Shown here: in pieces, positions 1 through 64,000 of the stretch
How positions within the stretch are numbered: the first letter of the stretch is position 1
Layout of the letters: every line of letters begins with the position of its first letter
NCBI RefSeq assembly: GCF_014842925.1
Contig: NZ_JACYXJ010000005.1
Coordinates: 496,001-560,000 of the forward strand
Direction: 5' to 3'
From: Roseibium polysiphoniae
GTDB taxonomy: Bacteria > Pseudomonadota > Alphaproteobacteria > Rhizobiales > Stappiaceae
DNA length: 64,000 nucleotides
Translations under genes and position numbers: made by a program
The notes under the pieces: model-generated
Told to the model about the DNA's origin: nothing
The model's database searches: none
The model's input: only the letters and a program-made list of their open reading frames with translations

Positions 1-152
1 ACACCGGATCGTCGATCAAGGGCGCGGCACGGGGCGATCTCTTTGTTGGCTCCGGACTGGCCGCCGGTCGAATTGCCGGCGACATCCGCCACGCGGCGCG
101 CATGACGGTGCTGCTGCCCAAATCGGCCAGATCAGAGCGCGGCAACAGATGA
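1..152 (+). CDS. mltA: Membrane-bound lytic murein transglycosylase A, C-terminal fragment
   Basis: This is the 3' end of a gene entering from the left edge; the reading frame starts at base 3 and gives 49 residues before TGA. The fragment contains GAARGDLFVGSG and a following AAGRIAGDIRH stretch, which match the C-terminal 3D (three-aspartate) domain of MltA-type lytic transglycosylases that cleave peptidoglycan glycan strands in the periplasm. The stop overlaps the next start in an ATGA arrangement, which points to translational coupling with the Smr gene. mltA followed by an Smr-domain gene is a common order in Hyphomicrobiales. Only about 50 residues are visible, so the assignment rests on this short but characteristic piece plus context. 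Confidence 0.75.
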   Translation, partial: TGSSIKGAARGDLFVGSGLAAGRIAGDIRHAARMTVLLPKSARSERGNR

Positions 153-730
153 AACCGCCGAAAAAGCGCAAAAAGGGCCAGCTGACCTCCGAGGACAAGG
201 AGCTTTGGGCCAAGGTCACGAAAACACTGACACCCATGCACCCTCAGGCCCCACAACCGGTCGAGCCTGAAGACTTTTCAGAGATGCTCGACGGCAAGAA
301 ACAGGCGGCGAAGCCCAAACCGGGCACGGAAACGGCTATGCGCACGCCACCTAAAGCGCCCAAGCCGGCCGCGCCACTTCCGCTTCATCAGCTCGAACAT
401 CGCTACCGCAAAAAGCTTGTCCGTGGCGTGAAACCCATCGATGGCCGCATAGATCTGCATGGCCTGACCCAGCATCAGGCCCATCAGCGCCTGCGCGGGT
501 TTTTGTATGAGGCGCAGGCTTCAGGTTACAAGGTCGTGCTGGTGATCACGGGCAAGGGCGGGCGCAGCGAAAGCGGCGGCTTCATGGATGAGCGCGGCGT
601 TCTGCGCCGCGTTGTGCCACAGTGGCTGGCGATGCCGGACATGCGGTCCCTCGTGATCGGCTATGAAGAGGCGCATGTGACCCACGGTGGGTCAGGTGCG
701 CTCTACGTGCGTATCCGCAGACGGAGGTGA
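149..730 (+). CDS. Smr/MutS2-domain protein
   Basis: The 193-residue protein has a basic, proline- and lysine-rich N-terminal half (about 1-95) and a C-terminal Smr domain (about 98-190). The domain shows the IDLHGLT signature at about 101-107, a TGKGG loop near 134-138 and a terminal HGGSGALYVRIRRRR segment. Smr domains bind nucleic acid and often nick branched DNA or cleave RNA; the substrate of this stand-alone alphaproteobacterial type is not established. The start overlaps the mltA stop by four bases, and the XRE regulator follows five bases after its stop, so the three genes look like one operon. Confidence 0.85.
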   Translation: MKPPKKRKKGQLTSEDKELWAKVTKTLTPMHPQAPQPVEPEDFSEMLDGKKQAAKPKPGTETAMRTPPKAPKPAAPLPLHQLEHRYRKKLVRGVKPIDGRIDLHGLTQHQAHQRLRGFLYEAQASGYKVVLVITGKGGRSESGGFMDERGVLRRVVPQWLAMPDMRSLVIGYEEAHVTHGGSGALYVRIRRRR

Positions 731-734
731 AACA

Positions 735-1106
735 GTGACCCCTCTTGGAGCAAAGATCCGCGAATTGCGCCAAAAGCGCGGAATATCCTTGAAGGACATG
801 GCGGCGGAACTTTCCGTGTCCAGCGCCTATCTATCGGCACTTGAGCATGGCAAGCGCGGCAAGCCGACCTGGTTTCTTGTGCAAAGGATCATCACTTTTT
901 TCAATGTCATCTGGGATGAAGCCGAGGAAATCCAGCGGCTTGCAGAATTGTCGGATCCGAAGGTGACGATAGAAACCGCGGGTATGGATCCGAAGGCGAC
1001 CGAGCTGGCCAACCGTCTGGCCGGGAGCATCGGAGGCCTGTCGCCGGAGTCCCTTGCCCACCTCCTGCACCAGTTGAGGGTTGTCGCGGCAAAGGACGGA
1101 GTTTAA
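735..1106 (+). CDS. XRE-family helix-turn-helix transcriptional regulator
   Basis: A 123-residue protein with a Cro/CI-type helix-turn-helix at about residues 5-62 (LGAKIRELRQKRGISL, then SVSSAYLSALEHGKRGKP). I chose the GTG at 735 over a longer frame beginning at 687, because a strong Shine-Dalgarno GGAGG lies at 723-727, seven bases before it, and the longer start would lie inside the Smr gene. The C-terminal half is helical with no recognised ligand domain. It sits between the Smr gene and glnD in the same direction. Its targets cannot be told from the sequence. Confidence 0.8.
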   Translation: MTPLGAKIRELRQKRGISLKDMAAELSVSSAYLSALEHGKRGKPTWFLVQRIITFFNVIWDEAEEIQRLAELSDPKVTIETAGMDPKATELANRLAGSIGGLSPESLAHLLHQLRVVAAKDGV

Positions 1107-1213
1107 AGGCATTCTCCGATTGTAAAGCCTTTGCTGCGCATACTGGTCCTGGCGCCAATGCTTTACGACGCAAACCGACCGGCACATCTACATTTTGGAA
1201 AACGGCCTGATTG

Positions 1214-4036
1214 ATGAAGAACACCGCTGAAGACCTTGCTGGCCTGATCGACGCGAATGCCTTGCGGCAACGCCTGTCTGACCTGACGAAGGATACGGAT
1301 GGCGATGGCTCGGATCTCAAGATCCGGTCGAAGGTTCTTGGCGAGCTGAAGAGCGTCATGAAAGCCGGCCGCACCATTGCGGAAGAGCGCCTTAATGAAG
1401 ACGGTGGCGGTCTCTTGTGCGCACAGCGCCTGTCATTCCTGCAGGACGAGCTGATTCGCGTGATCTATGACTTCGCGCTTCACCACGTCTACCGTGTGAC
1501 CAACGCGTCTGCCGCCGAACGCATGTCGGTTGTGGCCGTCGGCGGTTATGGCCGCGGCACGCTTGCGCCGGGTTCGGACGTCGATCTCCTGTTTGTACTG
1601 CCCTATAAGCAGACCCCCTGGGGCGAACAGGTCGTCGAATATATTCTCTACATGCTCTGGGACCTCGGATTGAAGGTCGGTCATGCAACCCGAAACATCG
1701 AGGAGTGCATTCGCCTTTCCAAACAGGATATGACCATCCGGACGGCGGTCCTGGAAGCACGGTTTATCTGGGGCGACGACGCTCTTTATGAAGAGCTTGT
1801 CAGACGGTTCAATGACGAGGTCGTCGCCGGCACCAGTTCTGAATTCATTGCGGCCAAGCTGGAAGAGCGGGACGAACGTCACCGCCGGCAAGGCACATCC
1901 CGTTATCTGGTTGAGCCGAACATCAAGGAAGGCAAGGGCGGTCTGCGTGACCTCAACACCTTGTTCTGGATCGCGAAATACCATTATCAGGTGCGCCGCC
2001 AGTCTGAGCTGGTGAAGAAGGGAGTGCTGTCTCGCTCCGAGTACAAGCGCTTCGTCAAGTCGGAGGACTTTCTGTGGGCGGTGCGCTGCCACCTGCACTT
2101 TCTGACCGGACGCCCCGAAGAGCGCCTCTCCTTTGAGGTCCAGCGCGAGATCGCCATCCGGCTGGGCTATACGCAGCATCCCGGCCAGAAGGATGTGGAA
2201 CGCTTCATGAAGCACTACTTCCTGGTGGCCAAGGATGTTGGTGACCTGACGCGGATTCTATGCGCCGCGCTGGAAAGCCAGCATGTCAAGGAACCGCGCG
2301 GCCAGGGTATTTCAGGCCTCATGCGCCGGCTTCGTGTCGGCCGACCTTCAGTTGCAGCAAAGCCCGTGGCCGGATTTGCAGGCTTCGAGGTCGAGAACAA
2401 CCGGCTCAATGCAACGTCGGAAACTGTCTTTGCCGATGAACCGATCAACCTCATCCGTGTGTTTCAGGTCGCCGACAAGAACGATTTCAATCTGAATCCG
2501 GAACTGACCAAGCTGATCCGCCGGTCTTTGAAACTGGTCGATCGCGGCCTGCGCAATGATCCGGAGGCAAATCGGCTTTTCGTCTCGATCCTGACGTCCC
2601 GCAACAATCCGGAAAAGACCCTCAGGAAAATGAACGAGGCTGGCGTGTTGGGCCGCTTCGTTCCGGACTTCGGTAAGGTCGTGGCGATGATGCAGTTCAA
2701 CATGTATCACCACTACACGGTTGATGAGCACCTGATCCGCTCCATCGGCGTTCTGGCGCAGATCGAACGCGGCGATTCAGGTGAAAACCATCCACTGGCG
2801 TCGGATCTGATCAGCACTCTGCAAAGCCGCAAGCTGCTTTATGTGGCCATGTTCCTCCACGACATCGCCAAGGGCCGCCCGGAGGATCACTCCATCGCTG
2901 GTGCCCGTGTGGCGCGAAAGCTGTGCCCGCGTTTCGGTCTCACCAGTGCAGAGACAGACACGGTTGCCTGGCTGATCGAACATCATCTGGACATGAGCAC
3001 CATTGCCCAGTCCCGGGACCTGTCCGACCGCAAGACCATTACGGACTTTGCAAATGTCGTTCAGTCACTGGAACGGCTGAAATTGCTGCTGATCCTGACC
3101 GTCGCCGACATTCGCGCGGTCGGTCCCGGTGTGTTCAACGGTTGGAAGGGGCAGCTTCTGAGGACCCTCTTTTACGAGTGCGAGCCGCATCTGACCGGTG
3201 GACACACGAAGGTGTCCCACCGCCAGGCTGTTGAGCAGGCCAAGGAGACGCTTGTTTCCGAGCTGGGACATTGGAGCGAAGAGGAGCGGAACGCTTACGT
3301 GAACCGTCACTACAAGGCTTATTGGCTGCGTATCGACCCGCAGCGCGCTCTGGCCCATGCGGAATTGATCCGCAAGGTCGACCAAAATGACGACAAGCTT
3401 GCCTTTGACGTTACGCCGCATTCCTTCGAGGGCGTGACGGAAATCACCGTTCTGGCCCCCGATCACCCGCGCCTGCTGTCGGTGATCGCAGGCGCGTGTT
3501 TTGCGACCGGTGCGAACATTGTAGACGCCCAGATCGACACAACGACCGATGGGTTCGCCCTTGATACGATTTTCATCAGCCGCGAGCTGCCGGACGATGC
3601 GGATGAGCGCAGGCGCGGTGAGAGAATTGCCAAGTTGATCGGCAAGACCCTGCGCGGCGAGGCGCCTCTGCCGGAGACCACCATCAAGAAGGCGTCGGTC
3701 AAGGGGCGTATGAAGGCCTTCAAGGTCGAGGCGGACGTTCTGGTCAACAACTCCTGGTCCGACGAATATACGGTTCTGGAAATCTCTGGTCTGGACCGGT
3801 CCGGTCTTCTGTATGACCTGACGAGGTCGATCGCGACCTTGAACCTCAATATTGGGTCAGCCCATATTTCGACCTTTGGTGAGCGCGTGGTCGATGTGTT
3901 TTACGTGACCGATCTGACCGGACAAAAGATTGCCAACATCGGCCGTCAGGAGATTATTCGTGAGCGTCTGGCCGCTGCAGTGGGTGGAGAGGTCGATATG
4001 AGTGCGGCCGCCCCGATCGCCCGGCAGGCGTCCTGA
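1214..4036 (+). CDS. glnD: [Protein-PII] uridylyltransferase / uridylyl-removing enzyme
   Basis: GlnD senses glutamine and uridylylates or deuridylylates the PII proteins GlnB/GlnK, setting nitrogen status in the cytoplasm. Domains appear in the usual order. A nucleotidyltransferase carries GGYGRGTLAPGSDVDLL at about 111-127. An HD phosphohydrolase core (LHDIAKGRPEDHS) lies near 548-560. Two C-terminal ACT domains lie at about 745-830 and 855-930 (TEITVLAPDHPRLL, then YTVLEISGLDRSGLL). At about 940 residues the length is normal. Start: ATG at 1214, with an in-frame TTG at 1211 as the alternative; the nearest purine-rich stretch is GGAA at 1197-1200. murJ follows after 50 bp. Confidence 0.96.
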   Translation: MKNTAEDLAGLIDANALRQRLSDLTKDTDGDGSDLKIRSKVLGELKSVMKAGRTIAEERLNEDGGGLLCAQRLSFLQDELIRVIYDFALHHVYRVTNASAAERMSVVAVGGYGRGTLAPGSDVDLLFVLPYKQTPWGEQVVEYILYMLWDLGLKVGHATRNIEECIRLSKQDMTIRTAVLEARFIWGDDALYEELVRRFNDEVVAGTSSEFIAAKLEERDERHRRQGTSRYLVEPNIKEGKGGLRDLNTLFWIAKYHYQVRRQSELVKKGVLSRSEYKRFVKSEDFLWAVRCHLHFLTGRPEERLSFEVQREIAIRLGYTQHPGQKDVERFMKHYFLVAKDVGDLTRILCAALESQHVKEPRGQGISGLMRRLRVGRPSVAAKPVAGFAGFEVENNRLNATSETVFADEPINLIRVFQVADKNDFNLNPELTKLIRRSLKLVDRGLRNDPEANRLFVSILTSRNNPEKTLRKMNEAGVLGRFVPDFGKVVAMMQFNMYHHYTVDEHLIRSIGVLAQIERGDSGENHPLASDLISTLQSRKLLYVAMFLHDIAKGRPEDHSIAGARVARKLCPRFGLTSAETDTVAWLIEHHLDMSTIAQSRDLSDRKTITDFANVVQSLERLKLLLILTVADIRAVGPGVFNGWKGQLLRTLFYECEPHLTGGHTKVSHRQAVEQAKETLVSELGHWSEEERNAYVNRHYKAYWLRIDPQRALAHAELIRKVDQNDDKLAFDVTPHSFEGVTEITVLAPDHPRLLSVIAGACFATGANIVDAQIDTTTDGFALDTIFISRELPDDADERRRGERIAKLIGKTLRGEAPLPETTIKKASVKGRMKAFKVEADVLVNNSWSDEYTVLEISGLDRSGLLYDLTRSIATLNLNIGSAHISTFGERVVDVFYVTDLTGQKIANIGRQEIIRERLAAAVGGEVDMSAAAPIARQAS

Positions 4037-4086
4037 CCTGATATTTGACCGCCGCGGGTTGTTCCCGAGGCCATGAGATTTGAAAC

Positions 4087-5649
4087 ATGAGCCTTTTGAA
4101 GAACTTCGCCACGGTTGGCGGTGCGACGATGGCAAGCAGGCTGCTGGGTTTCGTGCGCGACACACTGCTGGCCGCTGCGGTGGGCACGGGCCCGGTCGCG
4201 GACGCCTTCGTGGTTGCGTTCCGGCTTCCCAATCTGTTCCGGCGTCTGTTTGCCGAAGGGGCCTTCAACTCCGCCTTCATCCCTCTCTTCGGACGTGCCG
4301 TCGAAGAAGAGGGCGATGATGCCGCGCGCAGGTTTGCCGGTGAAATCGGAGCTGGCCTCTTGTTCTGTCTGCTTGTGCTGACGGCACTGGCGCAGATTTT
4401 CATGCCGGCAGTCGTCTGGGCCCTGGCCCCCGGGTTCGTCGGCGACGCGCTGAAGTACGACCTGACGGTCCTCATGTCCCGGATCGCCTTCCCCTACCTC
4501 GTCTTCATGTCCATGCTCGCCTTCATCGGCGGTATCTTGAACACCTATCAAAGGTTCGCGGCTGCCGCTTTTGCGCCAGTCATGCTCAATGTGGTCATGA
4601 GCCTGGTGCTTGGCGGCGTGATCCTCTCCGGCATCGAGGATCCCTACACCCTTGGCGTCATTCTGACGGTCGGTGTGACCGTCGCGGGCGTCGTCCAGCT
4701 ATCGGTTGTCCTGTGGGACCTGAAGCGCTTGGGATTCCGCATTCCCGTGTATCGCCCGCGCTACACGAAATCGGCAAAACGTCTCCTCGCGTTGGGTGTG
4801 CCCGGCGTCATCGCCGGCGGCGTCACCCAGATCAACGTCGCCGTTGGCCAGGTCATTGCCTCGCTCCAGGACGGCGCCAATGCCCTGCTTTACTATGCCG
4901 ACCGGTTGTATCAATTGCCCCTCGGTGTGATTGGCATCGCCATCGGCGTGGTCCTGTTGCCAAGCCTTACCCGTCAGCTGCGTGCCGGTCATGAAGACCA
5001 GTACCAGCGCAGCCTAAACAATGCGCTTGAGTTCTCTCTGGTGCTGACGCTGCCCTCGGCAGTGGCGCTGGCGGTCGTTCCCCATGAGATTGTCTCCGTG
5101 CTTTTTGAGCGCGGACGGTTCGATGCGCTCGCGACCGAAGGAACGGCTGCTGCGCTCGCCGCCTTTGCGTTCGGGCTTCCGGCCTTTGTCTTGAACAAGG
5201 TCTTTTCTCCAGGCTATTTCGCGCGCGAGGATACGAAGACGCCCATGTGGTTTGCTGGCATCGGGATGGCGGTCAACGTCGCCCTTTCGCTTGCGTTCTT
5301 CCCGTTCCTGCAGCACGTGGGCATAGCCTTGGCCACGACGGTCGCCGGATGGGTGAACACCGGGCTTCTGGTGATCGTTCTGTGGCGGCGTGGCCATTTC
5401 ACGCCTGACCTGACGGTTTTGAGGAAGCTCGCGCTGATCCTGATCGCGAGCGCTCTGATGGGCGTTGTAATCCACTTTGCCGCAATCGGTTTGGCCCCCT
5501 GGATCTCCGGGGCCAACCTCTTGATCCGCGCTGCAGGCCTCGCCGCACTTGTCGCGACAGGCATGATCGTTTTCGGTGTCTTTGCCCAGCTGTCCGGGGG
5601 CAGCAATCTCGTCGCGCATTTCCGGGCGTTGAAGCGGCGCAACACCTGA
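4087..5649 (+). CDS. murJ: Lipid II flippase MurJ
   Basis: A 520-residue, highly hydrophobic protein with about 14 predicted membrane segments, the normal MurJ/MviN layout. The N-terminal signature [20 protein letters not shown] and the early [11 protein letters not shown] motif are typical of MurJ, which flips the peptidoglycan precursor lipid II across the inner membrane. It lies between glnD and trpS, a gene order widely kept in alphaproteobacteria. The short spacings suggest shared transcription with glnD. Nothing unusual is seen in the reading frame. Confidence 0.95.
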
Positions 5650-5770
5650 CATGCAGAATTCACCATCGGCAAGCTCGGTGCTTGCAAGAACTTTGCCTGG
5701 TGCCGTAAGACCGTGCCATCGATCACCCCAAGAGCCCTTCCAACCGGCATCTTGCGAAAAAGGACAGAAA

Positions 5771-6850
5771 ATGACGGCGTTCAAGCCCCGCGTCTTTTCC
5801 GGCGTTCAACCGACCGGAAATCTTCATCTTGGCAATTATCTTGGAGCGGTATCTCGCTGGGTTCCGATCCAGGATCAGATGGAATCGATCTTCTGTGTTG
5901 TCGATCTTCACGCGATCACGGCTGGCTTCCCCGATGCAGGCAAGCTGGCATCCGCGACCCGTGAAGTGACCGCGGCCTATATCGCCGCTGGCATCGATCC
6001 AAAGAAATCGATCATCTTCAACCAGTCCCAGGTGCGCGAGCATGCGGAACTGGCCTGGATCTTCAACTGCGTCGCCCGCATCGGCTGGATGAACCGGATG
6101 ACCCAGTTCAAGGACAAGGCAGGGAAGAACAAGGAAAACGCCTCTCTTGGTCTTCTGGCCTATCCGAGCCTGATGGCTGCCGACATTCTTGCCTACAAGG
6201 CAACGCATGTTCCCGTCGGTGACGACCAGAAACAGCATCTGGAGCTGACTCGCGACATCGCGCAAAAGTTCAACAATGACTTTGCCGCCCGGATCAAGGA
6301 GCTGGACGTTGGCGTGCCGAACCCGACGCCTTCGCCGGAGCTGCCGGAAGATCTGTTCTTTCCGGTCACCGAACCGATGATCGCAGGTCCCGCGACCCGC
6401 ATCATGAGCCTGCGCGACGGCACCAAGAAAATGTCCAAGTCTGATCCTTCGGATCTCTCGCGGATCAATTTGACCGATGACGCTGAGGCGATCTCGCGGA
6501 AGATCAAGAAGGCTAAGACCGACCCCGAGGCTCTGCCGAGTGAGGTCGATGGCCTGAAGGATCGCCCGGAGGCAGACAATCTGGTCGGCATCTATGCCGC
6601 GCTTTCAGGTCAGTCTAAGCAGGATGTCCTTGGAGAATTTGGCGGCCAGCAGTTCTCGGCTTTCAAGCCGGCCCTTTCAGATCTGGCAGTCGAAAAACTC
6701 TCGCCGATGACCGATGAAATGCGCCGCCTGATGGCCGACGCATCGGAAATCGACGCAATCTTGAAGACCGGCGCTGAAAAAGCCTCGGCCATTGCCGAGC
6801 CGGTCCTTAAGGACGTTCGCAAGATCATCGGTTTTCTCGACGTTCGCTGA
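5771..6850 (+). CDS. trpS: Tryptophanyl-tRNA synthetase
   Basis: A 359-residue class I aminoacyl-tRNA synthetase that charges tRNA-Trp. The HIGH-type motif appears as [12 protein letters not shown] near residues 13-24 and the KMSKS loop as [10 protein letters not shown]. The family's [15 protein letters not shown] segment is also present. I chose the ATG at 5771; the frame is open upstream to 5651, but the upstream residues have no family similarity and homologues begin close to the [10 protein letters not shown] motif. A strong intrinsic terminator follows 29 bp after the stop. Confidence 0.96.
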
Positions 6851-6878
6851 TACCGCGTTTCCAGAATTGCGACATCAA

Positions 6879-6907
6879 CCTCGCCCGTTAACCGGGCGGG
6901 GTTTTTT
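6879..6907 (+). terminator. Intrinsic terminator of trpS
   Basis: A nine-pair GC-rich stem (CCTCGCCCG / CGGGCGGGG, one G-T pair) with loop TTAAC is followed directly by six T residues. It ends the glnD-murJ-trpS run on the + strand. Confidence 0.9.
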
Positions 6908-6973
6908 GTTGGTCGCAGATCAGCCTGTCCTCTACGGTGAGGGACTTATGGCAACCGTCGCGGAGATCCCAAT

Positions 6974-7927
6974 TTGACATCCCATGGCTATGAAACCGGG
7001 CGTTTGAACCTGCCCTTTGTCGGCATTTGTACTTTTGGAAAGTACCCTTATCAGGCGGACTGGGATGCCATAGACGCCGACGTTGCGGTTCTCGGAGCTC
7101 CTTTCGATATGGGCACCCAGTGGCGGTCGGGTGCGCGCATGGGACCGCGCGGCATTCGTGAGGCCTCTACGCTGTTTTCCTTCGGCCATGCCGGGGCTTA
7201 TGATTTCGAGGACGACATCACCTATCTGCCCGCCGAAACGACGCGGATCGTTGACCTTGGTGACGCGGATATCATCCACACGGACACCATCCACAGCCAC
7301 GCCAACATCGAGGCCGGCGTTCGCAAGATCCTGGCCGCCGGTGCCCTGCCTGTGGTGCTTGGCGGCGATCACTCGATCAACATTCCCTGCATCAACGCCT
7401 TTGACGCTGAAGAACCGATCCATGTGGTCCAGATCGATGCCCATCTGGACTTCGTCGACGAGCGCCACGGCGTCCGCTACGGCCATGGAAACCCCATGCG
7501 CCGGGCCGCCGAAAAGCCTTATGTCACAGGCCTCAGTCAGATTGGCATCCGCAACGTCTCCTCGACAGCCCGGGACGGCTATGAGGATGCGAGAGCCATG
7601 GGATCCGACATCCAGTCTGTCCGCCACTTCCGCAAGCTTGGCGTGGAGCAAATGCTGGCGCGGATTCCCGAAGGCGCGCGCTACTATCTGACCATCGACA
7701 TCGATGCATTCGACCCGTCGATTGCGCCGGGCACCGGAACGCCGAGCCACGGTGGCTTTCTCTACTACGAGGTCCTCGAATTCATCGACGGACTGACGCA
7801 GCGAGGCTCCATCGTTGGTCTTGATCTTGTCGAGGTAGCGCCGGACTATGACCCCACGGGATCCACCAGCACACTCGCCGCCCAGATCCTGATGAACACG
7901 CTGGGCCGGATTCTGCACCATCGGTGA
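6974..7927 (+). CDS. speB: Ureohydrolase of the agmatinase family
   Basis: The 317-residue protein has the binuclear manganese ligand motifs of arginase/agmatinase enzymes: GGDHS, DAHLD and DIDAFDPS. These enzymes hydrolyse a guanidino compound to urea and an amine, classically agmatine to putrescine. The GFLYYEVLEFID and SLDLVE-like C-terminal segments are also typical. The start is a TTG at 6974, supported by GGAG at 6962-6965 eight bases upstream; no in-frame ATG is available upstream. Substrate cannot be fixed from sequence: guanidinobutyrase, guanidinopropionase or guanidine hydrolase are alternatives in this superfamily. No other polyamine gene is adjacent. Confidence 0.85.
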   Translation: MTSHGYETGRLNLPFVGICTFGKYPYQADWDAIDADVAVLGAPFDMGTQWRSGARMGPRGIREASTLFSFGHAGAYDFEDDITYLPAETTRIVDLGDADIIHTDTIHSHANIEAGVRKILAAGALPVVLGGDHSINIPCINAFDAEEPIHVVQIDAHLDFVDERHGVRYGHGNPMRRAAEKPYVTGLSQIGIRNVSSTARDGYEDARAMGSDIQSVRHFRKLGVEQMLARIPEGARYYLTIDIDAFDPSIAPGTGTPSHGGFLYYEVLEFIDGLTQRGSIVGLDLVEVAPDYDPTGSTSTLAAQILMNTLGRILHHR

Positions 7928-7964
7928 CAGTGCCGCGTTTCTTCGCAATAGGTTGATTTCAATG

Positions 7965-7983
7965 CGATTCCTGCAAGGAATCG
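7965..7983. other. Perfect inverted repeat between ureohydrolase and secreted protein genes
   Basis: CGATTCCT and AGGAATCG flank a three-base GCA loop. No T tract follows, so it is either a weak terminator of the ureohydrolase gene or an operator for the next gene, which starts 54 bp downstream. Confidence 0.45.
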
Positions 7984-8036
7984 TAATCAGTTTGCGGCAA
8001 GAAAAACGCCGTAGTCATTTGACGTAAGGACGATAT

Positions 8037-8591
8037 ATGCGTTTTTTAGCAATTAGCCTGTCTTGTGTGCTGACGGGCCTGGGTCTCGTTCAGACTGCCG
8101 GCGCCCAGGACTTCTGGAGCTACAAGGACTGGAATGTTTCGATTGAGAAAGTTGAATCGGAGCAGGACGACCACAAACGGTGCGTGATTTTCACCGGTGG
8201 CGACGGTCTCCCGACCATTTCCGCGACATTTTTCAGCGGAGATGTTGGTCCTCCCTATAGCTATCCGGAGGTCTCTGTTCTGGAACGGGCCTTTCGCGGC
8301 CACGCAACACTTATGAAAAACGGTGAGCCGGTCTTCTTCTCATTCGATGACGGCGATAGCGTCACGGGCAAGGTCGAAGCCGGGTTCGATGAAGAGGGTT
8401 TTGCCTTCGCCAATGGGCGGGTGGCGCAGGAGGATAATATTCTGGCCCTTCAGGCAATGCGCCGCAATGGCGAGCTGGCCGTTTCCGTCGCCGGAGGCAG
8501 TTTGATCATCGCCTCGCTGAACGGATTCTCGGCGGCCTACCTGAAAATGGCTGAGGTCTGCGCATTTTCGACCGAAGGTGTGCTTGACTAG
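8037..8591 (+). CDS. Secreted protein of unknown function
   Basis: The 184-residue protein begins with a clear signal peptide (MRFLAISLSCVLTGLGLVQ, likely cleavage after TAGA), so it is exported to the periplasm. The mature part contains two cysteines (CVIFTGGDG and EVCAFST) that could form one disulfide. I do not recognise a family with confidence; the general pattern of a short exported protein with WSYKDWNVSI near the N terminus faintly recalls invasion-associated locus B-type proteins. It is a single gene, closed by a terminator shared with the convergent cysK. Confidence 0.7.
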   Translation: MRFLAISLSCVLTGLGLVQTAGAQDFWSYKDWNVSIEKVESEQDDHKRCVIFTGGDGLPTISATFFSGDVGPPYSYPEVSVLERAFRGHATLMKNGEPVFFSFDDGDSVTGKVEAGFDEEGFAFANGRVAQEDNILALQAMRRNGELAVSVAGGSLIIASLNGFSAAYLKMAEVCAFSTEGVLD

Positions 8592-8612
8592 CCACTTGCC
8601 GATGAAACTGAG

Positions 8613-8649
8613 CGGCAGGAGCGGGTTTGGGCCCGTCTCCTGCCGTTTT
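8613..8649 (+). terminator. Intrinsic terminator between the secreted-protein gene and cysK
   Basis: Perfect nine-pair outer stem CGGCAGGAG / CTCCTGCCG with an inner CGGG/CCCG stem, followed by TTTTC. It lies between convergent genes; the T tract is on the + strand. Confidence 0.85.
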
Positions 8650-8681
8650 CATGTGTCGCTCTTGTCTAAGAGAGCGTGGGC

Positions 8682-9641
8682 TTACAGCCCCTCGAAGAGG
8701 GCGGTCGACAGATAGCGTTCCGCGAAAGACGGGATGATCACCACGATGGTCTTGCCGGCCATGTCGTCGCGCTGGCCGACCTTGATGGCGGCGCTGAGCG
8801 CAGCACCTGACGAAATGCCGACGGGAACGCCTTCGGTCTTGGCAACCTCCCGGGCCATCGTGAAAGCCTCGTCGTTGGAGACTGTCGCAACTTCATCGAA
8901 GACAGATGTGTCCAGAATGCCCGGGACAAAACCAGCGCCAATGCCCTGGATCTTGTGCGGTCCCGGGTTGCCGCCAGACAGGATCGGGCTGTCCGTAGGC
9001 TCGACGGCAACCACGTGCAGGTCGGGTTTGCGGGCTTTCAGGATCTGGGAAACGCCGGTGATCGTTCCGCCGGTGCCGATGCCGGAGACAAAGACATCGA
9101 CAGCGCCGTCAGTGTCGTTCCAGATCTCTTCGGCGGTGGTGTTGCGGTGGATCTCCGGGTTTGCCGGATTTTCGAACTGTTGCGGCATCACTGCATCTGG
9201 AGTCTCGTCGACGAGTTCCTGCGCGCGCGCGATTGCGCCTTTCATGCCCTTTGCGCCATCGGTCAATTCCAGTTCGGCGCCGAGGATCTTGAACATCTTG
9301 CGCCGTTCAACCGACATGGTCTCCGGCATCACCAGGACAAGCCGGTATCCCTTTGCAGCAGCCACGAACGCGAGGGCGATGCCGGTGTTGCCCGACGTCG
9401 GTTCGACAAGCACGGATTTGCCCGGCGTGATCTTTCCGGTCTGTTCCATGGATTCAATCATGGCAACGCCAATGCGGTCTTTGACACTCGCAATCGGGTT
9501 GAAAAACTCGAGCTTGCCCAGCAGGCTGGCTTTCACGCCATGAGCGTGCGCCAAACGGTCCAGCCGAACGATCGGCGTATCGCCAATGGTTTCGGTGATG
9601 GAAGAATAGATCCGGCCGCGGCCCGGCTTTTTGTCGCTCAT
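8682..9641 (-). CDS. cysK: Cysteine synthase A (O-acetylserine sulfhydrylase)
   Basis: The 319-residue PLP enzyme makes cysteine from O-acetylserine and sulfide. The Schiff-base lysine is in NPIASVKDR (about K54). The substrate loop TSGNTG is at about 82-87, and the PLP phosphate-binding glycine loop appears as [11 protein letters not shown]. Length and spacing are those of CysK; no C-terminal CBS domain is present, so it is not a cystathionine beta-synthase. It is monocistronic, convergent with the secreted-protein gene. Confidence 0.95.
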
Positions 9642-9770
9642 GGTGGTCCCCCAGATTTGGCGTTGAAAGATCGCCTTTTAACGAATGAAAATTAGGTGCA
9701 ATCGCAGTGAATTGCGAGGGAAGAAATTCCAATCTGGCAGCTCATCATGAAAACAGTGGCGCGTGCGGGC

Positions 9771-10223
9771 TCATGAACCGGTGCCCGTCGAGCCGAAGCC
9801 ACCTGCGCCGCGCTTTGTCTCAGACAGGGTCTCGACTTCGATCAGATCCGCTTGCAGGACCGGAGCGACAACGAGCTGCGCGATCCGCGCGCCGCGCTCG
9901 ACCGTGAAAGGCTCATCGCCAAGGTTGACGAGGATAATTTTCACCTCGCCGCGATAGTCCGCATCGACCGTGCCTGGGGTGTTGAGAACCGTCACGCCAT
10001 TTTTCACTGCCAGTCCGGAACGGGGGCGAACCTGGCCTTCGAAGCCTGCGGGCAGCGCCATGGCAAGGCCGGTCGGCACCAGCGCGCGCTTGCCGGGTGA
10101 GAGCACCAGGGGCTCATCAACGGCGGCCAGAAGGTCGAGACCGGCTGCAAGGTCGCTCTGGTAGGCAGGGAGTGGCAAATCGGCACCATGGGGCAGGCGC
10201 TTGAGTTCGAGGCGGACGGTCAT
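9771..10223 (-). CDS. dut: Deoxyuridine 5'-triphosphate nucleotidohydrolase
   Basis: The 150-residue trimeric dUTPase hydrolyses dUTP to dUMP and keeps uracil out of DNA. The five family motifs are readable: [32 protein letters not shown] (with the catalytic aspartate), [10 protein letters not shown] and the C-terminal glycine-rich arm [10 protein letters not shown] chose the ATG at 10223, with GGAG just upstream, instead of a frame that opens at 10262. dut is often next to coaBC; here coaBC lies about 2.2 kb away in the same orientation. Confidence 0.95.
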
Positions 10224-10396
10224 GAAGGCTCCTGCGGAACATGAAAATGGTCGGCTACTCAATGGATTTGGTCAGGCCTTTGTCAACTGTCCCGAAACTC
10301 CCTCCCCGATTTTTGGAAGCTCCCCTTGCGGTAGGTGCGGCGGGATGAAAAGGTGCACATGATTCTAGTTTGAAGAGTAAAACGGGAGGCTTTCAC

Positions 10397-10816
10397 GTGA
10401 ATAAATTTCTAGCGCTCATAATGACCTGCTTTCTAATGGCACCAGTTCTGCCCGCCGCTGCACAAACGGTTGGGTTCGCAGACGCGATCAAGATTCTGGG
10501 CGCCAGCTGCGGCAAGGACATCAACACCTATTGCAAGACCGCCAACCTTGGAAACAACGAGATCGGCCAGTGTTTGAGTCAGAATCAATCCAAGATTTCG
10601 GCTCAGTGCGCGGCGGACAGCATTACGGTAACGGCCCTTCTGGAGGCCCGCTTTGCCGCTCAGGCAGCTGCTCCCAAGCTCTGTGACCGGGATGCTCAAC
10701 AGTATTGCAAGCTGGTCAAGCCGGGCAACGGCAACGTTCTTCGCTGTCTGTTGAAGGCGCAGCCGAGCGTCAGCGAAAAGTGCAATACGGCCATAGACTT
10801 GGCCGGCTATCGCTGA
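10397..10816 (+). CDS. Secreted cysteine-rich-repeat (GLG1-like) protein
   Basis: The 139-residue protein starts at a GTG (10397) preceded by GGGAGG seven bases upstream. An N-terminal signal peptide ends near PAAAQ. The mature part has two copies of a roughly 45-residue repeat of the pattern C-x6-YCK...N...CL...S..C (SCGKDINTYCK and LCDRDAQQYCK). These repeats resemble the Cys-rich repeat first described in the eukaryotic Golgi glycoprotein GLG1. Eight regularly placed cysteines suggest a disulfide-stabilised periplasmic protein. An OmpA-family gene follows after 30 bp and is probably co-transcribed. Function is unknown. Confidence 0.8.
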   Translation: MNKFLALIMTCFLMAPVLPAAAQTVGFADAIKILGASCGKDINTYCKTANLGNNEIGQCLSQNQSKISAQCAADSITVTALLEARFAAQAAAPKLCDRDAQQYCKLVKPGNGNVLRCLLKAQPSVSEKCNTAIDLAGYR

Positions 10817-10846
10817 CCCGTTCCCAGCAGTTTTTGAGGTAAGATC

Positions 10847-11437
10847 ATGAAATTCAATACTCCACTGCCCACGGGACTGGCGACCTTTGCGGTTGTCTTC
10901 GGACTGGGTCTCTCCGCCGTCAATGCTCAGACCGCCCTTTCGCGCAACGAGATCGTCAATTCTCTTCAAGGTGCTCAGGCGAAGGTGGATATCAGCGCCG
11001 ACGATCTGCGTAAGCAGGCGCTCGAGCACATCAAGAAGTATCCTGGCGATAACTCGACCGAAGTATTGCCACTGGCGGCGAAACTGGCACAACTGCGCCA
11101 GTTCAACGTCGAGATCACGTTCGACTTCGACTCGGATCGGATTCGTCCTGAATCCTACGAGACGGTCGGGATCATCGCCGATGCCCTGCACACGCCATAT
11201 CTGATGGGCCAGACCTTTTTTGTGGTCGGCCATACGGATGCCAAGGGGGATCGGGAATACAATCTGAATCTTTCCCAGCGCCGCGCCGACGCCATTCGCG
11301 ACGCTCTTGTAACGACGTTCCGAGTTCCTGCAGGCCAGCTTGAAGCCGTTGGTTTGGGTGAAGAGCAGCTTCGTGACCCTTCCAAGCCGGACGCCGAGAT
11401 CAACCGGCGCGTCCAGCTGATCAACGTCGGCTTCTGA
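10847..11437 (+). CDS. OmpA-family envelope protein
   Basis: A 196-residue protein with an N-terminal signal peptide (cleavage near SAVNAQ) and a C-terminal OmpA-like peptidoglycan-binding domain at about 85-195. The domain shows ITFDFDSDRI, FFVVGHTDAKGD, LSQRRADAIRDAL and NRRVQLINVGF; the Asp and Arg that hold diaminopimelate are inside these motifs. No beta-barrel or lipobox is seen, so it is likely a soluble periplasmic peptidoglycan-binding protein. It lies 30 bp after the Cys-rich gene, in what looks like a two-gene operon. Confidence 0.85.
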   Translation: MKFNTPLPTGLATFAVVFGLGLSAVNAQTALSRNEIVNSLQGAQAKVDISADDLRKQALEHIKKYPGDNSTEVLPLAAKLAQLRQFNVEITFDFDSDRIRPESYETVGIIADALHTPYLMGQTFFVVGHTDAKGDREYNLNLSQRRADAIRDALVTTFRVPAGQLEAVGLGEEQLRDPSKPDAEINRRVQLINVGF

Positions 11438-11461
11438 CGATCAGTCGCAACCAAGATCCTG

Positions 11462-11483
11462 CCGGGGCGTGATCTCGCCCCGG
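11462..11483 (+). other. GC-rich hairpin downstream of the OmpA-family gene
   Basis: CCGGGGCG and CGCCCCGG are separated by six bases, 25 bp after the stop. No T tract follows, so this may be a 3' stabilising hairpin or a factor-assisted terminator. Confidence 0.45.
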
Positions 11484-11664
11484 TAGGGTCAGACGATTTG
11501 TTGACCAATCGCAATTTTGACGCGCGCATTGTTCGCTATGAGTGAACGACTATGTGACGAATTCCCGGCTTCTCAGGCCGGCGACCGAGACCCATCTTGG
11601 TTTTGAAAAGGCCGTCCTACCGCTATGCGGTTCAAAGACGGCTGGGTTTCACATGGAGAAGGTC

Positions 11665-12477
11665 ATGACAGTCCCGGACACTGCTCACTCCGCTGCGATT
11701 GCGCCGCTGTTTCTGGCGCATGGCTCGCCGATGCTGGCGATCACCGACATCCCGGCCAACCGGTTCCTCCGTTCGCTCGCTGGAACCATGCCGGAAGTAA
11801 AGGGTATCGTCATCTTGTCACCTCACTGGGAGACGGAGGGGCAGAAGATCTCCGCTCCCGGAACCTTGAAGACCATTCACGACTTTGGAGCATTCCCGCA
11901 GGCGCTGTTCGACATCCAATATCCAGCGCAAGCCAGTCCAGATCTGGTGAGCCAGGTTGCTCAGTTTCTTCAGACCGCCAAAATTCCGGCAGAAGAGGAC
12001 GGGTCATGGGGTCTCGATCATGGTGCCTGGGTGCCGCTCTCCCTTGCCTACCCGGATCCACCCGTTCCGGTCGTTGAGCTGTCGCTGCCATATAACAGCA
12101 CACCCGAGAGCGTTCATGCCCTCGGCCGAAGCCTTGCTCCATTGTCAGAGCAGGGAATCCTGATCATCGGCTCCGGCAGCACGACGCACAATCTGCGCGA
12201 GCTGTTTCCTGAGGGTACCGAGCCGGCTCCCTGGGCCATTCGGTTTGACCAATGGCTGGAAGAGGGTCTGAACCGCGGAAAAATCGAGTGGTTTTCTGAT
12301 CTCGGCGCCGGGCCGGAGTTTCGTCGCGCCCATCCGACGGAAGAGCATCTTCTGCCGCTCTTCTTCGCCATGGGTGCCTCGGGCCGAGAAGCGGCACCGG
12401 AGCTGCTGCATCGCAGCTACTCCCACGGCACGATAAGCATGAGCTATTACCGCTTTCCGTCGGCAGAAGCTGCTTAG
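11665..12477 (+). CDS. Class III extradiol ring-cleavage dioxygenase (DODA type)
   Basis: The 270-residue protein belongs to the LigB/DODA superfamily of non-haem metal dioxygenases that open catechol-type rings (YgiD 4,5-DOPA dioxygenase is the E. coli relative). Metal-binding histidines lie in LAHGSPM, ILSPHWE and the GSGSTTHNL segment; WGLDHGAWVPL is another family motif. I chose the ATG at 11665 because GGAGAAGG sits directly before it; an in-frame ATG at 11653 and a frame open to 11542 are alternatives. It overlaps the convergent coaBC gene by four bases. The natural substrate is not known. Confidence 0.85.
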   Translation: MTVPDTAHSAAIAPLFLAHGSPMLAITDIPANRFLRSLAGTMPEVKGIVILSPHWETEGQKISAPGTLKTIHDFGAFPQALFDIQYPAQASPDLVSQVAQFLQTAKIPAEEDGSWGLDHGAWVPLSLAYPDPPVPVVELSLPYNSTPESVHALGRSLAPLSEQGILIIGSGSTTHNLRELFPEGTEPAPWAIRFDQWLEEGLNRGKIEWFSDLGAGPEFRRAHPTEEHLLPLFFAMGASGREAAPELLHRSYSHGTISMSYYRFPSAEAA

Positions 12478-13709
12478 GCGCCCTGTGACTTCAGATAATC
12501 TGCGATCCGCGCGACAAGGCGGCGGGCGACTTCCGTCTTGTCCAGGTTTGGCCAGTCCTCAATACCCTCTGCACTGACGATCCTGACCGTATTCGCATCC
12601 CCGCCCATGACGCCCGTTTCCGGGCTGACGTCATTGGCGACGATCCAGTCGGCGCGTTTGCGCTCCAGCTTGCCGCGGGCGTTTTCCAGAAGGTTCTGGG
12701 TTTCGGCAGCAAAGCCGACAAGTAATCTGGGCCGAAGTCGCTCGTGATGGCCGATGGTCGCCAGGATGTCCGGATTTTCTACCAGATTCAGCGCAGGAGG
12801 CTGACCGGAGCCGTCCTTCTTGATCTTCTGCGCGCCCTCGCTTGAGGCCCGCCAGTCCGCGACGGCAGCCGCCATGATGGCCACATCTGCCGGCAGGGCC
12901 TTGGTGACGGCGGCAAGCATCTGTTCGGCCGTTTCAACGTGGACAACGGCAACTCCCTGCGGATCGGGAATCGCGACGGGGCCAGAAACCAAGGTGACTT
13001 GTGCACCGTCGGCCGCGGCGGCTGCTGCGATGGCGTGGCCCTGTTTGCCGGAAGACCGGTTTGCAATGTAGCGCACCGGATCGATCGGCTCATGGGTCGG
13101 GCCGGAGGTGATGAGGAAATGCCGGCCGGCAAGCGGCAGCTCGGGCAGGTCCCGGGAAGGTGTCTCTGAAAGAATGCGCTCGGCCGCGTCTGCAATCTCG
13201 ATGGGCTCCGCCATGCGCCCGACACCGGCTTCCCCGCTTTCGGCCATTTCGCCGGCATTGGGGCCAATGAACGCCAGACCGTCAGCCTTGAGTGTTGCAA
13301 CGTTGCGGGTCGTGGCCGGATGGGACCACATCTTCGGGTTCATGGCCGGAGCAACCAAAACCGGCTTGTCCGTTGCCAGAAGAACCGCAGTTGCCAGGTC
13401 GTCGGCGATGCCGTGGGACATCTTTGCCATGAGGTCCGCTGTCGCTGGAGCGATCAGGATCAGATCCGCGTCACGGGCGAGGCGAATATGGCCCACATCC
13501 TGTTCTGCCTCCCGATCAAAGAGCTCGGTATAGACCTTGCTGGCTGTCAGAGCACCGACGGCGAGTGGCGTGATGAATTGCTGCGCCCCTCGGGTCATCA
13601 CGGCCTGGACCAGTGCGCCGCGCTCGCGCAGGCGCCGGATCAGGTCGAGCGACTTGTAGGCGGCGATGCCACCGGAAATGATCAGCACCACACGCTTGTC
13701 GGTGAGCAT
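12474..13709 (-). CDS. coaBC: Bifunctional phosphopantothenoylcysteine decarboxylase / synthetase
   Basis: The 411-residue enzyme carries out two steps of coenzyme A synthesis. The N-terminal CoaC flavoprotein domain (about 1-185) contains SGGIAAYK and the APAMNPKMW substrate motif. The CoaB domain (about 190-405) contains ITSGPTHEPIDPVRYI and NRSSGKQG, and the AAAVADW segment. The stop overlaps the convergent dioxygenase stop by four bases. The LpoA-like lipoprotein gene ends 23 bp upstream on the same strand. Confidence 0.96.
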   Translation of the reverse strand: MLTDKRVVLIISGGIAAYKSLDLIRRLRERGALVQAVMTRGAQQFITPLAVGALTASKVYTELFDREAEQDVGHIRLARDADLILIAPATADLMAKMSHGIADDLATAVLLATDKPVLVAPAMNPKMWSHPATTRNVATLKADGLAFIGPNAGEMAESGEAGVGRMAEPIEIADAAERILSETPSRDLPELPLAGRHFLITSGPTHEPIDPVRYIANRSSGKQGHAIAAAAAADGAQVTLVSGPVAIPDPQGVAVVHVETAEQMLAAVTKALPADVAIMAAAVADWRASSEGAQKIKKDGSGQPPALNLVENPDILATIGHHERLRPRLLVGFAAETQNLLENARGKLERKRADWIVANDVSPETGVMGGDANTVRIVSAEGIEDWPNLDKTEVARRLVARIADYLKSQGA

Positions 13710-13732
13710 CTGTTTTTGCTCCTGATGGCCCG

Positions 13733-14965
13733 TCAGGTGCCGGACCGGAAATCTCTCGGCGCCGCGGAAATCACCTGGGTGCCGCTGCCGGTGAGCTGAT
13801 AGACCGCAAGTCCGCGCTCGTTCTGGCCGTTCGATTTGAACCGGAACAGGCCGTCGATCCCGATGAAGCCGTCCTGATTGGTCAGCACGCTTGTCGCAAA
13901 GCGCTGGGGGCCTGCGGAACGAACCAGCCCGGCAGCCAGGGTTACACCGTCATAGGCGAGCGTGGCGTTGCGCGGAGGCGGCGTGCCGTAGGCGCCCTGA
14001 TAGCGGCTGGCGAAGGCCTGAAAGCCCTTGTCCTCAGGGCCCGGATACCAACTGCCGACCATGAGCGGGTTCGACTTCATGTCCGCCGTATCCCACTGGC
14101 CGCTTCCCAGGATTTTGACCTGGCCAAGATTGGCGCCTGCTGATGTCAATGTCTGCATGACCACTGGCGCGACGCCGCCGCCCGCAGGAATGAACAGGCT
14201 GTCGATCTGACCCATGGCCGACGACAGCGCCTGGGTCTTGGCAAGCAGGTCCGCGGTATCTGTGCCGTTGAGCTTGTAGCGCTGGATCGAGACAATCCGG
14301 CCGGCTGTCCGGCCGACTTCCTGCCGGAAGGCGGCTTCAATGACCGCGCCATAGGTGTCGTCCGGGATCAGCGCCGCATAGGAGCGTTTTGACTGGCTGG
14401 CCGCATAGCCGATGATCCGCCGGACATCGGTCTGGGGCAGGAAGCTCAGCAGATAGACACCGCGCGAGGCGACGGAAACGTCGGTCGAGAAAGCGACAAC
14501 CGGTACGCCGGATGATTTTGCCACGGTGGCAGCACCCGAAACGGCAGGCGCGAAGACCGGGCCGAGGATCAATTCAGCGCCCTCAGAGATGGCCGCCCGC
14601 GCCGCCGCCTGGCCACCCTGTGCCGTGCCAGCCGTGTCCTTGACCAGAAGCTGGACATCCGCATTCGGGAAATTGGCAAGCGCAAGTTCGGCGGCGTTCT
14701 TGAACACTGTCGCAATGGAGGTTGCGCTGCCGCCGCCGCTCATGGGCAGCAGCAAGCCGACGCGCACGCTGCCGGTGCCGACAACTTCGCCGGTGGTCGT
14801 GACCGGCTCGCCGGCGTTGATCGACTGACCCGGATAGGAGCCGAGCGTGGACCCCATGCAACCGGCGAGCGTCAGAGCGCCAAGACCGACAAATCCTGCA
14901 CGCAGATATGTCTTCAGTCTTCCTGCGGTCCGGCTCCAACCGGTGAATGCGCCTGTGTCGATCAA
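13733..14965 (-). CDS. LpoA-like lipoprotein, penicillin-binding protein activator
   Basis: A 410-residue lipoprotein: an N-terminal hydrophobic segment ends in the lipobox LTLAGC, so it should be lipid-anchored. The rest is a type I periplasmic-binding-protein fold (GLLLPMSGGGSATSIATVFKNAAELA, LILGPVFAPAVSGAA) as in the LpoA C-terminal domain and branched-chain amino acid binding proteins. In this clade such proteins sit next to rsmI and yraN, as E. coli lpoA (yraM) does, which favours a role in activating a peptidoglycan synthase. The start is a TTG at 14965 with GAGGAGG five bases upstream; an upstream GTG at 14995 is possible. The TPR domain of E. coli LpoA is absent. Confidence 0.75.
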   Translation of the reverse strand: MIDTGAFTGWSRTAGRLKTYLRAGFVGLGALTLAGCMGSTLGSYPGQSINAGEPVTTTGEVVGTGSVRVGLLLPMSGGGSATSIATVFKNAAELALANFPNADVQLLVKDTAGTAQGGQAAARAAISEGAELILGPVFAPAVSGAATVAKSSGVPVVAFSTDVSVASRGVYLLSFLPQTDVRRIIGYAASQSKRSYAALIPDDTYGAVIEAAFRQEVGRTAGRIVSIQRYKLNGTDTADLLAKTQALSSAMGQIDSLFIPAGGGVAPVVMQTLTSAGANLGQVKILGSGQWDTADMKSNPLMVGSWYPGPEDKGFQAFASRYQGAYGTPPPRNATLAYDGVTLAAGLVRSAGPQRFATSVLTNQDGFIGIDGLFRFKSNGQNERGLAVYQLTGSGTQVISAAPRDFRSGT

Positions 14966-15135
14966 TTCTGCCTCCTCGAACACCTTTTCAAACACTTACG
15001 GATTCACCGTGCGTCTGTCCAGTTTCCACGCCGCTCTTGCCGGGGCCTGATGTCCCCGGATTTGCGCTTGCGCTTGGGTTCGCTCACCATTAGCCAGAGA
15101 CATGGACCATTTTTAGCCGGCATTGAGGCATCGCT

Positions 15136-15157
15136 GCGCTGCAAGTATCTGCAGCGC
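15136..15157. other. Hairpin in the divergent gap between the LpoA-like gene and rsmI
   Basis: GCGCTGCA and TGCAGCGC are separated by six bases. It lies 34 bp before the rsmI start in the roughly 225-bp divergent promoter region. A smaller perfect repeat (CCGGGG/CCCCGG) is at 15040-15059. Either could be an operator or a 5' UTR hairpin of rsmI. Confidence 0.4.
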
Positions 15158-15190
15158 AACAACCTTTGCCAGGACCGAACCGGGAAGCGC

Positions 15191-16099
15191 ATGACCTCCG
15201 CCGAGAGCACCGATCAACGCCGTTACATCTTGTCGGAACACGCCTTTTCCGCGCCCCGTCTGGAGCCGGCGCTCTATATCGTTTCCACGCCGATCGGAAA
15301 CCTTGGCGATATCACGGTGCGCGGCCTCGAAACCCTTGCGGGAGCGTCTGTCATCGCCTGCGAGGACACCCGCGTGACGGGGACCTTGACCCATCGGTTC
15401 GGGCTGAAAACGCCGCTCATGCCCTATCATGAGCACAACTCCGACCGCCAGAGACCGAAGATCCTGGAAGCGCTCGACCGCGGTGACGCGATTGCCCTTG
15501 TCAGCGATGCGGGCACGCCGCTGATTTCGGATCCTGGCTACCGGCTCGTCCGCGACGTGGTCGCAGCCGGTCATAAGGTCATCCCCATCCCGGGCGCATC
15601 AGCCTTGCTTGCCGGTCTTGTTGGCTCCGGACTGCCGAGTGATAGCGTGCTCTTCGCCGGTTTTCTGCCGCAAAAGGGCGGTCCGAAAAAGACCAGGCTG
15701 GCGGAGCTTGCAAAGATCCCGGCGACGCTGGTCCTTTACGAATCCCCGCGTCGGCTCGGGGCCACGCTGGCGACCATGGCAGAAATCATGGGCGAGGCGC
15801 GCGAAGCTGCGGTGGCCCGTGAACTCACCAAACGGTTTGAGACGTTCGAGCGCGGAACCCTGGCCGAGCTTGCCGAGACCTTCTCCGGCGACGCGCCGAA
15901 GGGCGAGATTGTCATCATGCTCGCCCCGGCCGAAGACGGCCCGGAAGCCGCTGCCGAGGACGCCGATGCGCTCTTGAGCGAGGCGCTGAGGGACATGCCT
16001 GTCAGCGCCGCGGCCAAGTCGGTTGCCAAACAGACCGGTCTGGACCGCAATGAGCTCTACAAACGCGCGCTTGAACTCAAGGCGGACGTGGGCACCTGA
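15191..16099 (+). CDS. rsmI: 16S rRNA (cytidine-1402 2'-O)-methyltransferase RsmI
   Basis: The 302-residue SAM-dependent tetrapyrrole-methylase-fold enzyme modifies C1402 in the ribosomal decoding centre. Readable motifs are LYIVSTPIGNLGDIT near the N terminus, ACEDTRVT, HEHN, VSDAGTPLISDPGYRLV and IPGASA, all hallmarks of RsmI. I chose the ATG at 15191 (GGGAAG just upstream), since upstream in-frame sequence back to 15050 lacks similarity and spans a hairpin. yraN follows 19 bp later, as is usual. Confidence 0.95.
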   Translation: MTSAESTDQRRYILSEHAFSAPRLEPALYIVSTPIGNLGDITVRGLETLAGASVIACEDTRVTGTLTHRFGLKTPLMPYHEHNSDRQRPKILEALDRGDAIALVSDAGTPLISDPGYRLVRDVVAAGHKVIPIPGASALLAGLVGSGLPSDSVLFAGFLPQKGGPKKTRLAELAKIPATLVLYESPRRLGATLATMAEIMGEAREAAVARELTKRFETFERGTLAELAETFSGDAPKGEIVIMLAPAEDGPEAAAEDADALLSEALRDMPVSAAAKSVAKQTGLDRNELYKRALELKADVGT

Positions 16100-16118
16100 T
16101 ACGAGGCGGAAGCGGATC

Positions 16119-16508
16119 ATGGCAGGACGACAGGACGGCGGCGGCGCGGCCAGGCGTCAAAAAGCCCATCGTCTCGGCCATTTCGCCGAAATTCGTGCTG
16201 CATGGGCCTTGCGCTTGACCGGCTGGCGCATCCTGAAGCGTCGCTACAAGACCAAAGCCGGTGAGATCGATCTGATTGCCAAAAGGCGCAAGACAGTGGC
16301 CTTCATCGAGGTGAAAGCACGAAAGACCCGGGACGCGGCCATGGAGGCCGTCACGCCAGCCAGCCAGAAGCGGATCATCAAGGCCGCGAAGATCTTCGTC
16401 ACAGAACATCCCAAGGCCGGCTTCTACACCCTGCGCTTCGATGTCATGATCGTGCGGCCCTGGCGCTGGCCCGAGCGGATCGTCAGCGCCTTCGAGGCGT
16501 GGGAGTGA
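16119..16508 (+). CDS. yraN: YraN family (UPF0102) putative endonuclease-fold protein
   Basis: The 129-residue protein carries the UPF0102 core GEIDLIAKR...FIEVKAR, a restriction-endonuclease-like fold with D-ExK catalytic geometry, plus the upstream GHFAEIRAAWALRLTGWRIL segment. The biochemical role remains uncertain; relatives have been linked to DNA processing. rsmI-yraN adjacency is conserved. In related genomes gshB commonly comes next, but here about 840 bp containing two extra genes intervenes. Confidence 0.9.
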   Translation: MAGRQDGGGAARRQKAHRLGHFAEIRAAWALRLTGWRILKRRYKTKAGEIDLIAKRRKTVAFIEVKARKTRDAAMEAVTPASQKRIIKAAKIFVTEHPKAGFYTLRFDVMIVRPWRWPERIVSAFEAWE

Positions 16509-16599
16509 AGGCGTCACGAGATTGGGGGGCTGGATTGTAAAAACTGAGATGTAATTATAAGTTGTAGAAGACTTAATTGATAGGGAAGGGGAGCCAAGC

Positions 16600-16701
16600 A
16601 TGAACGATAAACCTAAACCCCCGCCGCCGCCACCTCCTCCCCGGCCGACACCGTCAACTAAGCGTGATTTACCTCTTCGTCCGCCCCCGCCGCGAGGGTA
16701 A
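16600..16701 (+). CDS. Polyproline mini-protein, 33 residues, upstream of a 2TM protein
   Basis: A short open frame with a strong ribosome site (AAGGGGAG at 16586-16593, seven bases before the ATG). The product begins MNDKPKPPPPPPPPRPTP and has a second run of four prolines near its end; about half its residues are proline, with basic residues between. Its stop is two bases before the next start, and its last codons contain the GAGGG that serves as ribosome site for the next gene, so the pair is translationally coupled. Polyproline runs stall ribosomes unless EF-P acts, which could make it a regulatory leader; alternatively it is a functional peptide partner. No family is recognised. Confidence 0.7.
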   Translation: MNDKPKPPPPPPPPRPTPSTKRDLPLRPPPPRG

Positions 16702-16703
16702 CG

Positions 16704-17231
16704 ATGTCGACGGTTCATGATGTTCAATTTGAGTTGGTTCGGAACATTAATTACCATGTCTCTCGGGAATTGTTTTTTAGCCGAGTAGCGAAAATACTTG
16801 TTGGTATGCAGGTGCTTACGTCAACAGCGGCATTCGCCGCTATTGTCGGCACCGTCGGCATCAACTTGGCGAAGTGGGTTGCCTTGTTTGGTGCTTCTAT
16901 TGGCATATTTTTATTGATAATTGACCCAGCCGCCGCCGCTAGAGAGCATCGAATATTTCGTGCGCGGTACACCGCGCTACTTGCCGATCTTGAACTCAGT
17001 TCATCCGATGAAAAGGCGGCGTTAGTGCGCTCCGAGATATATCGAATCTCAGGTGAAGAGCCCCCGGCTTACTCTGCGGCTCGAGCTTTGGCCTATAACG
17101 AGACTGTTGACGCTTTGTTCGAGGAAAAAGAAGCTGAGACACTAAGGTTAGGTCTCAGCTTTGCCGATCGAATGACAGCGCATTTGCTTCCTAAGCGCGG
17201 AAAGACGTTCAAACCTCCCTCAAACGCATAG
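16704..17231 (+). CDS. Two-transmembrane SLATT-like protein
   Basis: The 175-residue protein has an N-terminal helical segment (YHVSRELFF near 18-26) and two adjacent membrane helices at about 28-50 and 53-74. A long cytosolic helical tail follows, with AREHRIFRARYTALL, SSSDEKAALVRSEIYRI and EEPPAY...ALAYNE. This layout resembles SLATT-type two-TM domains, proposed as membrane effectors in nucleotide-second-messenger defence systems, but the match is by pattern only. The gene is richer in A+T than its neighbours and uses codons such as ATA and TTA. With the polyproline peptide it forms a cassette inserted between yraN and gshB. Confidence 0.65.
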   Translation: MSTVHDVQFELVRNINYHVSRELFFSRVAKILVGMQVLTSTAAFAAIVGTVGINLAKWVALFGASIGIFLLIIDPAAAAREHRIFRARYTALLADLELSSSDEKAALVRSEIYRISGEEPPAYSAARALAYNETVDALFEEKEAETLRLGLSFADRMTAHLLPKRGKTFKPPSNA

Positions 17232-17351
17232 CACTTCCATCTCGCGACCAAGCTCCACTGGACAAAGCCCTGCGGCGACCGCATATCTGGACCAACCAAA
17301 CCATAATTCCCTCGCGCGAAACTTCAGCGCCCCTGCCGGGAGACGTTTCAC

Positions 17352-18293
17352 ATGGCCCTCAAGGTCGCGGTCCAGATGGACCATATTTCCTCGATCAACA
17401 TCGCCGGAGACAGCGCCTTTGCGCTGATGCTCGAGGCGCAGGCCCGCGGTCATGCGCTGTATCACTATACGCCCGACCGTCTGGCGATGATTGGTGACGA
17501 TGTCTACTGCGGTCTGGAGTCGGTCGAGGTGCGCGACGAAACCGGCAATCACTTTACGCTTGGCGAGAAGCAGCGCTTCAACATGGCCGATGTGGATGTG
17601 GTGCTCATGCGCCAGGATCCGCCGTTTGACCTCTCCTATATTGCCGCGACCCACATTCTGGAGAAGGTTCATCCGAACACTCTGGTGGTGAACGATCCAG
17701 CTGAGGTGCGAAATGCGCCGGAAAAGCTCTTCGTCACAGAGTTTGCCGACCTGATGCCGCCGACGCTCGTCACCCGCGATCGCGACGAAATCGATCTGTT
17801 CCGTGCCGAATATGGCGACATCGTCATGAAACCGCTGTTTGGCCATGGCGGCGCGGCGGTGTTCCGCATCACCCGCGACGATCTGAACTATGGCTCGCTC
17901 TATGACTTCTTTGCCGCCACCTTCCGCGAGCCCTGGGTCATCCAGCAGTTCCTGCCCAATGTGAAGCATGGCGACAAACGCATCCTTCTGGTCGACGGTG
18001 AATTTGCCGGCGCGGTCAACCGGGTTCCGGCCGAAGGCGACCTGCGCTCCAACATGGTGCGCGGTGGCGCGGCCAGGGAGAGCGAGCTGACCGACAAGGA
18101 GCGGGAAATCTGCGCCCGCCTTGGCCCGTCCCTGAAGGAAAAGGGTCTGATCCTGGTCGGCATCGACGTCATTGACGGTCGCCTCACGGAAATCAACGTC
18201 ACCGCCCCCACTGGCATCCGCGCCGTCGCAAAACTCGGCGGCCCGGACATCGCCGCCCGGGTCTGGGACGTGCTGGAAGCCAAGGTCGCCTGA
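17352..18293 (+). CDS. gshB: Glutathione synthetase
   Basis: The 313-residue ATP-grasp enzyme joins gamma-glutamylcysteine and glycine. Family motifs include [21 protein letters not shown] at the N terminus, [12 protein letters not shown], the ATP-grasp lysine region [17 protein letters not shown], and [21 protein letters not shown] with the metal-binding Glu and Asn. Start ATG at 17352 with GGGAG upstream. It is separated from yraN by the small two-gene cassette and is followed by a repeat-rich gene-free region. Confidence 0.96.
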
Positions 18294-18410
18294 GCGGCTG
18301 TCAGAACGAAGCCACAGGACCTCTCCTCGTCGAGTAAGCGTGGTTTCAATGCCTCACGGAAGGCCTAGCCCGGCGACTGATGGAAAACCTGTTTCACCCC
18401 TCCTTGCCTT

Positions 18411-18426
18411 CCCTGCGCAGGCAGGG
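18411..18426. repeat. Short palindrome in the repeat cluster
   Basis: CCCTGC and GCAGGG with a four-base loop. An imperfect longer pairing continues around it, with related GGACCCAGTA-type sequences near 18426 and 18470. Confidence 0.5.
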
Positions 18427-18550
18427 ACCCAGTAGTCGTAGGCATCGCGGCACAAGTCGTGAGGTCCCGTCGTACTGGACCCCTGATCTCTGCTTCGCTG
18501 CGTCCGGGAAGACATGGAGCGAAGCGAGTGTGTTTTGCCTCCAACTCAGC

Positions 18551-18576
18551 CGTCATCCCCGCCTTGTGCGGGGATC
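18551..18576 (+). repeat. REP-like palindrome, copy 1 of an inverted pair
   Basis: A 26-bp element that begins CGTCATCCCCGC and ends GCGGGGATC, able to fold on itself. Bases 18552-18576 recur exactly, in inverse orientation, at 18681-18705. Confidence 0.75.
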
Positions 18577-18680
18577 TATTCATTTCCAGAGCTGATGCGG
18601 GTGTGGGTATTGAAGGTCCTCAGCTTTCAGACCTGCCCACGTCCGCTCCTACTGCTCTCCGTTTGCCGCGCCATGGATTG

Positions 18681-18705
18681 GATCCCCGCACAAGGCGGGG
18701 ATGAC
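18681..18705 (-). repeat. REP-like palindrome, copy 2, inverted
   Basis: An exact 25-bp inverted copy of 18552-18576. The pair flanks about 104 bp of unrelated sequence without a gene. Confidence 0.75.
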
Positions 18706-18797
18706 CGTCGGTGGTTCAGGCAGAACGGCCAGCGTTCCATACCCCCTGCTGTCGTCGCAGGGAGGAGCGATGGGGACGGCCCAGCCAACCTCTCCAT

Positions 18798-18885
18798 CGT
18801 CATCCTTGGGCTTGTCCCGAGGATCCACACTTCCAGTCTCTCAGGCGATACCTTCTGGCTTACCGGGACAAGCCCGACAATGACG
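18798..18885. repeat. Second inverted pair of REP-like elements
   Basis: The left arm at 18798-18826 contains GGGCTTGTCCCGAGG. The right arm at 18864-18885 contains CGGGACAAGCCCG in the opposite orientation. Both begin or end with the CGTCAT(C/T) motif. Confidence 0.65.
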
Positions 18886-18940
18886 AACGTGAGGTCTGTG
18901 AAACGTCGTGGATAGGAACAGCTTGTGGCGCCACCCTCCC

Positions 18941-18970
18941 TCGTCATTGCAGGACTTGATCCTGCAATCC
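18941..18970. repeat. REP-like palindrome with ATTGCAGGA stem
   Basis: ATTGCAGGA and TCCTGCAAT pair around a CTTGA loop; the element again starts with CGTCAT. It ends 18 bp before the stop of the EamA gene. Confidence 0.65.
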
Positions 18971-18988
18971 GCGCCGTGAGTCTGCGCC

Positions 18989-19885
18989 TTACTGGATCTG
19001 ACTAGAACTGACGTGTTTTCGAGCCGAAAGGATCAGCGCGACGCCGATACCGATCGCGATCGCAACAATCGCTTCGATAGAGCCAGCCTGTTCATCAAGA
19101 ACAATAAATCCCATGAGCAGCGTGACGAGAGGGATCAGTGCAGGCAATGTGGATCCGGTCACAGGCCCGAGTAATTCACTCGAGCGATTAAAGGCATATA
19201 GCGCAAAGATACTGACCAAAACGCCCTGAAATCCCATCTGCACCAGAATATCGCGGCCAGGCGCCTCAGCAATCTGTTTCGGGAGAAACAGAATGTACAC
19301 AGGCATGTACACGGCCGCAGACCCAACCGCGACGATGGCAGTGGCATGGAGGGCCGCAACACCGCTCTTGCGCACGATCAAGGCATAGGACGCCCACATG
19401 AGCCCTGTCAAAACCAGGATGGCCTGCCCGCCGGTAAAGCCTGCCGAGCTCAATAGCACCGGAATGAGCAATCCTATCAGGATCGACAGGATGCCGGCGA
19501 CATGTCTGACGCCCACCTTGTCTTTGAACGCGACCGCCCCCAGCAAGACAGAAGAGACGGCCATAATGCCCGGGTTCACGGCGCCCGCGGCAGACGCTGG
19601 GGCGCTCCTCAATGCATAGGAAATCAAGATGATGTAGGGCGCACCGAAACCGCCGATCATGACAAACAGACCCTTGAGGCCAAGTCGATCGCGCGCAAAT
19701 CCTTGCCGGACGACGATGGGCAACAACAGCACGCCAGCCAAGCCAAACCGCAGGGCGGTCAGATCATAGGCGTTGAGATGTGTGATCGTGCCAAATCTCA
19801 ACAGCACGAGCGAACCGGCCCAGATCACGATTGCGAAGATCGCCCAGAGTGCCCCTAGAGCAAAGTTTTTGTTGGTTCTGATCAT
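18989..19885 (-). CDS. EamA/DMT-family membrane transporter
   Basis: The 298-residue protein has ten predicted membrane helices in two EamA repeats, the drug/metabolite transporter fold. WAIFAIVIWAGSLVLLRFG opens the first repeat, and LVLTGLMWASYALIVRKSG opens the second. Such carriers export amino acids, nucleosides or other metabolites from the inner membrane; the substrate cannot be inferred here. I chose the ATG at 19885 with AGGAGA upstream rather than a frame opening at 19945, which would overlap the divergent gene's promoter. It is divergent from a LysR regulator, the likely local controller. Confidence 0.85.
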   Translation of the reverse strand: MIRTNKNFALGALWAIFAIVIWAGSLVLLRFGTITHLNAYDLTALRFGLAGVLLLPIVVRQGFARDRLGLKGLFVMIGGFGAPYIILISYALRSAPASAAGAVNPGIMAVSSVLLGAVAFKDKVGVRHVAGILSILIGLLIPVLLSSAGFTGGQAILVLTGLMWASYALIVRKSGVAALHATAIVAVGSAAVYMPVYILFLPKQIAEAPGRDILVQMGFQGVLVSIFALYAFNRSSELLGPVTGSTLPALIPLVTLLMGFIVLDEQAGSIEAIVAIAIGIGVALILSARKHVSSSQIQ

Positions 19886-19954
19886 GTCGGTCTCCTGAAG
19901 TACCGGCAACCTAGACTTTGACGAAGGATCAGAAAAACGATACATTGAGGATCT

Positions 19955-20836
19955 ATGGACGAGATTTTCTCAACAAAGCAGGGTCCCGACACTTTTGCCG
20001 GGAGCAACCGCGCGTTCAATCTGGATGCAGTGCGCAGTTTTGTGGCGATTTGTGAAACCGGAACATTCCGGCGCGCCGCAGCACGAGTAAACCTCTCGCC
20101 GTCGGCAGTCAGTCTGCATATCGCCAAGCTGGAGGAACAGGTTGGCGTTCGGCTGATGACCCGCGATGCACGACACATCGCCCTGACGGAGCAGGGCGAA
20201 GTGATGCTGGGCTACGGACGCAAGCTTCTGGGCGTTAACTCCGAAGCGATGGCATATTTCCGTGGGTCCTCGTTGGCCGGGCGCCTTCGATTGGTCGCAC
20301 CATTTGATCTGGGGGTGTCCCTGGTCCCAGGCCTCCTGAACAAATTGGCAGAGACGCATCCGGCAATCGTCGTTGATGTTCGGCTTGAGACGAGCGACGC
20401 CGTGCAGAGCATCTTTGCCGATGGTCAAGCGGGTGTCGCATTGTTCAATGAAGTGGAAGAACCGGGTTTGCAGGTTCGTGAGCTGGCCTCAGAACCCCTT
20501 GTATGGCTGATGAATGAGGGTGGACGGGCGATTGAGCGCTCACCGCTTCCGCTCGCTATTGCCGAAATCCGTTGCGCTTGGCGACGTGCTGCGCTGCAGG
20601 CGTTGGATGCGACCGGAATACCTTATCGTGTCGCTTATTCCAGCGATACATCCGCAGGCCAGTTGGCCGCCCTGCGTGCTGATCTCGCGGTCGCTGCTTT
20701 GCCGGTCTCCCTCGCCAAGGATGGGTTGGTTCAGGTGTCAGGCAATTATGGTCTGCCCAAGCTCCCCAAGACCCAAATCTTTTTGGCCCATGACGGTGGC
20801 GAATTGGCGCAGATACTGGCTGCCAAGGCCGTCTAA
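19955..20836 (+). CDS. LysR-family transcriptional regulator
   Basis: The 293-residue protein has an N-terminal winged helix-turn-helix at about residues 23-82 (FNLDAVRSFVAICETGTFRR, then SPSAVSLHIAKLEEQVGVRL). A LysR substrate-binding domain follows from about 105. It is transcribed away from the EamA transporter across a 69-bp gap, the usual arrangement for a regulator and its target. The inducer is unknown. The start ATG at 19955 is preceded by GAGG. Confidence 0.9.
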   Translation: MDEIFSTKQGPDTFAGSNRAFNLDAVRSFVAICETGTFRRAAARVNLSPSAVSLHIAKLEEQVGVRLMTRDARHIALTEQGEVMLGYGRKLLGVNSEAMAYFRGSSLAGRLRLVAPFDLGVSLVPGLLNKLAETHPAIVVDVRLETSDAVQSIFADGQAGVALFNEVEEPGLQVRELASEPLVWLMNEGGRAIERSPLPLAIAEIRCAWRRAALQALDATGIPYRVAYSSDTSAGQLAALRADLAVAALPVSLAKDGLVQVSGNYGLPKLPKTQIFLAHDGGELAQILAAKAV

Positions 20837-20870
20837 GTCCAGAAATTCGTCCGAGTCGGCTGCTGGTTGC

Positions 20871-21983
20871 CTACTCCGCCGCATCGACTTCGATCACGCC
20901 GCGGCGGATTTGGTCTTCTTCGATGCTTTCGAACAGGGCGCGGAAGTTGCCTTCGCCGAAGCCCTCGTCGCCCTTGCGCTGGATGAACTCGAAGAAGATC
21001 GGGCCGATCACGGTCTTGGAGAAGATCTGCAGCAGGATCTTGGTCATGCCGCCGTTCACGACGCCTTCGCCGTCGATCAGGATGCCATGTTGCTTCATGC
21101 GCTCGATCGGCTCGTCATGGCCCTGAACCCGGTCGACACTCTTCTCGTAATAGATCTCAGGCGGGCCGGGCATGAACTTCAGGCCATTGGCGGCGAGCTT
21201 GTCGGTGGCGTCATATATGCCGTCGGTTCCCACCGCGATGTGCTGAATGCCCTCGCCCTTGTATTTCTTCAGATATTCGACGATCTGGCTCGTGTCATCC
21301 TTGGATTCGTTCAGCGGAATACGGATCTTGCCGCAAGGCGAGGTGATCGCGCGGCTGACGAGCCCCGTGATCCGGCCATCGATGTCGAAATAATGGATCT
21401 GGGTGAAGCCAAACAGCTCGCGGTAGAAGGCCCACCACTTGTCCATGTTGCCGCGATAGACATTGTGCGTCAGGTGGTCGAGGTAATAAAAGCCAACCCC
21501 GGCCGGCTTCGGATCAACGTCCCCGGTCCAGTCGAACTCGGCTGAATAGGCCGAGCCCTTGTCGCCATATTGATCGACGAAATAAAGCAGCGAGCCGCCA
21601 ATCCCGACGATGGCCGGAACGTCGAGCGCCTTGTCGTTGCCCTCGTAGGGTTCGGCGCCCTTGGAAACGGCATGCTCGAAAGCGTGTTTTGCGTCGACAA
21701 CCCGCCAGGCCATGGAAGGTGCACAGGGGCCGTGGTCATTGACAAAGCGCATGGCGTGGCTGCCGGGCTCCGCGTTCACCAGATAGTTCACATTGCCCTG
21801 ACGCCAGACCGAGATGTCTTTGGACTTGTGGGTTGCGACTTTGGTGTAGCCCATGCGCGTGAAGAGTTCGGCCAGTTTTTCCGGTTCCGGATGAGCGAAT
21901 TCGACGAATTCAAAGCCGTCGGTGCCGGCTGGATTGTCTTCGGTGATTTTGGCGACCGGTGCGGCGTGGGGAAACGGGCCCAT
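20871..21983 (-). CDS. hpd: 4-Hydroxyphenylpyruvate dioxygenase
   Basis: The 370-residue non-haem iron enzyme converts 4-hydroxyphenylpyruvate to homogentisate in tyrosine catabolism. The iron ligands are readable as H170 (YLDHLTHNV), H248 (GIQHIAVGT) and E332 (IFFEFIQRKG). The Gln-rich C-terminal gate helix is also recognisable (GFGEGNFRALFESIE). I chose the ATG at 21983, preceded by GGAGGAGAG, over a frame that opens at 22106 and would overlap the regulator's start. The divergent Lrp-type gene is a likely regulator. Confidence 0.96.
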   Translation of the reverse strand: MGPFPHAAPVAKITEDNPAGTDGFEFVEFAHPEPEKLAELFTRMGYTKVATHKSKDISVWRQGNVNYLVNAEPGSHAMRFVNDHGPCAPSMAWRVVDAKHAFEHAVSKGAEPYEGNDKALDVPAIVGIGGSLLYFVDQYGDKGSAYSAEFDWTGDVDPKPAGVGFYYLDHLTHNVYRGNMDKWWAFYRELFGFTQIHYFDIDGRITGLVSRAITSPCGKIRIPLNESKDDTSQIVEYLKKYKGEGIQHIAVGTDGIYDATDKLAANGLKFMPGPPEIYYEKSVDRVQGHDEPIERMKQHGILIDGEGVVNGGMTKILLQIFSKTVIGPIFFEFIQRKGDEGFGEGNFRALFESIEEDQIRRGVIEVDAAE

Positions 21984-22029
21984 GAATCTCTCCTCCAGAA
22001 AAAGCTCCTCCCAGAATGCGCGCCCGGAC

Positions 22030-22047
22030 GTGCAAAGTGTGTGCAAA
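22030..22047. promoter_or_regulatory. Direct repeat in the hpd/Lrp divergent promoter region
   Basis: GTGCAAA occurs twice, at 22030 and 22041, eleven bases apart (one helical turn), in the 121-bp gap between hpd and the Lrp gene. Its position suggests a regulator binding site for hpd; the protein that binds it is inferred. Confidence 0.4.
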
Positions 22048-22104
22048 CCGCGTAAAGATCCGTAATATGGCGCATGAAAATCTCGAAAAAGATGGAGTTG
22101 ATGC

Positions 22105-22572
22105 ATGTCACTTGCATTGGATGGCTTTGATCTGAAATTGCTGCGCGTTCTTCAGGACAATGCCGCCCTGACCAATCAGGAGATCGGCGAGCGGATAGGT
22201 CTCTCCGCCAGTCAGGTGTCGCGCCGCCGTCAAAGGCTCGAACAGGACGGCGTCATCCGCCGGTATCGGGCAACGCTTGATCCGGATGCGCTCGGCCTAG
22301 GCGTCACGGCCTATGTCGGGGTCACGCTCGGGGCGCACAGCCGGGAAAACGCCCGAAGGTTCCGCGAAATGGTGACCGCAATGCCAGAGGTGCAGGAGGC
22401 GCACACCCTGACCGGCGATGTCGATTACATGCTGAAAGTGGTTGTGAAAGACCTGAAGGCGCTCAGCCGGGTGATCAACGACGAATTGCTGCCTCATGAA
22501 GCGGTCCAAAATGTCCGCTCCTCCATCGCCATGGAGACGTTGAAGGACGACAATTCCCTGCCGCTTTCATGA
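22105..22572 (+). CDS. Lrp/AsnC-family transcriptional regulator
   Basis: A 155-residue protein with an N-terminal AsnC helix-turn-helix (LDGFDLKLLRVLQDNAALTN, then LSASQVSRRRQRLEQDGVI) and a C-terminal RAM ligand-binding domain (AYVGVTLGAHSRENARRF, EAHTLTGDVDYMLKVVVKD). Proteins of this family sense amino acids. Its divergent position next to hpd suggests control of tyrosine/phenylalanine breakdown, possibly with an aromatic amino acid as effector; that is inference. Confidence 0.9.
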   Translation: MSLALDGFDLKLLRVLQDNAALTNQEIGERIGLSASQVSRRRQRLEQDGVIRRYRATLDPDALGLGVTAYVGVTLGAHSRENARRFREMVTAMPEVQEAHTLTGDVDYMLKVVVKDLKALSRVINDELLPHEAVQNVRSSIAMETLKDDNSLPLS

Positions 22573-22669
22573 AGAATTGGCAAAAAACCTTGCGCCAGCG
22601 GGCAAGGCGCCCCAAATCGGAGTGGAATTGAAATGACCGGCCAGGTGGCCACGCGCAGGAGAAGTCAGA

Positions 22670-23413
22670 ATGTTTGATGCAAAGTCTTTGCTGGACCAGT
22701 TCCTCGGTGGAGCGGGCGGAGCCGCGAGCGGCGGATCCGACCGCAGGTCCGGGAACGGCGCATCAGGCGATCTGATGTCTCAAGGCAAGGACTTCCTGTC
22801 CTCCCAGGGCGGCGGACTGGCGCTTGGCGGTCTCGCCGGCATGATGCTTGGCACCAAAACCGGCCGCAAGATCGGCGGTTCGGCGGTGAAATACGGTGGT
22901 TTGGCGCTGGTCGCCGGCCTTGCCTACAAGGCTTACCAGGGCTATCAGGCCAATCAGCAGGGCGCACCGCGCCCGCAATATCCTGACGCCGGATCTGTCC
23001 CACTGGACGCACCGCGCGGCACGGCCTTTGATCCCGCTGGTGCGCAAGGCGGCGAAAACGCTTTTGCAATCAGCTTGTTGACCGCGATGATTTCTGCCGC
23101 CAAGGCCGATGGCCATATTGATGCGGATGAGCAGAACCGGATTTTTGCGAAGATCGATGAGGCTGGCCTCGACAGTGAAGCCAAGGCCTTCCTGATGGAC
23201 GAGCTCCGCGCACCGCTGGATCTCGACAAGGTCGTGGCTAGCGCCGACACGCCGGAACATGCTGCGGAAATCTACGCGGCATCACGGCTTGCGATTGATC
23301 CCGACCATGGCGCGGAAAAGGCATATCTGCAGATGCTGGCCGCACGCCTTGACCTTGATCCGGCCCTGGTTGATGAAATCGAGATGGCCGTTCGCGAAGC
23401 AGAAGCCGGCTAA
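22670..23413 (+). CDS. DUF533 / TerB-like protein (YebE family)
   Basis: The 247-residue protein has a glycine-rich, low-complexity N terminus (about 12-60). One hydrophobic stretch follows (GGLALGGLAGMMLGTKTGRK to ALVAGLAYKAYQGY), and then a helical C-terminal DUF533 domain from about 125 with TAMISAAKADGHIDADEQNRI, a TerB-like acidic motif that may bind metal. Relatives such as YebE are inner-membrane associated and of unknown function. It overlaps the convergent methyltransferase gene by four bases. Confidence 0.85.
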   Translation: MFDAKSLLDQFLGGAGGAASGGSDRRSGNGASGDLMSQGKDFLSSQGGGLALGGLAGMMLGTKTGRKIGGSAVKYGGLALVAGLAYKAYQGYQANQQGAPRPQYPDAGSVPLDAPRGTAFDPAGAQGGENAFAISLLTAMISAAKADGHIDADEQNRIFAKIDEAGLDSEAKAFLMDELRAPLDLDKVVASADTPEHAAEIYAASRLAIDPDHGAEKAYLQMLAARLDLDPALVDEIEMAVREAEAG

Positions 23414-24006
23414 CCGCCTTTGGTCGCTGTGACGTAGAGCCAATCGGTGGGAAGGCCGTCATAACCGCCGCCCTTTCCCGACTCAATCACGATGCTTTGC
23501 CATGGCAACGTCTCATAGAGATCCTTCAGCCTCCGGGCTGAGGGATAATTATAGTACCTGCCGAACCGGTCGCGGCCGTCATCTTCGCCAGCCTTGAAAC
23601 TCGCAAAGAATTGGCCTCCATCACGCAGCGCTGCAAAGACCCGCGCGAGAACACTGGCCAAGCTCGTGCGTGGAACGTGGAGCAGGCAGGCATTCGCCCA
23701 AACGCCATCATATGTTGCCTGTTCGTCCAGGTCCTCAAACAGGAGCTGCTGGACAGGAACGCCCAATCGCGCTTGCGCGGCTTCGACGATCTCGGGTGAG
23801 CCGTCGGTCGGTTGCACGGAAAATCCCTGCGAGATCATGAATTCGCTGTCTTGCCCGGCCCCACACCCGAGTTCGAGAATGCGCGCGTTATCGGGCAAAG
23901 CGGATAGGAAGGTAAGCAACCGCTGTCGATTTTCCACCTTTTCGCGTGAAGTGTAGGCTTCTGCCTCCCTGGCATAAAAATCCAGCGTTTGATCGTCGTG
24001 ACTCAT
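23410..24006 (-). CDS. Class I SAM-dependent methyltransferase
   Basis: The 198-residue protein has the SAM-binding motif ARILELGCGAGQDSEFM (about 43-59), an acidic residue after strand 2 (VQPTDGS) and a post-motif DGVWANACLLHVPR. The substrate is unknown; similar small methyltransferases act on metabolites. The start ATG at 24006 lacks a good ribosome site; a TTG at 24024 is an alternative. The gene diverges from DUF1203 across 81 bp. Confidence 0.8.
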   Translation of the reverse strand: MSHDDQTLDFYAREAEAYTSREKVENRQRLLTFLSALPDNARILELGCGAGQDSEFMISQGFSVQPTDGSPEIVEAAQARLGVPVQQLLFEDLDEQATYDGVWANACLLHVPRTSLASVLARVFAALRDGGQFFASFKAGEDDGRDRFGRYYNYPSARRLKDLYETLPWQSIVIESGKGGGYDGLPTDWLYVTATKGG

Positions 24007-24087
24007 ACCAGGTCGGGCTCGCAAATCGGGTCGTATTCTTTGGGGTGTTCCTTGAAATTTGTCGGACCAACCTCAAGGAGCTTCCAA

Positions 24088-24552
24088 GTGTTTCAAATCC
24101 ATCCGCTTCCGTCCACCGACTTCGCCTTTCTCTCCGCCTTGTCAGAGGAGGAGCTCGCCGAGCGGCACATCAAGACCTACGTGGCTGACGCAAAACCGGG
24201 ATTTCCCTGCCGGGTCAGTCTTGAAGATGCGGAGATCGGTGAAACTGTCTTCCTGCTTCACTTCGAACATCAGCCCAATGACACGCCTTATCGGGCAAGC
24301 CACGCGATTTTCGTCAAGGCAGACGCCGTTTCGCACCGTCCGGAGGTGAATACGATCCCTGAAAGCATCGCCTGCCGCCTGCTGTCGGTCCGCGCCTTCG
24401 ATGCAGAGCACGCCATCGTTGACGCGGAGGTCGTTGAGGGGCGTGACGTCGAAGGGATCATCGCGAGGATGTTCGACAACCCGTCGGTCGACTATCTTCA
24501 CCTGCATTATGCCCGCAGGGGCTGTTTTGCCGCTGAAGTCAGGCGGGGTTAG
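24088..24552 (+). CDS. DUF1203 family protein
   Basis: A 154-residue soluble protein matching DUF1203 by overall pattern, with KPGFPCRVSLEDAEIGE near the N terminus and PYRASHAIFVK in the middle. The function of the family is unknown. The start is GTG at 24088, chosen because AAGGAG lies seven bases upstream; the frame is open from 23989 but that part overlaps the divergent methyltransferase. Its 3' end overlaps the convergent membrane-protein gene by 14 bases. Confidence 0.75.
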   Translation: MFQIHPLPSTDFAFLSALSEEELAERHIKTYVADAKPGFPCRVSLEDAEIGETVFLLHFEHQPNDTPYRASHAIFVKADAVSHRPEVNTIPESIACRLLSVRAFDAEHAIVDAEVVEGRDVEGIIARMFDNPSVDYLHLHYARRGCFAAEVRRG

Positions 24553-25756
24553 ATCTGCTTGCTGTCTTGTCCTGCTGATGCCACGCGATCAGCAGGATCG
24601 TCCCCATCGCGATCAGATAGGGGAAATAGAACCGCGTCTCGTAGTGCGGGAAGACCAGATATTTGGCGCAGATCGATGTGAAGATAGCATAGAGCAGGAT
24701 CCTCGCACGATCTGCCATCTGCGCTGGCTTGATCACCTTTGCGAAGAAGATGACGAGCGCCAACAAGGCGGCGAGCCAGGTGTTGCTCATCAGCGACCGC
24801 ACGGTGGAGCGCACCAGCATCTGCAGATAGATCACGGGGGACATCGGCGGGTCGAAACCTTCGAGCGTCGGCACATATTCAACATGTGTGAACCAGAGAT
24901 GGATCCACCAGCCCGGGTGGCTCTCGCCCTTCAAGACAAAGGCATAGGCCAGGGCCGAAAGGACAAAGGTCGCGGTCATGACCCATCGGCCTGGACCATA
25001 GATCAGCGCAAAGACAAAGAAGACGCCGATAAAGGCGAGATGGTCAGGCCTGATGAAAAGTGCAGCGATGAGGCTCGCGGCTGCGGCAAGGTCTTGCCGC
25101 TCGATGTAAAGAAAACCAGCCAGCAGCAGAAAGATCGAGGCATATAGGTCGGGTGACAGCAGCGCTGCGGATCCGCCAAAATCGGCGATGATCAGCATGG
25201 CGACCACAATGGGGCCGTACATGAGCGCGCCATGCCGCGCCAGCCAGACCAGGAGGACCCCGGCAACGGCGACGGCGGAAAGCATCGAGATCATTCGGAG
25301 GGATTTGACTGGATCCATGAAGGCAGACAGCGCTCGCGCCGTTTCCACATAGCCGAGTTTCAACCGGTAAAAGCCGAGCATGGTGGCGAAGGCGTCCGGA
25401 TCCTCAAACTGCCGAATGCGATATTCGCGATCGCCGGTCAGAGCCTGAAACTCGCCCTCAGAAACGTTTTCTTTCAGCAGGGCATAGGAGCGGTCGTGCA
25501 GTTCGATCGGATCGGAAATGTCGCTTTCCAGAACGCTTGCCGTATAGGCGACCATATCCCAGTTGGAGACTGGGTAGATCTGGACGACTGCCGCCACCAT
25601 CAGCGCGAAAACCGTGAGCACCAAAGCGCCGATCACATGCCGGAGCGGACGATAAAGTCTGCAGGTCCCGCTATAGATAGTGAGAAAACAGGTTTCCAGA
25701 AGTCTGGCAGCAGGGGTCACGGGTCGCTCCGGATCAGGTTCGATTGCTGCGCGCAT
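24539..25756 (-). CDS. Multi-pass membrane protein, GT-C glycosyltransferase-like
   Basis: The 405-residue protein has about ten hydrophobic segments. A large first periplasmic loop holds NWDMVAYTASVLESD, and SPDLYAS and FIRPDHLAFIG occur further on. An acidic residue in the first loop after the first membrane helix, and many aromatic residues, recall GT-C-fold glycosyltransferases that use lipid-linked sugars, but no family is certain. The start ATG at 25756 is chosen; a TTG at 25795 is possible. No polysaccharide genes are adjacent. Confidence 0.6.
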   Translation of the reverse strand: MRAAIEPDPERPVTPAARLLETCFLTIYSGTCRLYRPLRHVIGALVLTVFALMVAAVVQIYPVSNWDMVAYTASVLESDISDPIELHDRSYALLKENVSEGEFQALTGDREYRIRQFEDPDAFATMLGFYRLKLGYVETARALSAFMDPVKSLRMISMLSAVAVAGVLLVWLARHGALMYGPIVVAMLIIADFGGSAALLSPDLYASIFLLLAGFLYIERQDLAAAASLIAALFIRPDHLAFIGVFFVFALIYGPGRWVMTATFVLSALAYAFVLKGESHPGWWIHLWFTHVEYVPTLEGFDPPMSPVIYLQMLVRSTVRSLMSNTWLAALLALVIFFAKVIKPAQMADRARILLYAIFTSICAKYLVFPHYETRFYFPYLIAMGTILLIAWHQQDKTASRSNPA

Positions 25757-25930
25757 CCTGCCGCATCTCTGTAAATTTTTACGTAAACCTTGCAAAAATG
25801 CACAACAGGGCGTGGCATTTACGATATTATTATGCGCTCAGTAAAGTTCCAATGTGCGTGACTTCTGCTTGCCCTTTGTCGTCTGACGTGGCTCCATCAC
25901 CTTGGGAGAAAACGCCGAATGGGAGGTGGC

Positions 25931-27544
25931 ATGCAGGATCTGGGCACTTGGGACTATGTCATTGTCGGCGCGGGTTCTGCCGGCTGCGTCCTGGCCAACC
26001 GTCTTTCGGAAGACCCTGACGTCAATGTCCTGCTTCTCGAGGCGGGCAAGAACGACAATTACATCTGGGTCCATATTCCCGTCGGCTATCTCTACTGCAT
26101 GGGCAACCCGCGCACGGACTGGGGTTTCCACACAGCCAAGGATCCTGGCTTGAACGGCCGGTCGCTGATGTATCCGCGCGGCAAGGTCATCGGTGGCTGT
26201 TCATCAATCAACGGCATGATCTACATGCGCGGTCAGGCCCAGGACTATGACCAGTGGCGCCAGTTCGGCCTGAGCGGTTGGGGCTGGGATGACGTCCTGC
26301 CCTATTTCCGCAAATCCGAGGACCATTATGCCCTGAACGATGACCTGCATGGCCAGGGCGGGGCAGTGAGGGTCGAGGAACAGCGGTTGTCCTGGGACGT
26401 TTTGGACGCGTTCCGCGATGCCTGCGCTGAAGTCGGCATTCCCAAGATCTCTGATTTCAACAAGGGCGACAATTTCGGCGCCTCCTATTTTCAGGTCACT
26501 CAGAAATCCGGCATTCGCTGGAGCGTCGCAAAAGGCTTCCTGAAGCCTGCCATGAGCCGGCCAAATCTGCGTGTGATCACCCAAGCGCATGCAAGTCGTC
26601 TGGTTGTCGAGGACGGTAAGGTCGCGGGCCTGGAGCTGACGGTCAAAGGCACACCGGCAATGGTCTCGACCAACGGCGAAGTGATCCTGTCAGCCGGTGC
26701 GGTCGGGTCGCCGCAGCTTCTGGAGCTGTCCGGCTTCGGCAATCCGCAAGTTTTGCAGGATGCCGGCGTCGAAACCGCTCATGCCCTGCCCGCGATCGGT
26801 GAAAACCTGCAGGATCACCTTCAGCTGCGCACAATCTACAAGATCAAGGATGCCGTCACGCTGAACCAGATGGCCAACAGCTGGTTCGGAAAGGCCAAGA
26901 TCGGCCTGGAATACATGCTGAAGCAGACTGGGCCCATGTCCATGGCCCCGAGCCAACTGGGTGTTTTCGCCAAGACCGATCCGTCCTTCGAGACCGCAAA
27001 CGTTGAATATCATGTTCAGCCACTGTCGCTGGACAAGTTTGGCGATCCCTTGCACGATTTTCCGGCGGTGACCGCCAGTGTCTGCAATCTCCGTCCCGCC
27101 AGCCGCGGGCACATCCACATTACGTCGCCGGATCGCGATGATCAGCCCGAGATACAGCCGAACTACCTTTCGACCGAGATCGATCGGCAAGTGGCAGCCG
27201 ATTCCATCAAATTGACACGCAAGATCATGGCCGCACCGTCCCTCGCGAAACATGCGCCTGAAGAATATTTGCCCGGAGCACGGTTCGAGACTGACGAAGA
27301 CCTTGCAAAGGCAGCAGGCGACATCGGTACGACGATCTTCCACCCGGTCGGCACCTGCCGCATGGGAGCAGATTCCGCCTCTGTGGTCGACGAGCGTTTA
27401 CGGGTGCGGGGGATCGACGGCCTGCGCGTCATTGATGCATCGGTCATGCCCAGAATCACGTCAGGCAATACCAACGCCCCGACGATCATGATTGCGGAAA
27501 AGGGTGCTGACATGATCCGGGAAGATCGCCGGGCCGGTCACTGA
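25931..27544 (+). CDS. GMC-family FAD oxidoreductase (choline/alcohol dehydrogenase-like)
   Basis: The protein of about 537 residues has the N-terminal FAD dinucleotide motif [18 protein letters not shown], then the GMC signature 1 region ([20 protein letters not shown]). Signature 2 is [13 protein letters not shown], and the C-terminal catalytic His region is [12 protein letters not shown]...[19 protein letters not shown]. Members oxidise alcohols, including choline, using FAD. No betaine genes (betB, betI) are beside it, so choline is not supported. Start: ATG at 25931 with GGGAGG four bases upstream; ATG at 25919 is an equally possible start. Confidence 0.9.
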
Positions 27545-27670
27545 GTTATGAGTTCGGCTTGAGGGGTTTCGGATCACGCGACGCGTTGGCTGGAGTGGTG
27601 TCTGGTTTACTTGAAACCCGATTGTCCGCCGCCTACGATCAACTGCGAGATCGATTGCGATGGGTCCTCC

Positions 27671-28444
27671 ATGTCCTTGATGAGTAAAATCGCCGGCTTG
27701 TTTGTGGTCGGCCAGATGCTGTGCGGCCAGATGCTCTGCGATCAGGCGCAGGCGGCAGGGAAAATAACGGTCTTCGCCGCGGCGAGCATGACCGAAGCCC
27801 TGACGGAAATTGGTCAGGCATTTGAAGCCTCGACCGGCACGGAGGTCGTCTTTTCGTTTGCAGGCACGGGCACCCTGGCGCGCCAGATCGAGGCAGGTGC
27901 ACCGGCAGACGTCTTTGTGTCAGCCGACGAAGCCTGGATGGACTATGTAAGCGCAAAGGGTGCAGTCAAACCGGACACAATTCGCGCGGTGGCGGCCAAC
28001 ACTCTCGTCCTCATCGGCTCTGAAGAAGCGAAGCCACTCCGACTGAAGCCTGATGAGATCAGTCAACGATTGGCGGGAAACCGTCTTGCAATAGCAGATC
28101 CCGAGACCGTTCCGGCCGGTCGATATGGCAAGGACGCGCTGGAGGCGACCGGCCTCTGGCAAGGCGTCTCAGGCACGCTGGCCCCTATGGACAATGTGCG
28201 AGTGGCGCTGGCCTCGGTCGCCCGGGGCGATACGCCGTTGGGCCTTGTCTACGGCTCGGATGCCCTGGTCGAGCCGAGAGTGAAGGTGCTTGCCGTATTT
28301 CCTGAAGAATCTCACCCGAAGATCCGCTATCCTGCGGCCGAGACGACAGAGGCCTCTGAAGAAGCAGCTGTTTTCATGGCGTTTTTACTTCGTGCCGAAG
28401 CGCAGGACATTTTCCGGCGTCTGGGATTTGCGCAAGTGAAATAG
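27671..28444 (+). CDS. modA: Molybdate ABC transporter, periplasmic binding protein
   Basis: A 257-residue protein with a signal peptide and the ModA core: VFAAASMTEALTEI, SFAGTGTLARQIEAGAPADVFVSADEAWMD, ADPETVPAGRYGKDAL and GLVYGSDAL. These segments hold the serines and alanines that bind molybdate or tungstate. The signal peptide contains an odd in-frame duplication, GQMLCGQMLCDQ, caused by a tandem repeat of about 15 bases near 27713-27742. Neither ATG candidate (27671, 27680) has a strong ribosome site. No ModE-type box was seen upstream. Confidence 0.92.
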   Translation: MSLMSKIAGLFVVGQMLCGQMLCDQAQAAGKITVFAAASMTEALTEIGQAFEASTGTEVVFSFAGTGTLARQIEAGAPADVFVSADEAWMDYVSAKGAVKPDTIRAVAANTLVLIGSEEAKPLRLKPDEISQRLAGNRLAIADPETVPAGRYGKDALEATGLWQGVSGTLAPMDNVRVALASVARGDTPLGLVYGSDALVEPRVKVLAVFPEESHPKIRYPAAETTEASEEAAVFMAFLLRAEAQDIFRRLGFAQVK

Positions 28445-28483
28445 GACACGGCGCTGGGTATCCGGTGAAGGACAGGGTAAAAT

Positions 28484-29191
28484 TTGGCGTTTCTTCAGCT
28501 CCAGCCCCAGGAATGGCAGGCCCTGATCCTGACATTGAAGGTCGCGCTGGTCGCTTTGGCTTTCGCTCTGCCGCTCGCAATCCTTGCGGCTTATGGTCTT
28601 GCCAGATGGCGGTTTCCCGGCCACGGTGTTGTCAACGCTCTCATACACATGCCTCTGGTTCTGCCTCCGGTGGTGACCGGCTATATTCTGCTGATCCTCT
28701 TTGGACGTAGCGGTCCGATCGGTCGTTTCCTCTGGGACACCTTCGGCATCAGCTTTGCCTTTAACTGGATGGGAGCGGCGATCGCCGCCGGCGTGATGGC
28801 GTTTCCGTTGATGGTCCGGCCGATCCGTCTGGCGTTCGAGGCGGTCGACCCGAAGCTGGAGGAAGCCGCCTCGTCCCTGGGCGCGCACCGCCTTGTAACG
28901 TTTGTGGTCGTCACGCTGCCACTGACCTTTCCCGGCATTCTCGGCGGTGCAATCCTTGGCTTTGCAAAGGCAATGGGTGAGTTCGGGGCGACGATTACCT
29001 TCGTCTCCAACATTCCCGGCGAAACCAGGACCCTGTCCCTTGCGCTCTATACTGCGACCCAGTCTCCTTCAGGCGATCTGGCGGCTTTTCGTCTGACCCT
29101 CATTGCGGCGATTGTTGCCTTCGGCGCTCTGATTGCATCTGAAGTCTGGGCCCGCCGACTGCGCAAACGGATCGGAGGCGTTGATGATTGA
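28484..29191 (+). CDS. modB: Molybdate ABC transporter permease
   Basis: The 235-residue inner-membrane permease has about five helices and the EAA coupling loop EEAASSLGAHRLVTFVVVTLPLTFPGILGG. Also typical of ModB are MPLVLPPVVTGYILL and KAMGEFGATITFVSNIPGETRTL. The likely start is a TTG at 28484, a few bases after AAGGACAGGG; the next candidates are too far inside the first helix. The 3' end overlaps modC by eight bases. Confidence 0.93.
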   Translation: MAFLQLQPQEWQALILTLKVALVALAFALPLAILAAYGLARWRFPGHGVVNALIHMPLVLPPVVTGYILLILFGRSGPIGRFLWDTFGISFAFNWMGAAIAAGVMAFPLMVRPIRLAFEAVDPKLEEAASSLGAHRLVTFVVVTLPLTFPGILGGAILGFAKAMGEFGATITFVSNIPGETRTLSLALYTATQSPSGDLAAFRLTLIAAIVAFGALIASEVWARRLRKRIGGVDD

Positions 29192-30317
29192 CGTCGACAT
29201 CACAGGCCATGTTGGCACCTTCAAAGTGAAGGCGAATTTTGTCGGGTCGTCCGGTGTGACCTCGCTCTTTGGCCAATCGGGCGCAGGCAAATCCACGATC
29301 ACCAACATGATCGCCGGGCTCTTGCGGCCGGATCGTGGGCGGATTGCAGTCGATGGTGAAGTTCTTTTCGACAGCCAGAAGGGCATCGACCTATCGGTGC
29401 GAAAGCGTCGGGTGGGGCATGTGTTTCAGGATGCGCGTCTGTTTCCGCATCTATCCGTCAAAGCCAATCTGACGTTCGCGCGATGGGCCGGAGGGCGAGC
29501 GGACTCTAGGCCCGTTTCGGAAGTCGTTGAGCTGCTTGGAATAGGCAGCCTGCTGGATCGGCGACCGGGCAATCTTTCCGGCGGGGAGCGTCAGCGGGTG
29601 GCCATCGGCCGGGCGCTTCTGTCCGGTCCGCGTCTTCTGCTCATGGATGAGCCATTGGCGTCTCTCGATCAGGGTCGCAAGGCCGACATCTTGCCCTATC
29701 TGGATCGGCTGCGAACCGAAGCGGGCATTCCGATCCTCTACGTCAGCCACGCCATGGAAGAGGTCGCGCGCCTTTCCCAGACGCTGGTCATCGTCTCAAA
29801 GGGCGAGACAATTGCACATGGGCCGGTGGCAGATGTGCTGTCGCGCGTCGACCTCGGGCGAGCAACCGGCCGTCATGAGGCGAGCGCGTTGCTCGAGGGA
29901 AGGGTCGTCCGCATCGATCAGGAGTGGGGTCTCAGCCATGTTGAGATCGGCGATGGTCAGTCTGTTCAAGTCCCTGGCCTCGACGCAGCTCTCGGTGAGG
30001 CCATTCGGCTGCGGATTCGCGCGCGAGACGTAGCAGTCGCCTTGCAAAAGCCCGAGGGCATCAGCATTCGAAACGCCATAGCCGGCGAGGTGAAGTCGAT
30101 ATCCGATGAAGCCGGCCCCTATACCGAGATCCTGTGTTCTGCTGGCAGCCAGAATGTGCGTGCGCGCCTGACGCGGGCGTCCGTCGCGCAACTGGCTCTG
30201 CAGCCGGGAAAGCAGATCTATCTTCTCATCAAGAGTGTCGCGATCGACCGCCGCCAGAGCGCACCGGCGTCTGGCCTCGCGAACGATGATGCCGTATCGG
30301 CGCAAACGCTGGTATAA
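29184..30317 (+). CDS. modC: Molybdate ABC transporter ATP-binding protein
   Basis: The 377-residue ATPase has Walker A GQSGAGKST (about 31-39), the signature NLSGGERQRVAIGRALL, Walker B LLLMDEPLASLD and the switch histidine in YVSHAMEE. A C-terminal Mop/TOBE molybdate-binding domain follows (about 235-360). The ATG at 29184 overlaps the modB stop and is preceded by GGAGG in the modB coding end, indicating translational coupling. The stop codon lies within a TATAAT that could serve the next gene. Confidence 0.94.
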   Translation: MIDVDITGHVGTFKVKANFVGSSGVTSLFGQSGAGKSTITNMIAGLLRPDRGRIAVDGEVLFDSQKGIDLSVRKRRVGHVFQDARLFPHLSVKANLTFARWAGGRADSRPVSEVVELLGIGSLLDRRPGNLSGGERQRVAIGRALLSGPRLLLMDEPLASLDQGRKADILPYLDRLRTEAGIPILYVSHAMEEVARLSQTLVIVSKGETIAHGPVADVLSRVDLGRATGRHEASALLEGRVVRIDQEWGLSHVEIGDGQSVQVPGLDAALGEAIRLRIRARDVAVALQKPEGISIRNAIAGEVKSISDEAGPYTEILCSAGSQNVRARLTRASVAQLALQPGKQIYLLIKSVAIDRRQSAPASGLANDDAVSAQTLV

Positions 30318-30318
30318 T
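30313..30318 (+). promoter_or_regulatory. Possible -10 element for a leaderless dctB transcript
   Basis: A perfect TATAAT overlaps the modC stop codon. With standard spacing the first transcribed base would be the A of the dctB ATG at 30325, so the mRNA would have no leader; no Shine-Dalgarno is seen there. The -35 region around 30290 (TGCCGT) is poor, so this is tentative. Confidence 0.35.
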
Positions 30319-30324
30319 GTTCCT

Positions 30325-32115
30325 ATGAAGACGGTGACCCGACGCAGGCAGGCACGCAAGGCCAAGTTCCTCAGCATAACCGCAATGTTCATCGTGAGCA
30401 TTGCCGTGATCTGGGTCACCGGAGTGATCAGTCTTGGGTTTTTCGTCAGCGATGTGAAAACCCGATCGGAAGCGAGCCTGAAAGTTCAGGCCGCTGTTCT
30501 GGAAGGCCTGCTCGACAAGTTTCGTCTCATGTCACCCCTTCTGGCGCGAAGTCCTGATGCGTCACGGATCGTTTCTGGCCAAGACGGCAGCGCCGGCCGC
30601 GGCATGGCTTCCATCTCCGCAGGGATGGCGGGCGCAGAGGAGGTCTGGTTTTTGTCCGCGGACGGATCGCCGATCGCCTCAAGCAATGCATCGAACAAGT
30701 CGATCGCCGCAGGCGGAAGCCGCGCAATTCCCGACGCGTTTGCTCAGGCCATGCAGGGCCAGCTTGGGCGCGAGTTTATCGAAGGGTCTGCGTCCCGGCC
30801 GGCAAGCTACGTCTTTTCATCTCCGGTACGCCTCGAAGGTCAAACAGTCGGGGTGCTCGCGGTCATGGTGAGCCTTGCGGTTGTGGAACAGGCCTGGGCG
30901 CTCAGCAAGGACCCGATCATCGCGATCGATGGCGACGGCCAGATCCTGGTGAGCAATGTCGCGAGCTGGCGCGGCCTGAACGTCTCCGAGGTTGAAACGG
31001 ATGCCGATCTGAGATTGGTGATCGAGGACGGCAATCCGTCCAATTTTGTCCAGCTGGCGGACCGGCGTCCCCGCAGCAGCCGGCTGGAGTTGGGCAAGCC
31101 GCTTCCCGTGCTCGGATGGAATGTCGTGATCTTTGCCGACACGACCGAAGCGCGGCGACAGTCTGCCCGGGCCATGGTGATCTCGCTTCTTCTTTGCGTC
31201 ATCGTCGGCGGAATTTTGTGGGCGATGTTGAACCGTCGCGAGGAGCAGGCGCGCCGATCACGGCGGAACCGGGCAGCGTCCTTGCGCCTTGAACGGCGCG
31301 TTCGAAGTCGGACAACGGAGCTGCGCAAGGCGAATGCACAGCTTGAGCAGGAAGTCCGCGATCGCCAGCAGGCAGAAGCGGACCTTCGCCACGCGCAGGC
31401 GGAGCTGGTGCAGGCTGCCAAGCTCGCCACCCTCGGCAAAATGTCGGCAGCGCTTAGTCATGAATACAATCAGCCCCTGGCAGCGATAAAATCAGATGCA
31501 GAGATTGCCGAAATGCTGATCGCGCGCGGAACACCGGACAAGGCGGCTGCCAATCTTGGGCGCATCGGCGGGATGGTCGACCGGATGGCCGAAATCGCCA
31601 GGACCCTGAAGGGATTCTCGCGCCGTGCTGGAACCGATATCAAGCCGGTTTCCCTGCGCCAGGTGATTGACGAGGCGCTTCTGCTGTTGATGCCGCAGAT
31701 CAAGCAGAACGGTGTCGAGCTCAGGACCACCTTGCCGGAAGACGATATCATCGTACGCGGCGGCAAGATCCGCCTTGAGCAAGTGGTGATGAATCTCGTC
31801 TCCAACGCGCTCGATGCTGTCAGGTCTGCCTCTAAGCCGCGCGTTGAACTCACGCTAGCGCAGACCGGCTCATATGCCGTCATTACCGTCTCTGACAATG
31901 GCGGTGGCATCGATGCCGAGGTTCTGCCGCAGATCTTCGACCCGTTTTTCACGACGAAGGATGTCGGCTTGGGGCTGGGCCTTGGGCTCTCGATCGCCTA
32001 CAAGATCGTTCACGATTTCTCCGGAACACTTGCTGCCGAAAACGATGAGGCCGGTGGGGCCCGGTTTGTCATGCGTATTCCGGTGGTGGATGCGCAAACC
32101 CTAGCGGCGGAATAA
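30325..32115 (+). CDS. dctB: C4-dicarboxylate sensor histidine kinase DctB-like
   Basis: A 596-residue membrane kinase. An N-terminal membrane helix (about 15-40) is followed by a periplasmic sensor of about 240 residues, a second helix (about 288-310) and a coiled coil ([20 protein letters not shown] onwards). The dimerisation/phosphoacceptor region is [22 protein letters not shown], where the HExNQPLAAI box is typical of DctB. The ATP-binding part has [23 protein letters not shown] and GLGLGLSIA. The partner response regulator dctD follows after six bases. Together they should sense C4-dicarboxylates for the TRAP transporter genes 3 kb downstream. Confidence 0.88.
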
Positions 32116-32121
32116 ACGACG

Positions 32122-33450
32122 ATGGATCAGGCCTGCGTTCTGCTGGTGGATGACGAGGAAGACTTGCGGGCATCGCTGTCGCAGGGGCTGGAACTCTCTG
32201 GCCACAAGGTTGTTGCCACGGGCGATCCCGAAGCCGCGCTCGAGCTGATCACACGCGGGTTTTACGGCGTCTTGGTGACCGACATCAGGATGCGCGGAAC
32301 TGATGGCTTTGCCGTCATGCGCAAGGCGTTTGAAATCGATCCTGCCCTTCCTGTGGTCCTGATCACAGGTCATGGCGATGTGCCCTTGGCCGTGGAGGCC
32401 ATGCGCGCCGGCGCTTATGACTTCATGGAGAAGCCCTTTTCGGTGTCGAGCCTCGCGTCGGTGGCCGAGCGCGGCATCGAAAAGCGTCGGCTTGTGCTTG
32501 AGAACCGTAAATTGCGCGAGGAACTGGCAGACCGCGATGGCCTGGAAAGCCGTCTCGTCGGACGCGCCGCAGCCATGGACAAGCTCCGGCGCGACGTTCT
32601 GGCGCTGGCCGCGACCGATGCGGATATTTTGATCGTCGGGGAGACGGGCGCAGGCAAGGAAGTGGTTGCCCGGGCTCTCCACGATGAGGGACCACGGCAC
32701 AACCGGCCCTTTGTTGCGCTCAACTGCGGCGCGCTTCCAGCCGAGATCATTGAATCTGAACTGTTCGGCCATGAAAAGGGCGCCTTCACTGGTGCCAGCG
32801 GGCAGCGTATCGGCAAGCTGGAACATGCCCACGGCGGTACGGTGTTCCTTGATGAGATCGAATCCATGCCGCTCGAGCTGCAGGTCAAACTGCTACGGGT
32901 GATCGAGACCCGAACCATTGAACGCCTGGGCTCGAACAAGTCGATCGAGCTTGATGTCCGCTTTATTGCAGCGACGAAAGAGGATCTAGAGGAGGCCGGC
33001 AAGGAAGGCCGGTTCCGTCTGGATCTGTTTTATCGTCTTAACGTCGTATCAATCGCAATTCCTCCGCTGAGGGAGCGGCTGGAGGATATTCCCTTGCTCT
33101 TCCAGCATCTTGCGGTGGAAGCACGGGCACGCTATCGGCGGGAAATCCCCGATGTCTCCGAGAGTTATCTGACCAGGCTGATGGCGCGCGACTGGCCGGG
33201 AAATGTCCGCGAGCTGCGCAATGTGGCGGATCGCTTTGTGTTGGGCTTGGAAAGTTCAGCAGAGGCTGAGACAGAGGCGGCCTCAAACCTGTTTGATCAG
33301 GTCGCGGCCTATGAAAAGACCCTGATCGCAGCGGAACTGAAGCGCAACGACGGATCGATCAAGGCGACTTACGAGAATCTGGGTCTGTCACGAAAAGCGC
33401 TGTACGAGAAAATGAAGAAATACGGTCTTGAGCGCAAAGATGCCCAATGA
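32122..33450 (+). CDS. dctD: Sigma-54-dependent response regulator DctD-like
   Basis: The 442-residue NtrC-type activator has three parts. The receiver domain (about 1-120) has the DDEED acidic pocket and phosphoacceptor VTDIRM. The AAA+ domain (about 145-375) has Walker A GETGAGKE, the sigma-54 contact loop GAFTGA, Walker B GTVFLDEIE and the arginine-finger region. The C-terminal Fis-type helix-turn-helix is near LKRNDGSIKATYENLGLSRKALYEKMKKYGL. It should activate the sigma-54 promoter before dctP. A hairpin lies 29 bp after the stop. Confidence 0.93.
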   Translation: MDQACVLLVDDEEDLRASLSQGLELSGHKVVATGDPEAALELITRGFYGVLVTDIRMRGTDGFAVMRKAFEIDPALPVVLITGHGDVPLAVEAMRAGAYDFMEKPFSVSSLASVAERGIEKRRLVLENRKLREELADRDGLESRLVGRAAAMDKLRRDVLALAATDADILIVGETGAGKEVVARALHDEGPRHNRPFVALNCGALPAEIIESELFGHEKGAFTGASGQRIGKLEHAHGGTVFLDEIESMPLELQVKLLRVIETRTIERLGSNKSIELDVRFIAATKEDLEEAGKEGRFRLDLFYRLNVVSIAIPPLRERLEDIPLLFQHLAVEARARYRREIPDVSESYLTRLMARDWPGNVRELRNVADRFVLGLESSAEAETEAASNLFDQVAAYEKTLIAAELKRNDGSIKATYENLGLSRKALYEKMKKYGLERKDAQ

Positions 33451-33479
33451 ATGCCGGTCGCGGCTCTTGATCCCGTCAC

Positions 33480-33502
33480 AGGCCTCTCAAAAACAGAGGC
33501 CT
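33480..33502 (+). terminator. Perfect hairpin after dctD
   Basis: AGGCCTCT and AGAGGCCT flank the loop CAAAAAC. There is no T tract, so termination would be weak or need other factors, but it separates dctBD from the next promoter. Confidence 0.5.
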
Positions 33503-33541
33503 ACCTGGAATCTGTGGTCCTACCGGTAAAAATTGACCGCA

Positions 33542-33568
33542 TGTCACAGCAGCGGCAGCTGTCTCGTC
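33542..33568 (+). promoter_or_regulatory. Putative ECF41-type promoter
   Basis: TGTCACA at 33542-33548 and CGTC at 33565-33568, spaced by 16 bases, match the promoter motif described for ECF41 sigma factors (TGTCACA / CGTC). It lies about 45 bp upstream of the AhpD-like gene whose operon encodes an ECF41-type sigma factor, so autoregulation is expected. Confidence 0.7.
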
Positions 33569-33613
33569 AACCAGTTATCGAAACAATTTCGATCCATTGA
33601 CGAGGTGACACAA

Positions 33614-34048
33614 ATGACAATTCAAACAGCCCATATAGATCATCGAAAGCAGATCCCGCAGGTGCTTCAGGCTTTGGGAATTGTCTCGGCATCCTTCGCA
33701 CAAAACGGGCTTGATCCGAAGCTGCAACATCTGGTGGATCTACGCGTTTCGCAGATCAATCAATGCGCCTTTTGCGTCAAGATGCACATCAAGGAAGCCC
33801 AGAACGCCGGTGAGACGGCGGAGCGTCTGGAGCGCCTTGTGGTCTGGCGCCACGTGGAAGATTTCGATGCCAAAGAGAAGGCAGCTCTTGCCTGGGCGGA
33901 AGCTTTGACCGTGGTGGATTCTGATCGGGACTTCGGCCCCTTGCGCGCCGCGCTCCGAGAACATTTTGAGGAAGCGCAGATCAGTCTGCTGACATCGGCG
34001 GTTGCCATGATAAACCTCTGGAACCGCATTCAGATATCGAACTACTGA
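33614..34048 (+). CDS. Carboxymuconolactone decarboxylase/AhpD-family protein
   Basis: The 144-residue protein has the AhpD-type redox motif CAFCVKMH (C51, C54, H58) within SQINQCAFCVKMHIKEA. It suggests a peroxidase-related thiol chemistry, not a true muconolactone decarboxylase. The start ATG at 33614 follows GAGGTGA. The gene is one base from the ECF41 sigma factor start, and AhpD/CMD-like proteins are the commonest partners of ECF41 sigma factors. The signal to which the pair responds is unknown. Confidence 0.9.
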   Translation: MTIQTAHIDHRKQIPQVLQALGIVSASFAQNGLDPKLQHLVDLRVSQINQCAFCVKMHIKEAQNAGETAERLERLVVWRHVEDFDAKEKAALAWAEALTVVDSDRDFGPLRAALREHFEEAQISLLTSAVAMINLWNRIQISNY

Positions 34049-34049
34049 C

Positions 34050-34967
34050 ATGAATGAGAGCATCAAACTTGATCAGTTTGAAATGGCCAGGCCCCGATTG
34101 TTGGGACTGGCCTATCGCCTGCTCGGATCCTGGGCGGATGCGGAAGACGCCGTGCAGGACACCTTTTTGAAGTGGCAAGGCGTTGAGGCATCAGACATTC
34201 GAAATCCCGACGCCTGGCTCACCACGGCCTGCACCAACAGATGCCTCGATATTTTGAAATCTGCTGGCCGCAGGCGGGTGGACTATGTCGGCCCCTGGTT
34301 GCCCGAGCCGCTGCAGACCGAAACCGTCGCCGGGCCGGAAGAAAGCCATGAGCTGGCTGCATCTCTGACCACAGCTTTTCTTCTCCTGCTGGAGCGGCTG
34401 AGTCCGAAAGAGCGAGCATCCTATCTCCTGCGGGAGGTTTTCGGCCACTCCTATGAGGAGGTCTCGGAAACCCTCGATCTTTCTGAAGCCGCTTGCCGGC
34501 AGCTGGTGTCGCGAGCCCGGCGCACCGTTGGCAGGGACGCCTCGCGCTATGTCCCAAGCCCGGAGCGTCAGGAGGTCTTGTTGGCAGCGTTCCAGGAGGC
34601 GGTGTCGACAGGATCAATGTCGTCTCTCAGCACACTCTTGTCCGAAGACATCGAGCTGCACACTGACGGTGGCGGCAAGGTTCGGGCTGCATTGCGCGTT
34701 CTCTCTGGCCGGGAGACAATCGAGAAGTTTCTGCTTCATGTGCTGTGCAAGACGTGGCCCGGATATGAGCTCGAAAGAGCCGAGATCAACGGGCGGCAGG
34801 GCTTGATCGCATTCGAAAACGGCGAGATCGTTGCGGTTCTGAGCGCCGAGTTTTCGGACGATGGCATGGCGCGCCAGATCTTCATCACCCGCAACCCTGA
34901 AAAGCTGCGAACCCTGCGGCTGCGCGCGCACCATGAGATCTCCAACGGTGGCTTGAGCATCAATTGA
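34050..34967 (+). CDS. ECF41-type (SigJ-like) RNA polymerase sigma factor
   Basis: The 305-residue sigma factor has region 2 (LLGSWADAEDAVQDTFLKW), region 4 (about 110-165, FGHSYEEVSETLDLSEAACR) and a long C-terminal SnoaL-like domain in place of an anti-sigma gene. ECF41 hallmarks are visible: WLPEPL in the linker (83-88), DGGGK (206-210) and NPEKL near the end (282-286). In studied ECF41 factors the C-terminal domain controls activity. It is co-transcribed with the AhpD-like gene from a matching promoter and probably regulates that operon itself. Confidence 0.92.
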   Translation: MNESIKLDQFEMARPRLLGLAYRLLGSWADAEDAVQDTFLKWQGVEASDIRNPDAWLTTACTNRCLDILKSAGRRRVDYVGPWLPEPLQTETVAGPEESHELAASLTTAFLLLLERLSPKERASYLLREVFGHSYEEVSETLDLSEAACRQLVSRARRTVGRDASRYVPSPERQEVLLAAFQEAVSTGSMSSLSTLLSEDIELHTDGGGKVRAALRVLSGRETIEKFLLHVLCKTWPGYELERAEINGRQGLIAFENGEIVAVLSAEFSDDGMARQIFITRNPEKLRTLRLRAHHEISNGGLSIN

Positions 34968-35000
34968 TCTCGATCGGTGATTGGGCACACGAAGCTCAGA

Positions 35001-35018
35001 TGTGTCGATATCGACACA
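35001..35018. promoter_or_regulatory. Upstream activator site 1 for DctD
   Basis: Perfect 18-bp palindrome TGTGTCGATATCGACACA, centred about 142 bp before the expected dctP start of transcription, a usual distance for an enhancer-binding protein of the NtrC family. Assignment to DctD is inference from context. Confidence 0.65.
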
Positions 35019-35034
35019 TTAACGCTCTCTTTAC

Positions 35035-35050
35035 GGGTCGGTTTCGACCC
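35035..35050. promoter_or_regulatory. Upstream activator site 2 for DctD
   Basis: GGGTCG and CGACCC flank four bases, with the same TCG-N4-CGA core as site 1, centred 33 bp (three helical turns) from it. A third, shorter palindrome TTGTCGACAA is at 35074-35083. Confidence 0.6.
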
Positions 35051-35125
35051 ATATCCAGCGCAAATACGATGTGTTGTCGACAAAGGATGGCGAATTTCCG
35101 GCAGAATTCGGGCATTTTGCCTGCT

Positions 35126-35141
35126 TGGCATGGGCATTGCT
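35126..35141 (+). promoter_or_regulatory. Sigma-54 (-24/-12) promoter of dctPQM
   Basis: TGGCATGGGCATTGCT matches the sigma-54 consensus TGGCAC-N5-TTGCW with one mismatch. The GG and GC dinucleotides have the required ten-base spacing. It precedes dctP by about 80 bp and lies downstream of the palindromic sites, which fits control by DctD. Confidence 0.8.
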
Positions 35142-35221
35142 AACATAGGGCCAGCGTGAAAACCGCGCTGCCGGATGCGTCCGTGTCCGGAGTGTCAGTA
35201 AAATGTCTGGGAGGACATTTC

Positions 35222-36229
35222 ATGAAAAAATTCGTTCTGGCTGCCGCTGCAGCAGCCTCTTTTGCGTTCACTGGTGTTGCTCAGGCTGCCGATGAGTGCG
35301 CCGACGGCGAGATCGTCATCAAGTTCAGCCATGTTGTGTCCGCTCAGGGCCACCCCAAGGGTGAAATGGCATCTGCACTGGCAGACCGCATCAACAGCGA
35401 AATGGACGGCACCGCCTGCATGCAGGTATTCCCGTCGTCTCAGCTGTTCGACGACAACAAGGTGATGGAAGCTCTGCTTCTGGGAGATGTGCAGCTGGCT
35501 GCTCCGTCCCTGTCGAAGTTCGAGTCCTACACGCTCAAGTATCGCGTTTTCGATCTGCCGTTCCTGTTCTCCAACATGGACGCCGTGACCACCTTCACCA
35601 AGGGTGACAAGGGTCAGGAACTGCTTGGCGCAATGTCAGAATACGGCTTCGTCGGCCTGGGCTATGTCTTCAACGGCCTGAAGCAGTTCTCTGCCAACAA
35701 GCCGCTGAACGTTCCCACCGATGCCGCTGGTCTCAAGTTCCGCGTTCAGACATCTGACGTGGCCGTTGCCATGATCGAAGCCATGGGCGCAAACGCTCAG
35801 AAGCTGGCGTTCAAGGAAGTCTATGGCGCACTTCAGACTGGTGTCGTCGATGGTCAGGAAAACACCTGGTCGAACATCTACACCAAGAAGTTCTTCGAAG
35901 TGCAGGACGGCACAACCGAAACCAACCACCAGCTCCTCACCTATCTTGCTGTGACGTCGCAGGAGTGGCTCGACAGCCTGGAGCCGGGCGTACGTGACCA
36001 GTTCGTGAAGATCTTCACCGAAGTCAGCGATGAGTACAACCAGCGCGCTGCTTCGATCAACGAAGACAACAAGAAGCAGATCATGGATGCCGGTGGTGTT
36101 GTTCGCAACCTGACACCTGAACAGCGCAACGAATGGGTCGAAACCATGAAGCCGGTTTGGGACCAGTTCCGCGACGACATCGGTCAGGACGTGATCGACG
36201 CAGCTGTTGCATCCAACAAGGCAAGCTAA
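35222..36229 (+). CDS. dctP: TRAP C4-dicarboxylate transporter, periplasmic binding protein
   Basis: The 335-residue protein has a signal peptide (KKFVLAAAAAASFAFTGVAQA) and a TRAP DctP domain. Family features are IKFSHVVSAQGHPKGEMA, FPSSQLFDD, the substrate-carboxylate arginine in LKFRVQTSDV, and VYGALQTGVVDGQENTWSNI. It binds malate, succinate or fumarate in the periplasm and delivers them to DctQM. Start ATG at 35222 with GGGAGG upstream. A strong hairpin follows the gene before dctQ. Confidence 0.94.
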   Translation: MKKFVLAAAAAASFAFTGVAQAADECADGEIVIKFSHVVSAQGHPKGEMASALADRINSEMDGTACMQVFPSSQLFDDNKVMEALLLGDVQLAAPSLSKFESYTLKYRVFDLPFLFSNMDAVTTFTKGDKGQELLGAMSEYGFVGLGYVFNGLKQFSANKPLNVPTDAAGLKFRVQTSDVAVAMIEAMGANAQKLAFKEVYGALQTGVVDGQENTWSNIYTKKFFEVQDGTTETNHQLLTYLAVTSQEWLDSLEPGVRDQFVKIFTEVSDEYNQRAASINEDNKKQIMDAGGVVRNLTPEQRNEWVETMKPVWDQFRDDIGQDVIDAAVASNKAS

Positions 36230-36251
36230 GCCTTAAGGATCGACCTTATGC

Positions 36252-36279
36252 CGAAGGGCCCGGATCTCCGGGCCCTTCG
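36252..36279 (+). other. Strong hairpin between dctP and dctQ
   Basis: CGAAGGGCCCGG and CCGGGCCCTTCG pair perfectly around ATCT, 22 bp after the dctP stop, with no T tract. Such hairpins protect the upstream binding-protein mRNA or partly terminate, giving more DctP than DctQM. Confidence 0.75.
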
Positions 36280-36352
36280 TTGCAAACGGATACCTAATTC
36301 AACAAATTGATGTCCATGGAGCCATCAGGCTGCAGGGTAGGGGGAGGCACTC

Positions 36353-36985
36353 ATGTCCCGTCTCGGGCGGTTCATCGACGCCGCAGAAGAAAATTTCATC
36401 GCTGCCATTCTGGCGCTGATGACACTCGTTACATTCAGCCAGGTGGTGGCGCGTTACGGATTTAATTCCGGCTGGGGCGGCGCGCTGGAATTCACGCGCG
36501 TTCTCTTTGCGTGGCTGATTCTCTTTGGCATGAGCTACGGCATCAAGATCGGAGCCCATCTGGGCGTCGACGCGGTCATTCGCCTCTTGCCGAAACCCCT
36601 GTTCCGAATTGCCGCACTGCTTGGCGCCGGATTGACGGTTCTCTATGCGGCGCTTCTGTTCGACGCCAGCTGGTTTGGCGCGCTGTTCGGTCTTGAAAAC
36701 AAGGGCTCCACCGGCGGCGCCTATGCCTATGTCGCGAAGTTCTACAAGCTGCCCATCGGCATGGAGGACCTTAAGTGGCCTCTATGGGTTCAGGAGACCT
36801 TCGAGGTGCGCGAGCGTGTCCCGCGCTGGATGCCTTATGTGATCTTGCCGATCGGCCTGGTCCTTCTCGGCTTCCGTGCAGCCCAGGCCTTCTGGATGAT
36901 CGTGACCGGACAGAAAGATTCCATGATTGCAGCCCATGAAGCCGAAGAGCTTGTGGCTGAGAACAAAGATGCGTTGAAGGACTGA
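36353..36985 (+). CDS. dctQ: TRAP transporter small permease subunit
   Basis: The 210-residue inner-membrane protein has four hydrophobic segments and the TRAP small-permease pattern FSQVVARYGFNSGWGGALEFTRVLFAWLILFG. An extended periplasmic or loop segment sits between helices 3 and 4 (ENKGSTGGAYAYVAKFYKLP). It pairs with DctM to form the sodium-driven carrier. It ends five bases before dctM. Confidence 0.92.
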   Translation: MSRLGRFIDAAEENFIAAILALMTLVTFSQVVARYGFNSGWGGALEFTRVLFAWLILFGMSYGIKIGAHLGVDAVIRLLPKPLFRIAALLGAGLTVLYAALLFDASWFGALFGLENKGSTGGAYAYVAKFYKLPIGMEDLKWPLWVQETFEVRERVPRWMPYVILPIGLVLLGFRAAQAFWMIVTGQKDSMIAAHEAEELVAENKDALKD

Positions 36986-36990
36986 GACCC

Positions 36991-38592
36991 ATGGAAACAG
37001 CCTTTCTTTTCATCTTCGTCTTCGGCTTCCTGTTTTTGGGCGTGCCGATTGCCGTTTCGTTGGGGCTGTCCGCAGTCCTCTACATAGCCCTGTTCAGCCA
37101 CGACTCCATGAGTTCGGTCGCGGTGCAGCTTTTCAATGCCTCGCAGAACTTCACGCTGCTTGCGATCCCCTTCTTCATTCTGGCGTCGAGCTTCATGTCG
37201 ACCGGCGGCGTGGCGCGGCGGATCATCCGCTTCTCCATTGCGACGGTCGGTTCGATCCGTGGTGGTCTGGCGATTGCGGCGGTCTTTGCTTGCATGATGT
37301 TTGCGGCGCTGTCCGGCTCTTCTCCGGCAACCGTGGTCGCCATCGGCACCATTGCCATCGCCGGAATGCGCCAGGCCGGATATACCAAGGACTTCGCGGC
37401 AGGCGTCATCGCCAATGCCGGTACGCTTGGCATCCTGATTCCACCATCCATCGTCATGGTCGTCTATGCCGCGGCAACCAACGTCTCCGTCGGCCGCATG
37501 TTCCTGGCCGGTGTCATTCCGGGCATTTTGGCCGGTCTGATGCTGATGACCGCGATCTATATCATGGCGCGCGTCAAGAACCTGCCGGCCCAGCCATGGC
37601 CCGGTTTCAAGGAGATCTGGGGCGCGCTGGCAGAAGCAGCCGTTGGCCTCTTCCTGATGGTGATCATTCTTGGCGGTATATACGGCGGTATCTTCACACC
37701 GACGGAAGCGGCCGCTGTCGCGGCAGTCTATGCCTGTCTGATTGCACTCTTCGTCTATCGCGACATGGGTCCGCTGACGGGCATCGCCTGGATCGAGGAA
37801 AGTGATGGCGCCCTGGGGCTGACCGGCTTCAAGAGCTACCTTTACTCGATCGTCGCGGCTTTTGCCGTCTCCGGCCTGTTGGCTGCCTTCGAGGTGACGG
37901 CCAGCTTCTGGACCTTGTGGTTCTGGGTTGTCGTCGCAGCCGTGATGGTGGCCTATCCCATGCTGCGTGCCGGTCTTTCACCGGCGCAGCTGCCGGAAAC
38001 CTATGCGAGGGGCGCAGCGGCCTGGGGCCGGAACCTTGGCGTGATCGTTCTGAAGTTCTTCCCTGCGCTGTTCCATGCGGACACGAAGAAGGTCTTCTCG
38101 GACTCGGCCAAGACGACCATCATGTTGATGTTCATCATCGTCAATGCGCTGTTGTTCGCCCACACGCTGACGGCGGAACAGATCCCTCAGGTGATCACCG
38201 ACTGGATGGTCGAAGCCGGCTTCAACTGGTTCACGTTCCTGATTGCGGTCAACATCCTGCTGTTGATCGGTGGTCAGTTCATGGAGCCATCCGGCTTGCT
38301 GCTGATCGTTGCACCGGTTGTGTTCCCGATCGGCATGGAGCTGGGCGTCGATCCGATCCATCTGGGCATCATCATGGTGGTAAACATGGAAATCGGCATG
38401 ATCACACCGCCGATCGGCCTGAACCTGTTCGTGACATCGGGCATCACCGGCATGAGCCTGGTGCAGGTGGTCAAGGCCGCTGCGCCATTTGTTCTGGTGC
38501 TTCTCTTGTTCCTGGTCCTCGTCACTTATGTACCGATCCTTTCGACCTGGCTGCCTTATAGCCTGATGGGTCCGGAGATCGTCATTCAATAG
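36991..38592 (+). CDS. dctM: TRAP transporter large permease subunit, long form
   Basis: The 533-residue membrane subunit carries the TRAP DctM signatures GSSPATVVAIGTIAIAGM, ANAGTLGILIPPSIVMVVY and GGIYGGIFTPTEAAAVAAVY. It is about 100 residues longer than the usual 420-430. The extra part lies at about 255-365, between the TPTEAAA helix and IMLMFIIVNALLFAHTL, and includes two further hydrophobic segments (YSIVAAFAVSGLLAAFEV and WFWVVVAAVMVAYPML). Long forms of this kind occur in marine alphaproteobacteria. A terminator follows. Confidence 0.93.
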   Translation: METAFLFIFVFGFLFLGVPIAVSLGLSAVLYIALFSHDSMSSVAVQLFNASQNFTLLAIPFFILASSFMSTGGVARRIIRFSIATVGSIRGGLAIAAVFACMMFAALSGSSPATVVAIGTIAIAGMRQAGYTKDFAAGVIANAGTLGILIPPSIVMVVYAAATNVSVGRMFLAGVIPGILAGLMLMTAIYIMARVKNLPAQPWPGFKEIWGALAEAAVGLFLMVIILGGIYGGIFTPTEAAAVAAVYACLIALFVYRDMGPLTGIAWIEESDGALGLTGFKSYLYSIVAAFAVSGLLAAFEVTASFWTLWFWVVVAAVMVAYPMLRAGLSPAQLPETYARGAAAWGRNLGVIVLKFFPALFHADTKKVFSDSAKTTIMLMFIIVNALLFAHTLTAEQIPQVITDWMVEAGFNWFTFLIAVNILLLIGGQFMEPSGLLLIVAPVVFPIGMELGVDPIHLGIIMVVNMEIGMITPPIGLNLFVTSGITGMSLVQVVKAAAPFVLVLLLFLVLVTYVPILSTWLPYSLMGPEIVIQ

Positions 38593-38617
38593 GCGGTGTC
38601 GCGAGCGCATCTGCAAT

Positions 38618-38645
38618 AAGGCCGGGGCATTGCTCCGGCCTTTTT
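38618..38645 (+). terminator. Intrinsic terminator of dctPQM
   Basis: Ten-pair stem AAGGCCGGGG / CTCCGGCCTT (one G-T pair) with a CATTG loop, followed by TTTTT, 25 bp after the dctM stop. Confidence 0.88.
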
Positions 38646-38708
38646 CATTGAAGTCGCGCATGTTTTCATCAAGTCTCTGGCCCTGACCATGATGAGGAGG
38701 AACAGTCT

Positions 38709-39122
38709 GTGGCCCCGGAAATTGTTGAACGCTTGCCTGATCCGCAGACATATCTGGACCTGCGCGCGGCCGGTGGCCTGAGCAGCTATTCGCTGGAGGC
38801 CGCAAGGATGGGTCTTCCGAAGTCACTCCACTGCGTCGTTCTGGAGCTTGACGGCGAAGACATCGGCATGGGACGGATCGTCGGCGACGGCGCCCTCTCG
38901 GTGCAAATCGTCGACATCGTCGTTCGTCCTGAATATCACGGCAAGGGCTATGGTCGGCTGATTGTTCAGGCGCTCAGCGATTACATCGCCTCAAATATTC
39001 CCGATACCGCCTATGTGAACCTGCTCGCCGACGTGCCGGCAAACAGGCTCTACGAGAAATTCGGCTTTCGGGAAACCGCGCCCGCAACCATCGGCATGGC
39101 CTACAAGAAGGGCAGCGAATAG
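38709..39122 (+). CDS. GNAT-family N-acetyltransferase
   Basis: A 137-residue acetyltransferase with the acetyl-CoA loop of motif A in VRPEYHGKGYGRLIVQAL (Q/R-x-x-G-x-G/A) and a C-terminal LYEKFGFRET segment typical of GNAT enzymes. The substrate is unknown. The start is GTG at 38709, preceded by GAGGAGGAAC. The stop is close to that of the convergent citrate synthase gene, only two bases apart. Confidence 0.88.
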   Translation: MAPEIVERLPDPQTYLDLRAAGGLSSYSLEAARMGLPKSLHCVVLELDGEDIGMGRIVGDGALSVQIVDIVVRPEYHGKGYGRLIVQALSDYIASNIPDTAYVNLLADVPANRLYEKFGFRETAPATIGMAYKKGSE

Positions 39123-39124
39123 TT

Positions 39125-40234
39125 TCAAGCGTCAGGCTTCGGCCCGACATAACGCGAGGCAGGGCGGATCAGTTTTCCGGCCGCTTGCTGTTCCAGAACA
39201 TGAGCGCACCACCCCGGTGTCCGGCCAACTGCGAAGAGCGGTGTAAACAGGGACCGGTCGATCTCGACCGCATCCAGAAGCACGGCGGTGTAGAATTCCA
39301 CATTCGTATCCAGCGCGCGATCCGGCTTGGCTTTGGCCAGCGCTGCAAGGGCGGCGCTTTCGACGGCTTCTGCCAGAACGAGCTTCGGATTGTCCTGGGG
39401 CAGTTTCCGCAGTCCGGCTTTCAACACATCAGCCCGGGGATCACGGGTGCGGTAGACCCGGTGGCCAAAGCCCATGAGGCGCGCGCCGGAGGACAGCTCC
39501 TGTTCAATCCAGCTGTCGGCGTTGTCGGGCTGGCCCACGGCATCAAGCATGTCGAGCACCGGACCGGGCGCGCCGCCGTGAAGAGGCCCCTTCAAGGCGC
39601 CCATGGCGCCGATGACAGCATCGCGCATGTCCGCCTGGGTTGACGCGATAACTCTTGCTGCAAAGGTTGAGGCGTTAAGTCCGTGGTCGAGGATCGTAAC
39701 CAGGTAGCGGTCGACGGCCTCGACGGCATGGCCAGGCGCGGGGGTACCCAAGAGCATCCGCAGCAGATCCTCAGCGGTGCGAAGGCCGGAGTCCGGCGCA
39801 ATCGGGGAAAGTCCCTCCTTGATCCGCTGCGCTGCGGCCAAAAGAACGGGCATGGCACCCGAGATTGCCACGGCATCGGGGGTTTGTGTTTCGTGAAGCG
39901 ATAGTGCGCTCAGCCCCACGCGCATGCGTTCAAAGACTGTCAGATCCGCTGGTGCTGCCTGCATGGCCGCCACGCCCGCAAAAGCTCGAACTCTTGCCGT
40001 GCCGAACGCGCGCCGGAGATCTCCCGATGGCAGGGACACGAGATCCTGCCAAAGATGCGCAATGGCGTCTTCAAAGGAAAGGTGACCGGCGAGCGCCTCG
40101 ATGGGTTTCCCCCGCAGGAGGAGCTCGCCTTTGATACCGTCGATGTCGCTGAGAACCGTATTCGCAACGATAACGCCTTCCAGTCCGGTGGCGTTGGCGG
40201 GGGTCAGCTCGCCGTGTTTCAGGGCTTTGGTCAT
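39125..40234 (-). CDS. Citrate synthase family protein
   Basis: The 369-residue protein has the family landmarks: GPLHGGAPG with the first catalytic His, MGFGHRVYRTRDPRADVL with the second, and VGRTPGWCAHVLEQ near the C terminus. The usual catalytic Asp segment (NVDFY) reads NVEFYTAVLL, so Asp is replaced by Glu, a variant seen in some bacterial paralogues. It is shorter than the housekeeping hexameric GltA and is likely an accessory citrate or methylcitrate synthase. It diverges from an HTH-citrate synthase fusion; an inverted repeat lies between them. Start ATG 40234 with AAGGAG. Confidence 0.88.
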   Translation of the reverse strand: MTKALKHGELTPANATGLEGVIVANTVLSDIDGIKGELLLRGKPIEALAGHLSFEDAIAHLWQDLVSLPSGDLRRAFGTARVRAFAGVAAMQAAPADLTVFERMRVGLSALSLHETQTPDAVAISGAMPVLLAAAQRIKEGLSPIAPDSGLRTAEDLLRMLLGTPAPGHAVEAVDRYLVTILDHGLNASTFAARVIASTQADMRDAVIGAMGALKGPLHGGAPGPVLDMLDAVGQPDNADSWIEQELSSGARLMGFGHRVYRTRDPRADVLKAGLRKLPQDNPKLVLAEAVESAALAALAKAKPDRALDTNVEFYTAVLLDAVEIDRSLFTPLFAVGRTPGWCAHVLEQQAAGKLIRPASRYVGPKPDA

Positions 40235-40289
40235 GGGTACTGCTCCTTGATTTGGCAGCGACATAACCCGATCGTGCTTGATATCGTCA

Positions 40290-40312
40290 ATATTGATAAA
40301 TACAATCAATAT
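40290..40312. promoter_or_regulatory. Perfect inverted repeat between the two citrate synthase genes
   Basis: ATATTGAT and ATCAATAT are separated by seven bases (AAATACA) and abut the start codon of the HTH-citrate synthase gene. The 78-bp gap is AT-rich and otherwise short, so binding here could control both genes. The likely binder is the HTH-citrate synthase fusion itself (inference). Confidence 0.65.
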
Positions 40313-41494
40313 ATGTCGACGCCGATCTATCTTTCCGCTCAGGAGGCCGCTGCCGAGTTGGGCGTTCGCCCGGCAACCCTCTATGCCTATGTCAGCCGCG
40401 GGTTGATCCAGTCCGTTCCAGGGCCTGGCAAACAGAAGCGCTATGACGCTGCAGATGTGCGGCGGCTCAAGACCGGCAAGGACACCGATGAGGGGTCCGG
40501 CACGCCGGGTTTGTCGGGACACTCGGTGCTTGAAACGCGGCTGACAATGATCACAGAGGACGGCCCTCTCTATCGGGGTCTTCTCGCAACGGACCTGGCG
40601 CAGACATCGACCCTGGAAGCGGTCGCGACCCTGCTCTGGGATTGCAGCGATGATCCTTTCGCCGAAGCGCCAGACGTCAAGCTTCCTGCGGTTCCGGATG
40701 GGCTGGGCGCTGTCGACCGGTTGATGGGGGCCTATGCCGTCTGGCCTGCCTCGGATCGCGCTGCCTATACGTTGTCACCGCAGCTGTTGCGCAAGAAAGG
40801 TGCTCAGCTTCTGCGTTACGGCGTGGCGATTCTGCTGCAGACAGAGCCGCAAACAGCACCAATCCATGTCCAGTTCGCGGACGCCTGGCACATCTCGGGC
40901 GCAGGCCAGGAGGTTTTGCGTGCCGCTCTGGTCTTGGCTGCGGACCATGAACTCAACACCAGCGCTTTTGCTGTGCGCTGCGCTGCCTCGACCCGCGCAC
41001 CGCTGCATGCAGCCTTGTTGTCTGGCATCGGCGCGTTTTCCGGTCCCCGTCACGGCGCCGCCTCGGATCGCGCAAGAGCCTGGCTGGCTGAAATCTCTGA
41101 AGAGCGAGATATTGAAACCGTTCTTGGCGGACGGCTGGCAAGGGGTGAGGAACTGCCTGGCTTTGGCCACGGCATTTATACCGGCAGAGATCCGAGAGCG
41201 GACTGTCTTTTGCGGATTCTCAAAGAGTCTGCGGGCGGGCATCCCTTCGCCAGGCTCTTGCCGGAGATCGTTCAGACCGCGGACGATCTCTTCGGCGTGT
41301 GTCCCAACATCGATTTTGCCCTGGCGGCCGCGCAACGCACGTTGGGCCTGCCTGAAGACGCCGGCAAGAGCCTCTTTTGCGCAGGCAGGATTGTCGGTTG
41401 GATCGCTCATGCTCTGGAACAATATGCGACCCCGGAACAAATCAGACCTAGGGCAACCTATGTTGGTGAGCGCCCGCGGCGCGAGATAGTCTAA
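40313..41494 (+). CDS. Helix-turn-helix/citrate synthase fusion protein
   Basis: The 393-residue protein begins with a MerR-like winged helix (about 5-55: YLSAQEAAAELGVRPATLYA, SRGLIQSVPGPGKQKRYDAADVRRL). A citrate synthase domain follows from about 75. The catalytic landmarks are partly kept: GPRHGAAS, GFGHGIYTGRDPRADCL and CPNIDFALAAA, but the usual RTPGW segment reads RIVGW. This family exists in bacteria as 'citrate synthase with HTH', of unstudied role. Fusion to a DNA-binding domain and divergence from a second citrate synthase suggest a metabolite-sensing regulator, perhaps of acetyl-CoA or oxaloacetate; this is inference. Confidence 0.85.
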   Translation: MSTPIYLSAQEAAAELGVRPATLYAYVSRGLIQSVPGPGKQKRYDAADVRRLKTGKDTDEGSGTPGLSGHSVLETRLTMITEDGPLYRGLLATDLAQTSTLEAVATLLWDCSDDPFAEAPDVKLPAVPDGLGAVDRLMGAYAVWPASDRAAYTLSPQLLRKKGAQLLRYGVAILLQTEPQTAPIHVQFADAWHISGAGQEVLRAALVLAADHELNTSAFAVRCAASTRAPLHAALLSGIGAFSGPRHGAASDRARAWLAEISEERDIETVLGGRLARGEELPGFGHGIYTGRDPRADCLLRILKESAGGHPFARLLPEIVQTADDLFGVCPNIDFALAAAQRTLGLPEDAGKSLFCAGRIVGWIAHALEQYATPEQIRPRATYVGERPRREIV

Positions 41495-41542
41495 ATGGTT
41501 GCGCCATTGAATGCAGTCTCGCAGCCTGTAGGCGCTCTCAAA

Positions 41543-42325
41543 CTATTTGAACGCTCGGCGCAGGCGGGTGCTCAGCAGGTCGACGAGGGTTACAGCGCCC
41601 AGAATAACCAGGAGAATCGCGCCAACCTGGGGGTAGTCCAGGAGCCGCAACGATCCGACCAACTCCGTGCCGATACCACTGGCGCCGACCATTCCCATGA
41701 CCGTCGAAGCGCGGAAATTATACTCCCAGCGGTACATGGTGACGTCGCCGAACTGCGGGAAAACCTGCGGGAAAACCGAGGATTGGATGACTTGCAGCTT
41801 TGACGCTCCGGTCGCTTCTGCAAAGAACTTTCCCACCATACCCACGGAGTGAAGTCCCAGCGCGAGCACTCCGGGCAACATGCCGAAGCCGACCGCAGCG
41901 ACGAAAATGATACCCATGATCAACTCGGGAATGGACCGTAGGATGTTCAGGATCAGCCGGGCGATATGATAGGTCGTCGTGTTCGGTGTGGTGTTTTGCG
42001 CGGCCAGAAAGCCTAGTGGCAAAGAGAGAGCCACAGCCAGTGCCGTACCAGCGACCGACATGGCGAGAGTGTCAAGGAGCGGCGACAACCAACGCTGCCA
42101 TCGGGTGAAGTCAGGCGGAACCATTTCACCCAGAATGACACCGATTGCAGGCAGCCCTTCCGCAAGACGTGGTCCGTTCAACGTCTCGGTCAGCCACAGA
42201 CAGGCCAGAACGAACAGGGCCACAAGTCCGGTTCCAATGAGATTGCGCAACCGGGCAGATTTTTCATGAGCCAGAACGGCGTCGACGTCTTCTGAGGATC
42301 TGGAGAGTGAAGGCGATGTCGTCAT
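41543..42325 (-). CDS. Phosphonate/phosphite ABC transporter permease (PhnE/PtxC type)
   Basis: The 260-residue permease has the PhnE family coupling region PELIMGIIFVAAVGFGMLPG and the C-terminal YRWEYNFRASTVMGMVGASGIG motif. It has about six membrane helices. It is the last gene of a minus-strand operon with the binding protein and ATPase. Because the operon is divergent from a ptxD-like phosphite dehydrogenase, phosphite (PtxC role) is a more likely cargo than organophosphonate. Confidence 0.9.
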   Translation of the reverse strand: MTTSPSLSRSSEDVDAVLAHEKSARLRNLIGTGLVALFVLACLWLTETLNGPRLAEGLPAIGVILGEMVPPDFTRWQRWLSPLLDTLAMSVAGTALAVALSLPLGFLAAQNTTPNTTTYHIARLILNILRSIPELIMGIIFVAAVGFGMLPGVLALGLHSVGMVGKFFAEATGASKLQVIQSSVFPQVFPQFGDVTMYRWEYNFRASTVMGMVGASGIGTELVGSLRLLDYPQVGAILLVILGAVTLVDLLSTRLRRAFK

Positions 42326-42345
42326 GGCTGTATCCTGAAGAGGTG

Positions 42346-42371
42346 CTGAGCGGCAGTGAATGCCGGCTCAG
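42346..42371 (-). other. Hairpin between the binding-protein and permease genes of the phosphite operon
   Basis: CTGAGCGGCA pairs with TGCCGGCTCAG (one bulged G) around GTGAA. It lies 10 bp downstream of the binding-protein gene, in the 56-bp gap before the permease start, with no T tract. Confidence 0.6.
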
Positions 42372-42381
42372 AGAAATGGGA

Positions 42382-43263
42382 CTATTGGACGTTGGCGCGG
42401 ATTTCGCGAATGATGTCGTAGTCTTCATCTTTGATGGCTGCGAAACCGTCCGACTTGAACGGCTTCAGGACAGCGTCATGCGCCTCGTTGCCTTTTTCCA
42501 GGTTGTAGAAAGCTGCTTTGAGCGTTGTGATCACATCTTCGTTTAGATCGGTGCGCAGGACCCAAGGATACTGAGGGATTGGGTCGGAATAGCCTAGGAT
42601 GCGGATCTGGGCGGCATCGATCGTGCCTTTTTCGAGCATACTTTCCAGAATTGGACGGCTCAGGCCACCGACGGCTGCGTTGCCGCGCGCAACGTTGACG
42701 GCAACAGCGTCATGTGCGCCGAGAAAGTTCTGCTTGTAGTCGTCTTCGACTTTGACGCCAGCTTTTAGCAGCATGTACTTCGGCGCGAAGTGGCTGGAGG
42801 TCGATGCCTGGTCACCATAGGCCAGCTCGATGCCGGAGCCCTTGATGTCTTCGACCTTTTCGATCTGGCTGTCAGCATTTGCGATCAGAACGGACTGATA
42901 AGTGGTTGAGCCGCCTTTCAGGCGCGCCGCGAAAGGTTCGATGTCTAGGTCGCCACCCTTCATCTTGTCCTTGGCAATCGTGTAGGAAGCCGGACCGAAG
43001 TAGGCCACATCAATACGGCCAAAGCGCATGGCTTCAATCATCGAAGAGTAGTCGGTCGTAACAATCAGCTCGATTTTCTTGCCGAGAGCGTTCTCGAGGT
43101 AATCTGCAAGACCTTCATTGTTTTGAATGACGGTCGCCGCATTTTCGTCCGGCAGCAAAGCCACTTTCAGGGTGTCGGGATTGTAATCTTCGGCGCTGGC
43201 GGCAGTGAGCCCCATAGTGAGTCCGGCCAGAAGGCCGATTGCGAGACGTCGGAACATGTTCAT
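42382..43263 (-). CDS. Phosphonate/phosphite ABC transporter binding protein (PhnD/PtxB type)
   Basis: The 293-residue protein has a signal peptide (cleavage near TAASA) and the PhnD family features LKVALLPDENAATVIQNNEG, ELIVTTDYSSMIEAMRFGRIDVAYFGPASYTIA, AYGDQASTSSHFAPKYML and GAHDAVAVNVARGNAAVG. These residues coordinate a phosphonate or phosphite in the cleft. Context (divergent phosphite dehydrogenase) favours phosphite. A hairpin separates it from the downstream permease gene. Confidence 0.9.
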   Translation of the reverse strand: MNMFRRLAIGLLAGLTMGLTAASAEDYNPDTLKVALLPDENAATVIQNNEGLADYLENALGKKIELIVTTDYSSMIEAMRFGRIDVAYFGPASYTIAKDKMKGGDLDIEPFAARLKGGSTTYQSVLIANADSQIEKVEDIKGSGIELAYGDQASTSSHFAPKYMLLKAGVKVEDDYKQNFLGAHDAVAVNVARGNAAVGGLSRPILESMLEKGTIDAAQIRILGYSDPIPQYPWVLRTDLNEDVITTLKAAFYNLEKGNEAHDAVLKPFKSDGFAAIKDEDYDIIREIRANVQ

Positions 43264-43299
43264 TCCCTTCCAAAGGTTGAGTTTGCTTTGATCCCGGGG

Positions 43300-44163
43300 T
43301 CAGCTGTCCCCGTAGATTTCTCTCAAGGCAGTTTCCGACAGGTCTTGAGGCGGACCGTCGAAAACAACGCGCCCGCTGGAAAGGCCGACAATTCTGTCAG
43401 CGAAATCACGGGCGTAGTCGATCTGATGCAAGCTCAAGATGACCGGAATGGAGTCTTGACTGCAGATGTCGCGGAGAATGCTCAAAACCCGGACCGAAGA
43501 GGCCGGGTCTAGCGAGGCGACGAGCTCATCGGCCAGGATCAGTTGCGGTTGCTGGGCAAGTGCTCTGGCGATCCCGACCCGCTGCTGCTGGCCGCCGGAG
43601 AGAGAGTCGCATCTGATCAGCGCCTTCTCGAAGAGGTCGACCCGGTCAAGGCACGCGAGCGCGAGCAGGCGCTCTTCCTTGGAAAAAGGAAACAATGTCC
43701 GCAGCGTGGAATGACGGCCCATTCGGCCGGTAAGGACGTTTTGCAAGGCAGTTCGGCGGCCTATCAGCTGATGCTGCTGATAGATCATTGCCGTTTCCCT
43801 GCGGTGATCCCGAATCTTGTCTTTCGTGTCCAAGGTGCCGAGCGTCGAGGTGGCCACAGTTCCGCTGGTCCGCCGCACCAGTAGGTTGAGCGAGCGCAGA
43901 AGCGAAGATTTCCCCGCACCTGAGCGACCTAGCAGCACGGTCATCTGATCGGCATTGAACTTGAGATCAAGCGGTTCAAGGGCGATTGTTCCATTCGGAT
44001 AGGTCACGCCGACCGAACTCAGGGAAACCGCGGATTGGGACCCGGTTAGATCCTCTTTTACAGCTTTTTTCTGTATACCGTCTTCAACATATTGCCGCCT
44101 GCTTGCCAATGCGCGGCAACTTAAGCATAACGGTAGGCATTCTGCGTAACGGCGGCGTGTCAT
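43300..44163 (-). CDS. Phosphonate/phosphite ABC transporter ATP-binding protein (PhnC/PtxA type)
   Basis: The ATPase of about 287 residues has Walker A GRSGAGKSS, Q-loop YQQHQLIGRRTALQNVL, signature SLSGGQQQRVGIARALA, Walker B LILADELVASLD and switch SLHQIDYA. The start is uncertain: ATG 44163 lacks a ribosome site, and the first 40 residues, with ECLPLCLSC, do not look like this family. TTG at 44109 or 44202 are alternatives. It leads the minus-strand phosphite operon. Confidence 0.88.
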   Translation of the reverse strand: MTRRRYAECLPLCLSCRALASRRQYVEDGIQKKAVKEDLTGSQSAVSLSSVGVTYPNGTIALEPLDLKFNADQMTVLLGRSGAGKSSLLRSLNLLVRRTSGTVATSTLGTLDTKDKIRDHRRETAMIYQQHQLIGRRTALQNVLTGRMGRHSTLRTLFPFSKEERLLALACLDRVDLFEKALIRCDSLSGGQQQRVGIARALAQQPQLILADELVASLDPASSVRVLSILRDICSQDSIPVILSLHQIDYARDFADRIVGLSSGRVVFDGPPQDLSETALREIYGDS

Positions 44164-44231
44164 TTGTATGAAATCTTGAATCGTTAACTCCCAGATACGC
44201 AACTAGATGGCTGAATGGGAGAAATAGGCAG

Positions 44232-45230
44232 ATGGAATCTATTGTTTTGGCACAGCCGGTCGAGAACAACGTAGTGAACGTACTCGAACAATCTGGCGTT
44301 GTGGACATGAACCCGGGTCCAGAGCCTTTTGGTTCGGAGGAGCTCGCGCACCGCTGTCAGTCGGCTTCAGCTGTCATGGCCTTTATGACCGAGCGGATCG
44401 ATGCGGAGTTCCTGGATCGTTGCCCCGAGTTGAGAATTGTCGCTGGTGCCCTCAAGGGCTATGACAACATCGACGTTGACGCCTGTTCCAGGCGAGGTGT
44501 CGCTGTGTCCATCGTTCCGGATCTTCTAACGGACCCGACCGCTGAGCTGACCGTGGCAATGATGATCGCTTTGGCTCGGCACTCTATGCCTGCTGACCGT
44601 CATGTCCGCGCTGGTAAATTCAATGGCTGGCGACCGACCTTTTTCGGATCGTCCCTTGTCGGAGCGACCGTTGGCATCATCGGAGCGGGCAAACTTGGTC
44701 AGGCAGTCATGCGCATGCTTACAGGCTTTGGCGGCCCGCGGCTCTATCATGACGTCAAACGATTGAGTTTAGAGTAGGAAGAAGCCTATTCCGCTGAATA
44801 CGTCTCGCCTGTGGAGATATGCCGGAGGGCAGACTCCGTGGTTCTCGCACTGCCGCTAACCGCTGAAACGCAAGGCATTGTCGACGCAGAATTTCTAAAG
44901 CAGATGAGGCCTCAAGCCTACCTGATCAACACGGCAAGAGGGTCGCTGGTTGATGAAGCGGCGATCGCTGATGCACTTGAGGCCGGAACAATTGCTGGCT
45001 ACGCGGCCGATGTCTTCGAGTTTGAGGATTGGGCACGTGTCGAGCGTCCCCGGTCCATCGAGGCACGCTTGATCACGTCACCAAAGACCGTCCTGTCGCC
45101 TCATCTGGGGTCTGCCGTAACCTACATACGGCGTCAGATTACAGAATCTGCGGCGGACAGCATCATCAAAGTTCTGGCGGGTGGCCTGCCGGACACTGTG
45201 ATCAACCGGTCCTATCTGAAGGGACGCTAG
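44232..45230 (+). pseudogene. ptxD: Phosphite dehydrogenase PtxD-like, interrupted by an in-frame amber codon
   Basis: Read through one TAG at 44775-44777 (codon 182), the frame encodes 332 residues, close to the 336 of Pseudomonas stutzeri PtxD. Similarity is clear on both sides of the stop. Before it are MAFMTERIDAEFLDRCPELR, LKGYDNIDVDAC and PDLLTDPTAEL. After it are ALPLTAETQGIVDAEFL, GYAADVFEFEDWARVERPR and SPHLGSAV. The NAD motif is VGIIGAGKLG, and the catalytic Arg, Glu and His regions lie after the stop. No frame change is needed, so this is a single nonsense change (CAG to TAG is the simplest) or a sequencing error. As read, only a 181-residue N-terminal part would be made. Divergent from the phnCDE-type transporter. 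Confidence 0.85.
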
Positions 45231-46204
45231 ACCGATATACCTTCTTCCTCGATATAGGTTCGGACAATTGCCTCGAAGGAGCTGTCTGCCTTGAAGCCCA
45301 AGCTAGTAGCGCGGGCAGCATCGAACCGGCGCGGCCAGCCTCCCACGATTCGTTGAATGATCTCGTTTGGCTCCCGCCGGATCAGTTTTACACGGGCCTC
45401 ACCGCCAATCTTGCGCAAAGCCTCGATTTCTTCAGCAACCGTTGCCGCCACGCCCGGCATGGTGAGATTGCGCCGCGGGCCGATGGCTTCTCCGTCCAGC
45501 TCTGCCGCGTGGATCAGGAACGCCACCGCGGAACGCGGACTGGCCATCCAGTGAAGAACATCGTCGTCGACTGGGAGGATAGCTTCCTGGCCGTTGAGCG
45601 GTTCGCGAATGATCCCGGAAAAGAAGCTGGACGCCGCAAGATTGGCCTTGCCCGGACGCACGACAATGGTTGGCAGGCGGATGCCGATGCCGTCCATCAT
45701 GCCACGCCGCGTCAGGTCGGCCAGAAGCATCTCTCCTATTGCCTTTTGCGTGCCGTAGGAAGTCAGCGGGGTGAGGTGAAAATCATCGGGGATAGGGTCG
45801 GGAAAGGGTGCGCCGAAAACGGCAATCGAGGAGGTGTAGACCACCCGGGGACAGTAGTTATCGCCGGCTTTCCGGATCGCCTCAAACAGATGCCGCGAAC
45901 CATCCAGATTGATCCGATAGCCCTTGTCGTAGTCTGATTCTGATTCGCCCGACACGATCGCAGCCAAATGGAAGATGACATCCGGCCGATCGGAGATGAG
46001 CTTTTCGGCCGTGCCTTCGGCGGAAAAATCGCAGGCAATGGCTGACACTGGGCAGGGCGCATCCGTTGGAACATCGGGCTCGACGACGTCGACCAGCGTG
46101 AGCTTGCTGAGTTCCGTGCCGCGCAAGTGCTGGCGTGCAATCAGCGCATCCACCAGCTTGCGTCCGACCATTCCGGCCGCTCCGATTACGAGAATGCTAG
46201 TCAT
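45227..46204 (-). CDS. denD: D-erythronate dehydrogenase (SDR/epimerase family)
   Basis: The 325-residue extended SDR protein has the NAD-binding motif VIGAAGMVGRKL and the catalytic YxxxK in TSYGTQKAIGEM. It has the DenD-specific stretches GIGIRLPTIVVRPGKANLAASSFFSGIIREPL and HWMASPRSAVAFLIHAA. DenD oxidises D-erythronate (or related four-carbon acids) at C2 as the first step of four-carbon acid-sugar breakdown. Its 3' end overlaps ptxD by four bases convergently. The usual partners (otnK, otnI, otnC) are not seen in this window. Confidence 0.88.
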   Translation of the reverse strand: MTSILVIGAAGMVGRKLVDALIARQHLRGTELSKLTLVDVVEPDVPTDAPCPVSAIACDFSAEGTAEKLISDRPDVIFHLAAIVSGESESDYDKGYRINLDGSRHLFEAIRKAGDNYCPRVVYTSSIAVFGAPFPDPIPDDFHLTPLTSYGTQKAIGEMLLADLTRRGMMDGIGIRLPTIVVRPGKANLAASSFFSGIIREPLNGQEAILPVDDDVLHWMASPRSAVAFLIHAAELDGEAIGPRRNLTMPGVAATVAEEIEALRKIGGEARVKLIRREPNEIIQRIVGGWPRRFDAARATSLGFKADSSFEAIVRTYIEEEGISV

Positions 46205-46273
46205 CTGATGTGTCCCCCCGTCATTGTCGTTGGTCGACAGTAAGCGCAGGAGGATGAGTGCGCCAAGTGCAGA

Positions 46274-46735
46274 TCAGACCGATCGCGTCATGATGACCAC
46301 GTGTTTTGTGCCAATCATCTTGCGCTCGGCTTCACGGAAGCCCTTGCGGGCATACCAGTCTCGATTGCTTTGCATTTTCATGTTGGTGAAGAGGCGAACC
46401 TCTGAAAACGAGAGGTTTCTAGCCCGTGCAAGGGTGAAATCAAGCAAGCGATTGCCGAGACCCGTGCCCTGCGTGCCCGGCGAGACTGCGATGCTCCAGA
46501 GCAAGAGATGGTCATCCTCCTGCCTCAGCACGAGAGAACCTTCCGGCATGCCCCGGGGGCCGGTCATCCAGACCTCGTCCTTGTCGATGAGATCATCGTA
46601 GTCGGCGCCCATGGGCTGGGGCTTGGAGCCAATGACGTCGATCCAGTCCCGGTAGGCGCGGTTCGCCAGATCGGCGAGCGCTGGCGCATCACTTGGGCCC
46701 GCCCGTTGCATGTGCAGGGCACCTGTGCGGGTCAT
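46274..46735 (-). CDS. GNAT-family N-acetyltransferase
   Basis: The 153-residue protein shows the acetyl-CoA binding region WSIAVSPGTQGTGLGNRLLDF and the C-terminal DWYARKGFREAERKMIG segment of GNAT enzymes. The acceptor is unknown. Its start overlaps the stop of the upstream ICL/PEP-mutase-family gene in an ATGA arrangement, so the two are translationally coupled. Confidence 0.88.
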   Translation of the reverse strand: MTRTGALHMQRAGPSDAPALADLANRAYRDWIDVIGSKPQPMGADYDDLIDKDEVWMTGPRGMPEGSLVLRQEDDHLLLWSIAVSPGTQGTGLGNRLLDFTLARARNLSFSEVRLFTNMKMQSNRDWYARKGFREAERKMIGTKHVVIMTRSV

Positions 46736-47565
46736 CCTTGTCCCTTCAGGAAGGGGTCAAAGTCCGATAGCCCCACAGCCCGGTCAAAGCAGCCAAAGGT
46801 GCCGCTGTCCTTCATGTCTTCGGCTGCAGCAGTGAACGCGCCATAGGCGATCCGCGCAAGACCCGAGCCAATGGAGAGGCGGGCAACCCCCATGTCGGCC
46901 AATTCCTTGCGCGTGAGGTTGAAATGCTGCCGACCTGCGAGAATGTTCAGTGGTTTGGAAATCCGGCCAAGGACCGCTTCAATGTCGTCGTGTTTCACCA
47001 GTTCCGGCGCATAGAGACAGTCTGCACCCACCTCTGCAAAGGCATTGAGGCGTTCGATCGTCATCTCGAGGTGTTCAGGATCGGCAATCGGCGCCTCGCT
47101 TCGGGCAGTCAGCACGAAATCCGGCGCAAGCCGCTTCTTGATGTCCACGGCCGCACGGATGCGCTCCACGGCAAGCTCTTGGGAATAAAAGGGTGCGACC
47201 GGATCCGTCGAAAAATCCTCGATCGAGCACCCGCTGAGACCGGCCTCGATCGCGCCGCGAACCGTTTCGGCAACCTCGTCCGGGGTGTCGCCAAACCCGT
47301 TTTCCAGATCACCGTTGACCGGCAGGGTCGTTGCGGCAACGATTTCAGCCGCATGGGACAGCGCCATATCCCGGGTGATCAATCCTTCAGCGTCTTTCAG
47401 GCCCCGTGAGAAGGCATATCCCGCGCTGGTCGTGGCAAGCGCGTCAAAGCGAAGGCCCTCAAGGATTTGAGTTGTCCCTTTGTCGAAAGGGTTTGGCATG
47501 AGAAAGGCGCGGGTCTCTTGATGGAGAGCCATGAAACGGGCCCGCCGATCCTGTAAGGTCTGCAT
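46732..47565 (-). CDS. Isocitrate lyase/PEP mutase superfamily protein
   Basis: The 277-residue TIM-barrel protein carries family elements TTSAGYAFSRG, VNGDLENGFGD (metal-binding acidic cluster), GCSIEDFSTD and VLTARSEAPI. Such proteins cleave or form C-C bonds in 2-hydroxy or 2-oxo acids; this subgroup is uncharacterised and lacks the classical isocitrate lyase KKCGH signature. It is not a convincing phosphoenolpyruvate mutase, so its position near the phosphite genes should not be taken as phosphonate synthesis. Start ATG 47565 with AGGAGA; the frame opens further upstream at 47742. Confidence 0.85.
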   Translation of the reverse strand: MQTLQDRRARFMALHQETRAFLMPNPFDKGTTQILEGLRFDALATTSAGYAFSRGLKDAEGLITRDMALSHAAEIVAATTLPVNGDLENGFGDTPDEVAETVRGAIEAGLSGCSIEDFSTDPVAPFYSQELAVERIRAAVDIKKRLAPDFVLTARSEAPIADPEHLEMTIERLNAFAEVGADCLYAPELVKHDDIEAVLGRISKPLNILAGRQHFNLTRKELADMGVARLSIGSGLARIAYGAFTAAAEDMKDSGTFGCFDRAVGLSDFDPFLKGQG

Positions 47566-47660
47566 CGGAAGTCTCCTGAGTGCCAGTTCCTTTCGAAGAG
47601 CGAGTAGAACGCCGATGGCCGGCCTTGTCAAAACTGGCAGAACAACGGAGGCTTGAACGA

Positions 47661-47694
47661 AAAAAGCGCCAGCCCCTGAGGGACCAGCGCTTTT
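47661..47694 (-). terminator. Intrinsic terminator of the SCP2 gene
   Basis: AAAAGCGC and GCGCTTTT form the outer stem with an inner CAGCCCC/GGGACCA partial stem. On the minus strand a run of six T follows, 31 bp after the SCP2 stop. It may work weakly in both directions. Confidence 0.7.
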
Positions 47695-47725
47695 ATTGAA
47701 ATCAGACCGGTTGACCGGACGTGTC

Positions 47726-48007
47726 TCAGACGATGCTGCCAAGCTTCATGGCGACGCTCATGTCGCCATCGACCTTGAGTTTGCCGCCCATGAAGGCCGC
47801 CGTCGGGTTGAGATCACCGGCAAGCATCTCCGAAAGATCCTCGGGCGACATCGTGATGGTGCAGTCGGCATCGGCATCTTCATTGCTGACGTTCGAGCCT
47901 TGAACGAAGATCTTGCCGGTTTCGCCCAGGTCGAACTTCACACTCTCGTCGATGCCACCGCCTGCGACCTTGCCGCGGACCGTCTCGGTCAATTGTTCCA
48001 GGCTCAT
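47726..48007 (-). CDS. SCP2 sterol-binding domain protein
   Basis: The 93-residue protein is a single SCP2 domain (FDLGETGKIFVQG, CTITMSPEDLSEMLAGDLNP, AFMGGKLKVDGDMSVAMKL), a small lipid-carrier fold that binds fatty acyl or other hydrophobic ligands. Start ATG 48007 with GGAGGAA. It is a single gene with its own terminator; no pathway partner is visible. Confidence 0.92.
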   Translation of the reverse strand: MSLEQLTETVRGKVAGGGIDESVKFDLGETGKIFVQGSNVSNEDADADCTITMSPEDLSEMLAGDLNPTAAFMGGKLKVDGDMSVAMKLGSIV

Positions 48008-48136
48008 TTCATTCCTCCATAAACATTGCGGCGCCAGCAGCACCGGTTCGGGAGAGATGAAGCATGACCTTTACGTAATCGTCAAGTCAGAACCGGGCCA
48101 TTGGCTGCCTTTATCCATGCGCGGACCGAAGGACAC

Positions 48137-49936
48137 CTAGTGATTGTCACGCGGCAGACCCTTCGAGTGAGCAACGTCCTGATATTTGACAGCGGGCTTC
48201 AGCACCATGCCCTTGTCGAACTGATCCACCATGCCGCGCTGGATTTCCTGCCATGGTGTCTGGTGCTCCGCATAGGCAAAGCCCCCTTCGGCTTCGAGGG
48301 CCGAGCGCCGCTCAGCCAGTTCTGCGTCGGAGATCAGGATATTGGCGGTACCCTTGCCAAGGTCGATCCGCACCCGGTCGCCGGTCTGGATCAGGGCGAG
48401 ACCGCCCATCGCTGCGGCCTCTGGCGATGCATTGAGGATCGAGGGAGAGCCGGAGGTCCCCGACTGGCGGCCATCGCCGATGCAAGGCAGCGAATGGATG
48501 CCGCGTTTGATCAGGGCCGCCGGCGGCTGCATGTTGACGACTTCAGCCCCGCCTGGATAGCCAATCGGGCCGGTGCCGCGGATGAACAACATGCAATGTT
48601 CATCAATGTTGAGCTCGGGATTGTCGATGTTGTCGTGATAATCCTCGGGACCTTCGAAAACGATCGCGCGGCCTTCAAAGGCGTTCAGATCGTCCGGGTT
48701 CAGAAGATAGCGATCGCGGAACTCCTCGGAGATCACACTGGTTTTCATGATCGCGCTGTTGAAGAGATTGCCCTTCAGGTTGATGAACCCGGCGCTTTCC
48801 TTCAGGGGCTCGTCAAACGGCAGGATGACCTCCGCCATCTCGATCTCGACATCGCCGCAGTTGTCGCCAATGCTTTTTCCGTTGACCGTCATGGCGCCCG
48901 GATGGGGCAGCTTGCCGTGTTTCATCAATTCGCAAACGACCGCGGGAACACCGCCGGCGTGATGGTAGTCCTCGCCGAGGTATTCGCCAGCGGGCTGAAG
49001 GTTGACCATAAGGGGAATTTCGTGGCCCAGCTCCTGCCAATCGTCATTGTCGAGCGGCACACCCAGGTGGCTGGCGATCGCGTTGAGATGGATCGGGGCA
49101 TTGGTTGAGCCGCCGATTGCCGAATTCACCACGATCGCGTTTTCAAACGCCTCTCGGGTCATGATGTCGGAAGGCTTGATGTCCTGATGCACCATGTCGA
49201 CAATGCGGCGGCCGGTCTCGTAGGAGATTTGGCCACGTTCACGGTAAGGCGCTGGAATCGCGGCTGATCCGGGCAACTGCATGCCGAGCGCCTCAGCCAG
49301 GGAATTCATGGTGGTCGCTGTCCCCATGGTGTTGCAATAGCCGACAGACGGCGCCGATGAGGACACGAGGTCCATGAAGCCGTCGTAATCGATTTCACCG
49401 GCGGCCAGCATCTCGCGCGCTTTCCACACAATGGTGCCTGACCCTGTCCGTTCGCCCTTGTGCCAACCGTTGAGCATTGGTCCGACCGAAAGGGCGATGG
49501 CCGGAATGTTGACCGTTGCAGCCGCCATCAAACAGGCAGGGGTGGTCTTGTCGCAGCCAATCGTCAGCACGACACCGTCGATCGGGTAGCCGTAGAGCAG
49601 CTCGACAAGGCCCAGATAGGCAAGGTTTCTGTCCAGCGCGGCGCCGGGACGTTTGCCGGTTTCCTGGATCGGGTGCACGGGAAATTCAAAGCAGATGCCA
49701 CCGGCCTCGCGAATGCCCTCGCGCACGCGCTTGGCAAGCTCGATGTGATGGCGATTGCAGGGCGAAAGATCTGAGCCGGTCTGCGCGATTCCGATGATCG
49801 GCTTGCCGGATTGAAGTTCCTCACGGGTCAGGCCGAAGTTGAGATAGCGTTCGATGTAAAGCGCCGTCATGCCCGGGTTATCCGGATTGTCGAACCAGGC
49901 AGTTGATCGCAACTTGGGTGTCTTCTTGCTGGACAT
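48137..49936 (-). CDS. IlvD/Edd-family sugar-acid dehydratase (L-arabonate/D-xylonate type)
   Basis: The 599-residue dehydratase contains the iron-sulfur cysteine motifs of the IlvD/Edd family ([25 protein letters not shown] and [21 protein letters not shown]). It has the C-terminal GGRQSG-like segment [20 protein letters not shown]. The pattern is closer to pentonate (arabonate/xylonate) dehydratases than to dihydroxyacid dehydratase. These enzymes turn a sugar acid into a 2-keto-3-deoxy acid. No transporter or aldolase for the pathway is adjacent. An inverted repeat lies about 100 bp upstream. Confidence 0.85.
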
Positions 49937-50034
49937 GAGTTTCTCCCCCTCAGGACTTTTGCGGCGCAGTTGAATTTGAACCGATTAACACCACCGACCC
50001 CAACGTCTGTAAAGTCGCGATTGCATCAAAGTGG

Positions 50035-50054
50035 TTCGATTGTCGAAATACAAT
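50035..50054. promoter_or_regulatory. Overlapping inverted repeats upstream of the sugar-acid dehydratase
   Basis: TTCGA-TTG-TCGAA (50035-50047) overlaps ATTGT-N6-ACAAT (50039-50054). They lie in the 122-bp gap before the dehydratase gene and look like the binding site of a dimeric GntR- or IclR-type regulator; the regulator is not in the window. Confidence 0.5.
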
Positions 50055-50058
50055 TGCT

Positions 50059-51600
50059 TCAGAACTTCAGCCGGTTCGCAAGTTTGTCGGCGATGAGCCA
50101 GGATCCCAAGAGTCCGACGACAAACACAATTGGCGCCGCGGTACCAGGCATAAGTGCGGCGGCACCCAGAAGGCCCGCAAGCGTTCGCAGGACAAGGTTA
50201 AAGCCGCGCACCAGGCGTGTTTGCTCGTCCATTCTCGAGGCCATGGTCAAAAGGTCGGCAAGGGCTTCGAGCTGCCCCTCGGGCAGGGTTGCCAGCAGAA
50301 CGGCCTCGCTCCTTGTTTCCGAAGACAGGGCAAAAACACCGCGCCGGTCGCTCGCCCCGATCCCGACATAGAGCCCCTCTGCCTGGGAGAACCTGGATTG
50401 TGCGACCGCGAACCGATCTCTTTGCCTGATGTCGTCGGTCACACTGCCAATCTCGAGATTTGTAGCGACCGCCTCCGCCGTTTGAAGATGGGCTCCCGTG
50501 ACGAGGAGGCTTTCGACGCCCATCTGCTTGAGGCGCTTAATAAGATCATGTGCTTGCGGATGTAGCGTGCCCTGAAGACCGAGAATGCCGACAGCCCGCT
50601 CGCCGACCGAGACAATCACACAGGTCTTTCCGGCAGCCTGAAGCGGCTTGCAGAGCGAGTTGGCCATGAAACAGTCGACCTTCAGCTGCGCCATGAGAGC
50701 CGTGTTGCCAACTGCAACGGATCTGCCGTTGATCAGGGCGACGGCCCCGAGGCCCGAAACCTCTTCCCACTCATCTGGCGCGTTCCGGGGCAGGGACCAG
50801 TCCTCCGAAATGGAGCGGATGGCGGCGCCGATCGGATGTCTTGCATAGCGTTCCGTGGTGGCGGCGACGGCGAGCAGGCGCTCCGACCCCTTGTCGAAGG
50901 CGTGGACATCTGTGACGACACACTGGTCGTCCGCAAGTAATGTTGGATTGTCAAAGGCAACGGCGGTGCTGGCGGCAATGGCCGTGAGTGCATCCACCCC
51001 ATTCAACTCGACACCGATGTCTTGCGCTTTTCGAACGCCAATGTGCAGCATCAGGGCCTTTGTGAACTCCGGCGCGTAGGGCCATGCAAGGGCAAGCGCT
51101 GCTGTTCCGGCTGTCAAACCGTCAAAGGGACCTGAGAAGACCCACCAGCCAATCAGACTGACGAGGGCAAGGGTAAGCGCGCCATAGGCTTGCCGCAGCG
51201 CCGACATCTCATCTTGGTCAGCGGTATCGGGGAACCTCTGGCGTGCTGCATTTGCAAGCGCGCGCCCACTTGCAAGACAGACGGCGCTGAAGAGTGGGTT
51301 GATGATCTGCTCTGGATCGGTGCCACTCAGGTAGAACGCTCCGGCGGCTGCAAGACTGAGGGTCGTAACCGCAAGACTTGCCACGTCCAGTTTGCGGCGC
51401 AAGTCGCCCGCTATTTGCCAAGCCAGAAGACCGGCTCCACTGGCGAGGGCCACGATCAGAGAGATCAGCTCTATCGTTGCGCCCGGCAAGAGCGGGCCGC
51501 GGATTGCCGAAAGGACGGTTAGGATGAGGGAGAGGGCAAAAAGCAGGGCGCATGCGCCAGTCAGCAGACGAGAGAGCACGTTGAAACGTATCGCGGTCAT
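50059..51600 (-). CDS. Degenerate P1B-type ATPase (pseudoenzyme)
   Basis: The roughly 513-residue protein follows the second half of a heavy-metal P-type ATPase, but every catalytic signature is changed. The membrane CPC motif is WPY (about 173-175). The phosphorylation motif DKTGTLT is DNPTLLA (D at about 217). TGD is TGA (about 368-370), and GDGxND is GIGASD (about 413-418). The HP motif of the nucleotide domain is kept (RYARHPIGAAI, about 254-262). Several hydrophobic segments remain, with shortened N-terminal helices and no metal-binding domain. The frame is intact, so it is a maintained pseudoenzyme, not a decayed gene. Start ATG 51600; ATG 51672 is an alternative. Confidence 0.75.
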   Translation of the reverse strand: MTAIRFNVLSRLLTGACALLFALSLILTVLSAIRGPLLPGATIELISLIVALASGAGLLAWQIAGDLRRKLDVASLAVTTLSLAAAGAFYLSGTDPEQIINPLFSAVCLASGRALANAARQRFPDTADQDEMSALRQAYGALTLALVSLIGWWVFSGPFDGLTAGTAALALAWPYAPEFTKALMLHIGVRKAQDIGVELNGVDALTAIAASTAVAFDNPTLLADDQCVVTDVHAFDKGSERLLAVAATTERYARHPIGAAIRSISEDWSLPRNAPDEWEEVSGLGAVALINGRSVAVGNTALMAQLKVDCFMANSLCKPLQAAGKTCVIVSVGERAVGILGLQGTLHPQAHDLIKRLKQMGVESLLVTGAHLQTAEAVATNLEIGSVTDDIRQRDRFAVAQSRFSQAEGLYVGIGASDRRGVFALSSETRSEAVLLATLPEGQLEALADLLTMASRMDEQTRLVRGFNLVLRTLAGLLGAAALMPGTAAPIVFVVGLLGSWLIADKLANRLKF

Positions 51601-51969
51601 CAAAGAGGCCTGAAATGGGAAATCGGAGTCAGGAAGCAGACTCGGGCTGCGCACATTACGGGAGAACAGCATTGCTGTCGTCCGTCCCGCACGTCGATCA
51701 ACAGGCAGGATCTGTCAAGAATGAGGCACGGTGGAGTCGATTTTGGCGATCAAAAAAAGGAATTGAATAAAATGAAGGCAATTATGGGTTTTAAACCATG
51801 TCAAAAGTTGCTATTCTTACCCTACGGAATTTGAGTTGATCCGCGATATTTAGGGATTGAAACATTATATTCTGTGTTGTTTTTTGAGTATTTCAGACAG
51901 GAGGGGGCTTGCCCCCTCCTTTTTTTGTCGTGTCGGCATCGGGCGGCACTTCGGCCACTTCAAGAAAGG
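51601..51969. other. AT-rich gene-free stretch with a possible small transcript
   Basis: The 369-bp gap separates two minus-strand genes. Bases 51750-51900 are markedly AT-rich. A 20-codon open frame starts at ATG 51771 (MKAIMGFKPCQ...) with AAGGA eleven bases upstream; I do not call it a gene. A strong + strand terminator ends the stretch, although no + strand gene precedes it, so a small RNA or tiny peptide gene is possible. Confidence 0.5.
51899..51927 (+). terminator. Orphan intrinsic terminator on the + strand
   Basis: Perfect ten-pair stem AGGAGGGGGC / GCCCCCTCCT with a two-base loop, followed by a run of T. Both flanking genes are on the minus strand and the minus strand has no T tract after the hairpin, so it must end an unannotated + transcript. 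Confidence 0.8.
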
Positions 51970-53691
51970 CTAGACCGCCTGCAACTTATCCCGTGACAGC
52001 AGGTCGAGGGACGGCATCAGACCGAGCAATTGGCGGGTGTAGTCATGCTGTGGCGTATCAAACAACGCGTCGCAATCCGACACCTCGCATAGTTCTCCGT
52101 GGCGCATGACGCCGATTCGGTTGCACATCTGACGTATGACGGCCAAGTCGTGGCTGATGAAGAGCATGGTCAAACCAAGCTCCTCCTGCAGATCCTTCAA
52201 GAGGTTCAGGATTTGGGCCTGGATCGACACGTCCAGGGCTGAAGTCGGTTCGTCGCAGATCAGGAACCTTGGGCGTGTCGCCAAAGCCCTGGCAATCGAG
52301 ATCCGCTGCCGTTGCCCGCCCGAAAACTCATGGGGGAATTTCTGGCCAGCCGCCGCCCCTAGGCCAACATGATCGAGAAGGTCGGCGACGATTTGATGGA
52401 CCTCGGAATTGGATGACGCCAATTTGTGGAACTTGATCGGCTCGGCGATGATGTCACGGACACGCATGCGTGCGTTCAGCGATGAGAAGGGATCCTGAAA
52501 GATCATCTGCATCTGGCGGCGCATGGCAAGCACCTGCTTGCGGTCTTTCAAAGACGTCAGCTCTTGCCCCGCAAAGAGGATCGACCCGCCGCTCGGATGA
52601 TAAAGTCCGGTGACAAGTCGTGCGATGGTCGACTTGCCGGATCCGGATTCGCCTACAAGGCCAAAGGTCTCGCCTTCTTGAATGTCGAAACTGACCTTCT
52701 TGACGGCATGAAAATAACGACGCCTAGAGGGTATGATTGACCCGTGGGTTTCAAACCGCATTTCGAGGTCTTTGATCGACAGTAGCGCACCGTTCGCCTT
52801 TTCATAATTGCGGGATTGACCCAGCCAATGCGTCGAGATGTCGATGTGCTTGGTCGGAACACCAGCCTTTTCGATGTAGTTCACTACCGGAAAGCGGTTA
52901 ATGCGAACGTCAGGCCGCGGCACGGCTGAAATCAGGCTCTGGGTATAGGGATGGTTCGGTGCACCCAGGACCTGTTTCGTTTCGCCGTATTCCACCAGCT
53001 TGCCCTGATACATCACGGCAACGTGGTCGGTGATGTCGGCAATCACACCCATGTCGTGGGTGATCACCAGCATGGCGACATTCCGCTCCTCACAGAGCTT
53101 CTTCATCAGTTCGAGGATTTGCGCCTGGATCGAAACATCGAGCGCTGTGGTTGGCTCGTCGGCGATCACCAGCTCAGGTTCAGCGCAAAGTGCGAGCGCA
53201 ATCACGACGCGCTGGCGCATGCCGCCTGAAAACTGATGCGGATATTGCTTGATCCGTTCGGCGGGGTCGGGAATGCCGACCGCGTCGATCAATTCGATAG
53301 CTCGTGTCCGCGCCTCTTTTGCGTTGAAGGGCATATGGGTACGGATCGTCTCGACGAGCTGAGACTCGACGGTTTGAAGCGGATCAAGCGACGTGAGCGG
53401 ATCCTGGAAAATCATCCCGATCCGACGGCCGCGCATCAGGCGCTTTTCCTTGTCGGGGAGATTGTCGATCCGCTGGCCGTGCAGAAAGATCTCACCCTCG
53501 GCAACTCGGCCCGGCTCCTGCAGAAGCCCGATCACCGCATTGCCGACGGTTGATTTGCCGGCACCCGATTCCCCGACGACGCCGAGGACCTTGCCTGCTT
53601 CCAGCTTCAGTGTAACGCCTTCCACGGCGACGAATGTCGACTTCCGGCCCGGGAACTCGACCTTGAGGTCATGAATATCGAGAACGCTCAT
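51970..53691 (-). CDS. Dipeptide-type ABC transporter ATPase, fused DppD-DppF
   Basis: The 573-residue protein contains two complete ATP-binding cassettes. The first (about 1-255) has Walker A GESGAGKST, signature QFSGGMRQRV and Walker B ADEPTTALD. The second (about 300-560) has Walker A GESGSGKST, signature EFSGGQRQRI and Walker B CDEPTSALD. An oligopeptide-type linker follows the first (HPYTQSLISAVPRPD). Fused peptide or nickel/glutathione transporter ATPases of this kind power the adjacent permease pair. It is last in the minus-strand operon that starts with the binding-protein gene at 57324. Confidence 0.93.
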   Translation of the reverse strand: MSVLDIHDLKVEFPGRKSTFVAVEGVTLKLEAGKVLGVVGESGAGKSTVGNAVIGLLQEPGRVAEGEIFLHGQRIDNLPDKEKRLMRGRRIGMIFQDPLTSLDPLQTVESQLVETIRTHMPFNAKEARTRAIELIDAVGIPDPAERIKQYPHQFSGGMRQRVVIALALCAEPELVIADEPTTALDVSIQAQILELMKKLCEERNVAMLVITHDMGVIADITDHVAVMYQGKLVEYGETKQVLGAPNHPYTQSLISAVPRPDVRINRFPVVNYIEKAGVPTKHIDISTHWLGQSRNYEKANGALLSIKDLEMRFETHGSIIPSRRRYFHAVKKVSFDIQEGETFGLVGESGSGKSTIARLVTGLYHPSGGSILFAGQELTSLKDRKQVLAMRRQMQMIFQDPFSSLNARMRVRDIIAEPIKFHKLASSNSEVHQIVADLLDHVGLGAAAGQKFPHEFSGGQRQRISIARALATRPRFLICDEPTSALDVSIQAQILNLLKDLQEELGLTMLFISHDLAVIRQMCNRIGVMRHGELCEVSDCDALFDTPQHDYTRQLLGLMPSLDLLSRDKLQAV

Positions 53692-53701
53692 GCTGACCTC
53701 C

Positions 53702-54688
53702 CTATCGCAGTTTCGGGTTCAGGGCGTCGCGCAGCCAATCACCCAGAAGGTTGACGTTGAGAACCAGCAGCGCCAGGGCCAGCCCGGGGAAGATCGCGAT
53801 CCACCACTCGCCGGAGTAAAGGAAGTCGTTGCCGATGGAGATCAGTGTGCCCAGCGAAGGCTGGGTGGGCGGCATGCCGACACCGAGGAACGACAGCGTT
53901 GCTTCGGTCACGATCGCCAAGGCCAGGTTGATCGTGGCGATGACCAGCACCGGCCCGGTGACGTTGGGCAGGATATGACGGACCATGATGATCACTGACG
54001 GAATGCCGATCACGCGTGCGGCCTGAACATATTCCTTGTTCTTTTCCACCATGGTCGAGCCGCGCACCGTGCGGGCGTATTGAACCCAGAAGGAGAGCGC
54101 GAGGGAAAAGATCAGGATCCAGAACGAGAAGACTTCGCGGTCGATGCCACCGAAGATGCCGCGCGCTGCCCCGTCCACGAGAAGCGCGATCAAGATCGCC
54201 GGAAAGGTCAGCTGAATGTCGGCGATGCGCATGATGACGGCATCCACGCGCCCGCCCATATAGCCTGCAACCAGACCAAGGCTGATACCGAGAACGGCCG
54301 CCGCGATCACCGAGCAAAAGCCTACGATCAGCGAGATCCGCATGCCGTAAAAAATACCTGACAGCAGGTCGCGGCCCTGGTCGTCTGTTCCCAGGAGGAA
54401 ACGCGGATCCGCATATTCCATCCAGACCGGCGGCACGCGGGCGTCCATGATCGATAGCGTGGCCAGATCAAAGGGATCATGAGGAGAAATCCAAGGAGCG
54501 AGGAGTGCCAGCAGAAACAATGTCGCAGTTCCCAGTGCGGCTGCGACCGTCACCTTTGATCGCAGGAACGAGTGAAAGATGTCGCTGTCCAGGAAAGCAG
54601 ACATGCTGCTGCGCCGGGGTTCCACCGACGCTTCCGGGGTTCTGTCTGCGACCGCGGCCTTGACGTCTTCGTTGCCGAATAAAGGCAT
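53702..54688 (-). CDS. Dipeptide-type ABC transporter permease (DppC-like)
   Basis: The 328-residue permease has an N-terminal cytosolic tail, six membrane helices and the OppC/DppC pattern LGTDDQGRDLLSGIFYGMRISL. The EAA-type loop is YVQAARVIGIPSVIIMVRHILPN, and TEATLSFLGVGMPPTQPSLG lies near the C terminus. It lies between the DppB-like gene (13 bp) and the fused ATPase gene. Confidence 0.93.
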   Translation of the reverse strand: MPLFGNEDVKAAVADRTPEASVEPRRSSMSAFLDSDIFHSFLRSKVTVAAALGTATLFLLALLAPWISPHDPFDLATLSIMDARVPPVWMEYADPRFLLGTDDQGRDLLSGIFYGMRISLIVGFCSVIAAAVLGISLGLVAGYMGGRVDAVIMRIADIQLTFPAILIALLVDGAARGIFGGIDREVFSFWILIFSLALSFWVQYARTVRGSTMVEKNKEYVQAARVIGIPSVIIMVRHILPNVTGPVLVIATINLALAIVTEATLSFLGVGMPPTQPSLGTLISIGNDFLYSGEWWIAIFPGLALALLVLNVNLLGDWLRDALNPKLR

Positions 54689-54701
54689 GATGTTTCTCCG
54701 C

Positions 54702-55676
54702 TCAGGCCCGTCCGATCCGCAGACGCGGGTCGATCACGAAATACAGGATGTCGACGATGAAGTTGATCGCGACGAAAAGGAAAGCGGTCAAAAGCAGATA
54801 GGCTGCCATGATCGGTATGTCGACGTTCTGCACCGCCTGCAGGAACATCAGCCCCATGCCGGGCCATTGGAAAACCGTTTCCGTGATGGTTGCAAAGGCG
54901 ATGATCGAGCCGAGCTGCAGGCCCGTGATCGTTATGACTGGGACCATGGTGTTCTTGAGCGCATGGCGGAAATTTACGATCCGGTCGGGCAGGCCGCGGG
55001 CTCTGGCGAACTTGATGTAGTCGGTCCGAATGACCTCTAGCATCTCTGCACGGATCAGGCGCATGATCAGCGTCATCTGGTAAAGGCCAAGGGTGATCGA
55101 CGGCAGGACCAGAGCTTTCAGGCCGGAGATCGTGAGGAAGCCGGTGGTCCACCAGGAACCAACCTCGACAACCTCGCCGCGGCCAAAGCTGGGCAGCCAC
55201 TGTAGGGTCACGGAAAACAGGAAAATCAGCAGAATGCCGATGAAAAAGGTCGGCAGGGAAATGCCGACGAGCGAGACCGACAGGAACAGTTTGGACAGGG
55301 CGGCTTCGCGGTTCAGGCCCGCGTAAATGCCCATGGGAATGCCGACGACCAGGGCGAACAGGGCGGACATGAAACTGAGCTCAAGCGTCGCCGGGATTCG
55401 TTTGGCGAACAGATCCGAGACAGGCTGCCGGAACTGATAGGAGGTTCCGAAGTCGAACCGCGCGGCGTCGGTGACAAACCGGAAAAACTGGACTGGGATC
55501 GGGTCATTGAGCCCAAGCCGCTCGCGCAGGGCTTCGCGTTCCTCGATGGATGTCTCGATGCCGACCATCTGGTTGACCGGGTCGCCGACAAAACGAAACA
55601 GCGTGAACGCGAGCAGGGCGACGACCAACATGACAATCATCGCCTGCAGCAGGCGACGTATTGCAAAACCAAACAT
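54702..55676 (-). CDS. Dipeptide-type ABC transporter permease (DppB-like)
   Basis: The 324-residue permease shows the OppB/DppB N terminus (MFGFAIRRLLQAMIVMLVVA), the LGLNDPIPVQFFRF periplasmic motif and the EAA loop YIKFARARGLPDRIVNFRHALKNTMVPV. I chose the ATG at 55676; the frame is open to 55811, but that region contains the hairpin and the end of the binding-protein gene. The extra upstream residues would not fit the family. Confidence 0.93.
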   Translation of the reverse strand: MFGFAIRRLLQAMIVMLVVALLAFTLFRFVGDPVNQMVGIETSIEEREALRERLGLNDPIPVQFFRFVTDAARFDFGTSYQFRQPVSDLFAKRIPATLELSFMSALFALVVGIPMGIYAGLNREAALSKLFLSVSLVGISLPTFFIGILLIFLFSVTLQWLPSFGRGEVVEVGSWWTTGFLTISGLKALVLPSITLGLYQMTLIMRLIRAEMLEVIRTDYIKFARARGLPDRIVNFRHALKNTMVPVITITGLQLGSIIAFATITETVFQWPGMGLMFLQAVQNVDIPIMAAYLLLTAFLFVAINFIVDILYFVIDPRLRIGRA

Positions 55677-55699
55677 GGCGGCTCTTTCCAGGAAATGTG

Positions 55700-55729
55700 C
55701 CATGCCCCCAGCTTGCGCCGGGGGCATGG
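55700..55729 (-). other. Strong hairpin between the binding-protein and DppB-like genes
   Basis: CCATGCCCCC and GGGGGCATGG pair perfectly around a ten-base loop, in the 61-bp gap between the solute-binding protein gene and the first permease gene. No T tract is present on the minus strand. It likely raises binding-protein expression over the permeases. Confidence 0.75.
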
Positions 55730-55737
55730 TGATCGAT

Positions 55738-57324
55738 TTAGTTCTTGGTGACGAACCGGAAGTGGAACTGGTTGTCAGCGCGCTGGGCGAGCTCGACACC
55801 TTCAGCAACACCCCATGCCAGACCCTGCTGATGAAGCGGGATATGAGCCACGTCGTTGTTGGACAGTGTGTAGGCCTCGGCGATCAGCGCATCACGCTTG
55901 TCCGGATCGTTCTCGACTAGGATCTTGTCTGCGAGAGCGTCGACTTCGGCGCTGCAGTAGCCGCCGAGGTTGAAGGCACCGCCCTTGCCGGCTTCATCGC
56001 GGCACTGGATCAAGTTGTCCAGGATGTTCCAGCTGTCGAAGGAGCCGGGGGTCCAGCCAAGCAGGTAGAAGGAGGTGTCGAAACCGCCCGATGCCAGAAC
56101 CTTGGCGAAGTACTTCGCCTTCGGCTGGGCGTTGAGGTCAACCTTGATGCCGATGCGTGCCAGCATGGAGGCAACCGCCTGACAGATGGCCTCGTCGTTG
56201 ACGTAGCGATCGTTCGGGCAGTCCATGCCAACGGAGAAGCCGTCGGCATAACCGGCTTCGGTCAGAAGCGCCTTGGCCGCATCCGGGTCATAGGGAAGAC
56301 GCTCGAAGTCGCCGGACTTGGCGAACAGGAACGGCGAAATCATGATTGCGGACGGCGTGGACAGGTCGCGCATGATCTTGCGCTTGATGCCTTCGATGTC
56401 GATTGCCTGGTAGAACGCTTTGCGGACGCGAACGTCCTTGAACGGGTTCTTGCCCTTGACGTCGGAATAGATCAGCTCGTCGCGCATCTGGTCCATGCCG
56501 AGGAAGATGGTGCGCAGCTCAGGACCAGTCATTGCCATCGTGCCGGCATTGTCATTGACGCGTTTCACGTCCTGAACCGGGATCGGATAAACCATGTCCA
56601 GCTCGCCGGACAGCAGCGCTGCAACGCGGGTCGCATCGGAGCCGATTGGCGTGAATTCAACACCATCCAAATTGTGCGTGGCTTCATCCCACCAGCCGTC
56701 ATACTTTTCGTAGACGGTCTTTACGCCCGGCTCATGGCTGACAAGCTTGAAGGGTCCGGTGCCGTTGGCATGCAAAGCGGCGTAGTTCGGAGTCGTATCG
56801 GAAGCAGAGGTGATGGCCACGGCATCGTTTGCCTCGGTCCATTCCTTGTCCATGATGTACCAAGTGTCCCACTCATAGTGAAGAATGGGATTAGGTCCAG
56901 CCAAGACGAAGTCGACTGTGTGATCGTCAACAATCTCGACCTTCACGTCGCTGCCAACGCGCTTGGCAAGGTCGGACCCTTCGCCATGCAGACGCTCAAC
57001 GGAGAAGGCGACGTCTTCAGCCGTGAAATCGTTGCCATTGTGGAACTTCACGCCTTCGCGCAGGTGGAAGCGCCAACGGTTCGGCTCGACCACTTCCCAG
57101 CTCTCTGCAAGGGACGGCTCGATTTCCAGGTTTTCATTGCGGCGAGTCAGACCCTCATACACATTGCCGAGTGCCGACAGGGTGAAGGTCTCATTCAAGC
57201 TGTATGGATCCAGCTGGTTCAAGGCGCCCTGAAATGCGAATTTCAAGGTTTCGGCATGGGCCGCCGAAGCGGTCAGGCCAGTGGCCAAGATGGCCGAGGC
57301 AAGTCCCAGGTTAAGTTTGTTCAT
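55738..57324 (-). CDS. Dipeptide-type ABC transporter, family 5 extracellular solute-binding protein
   Basis: A 528-residue exported protein with a signal peptide (cleavage near AAHAE) and the SBP family 5 landmarks LNQLDPYSLNETFTLSALGNVYEGL, PSLAESWEV, GVKFHNGNDFTAEDVAFSVERL, GTGPFKL and DVRVRKAFYQAID. Members bind peptides, nickel, glutathione or similar ligands; the ligand here is unknown. GAGGGGA precedes ATG 57324. First gene of the operon; the ArgE-type gene lies 147 bp upstream on the same strand. Confidence 0.93.
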   Translation of the reverse strand: MNKLNLGLASAILATGLTASAAHAETLKFAFQGALNQLDPYSLNETFTLSALGNVYEGLTRRNENLEIEPSLAESWEVVEPNRWRFHLREGVKFHNGNDFTAEDVAFSVERLHGEGSDLAKRVGSDVKVEIVDDHTVDFVLAGPNPILHYEWDTWYIMDKEWTEANDAVAITSASDTTPNYAALHANGTGPFKLVSHEPGVKTVYEKYDGWWDEATHNLDGVEFTPIGSDATRVAALLSGELDMVYPIPVQDVKRVNDNAGTMAMTGPELRTIFLGMDQMRDELIYSDVKGKNPFKDVRVRKAFYQAIDIEGIKRKIMRDLSTPSAIMISPFLFAKSGDFERLPYDPDAAKALLTEAGYADGFSVGMDCPNDRYVNDEAICQAVASMLARIGIKVDLNAQPKAKYFAKVLASGGFDTSFYLLGWTPGSFDSWNILDNLIQCRDEAGKGGAFNLGGYCSAEVDALADKILVENDPDKRDALIAEAYTLSNNDVAHIPLHQQGLAWGVAEGVELAQRADNQFHFRFVTKN

Positions 57325-57471
57325 GTTCCCCTCGCGGTGTTCCGGTTTCCGGATTTGCAAGCCCCGCAGCCGGGGCCCGAACTTGGACGCAGAAACGACG
57401 ATCTGCGAAAAATTTCAGCATGCATCATGGCGCGTCATTTTTTGGCAGTCCACCCCTATCTTGAAGAAATT

Positions 57472-58629
57472 TCAAGACAATTTCGTTCGTAACCGTTCGA
57501 GAAAAGCCTGGCACTTCTCGAGTTCCGCAACGTCTATAAACTCATCGGACTGGTGCGCCTGGTCGATGGATCCGGGACCGCAAACGACGCTGGAAAGACC
57601 TCGCTCCTGAAACTGTCCGCCTTCCGTTGCGTAGACCACGACGTGGCTGGCGTTGTCGCCGGTGAGCTGACGCACGAGTTCCTCGGCCGCGCCATTCTCC
57701 TCGGGTCTCAGACCTGGAACGTCGGCCGTCTCCGTCACCTCGATGTCACATGCCTCGGCGATCGCTTTCATGCCCGGGAGCACGTCCTCTTCGACGAAGC
57801 TGCGGTACCGCGCGACCCACTCTTCACCGCTCTCGGTCGGCAGAAGACGGATGTCCGTTACGAACTCACATTCAGCGGCCGTGATGTTATGGGCGCTGCC
57901 GCCTTTGATCGTGCCACAATGGAGTGTGGTGTAGGGGGGATCGAAGGGGCAGTCGGGATCGGCCCGTTCCTTGTTCTCTGCGGTGCGGGCATCCATCCAG
58001 GAAATCAGCCGGGCTGCCACCGAGATTGCTGAAACCCCGCGGTCCAACTGGCTGGAGTGAACGGAATGGCCGAGGATACGGGTCTTCAGCACCTTGATGC
58101 CCTTGTGGCCCGTCACGACCTGCATGTTGGTCGGTTCCCCAACGATGACACACCGCGGCTTCAGCCCCGCTTCAAGCATACGCTCGATCATCGGTGGCGC
58201 ACCGAGACAGCCAACTTCCTCATCGTAGGAAAGGGCGATGTGAATGGGTGCCTTGAGGTTTGATGTCAGCATGTTCGGCACGTCGGCGAGCACGCTCGCG
58301 GCAAACCCCTTCATGTCGGCAGAGCCCCGTCCGTAGAGCCGTCCGTTGTCAGCGCGCAAGACAAAGGGTTCCGAAGTCCAGTCCTGGCCGACGACGGGGA
58401 CGACGTCCGTATGGGCTGACAGCACCACGCCCCCGTCCACATCCGGACCGATGGTCGCAAAAAGGGCCGCCTTTTGACCGGTCTCGTCATAGACACGGGT
58501 GGAAGCAATGTCATTGTCGGCGAGATAAGTCTCGACAAAGTCAATCAGATCGAGATTGCTGCGATCGGAAACCGTGGGAAAGCTGACGAGCTTCGCCAGC
58601 ATTTCGGTGGGGGAATAGCGGGTTGCCAA
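57472..58629 (-). CDS. argE: Acetylornithine deacetylase/ArgE-type M20 peptidase
   Basis: The 385-residue zinc hydrolase has the M20 metal motifs SAHTDVVPVV, the bridging Asp in GRGSADMKGF, and catalytic/metal acidic residues in SYDEEVGCLGA and GEPTNMQVVTGHKG. The C-terminal metal His is in GPGSIDQAHQSDEFI. It resembles ArgE of alphaproteobacteria (acetylornithine to ornithine), but adjacency to a peptide-type ABC operon means other N-acyl amino acids are possible. Start: TTG at 58629, with GGAGG five bases upstream; GTG at 58704 is an alternative. Confidence 0.85.
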   Translation of the reverse strand: MATRYSPTEMLAKLVSFPTVSDRSNLDLIDFVETYLADNDIASTRVYDETGQKAALFATIGPDVDGGVVLSAHTDVVPVVGQDWTSEPFVLRADNGRLYGRGSADMKGFAASVLADVPNMLTSNLKAPIHIALSYDEEVGCLGAPPMIERMLEAGLKPRCVIVGEPTNMQVVTGHKGIKVLKTRILGHSVHSSQLDRGVSAISVAARLISWMDARTAENKERADPDCPFDPPYTTLHCGTIKGGSAHNITAAECEFVTDIRLLPTESGEEWVARYRSFVEEDVLPGMKAIAEACDIEVTETADVPGLRPEENGAAEELVRQLTGDNASHVVVYATEGGQFQERGLSSVVCGPGSIDQAHQSDEFIDVAELEKCQAFLERLRTKLS

Positions 58630-58721
58630 TGGCACCTCCGGCTTGAAGAGAGTGGATGTGGCCGAAGCGTCGGGGCCGACGCGCGAATGAAACCCTTTGC
58701 GCACCTCTTTTTCAAGATCCT

Positions 58722-60443
58722 TTAAAGACTGGCATTTTCTGCTTTGGAAGGGTCACTTCGCGTCTGCGTCGGTCTTTCAAAAGGTCCAAAGTCTGAAAAA
58801 CAGACCACTTCAAGCGCCGCCTGGCGTCCGCGCACAACCACCGAGCGGCGAGAACTCTCGACCCCTGCGCTGACCGCTGCGACCTCCAGCAGTTCGCGTG
58901 AGATCGCAGCCATGGCATTCTCTTCCTTGGCAACGCCCTCGAGCCGGGCCGCCACATTCACCACGTCTCCAAGGGCGGTCAGGCCGGAAGCGGCACCGCT
59001 TTTGCCATCAAGTCCAATGCGGCCAAGGATGGCGGTCCCGCCGTGAAGGCCCACGGCAACGCGCAAGGGGGCATCGAGATGTTCGGCCAGATCGTCATTC
59101 ACGCGTGAGAGCTCTTCGGAAAGATCGGCAAGCGTCGCGAGCGCCGAGTGCACCCCGGCTTCGAAAGAGGTTTCGACGCCATATAGGGCCATGATGCCGT
59201 CGCCCATGATCTTGTCGACCATGCCGCCGTTCTTCTTGATGATGCGGACGACGCCGTCCACGTAGCGATTGAGAATGAACACCACGTCAAATGGCAGCTT
59301 GCCCTCGCTCAGGGACGTAAAGCCGCGCAGATCGATGAACATGATCGCGATCTTTTGTTCGACGCCCCAGCGATAGCGATCCAGAAGGCCTTCGCCGCTG
59401 ATGGCCCGTCCGGCAGAGAACAGCGGCCGGACAGTCATGTCGGATGTCGGACGAATCTGGCAGGCGAGTCGGACATTGCTGCTGGCTCCGATGCGCTTGA
59501 GGACTTGTGCCTCGGTGCTTCCCGGGTCTTTGATCGTCGCCTGTCCCGACAAGATAAGCGTTCGGCAGGTTGAGCACCGCGCCCGCCCGCCGCAAATCGA
59601 CATGTGCGGAATGCCCTTCATCCGGCTGATCTCCAGAAGCGTCGGACCGGGAACCGTCTTGATCGTTCGGGTGTCGAGATAGCGAATGGAAATGCGATGA
59701 CGCAGGGCGTCTACGACCTTGCGAAGAATGAAAAACAGAACGAGTCCGGCTGCGATCGCATAGAAAACGCCCCTCGCAGCCTCCGTGATCGTAAAAAGCT
59801 CGGCCTGCTGCGCTGCGGTGATATTGACCTTGACCTTGCCTTCAAGGACGAGCCGGCGCGCGGCGGAAATCCAGCCTGTGAGGGCGAGCAGGGGGATCAT
59901 GACGGCAAGGAGGAACAGCGGAATCCTGATTGCGGCATACCAGCTCTTCATTCTCAGCCAGTAGTGCAGTCCAATACAGCCGTGAAGCCAGACGATGACA
60001 AGAAGACTGCTTTGCAAAAAGGCGTGATTTGGCCAGAGAGCAGAAAGCGTGTGTTGATAGTCGATGTAGGAATGAAAGGCGGCTTCTGCACCGCGGGTGG
60101 TGACAATGTGCTTGATCAAAACGTAAGGGATCAAAAGGCCAAGGACGATTTGGACAGCCTCCCAGATTGGCATTTTGAAGGTTCTGCGCCTTGCGATTTT
60201 CCACAATGCCAGGGCGACGTGAGTGGTCAGGGCGCCATAGAGAACCCAGCCGCCAATCTTTGAGTGCCAGATGGAATAGCGTAGATCCTGCCCCCAGTTC
60301 ATCGCCGCCAGAGAAATATTGCCAAGCGCATGATTGAGAAAATGCAGTGACACGAAAACGAACAGAACCAGCCCGGCGTAAAGACGAAGCTGTTGTTCAA
60401 TGGAGCCTGCACCTGGCGGGTGCCGTTTCATCTTCGCGGTCAT
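58722..60443 (-). CDS. CyaC-like adenylate/guanylate cyclase with haem-type membrane anchor and [2Fe-2S] domain
   Basis: The 573-residue protein has three parts. Residues about 20-245 form about six membrane helices with many histidines (HFLNH, THVAL, NHAF, LHGCIGLHYW), resembling the succinate dehydrogenase cytochrome b anchor. Residues about 255-345 are a plant-type ferredoxin domain with cysteines at about 284, 290, 293 and 328 (C-x5-C-x2-C...C). Residues about 360-545 are a class III cyclase with FIDLRGFT and DKIMGDG, so the metal aspartates are present (about 371 and 415). This matches the redox-regulated CyaC cyclases described in Sinorhizobium. Divergent from the FAD oxidase gene. Start ATG 60443; 60431 possible. 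Confidence 0.85.
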   Translation of the reverse strand: MTAKMKRHPPGAGSIEQQLRLYAGLVLFVFVSLHFLNHALGNISLAAMNWGQDLRYSIWHSKIGGWVLYGALTTHVALALWKIARRRTFKMPIWEAVQIVLGLLIPYVLIKHIVTTRGAEAAFHSYIDYQHTLSALWPNHAFLQSSLLVIVWLHGCIGLHYWLRMKSWYAAIRIPLFLLAVMIPLLALTGWISAARRLVLEGKVKVNITAAQQAELFTITEAARGVFYAIAAGLVLFFILRKVVDALRHRISIRYLDTRTIKTVPGPTLLEISRMKGIPHMSICGGRARCSTCRTLILSGQATIKDPGSTEAQVLKRIGASSNVRLACQIRPTSDMTVRPLFSAGRAISGEGLLDRYRWGVEQKIAIMFIDLRGFTSLSEGKLPFDVVFILNRYVDGVVRIIKKNGGMVDKIMGDGIMALYGVETSFEAGVHSALATLADLSEELSRVNDDLAEHLDAPLRVAVGLHGGTAILGRIGLDGKSGAASGLTALGDVVNVAARLEGVAKEENAMAAISRELLEVAAVSAGVESSRRSVVVRGRQAALEVVCFSDFGPFERPTQTRSDPSKAENASL

Positions 60444-60563
60444 TGTCTGGAGATGTCTTTCCGGTCTGGACCAAAATCTGGCGCACGCCTTGCTTTTGGA
60501 AGACGCTGCGCGGATTCTGACCGTCTTGCGCCCGGATGCAAGCCCCTCCCAGGAGAAATCCCA

Positions 60564-61910
60564 ATGGACTATTTGCCCGCACTGATTGCAGAGCTCGGCG
60601 GCCTTGAAATCGCCGACGATCCGGCAACCCTGCGCCTGAAGAGTCGGGATTTCTTCTGGTTCTCGCCGTTGCTGAAACGGCAACTCGAAGACTGTCGAGG
60701 AGATGTGGTCGTAAGGCCGCGGAACATTGAAGAGGTGATGAAAATCGCGGCGGTTGTCGCGAAAACACGCAGCAAGATCACCGTGCGTGGCGGCGGCACA
60801 GGTAATTATGGTCAGGCAGTGCCGCTTGAGGGTGGTGTCATTCTCGACATGGGGGCGCTGGATCGGGTGATCTCGCTCGAACCGGGGGTGGGGACGTTCG
60901 AAGCAGGCGCGACCATGCTCGAAATCGACAAGGCGTTGGCTCCAAAGGGCTGGGAACTGCGGTTTTACCCTTCAACAAGGAAGCAGGCGACGATCGGCGG
61001 GTTTGTCGCCGGCGGTGCTGCCGGAGCGGGCTCTTGCACCTGGGGGCAGCTGTCCGATCCTGGCGCTGTCCTTGCCGTTGATGTTGTGACCATCGAAGAA
61101 GAGCCCCGGGTGATGACCCTCGAAGGTTCTGATGTGCGCAAAGTGCTCCATGCCTATGGTGTCAACGGGGTTATTGTCTCCGTGACGGTTCCCCTGGCCC
61201 CTGCGCACACGTGGGCGGAGAAGATCGTGGTCTTTCCGACGCTTGAAGAGGCGGCGGCTTTCGGGCAGGCATTTACCGAAGCGGACGGCATTGCGAAAAA
61301 GCTCGTGTCGGTCTTCGATCCGCGGATACCGCCCAAGCTGGGACGGGTGGGCAAACTCGTGCCCGAGGGAAAAGCTGCTGCGATCGTGATGGTCAGTGAG
61401 CCTCAGGCGGGTGCGATGACCGAGATCGCTGGCCTTCACAATGGCGACGTGGTTTTTGAACGTGGAGCAAAGGAGGCGGAAAGCGCAGCCTTTGAGGGTC
61501 ACGGAACTTACGGACCCCTTTATGAATACACCTGGAACCACACCACGCTGCATGCCCTGAAGCGCGATCCGGCCATAACCTATCTGCAGGTCAAGTTTCC
61601 GCCTGAAAACAATCTGGAGATCGTGAACCGGGTGGCGTCGGAATTCGGCGATGAAGTTCAGCTTCACCTTGAATTTCAAAGGCGTTTCGGCCGCGTGACC
61701 TGCTCTGCGCTGCCGCTTGTGACCTACTCGACAGATGAGCGGCTATATGAGGTCATTGAGCGGCTCGAAGCCCTAGGGGCTCAGGTCTCCAATCCCCATA
61801 CCTATGTTCTGGACAACGCGGGCTGGAAGAGGGTCGACGCGCCTCAGCCCGAGTTCAAGCGGATCGCCGATCCCCACGCACTCATGAACCCGGGCAAACT
61901 GGTCTCATAG
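60564..61910 (+). CDS. FAD-binding oxidoreductase (GlcD/VAO family)
   Basis: The 448-residue protein has a PCMH-type FAD domain (DVVVRPRNIEEVMKI, KITVRGGGTGNYGQAVPLEGGVILDM, YPSTRKQATIGGFVAGGAAGAGS) and the family C-terminal PHALMNPGKLV segment. Such enzymes oxidise 2-hydroxy acids or similar substrates; the substrate here is unknown. Start ATG 60564 with AGGAGAAA. The gene is divergent from the cyclase with a gap of 120 bp. Confidence 0.88.
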   Translation: MDYLPALIAELGGLEIADDPATLRLKSRDFFWFSPLLKRQLEDCRGDVVVRPRNIEEVMKIAAVVAKTRSKITVRGGGTGNYGQAVPLEGGVILDMGALDRVISLEPGVGTFEAGATMLEIDKALAPKGWELRFYPSTRKQATIGGFVAGGAAGAGSCTWGQLSDPGAVLAVDVVTIEEEPRVMTLEGSDVRKVLHAYGVNGVIVSVTVPLAPAHTWAEKIVVFPTLEEAAAFGQAFTEADGIAKKLVSVFDPRIPPKLGRVGKLVPEGKAAAIVMVSEPQAGAMTEIAGLHNGDVVFERGAKEAESAAFEGHGTYGPLYEYTWNHTTLHALKRDPAITYLQVKFPPENNLEIVNRVASEFGDEVQLHLEFQRRFGRVTCSALPLVTYSTDERLYEVIERLEALGAQVSNPHTYVLDNAGWKRVDAPQPEFKRIADPHALMNPGKLVS

Positions 61911-62009
61911 CTGTGCGGTTTCTCAGGCCGGTTTTCCCCGGCCTTTCGGCAGGCGCCCTTGAAAGCTGTCGGCGGAGCGGCAAAGGTCCATCTCAAAGAG
62001 ATCTAGAAC

Positions 62010-62381
62010 ATGGAGAGCGCTGTGAAGCTCTATGGCATCCGAAACTGCGACACCGTCAAGAAAGCCCGGAAATTCCTGGAAGAAGCCGGTGTCGACTACA
62101 GCTTTCACGACTACAAGAAAGAAGGCGTCGACGCAGACAAATTGACTGCTTTCGTGTCGGAATTCGGCTGGGACACGGTCCTGAACAAAAAAGGCACCAC
62201 TTGGCGCAAGCTCGATGACGACGTGAAGGAGAGCGTGACCGACGCGCAAAGTGCGATGGCGGTGATGATCGAAAATCCATCAACCATCAAGCGGCCGATC
62301 GTTGAAGCACAGGGCAAGAACTTTATCGGGTTCGATCCCGTCGCCTGGGAAATGTCCCTCGAACTTGGCGAGCTGAAGTAA
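62010..62381 (+). CDS. ArsC/Spx-family reductase (YffB-like)
   Basis: A 123-residue thioredoxin-fold protein with the single-cysteine active site GIRNCDTVKKARKFL near residue 13 and KRPIVEAQGKNFIGFDP near the C terminus, as in YffB-type ArsC-related proteins. The resolving arginine pattern of true arsenate reductase is incomplete, and YffB acts in glutathione-linked thiol chemistry rather than arsenic detoxification. Start ATG 62010, or GTG at 62022 with GGAG before it. It lies five bases before the convergent M15A gene's stop. Confidence 0.9.
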   Translation: MESAVKLYGIRNCDTVKKARKFLEEAGVDYSFHDYKKEGVDADKLTAFVSEFGWDTVLNKKGTTWRKLDDDVKESVTDAQSAMAVMIENPSTIKRPIVEAQGKNFIGFDPVAWEMSLELGELK

Positions 62382-62386
62382 GCGAC

Positions 62387-62803
62387 CTACCAGGTGCGTC
62401 TGGGGCCGGTGTCGATGTGATAATGGCCCGAAGAATAATGCTTGTATCCGCCGACCTCGGGCTGTGCCTTCAAAAAGGCAACGACAGATGACGGGCTGCC
62501 GCGAACGGAAAAGTCCACCGCGCGGCAGTTGAGGTGATAGGAATCTTTCGCCCCGCCCTTCCACCAGTTTTCTAGCCACCAGCGTTTGGTCGAGTGAACC
62601 TGGACAGAGCCGTAGCGCTTTGCGACCCGGTTGAGGACTTTCTTCAACTTGCGCGGAACGCACCAGGCCGTGTCGTTATAGGCGATCGCGCTATGGGATC
62701 CGGTCATCCAACCGAATCCGGTCACGCCCGCAACGCTTCCACACCCCACAAGGGCGAGCGAAACGGCGCTAATGATGATAATGGATCTGATACGCGAAAC
62801 CAT
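62387..62803 (-). CDS. M15A-type peptidase lipoprotein (YcbK/DUF882 relative)
   Basis: The 138-residue protein has a lipobox (LALVGC) and a peptidase M15A C-terminal domain. The zinc ligands are in DSYHLNCRAVDF (His and Asp) and GHYHIDTGPRRTW (His). It likely cleaves or binds peptidoglycan stem peptides at the cell envelope. ATG 62803 chosen; GTG 62815 is possible. It is a single gene, divergent from the aminotransferase gene over a 266-bp gap in which I see no other gene. Confidence 0.82.
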   Translation of the reverse strand: MVSRIRSIIIISAVSLALVGCGSVAGVTGFGWMTGSHSAIAYNDTAWCVPRKLKKVLNRVAKRYGSVQVHSTKRWWLENWWKGGAKDSYHLNCRAVDFSVRGSPSSVVAFLKAQPEVGGYKHYSSGHYHIDTGPRRTW

Positions 62804-63069
62804 GACGCAGACCACGTTTGAAATGCAGATTTGAGCTCTTATTTTCCGGCCATAAAGTTAAAATTGTCATGAAAAACGTGGTTAAGGTTCAAGCAAATCT
62901 GCGGCGCCAATGCCGAGGTTTGTTAAGAAATTCGGCAAGGCCGCACAACGATCTTGTGGCAGCGTCCAATTGCCTATGGCGGGGTATCTGTCGATACGCT
63001 AGGCATGAATGTTGAAAATCCGCCTCGTATCGCGCGGCCGGATCAAGATTGCTGCCAGGAACAGTCCCG

Positions 63070-64000
63070 ATGTCTCACGTATTTCCCCGTCACACGAAGG
63101 CCAGTCCCCCCGTCGCCGTGGCAGGCGATGGTTGCTATGTGATCGATAGCGCGGGCAAGAGGTATTTTGACGGGTCGGGCGGCGCGGCCGTCTCATGTCT
63201 TGGCCACAGTGACCCGGATGTGACGGCGGCGATCAAGGCACAAGTCGATAAGATTGCTTTTGCACACACCGGGTTTTTCACCTCCGAACCTGCCGAGGAA
63301 CTTGCGGATCTTCTGATCGAACATGCGCCGGATGGGCTTGAGCGCGTTTATTTCGTCTCAGGCGGTTCTGAGGCAATGGAAGCCGCGCTGAAGCTGGCCC
63401 GGCAGTATTTTCTCGAGATCGATGAACCTAGTCGCCACAGGGTGATTGCCCGCCGGCAGAGTTACCACGGCAACACTTTGGGAGCGCTGGCGACCGGCGG
63501 CAATGCCTGGCGGCGTGAACCCTTCGCGCCCATGATGATCGAGACCTCACATATCTCGCCTTGCTACGAATACCGTGGGCGCGAAAATGGTGAGAGCGTC
63601 TTTGACTACGGGCAAAGGGTTGCGAACGAGCTGGAAGTAGAGATCCAGCGTCTGGGGCCTGAAAATGTCATGGCTTTTGTCGCTGAGCCGGTGGTCGGTG
63701 CGACAGCGGGCGCCGTGCCGCCCGTTGAGGGCTATTTCAAGCGTATCCGCGAAATTTGCGACGCCAACGGCATTCTCCTGATCCTCGACGAGGTCATGTG
63801 CGGTATGGGACGCACCGGAACCCTTTTTGCTTGTGAGCAGGATGGTGTGACCGCCGATATTTTGGCGATCGCCAAGGGCCTCGGCGCGGGCTATCAGCCC
63901 ATTGGCGCGATGCTTTGTTCCGGCAAGATCTACGACGCGATCGAGAGCGGTTCCGGTTTTTTCCAGCATGGCCATACCTATATCGGCCATCCGACAGCCT
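63070..64000 (+). CDS. Class III aminotransferase, N-terminal part (cut by window end)
   Basis: The gene runs off the right edge after about 310 residues. It has the family motifs YFDGSGGAAVSCLGH, FVSGGSEAMEAALKLARQYF, RRQSYHGNTLGALATGG, LILDEVMCGMGRTG and the PLP lysine in AIAKGLGAGYQPIG, and ends in HTYIGHPTA. Members transfer amino groups from omega-amino acids, diamines or similar donors with pyridoxal phosphate. No operon partner is visible within the window. Start ATG 63070. Confidence 0.9.
   Translation, partial: MSHVFPRHTKASPPVAVAGDGCYVIDSAGKRYFDGSGGAAVSCLGHSDPDVTAAIKAQVDKIAFAHTGFFTSEPAEELADLLIEHAPDGLERVYFVSGGSEAMEAALKLARQYFLEIDEPSRHRVIARRQSYHGNTLGALATGGNAWRREPFAPMMIETSHISPCYEYRGRENGESVFDYGQRVANELEVEIQRLGPENVMAFVAEPVVGATAGAVPPVEGYFKRIREICDANGILLILDEVMCGMGRTGTLFACEQDGVTADILAIAKGLGAGYQPIGAMLCSGKIYDAIESGSGFFQHGHTYIGHPTA

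Follow-up and report, generated by a model that had tools for sequence, protein, structure and literature searches.

The closest described counterparts of the locus analysed here are the ptxABCDE modules of the Pseudomonas stutzeri WM88 type, and the tabulated part of a report on Acinetobacter plasmids lists further ptx modules as 'ABCDE-delta' and 'B-delta-CDE', that is, as incomplete ones (PMC10117892). The window, by which we mean the whole 64,000-nucleotide stretch of Roseibium polysiphoniae DNA, carries the same four kinds of gene as the WM88-type module, its PtxD being most similar to phosphite dehydrogenases of solved structure and its PtxB to solved PtxB proteins, yet differs from it in an amber codon within ptxD, a ptxC without the coupling motif, an altered ptxA and the lack of ptxE. 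Its layout is divergent, with ptxA-ptxB-ptxC on the minus strand and ptxD on the plus strand; plasmids of Labrenzia sp. THAF35 and Sulfitobacter pontiacus have the same annotated order, with the LysR gene ptxE coming next. We consider it highly probable that a ptxABCD phosphite-use module was gained after the split from the nearest relative compared and is now losing its function, and the amber codon is best read as one lesion of this decaying module rather than as programmed read-through.

The ptxD frame runs on the plus strand from ATG 44232 to TAG 45228-45230, a length of 332 codons with one internal in-frame TAG, after which the same frame is open again:

44232..45230, plus strand: ptxD (phosphite dehydrogenase), interrupted; from the reading frame and PDB sequence matches
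44775..44777, plus strand: in-frame TAG (codon 182 of 332), located in a hypervariable stretch that follows the Gly-rich NAD-binding motif
44811..45230, plus strand: longest ORF beyond the TAG that opens with a usual start (GTG; 139 codons)

The TAG is placed relative to the putative NAD-binding fold by means of the Gly-rich motif. Read through the TAG, PtxD aligns without gaps to phosphite (phosphonate) dehydrogenase chains (query residues 5-326 against 9-330 of 9pr0, E 1.5e-93). The best 14 PDB sequences all carry the name phosphite or phosphonate dehydrogenase (E 1.5e-93 to 4e-90), the next group being glyoxylate reductase at E 1.6e-62; by sequence, PtxD is closer to phosphite dehydrogenases than to the rest of the 2-hydroxyacid dehydrogenases. 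When the two halves are taken separately, each matches NCBIfam models for 2-hydroxyacid dehydrogenases, in no case reaching the curated cut-off. An earlier note on this DNA had described ptxD as broken by a single in-frame amber codon, with no frame shift and no missing residues; the gap-free alignment agrees with that description, and the gene shows no other clear lesion. The 150 codons past the TAG remain open in 6 of 2000 mononucleotide shuffles, and the homology is stronger evidence than this shuffle test that the ptxD frame continues.

We take the catalytic and substrate residues of P. stutzeri PtxD to be Lys76, Arg237, Glu266, His292, Arg301, Trp134 and Met53. By the numbering of the gap-free alignment, the frame encodes Lys75, Arg236, Glu265, His291, Arg300, Trp133 and Met52, with Arg236 equivalent to Arg237, Glu265 to Glu266 and His291 to His292; Phe138, Asp174 and Val175 stand at places presumably occupied by Tyr139, Glu175 and Ala176. 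Lys75 is encoded before the TAG, and Arg236, Glu265, His291 and Arg300 after it. A complete PtxD enzyme is thus predicted not to be translated, the TAG at codon 182 lying ahead of Arg236, Glu265 and His291. The 181-residue product would be inactive, and the 139-codon GTG ORF, which lacks the first 193 residues, is not expected to act alone. A second PtxD elsewhere in the same genome was considered and rejected, the next-best match being only 35% identical. Among the viral contigs searched, no PtxD relatives on phages were found.

At codon 182, the alignment column of 91 relatives holds a gap in 36, Thr in 12 and Gln in two, and is hypervariable; one of the gapped relatives (L024) is gapped since its own frame ends earlier. 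The ancestral residue cannot be inferred from such a column, and the CAG-to-TAG origin put forward in the earlier note finds no support. L024 itself, from Alphaproteobacteria bin24 (contig coverage 1.24 by title), is a second ptxD with an in-frame TAG, at codon 161 (5466-5468), which probably reflects either a sequencing error or decay of that copy as well. At the other end of the gene, ptxD and denD share the CTAG at 45227-45230; the sister genome has the same CTAG at its denD end, so the host side of the junction seems to have supplied the ptxD stop.

The three transporter genes score above curated cut-offs, ptxA with TIGR02315 (PhnC), ptxB with TIGR01098 (the phosphate/phosphite/phosphonate-binding family) and ptxC with TIGR01097 (PhnE):

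41543..42325, minus strand: ptxC (phnE-type permease), 260 residues, lacking 14 residues including the EAA motif; from TIGR01097, alignments and predicted structure
41813..41818, minus strand: site of the 42-base in-frame ptxC deletion, near residues 170-171; placed by hand, with alignment play of about one residue
42382..43263, minus strand: ptxB (phosphite-binding protein, PtxB type), looks intact; from PDB PtxB chains, with 2 of 62 conserved sites changed
43300..44202, minus strand: ptxA (phnC-type ATPase), longest ORF, from TTG 44202; TIGR02315 above cut-off
43522..43524, minus strand: Leu codon of ptxA at the conserved Pro position following the Walker B Asp-Glu (A-D-E-L for A-D-E-P); placed by hand
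44087..44095, plus strand: ACATATTGC, possible remnant of the motif TATTACATATTGCGAT; by eye, weak evidence

The permease EAA/coupling motif, expected of a ptxABCD module, is absent from the window's PtxC. In the DppBCDF importer, according to PMC12136057, this motif is the helix that couples the permease to the ATPase. None of 83 other PhnE/PtxC loci (79 distinct sequences) has a gap in those 14 columns; these loci include five other PhnE loci of the same genome, which has six other PhnE matches over the cut-off, the sixth without a locus in the alignment. A Glu within the lost stretch is invariant in all 32 intact relatives. In the L216 homologue the stretch lost in the window is flanked by two copies of GCCGAAGCC, which suggests that the deletion arose between short direct repeats. 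AlphaFold models, built from alignments that shared 31 further relatives, point the same way: an intact relative (L085) reaches a mean pLDDT of 92.8 and has a short helix at 177-185, while the window's PtxC reaches 73.3 and the helix is absent. A search by sequence for a solved structure of PtxC found none.

In PtxA, three of 61 conserved sites are changed, namely the Walker-B Pro-to-Leu and two mild ones, and in PtxC the count is 4 of 75; most relatives depart less than these two proteins do. Beyond the EAA deletion and the Pro-to-Leu change these counts do not prove decay, because 5 of 66 and 6 of 69 relatives, respectively, reach the same rates. By sequence, ptxA is also without a usual start at the homologous place. 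The annotated starts in L146 and L147 lie 24 and 17 codons ahead of the conserved Y-P-N-G, and the usual starts nearest to it in the window lie 2 codons (GTG 44007) and 36 codons (TTG 44109) upstream; apart from the TTG that opens the longest ORF, ATG 44163 is the other in-frame candidate. Upstream of ptxD in four loci (L009, L085, L146 and L147) the motif TATTACATATTGCGAT was seen by eye, and there is weak evidence that this shared promoter motif survives in the window only as ACATATTGC, inside the longest ptxA ORF.

PtxB, by comparison with the PDB, matches two chains named PtxB, 5o2j (E 7.8e-81) and 5lv1 (E 6.8e-76), and one named phosphonate-binding in the table, 5jvb (E 2.7e-81), the next group following at 3.6e-20 or weaker. 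A PtxB-type binding protein is thus present beside ptxD; the stricter PhnD model TIGR03431 stays below its cut-off. The rate of change at its conserved sites is reached by 11 of 67 relatives.

That ptxB is intact and of the phosphite type, and that ptxA and ptxC are open frames, would be expected if just oxidation had been lost and PtxABC still imported phosphite or another ligand. We regard this as very improbable, given that PtxC lacks the helix joining permease and ATPase and the PtxA ATPase carries the Walker-B change. Phosphite uptake without oxidation, which the earlier note had foreseen as the consequence of the amber codon, is unlikely because the pump looks damaged too, in the loss from PtxC and at conserved sites of PtxA. 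On the reading of a decaying module, neither uptake nor oxidation of phosphite would work through it.

The same transporter damage bears on whether ptxD is in fact intact and the amber codon arose from faulty sequencing or assembly. Such an error would fit a single-base change in an otherwise constrained-looking gene known from one assembly, and the different TAG in the low-coverage L024 contig indicates that errors of this kind may occur in public data. Yet the genome lies in 12 contigs and is 99.87% complete, and all 11 flanking genes match the sister genome at full or nearly full length, with no stop in the window's copy and no uncompensated frame break; two of the genes have 1-base gaps in pairs that compensate each other, and the alignment shows a 2-base gap at the very end of denD. 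In the sister genome, three window ORFs contain a stop, at codons 8, 22 and 24; the probable cause is that the mechanical ORF starts were set too far upstream. A base-call error would also leave the separate 42-base ptxC deletion unexplained. Because ptxC carries this separate damage, a truly decaying module is more likely than an error, which we hold to be improbable. An internal-stop count over 18 genes was rejected as a test of assembly quality, the other 17 having been picked from a list of open frames.

Outside the stop, PtxD is near-normally conserved: 2 of 53 conserved sites are changed, both mildly, and 18 of 81 intact relatives show at least that rate. The loss consequently looks recent when set against the age of the gene family, and the same conservation fits a one-base sequencing error as well. 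Branch lengths, calculated from just the nearest loci plus at most 11 chosen outgroups, are within the range of relatives for PtxD (0.638 against 0.495-0.644) and PtxB (0.333 against 0.327-0.375); PtxA is the shortest of its group (0.431 against 0.484-0.783) and PtxC the longest (0.416 against 0.216-0.403). An attempt to date the loss by relaxed constraint yielded no age, since neither conserved-site counts nor branch lengths show general erosion. The conserved-site counts leave out, for ptxD, L024, L071, L084 (cut or short), L089, L093-L095 and identical sequences and, for ptxA, ptxB and ptxC, L010, L060, L140-L145, L148, L218, L219, proteins of fewer than 230 residues and identical sequences.

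A further possibility is that low-level or regulated amber read-through yields enough full-length PtxD, with the stop acting as a switch. The hypervariable stretch in which the stop lies, gapped in 36 of the 91 relatives, means that almost any inserted residue may be tolerated, and the downstream half of PtxD is conserved. Against this, RF1 is encoded in the genome, the transporter partner is damaged and none of the 91 relatives has a stop at codon 182, a comparison for which the earlier note had called. It had also proposed a search for an amber suppressor tRNA; ARAGORN found no CTA, TCA or TTA anticodon in 42 tRNA loci, and we reject a suppressor tRNA on this survey, which is incomplete in that it contains no tRNA-Ile. 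The input consisted of 30 tRNA loci and 12 further stretches and gave 46 gene calls, the excess probably being neighbours in the flanks; with tRNA-Ile missing from the list, either the assembly or the search must be incomplete. PylS-based recoding is likewise rejected, the genome's single match scoring 20.2 bits against a cut-off of 178.15; 13 of 14 control genomes also give a match, just one of them over the cut-off. TAG terminates nine of 18 ORFs picked around the locus, among them ptxB, ptxC, denD and ptxD. We therefore see no support for the earlier note's suggestion of read-through as a regulatory device, and consider such a switch highly unlikely. We give almost no credence to a more elaborate version, in which the amber codon lies in a tolerant stretch between domains, low-rate read-through that depends on conditions yields a little PtxD, and a relaxed or re-partnered PtxABC provides the ligand. 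On our preferred reading of decay, translation would simply end at codon 182 via RF1.

That the module was gained is seen from its surroundings:

40055..41494, plus strand: citrate-synthase-like gene, left flank
41495..45226, no strand assigned: approximate limits of the putatively gained ptx island, between the citrate-synthase-like stop (41494) and the denD stop (45227-45229)
45227..46204, minus strand: denD-type D-erythronate dehydrogenase, right flank; NF043036 above cut-off

In the nearest relative compared (G028) the flanks are colinear, with DNA identities of 95.5% and 92.5%; similarity ends at window position 41477 and resumes at 45241, and the citrate-synthase-like and denD matches are 39 bases apart, against 3738 in the window. 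The spacing of those two matches is -1 to 42 bases in seven same-genus relatives, G028 included; in the other 37 same-genus genomes the matches, judged by eye, are not adjacent or one of them is lacking. At E 1e-60 no ptxD match is found in G028, and four of 44 other same-genus genomes have a ptxD-like gene, stop-free and 43-53% identical. The simplest reading of these comparisons is that the module was gained in the window's lineage after its split from G028, in which case ptxABCD would have been inserted between the citrate-synthase-like gene and denD. The GC content of the island is slightly lower than that of the flanks (0.546-0.586 against 0.573-0.621). No transposase ORF or target duplication was seen by eye at the junctions, in the ORF list and the sister alignment.

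Several features of these surroundings, and of ptx modules elsewhere, were seen along the way. Two citrate-synthase-like ORFs at 39125-41494 overlap in head-to-head orientation, and the plus-strand one has an N-terminal helix-turn-helix-like stretch (by eye); this plus-strand gene and denD are neighbours in seven same-genus genomes. A Labrenzia plasmid (L146) carries a ptx module with ptxE beside a Tn3-family transposase; with little change the module is also present in two genomes from the same family as the window (L216 and L217), the ptxE of L146 and L217 being 100% and 98% identical to that of L216; it is a mobile phosphite module. In the plasmid collection searched, 703 records encode a PtxD-like protein matching at E 1e-50 or better, and Klebsiella accounts for 576 of these.

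The regulator gene ptxE had no match at E 1e-8 in window positions 38001-52000, and in the whole genome the best match by E-value is just 29% identical; elsewhere in the window, near 20015-20275, there is a single LysR match, which is weak and partial. All six loci closest by PtxB and PtxC (L009, L085, L146, L147, L216 and L217) carry ptxE. Among the 82 loci with room to see it, ptxE adjoins ptxD in 37; because the other 45, L028 (PtxD 53.7% identical) among them, are also without it, its absence from the window may be taken as supportive of decay and not as damage in itself, nor as proof.

The genome encodes PhnJ of C-P lyase (G000:C8:207119-207934) and further PhnE proteins, which may leave it other routes to reduced phosphorus. 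Surveys based on the presence of ptxD or phnCDE would call this genome phosphite-competent although enzyme and pump look broken. The locus also offers a snapshot of a phosphite module being gained and lost within a single genus, the site being empty in the nearest relative compared.

In the part of the literature covered, we found no published description of a naturally broken ptxD at the nucleotide level. As a kind, incomplete ptx modules are already known, since they are reported in the tabulated part of the work on Acinetobacter plasmids (PMC10117892), and the present locus is most likely a case of ordinary gene decay with no new regulation. The Acinetobacter modules, as tabled there, are plasmid copies with incomplete genes, whereas the window has a nonsense codon and an in-frame deletion and lies on a large contig (PMC10117892). 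Known mechanisms are left unchanged by the finding. Ordinary bacterial pseudogenes in gained modules are marked by gain relative to near relatives and by several separate lesions; the window is like them, and differs in nothing but the genes involved.
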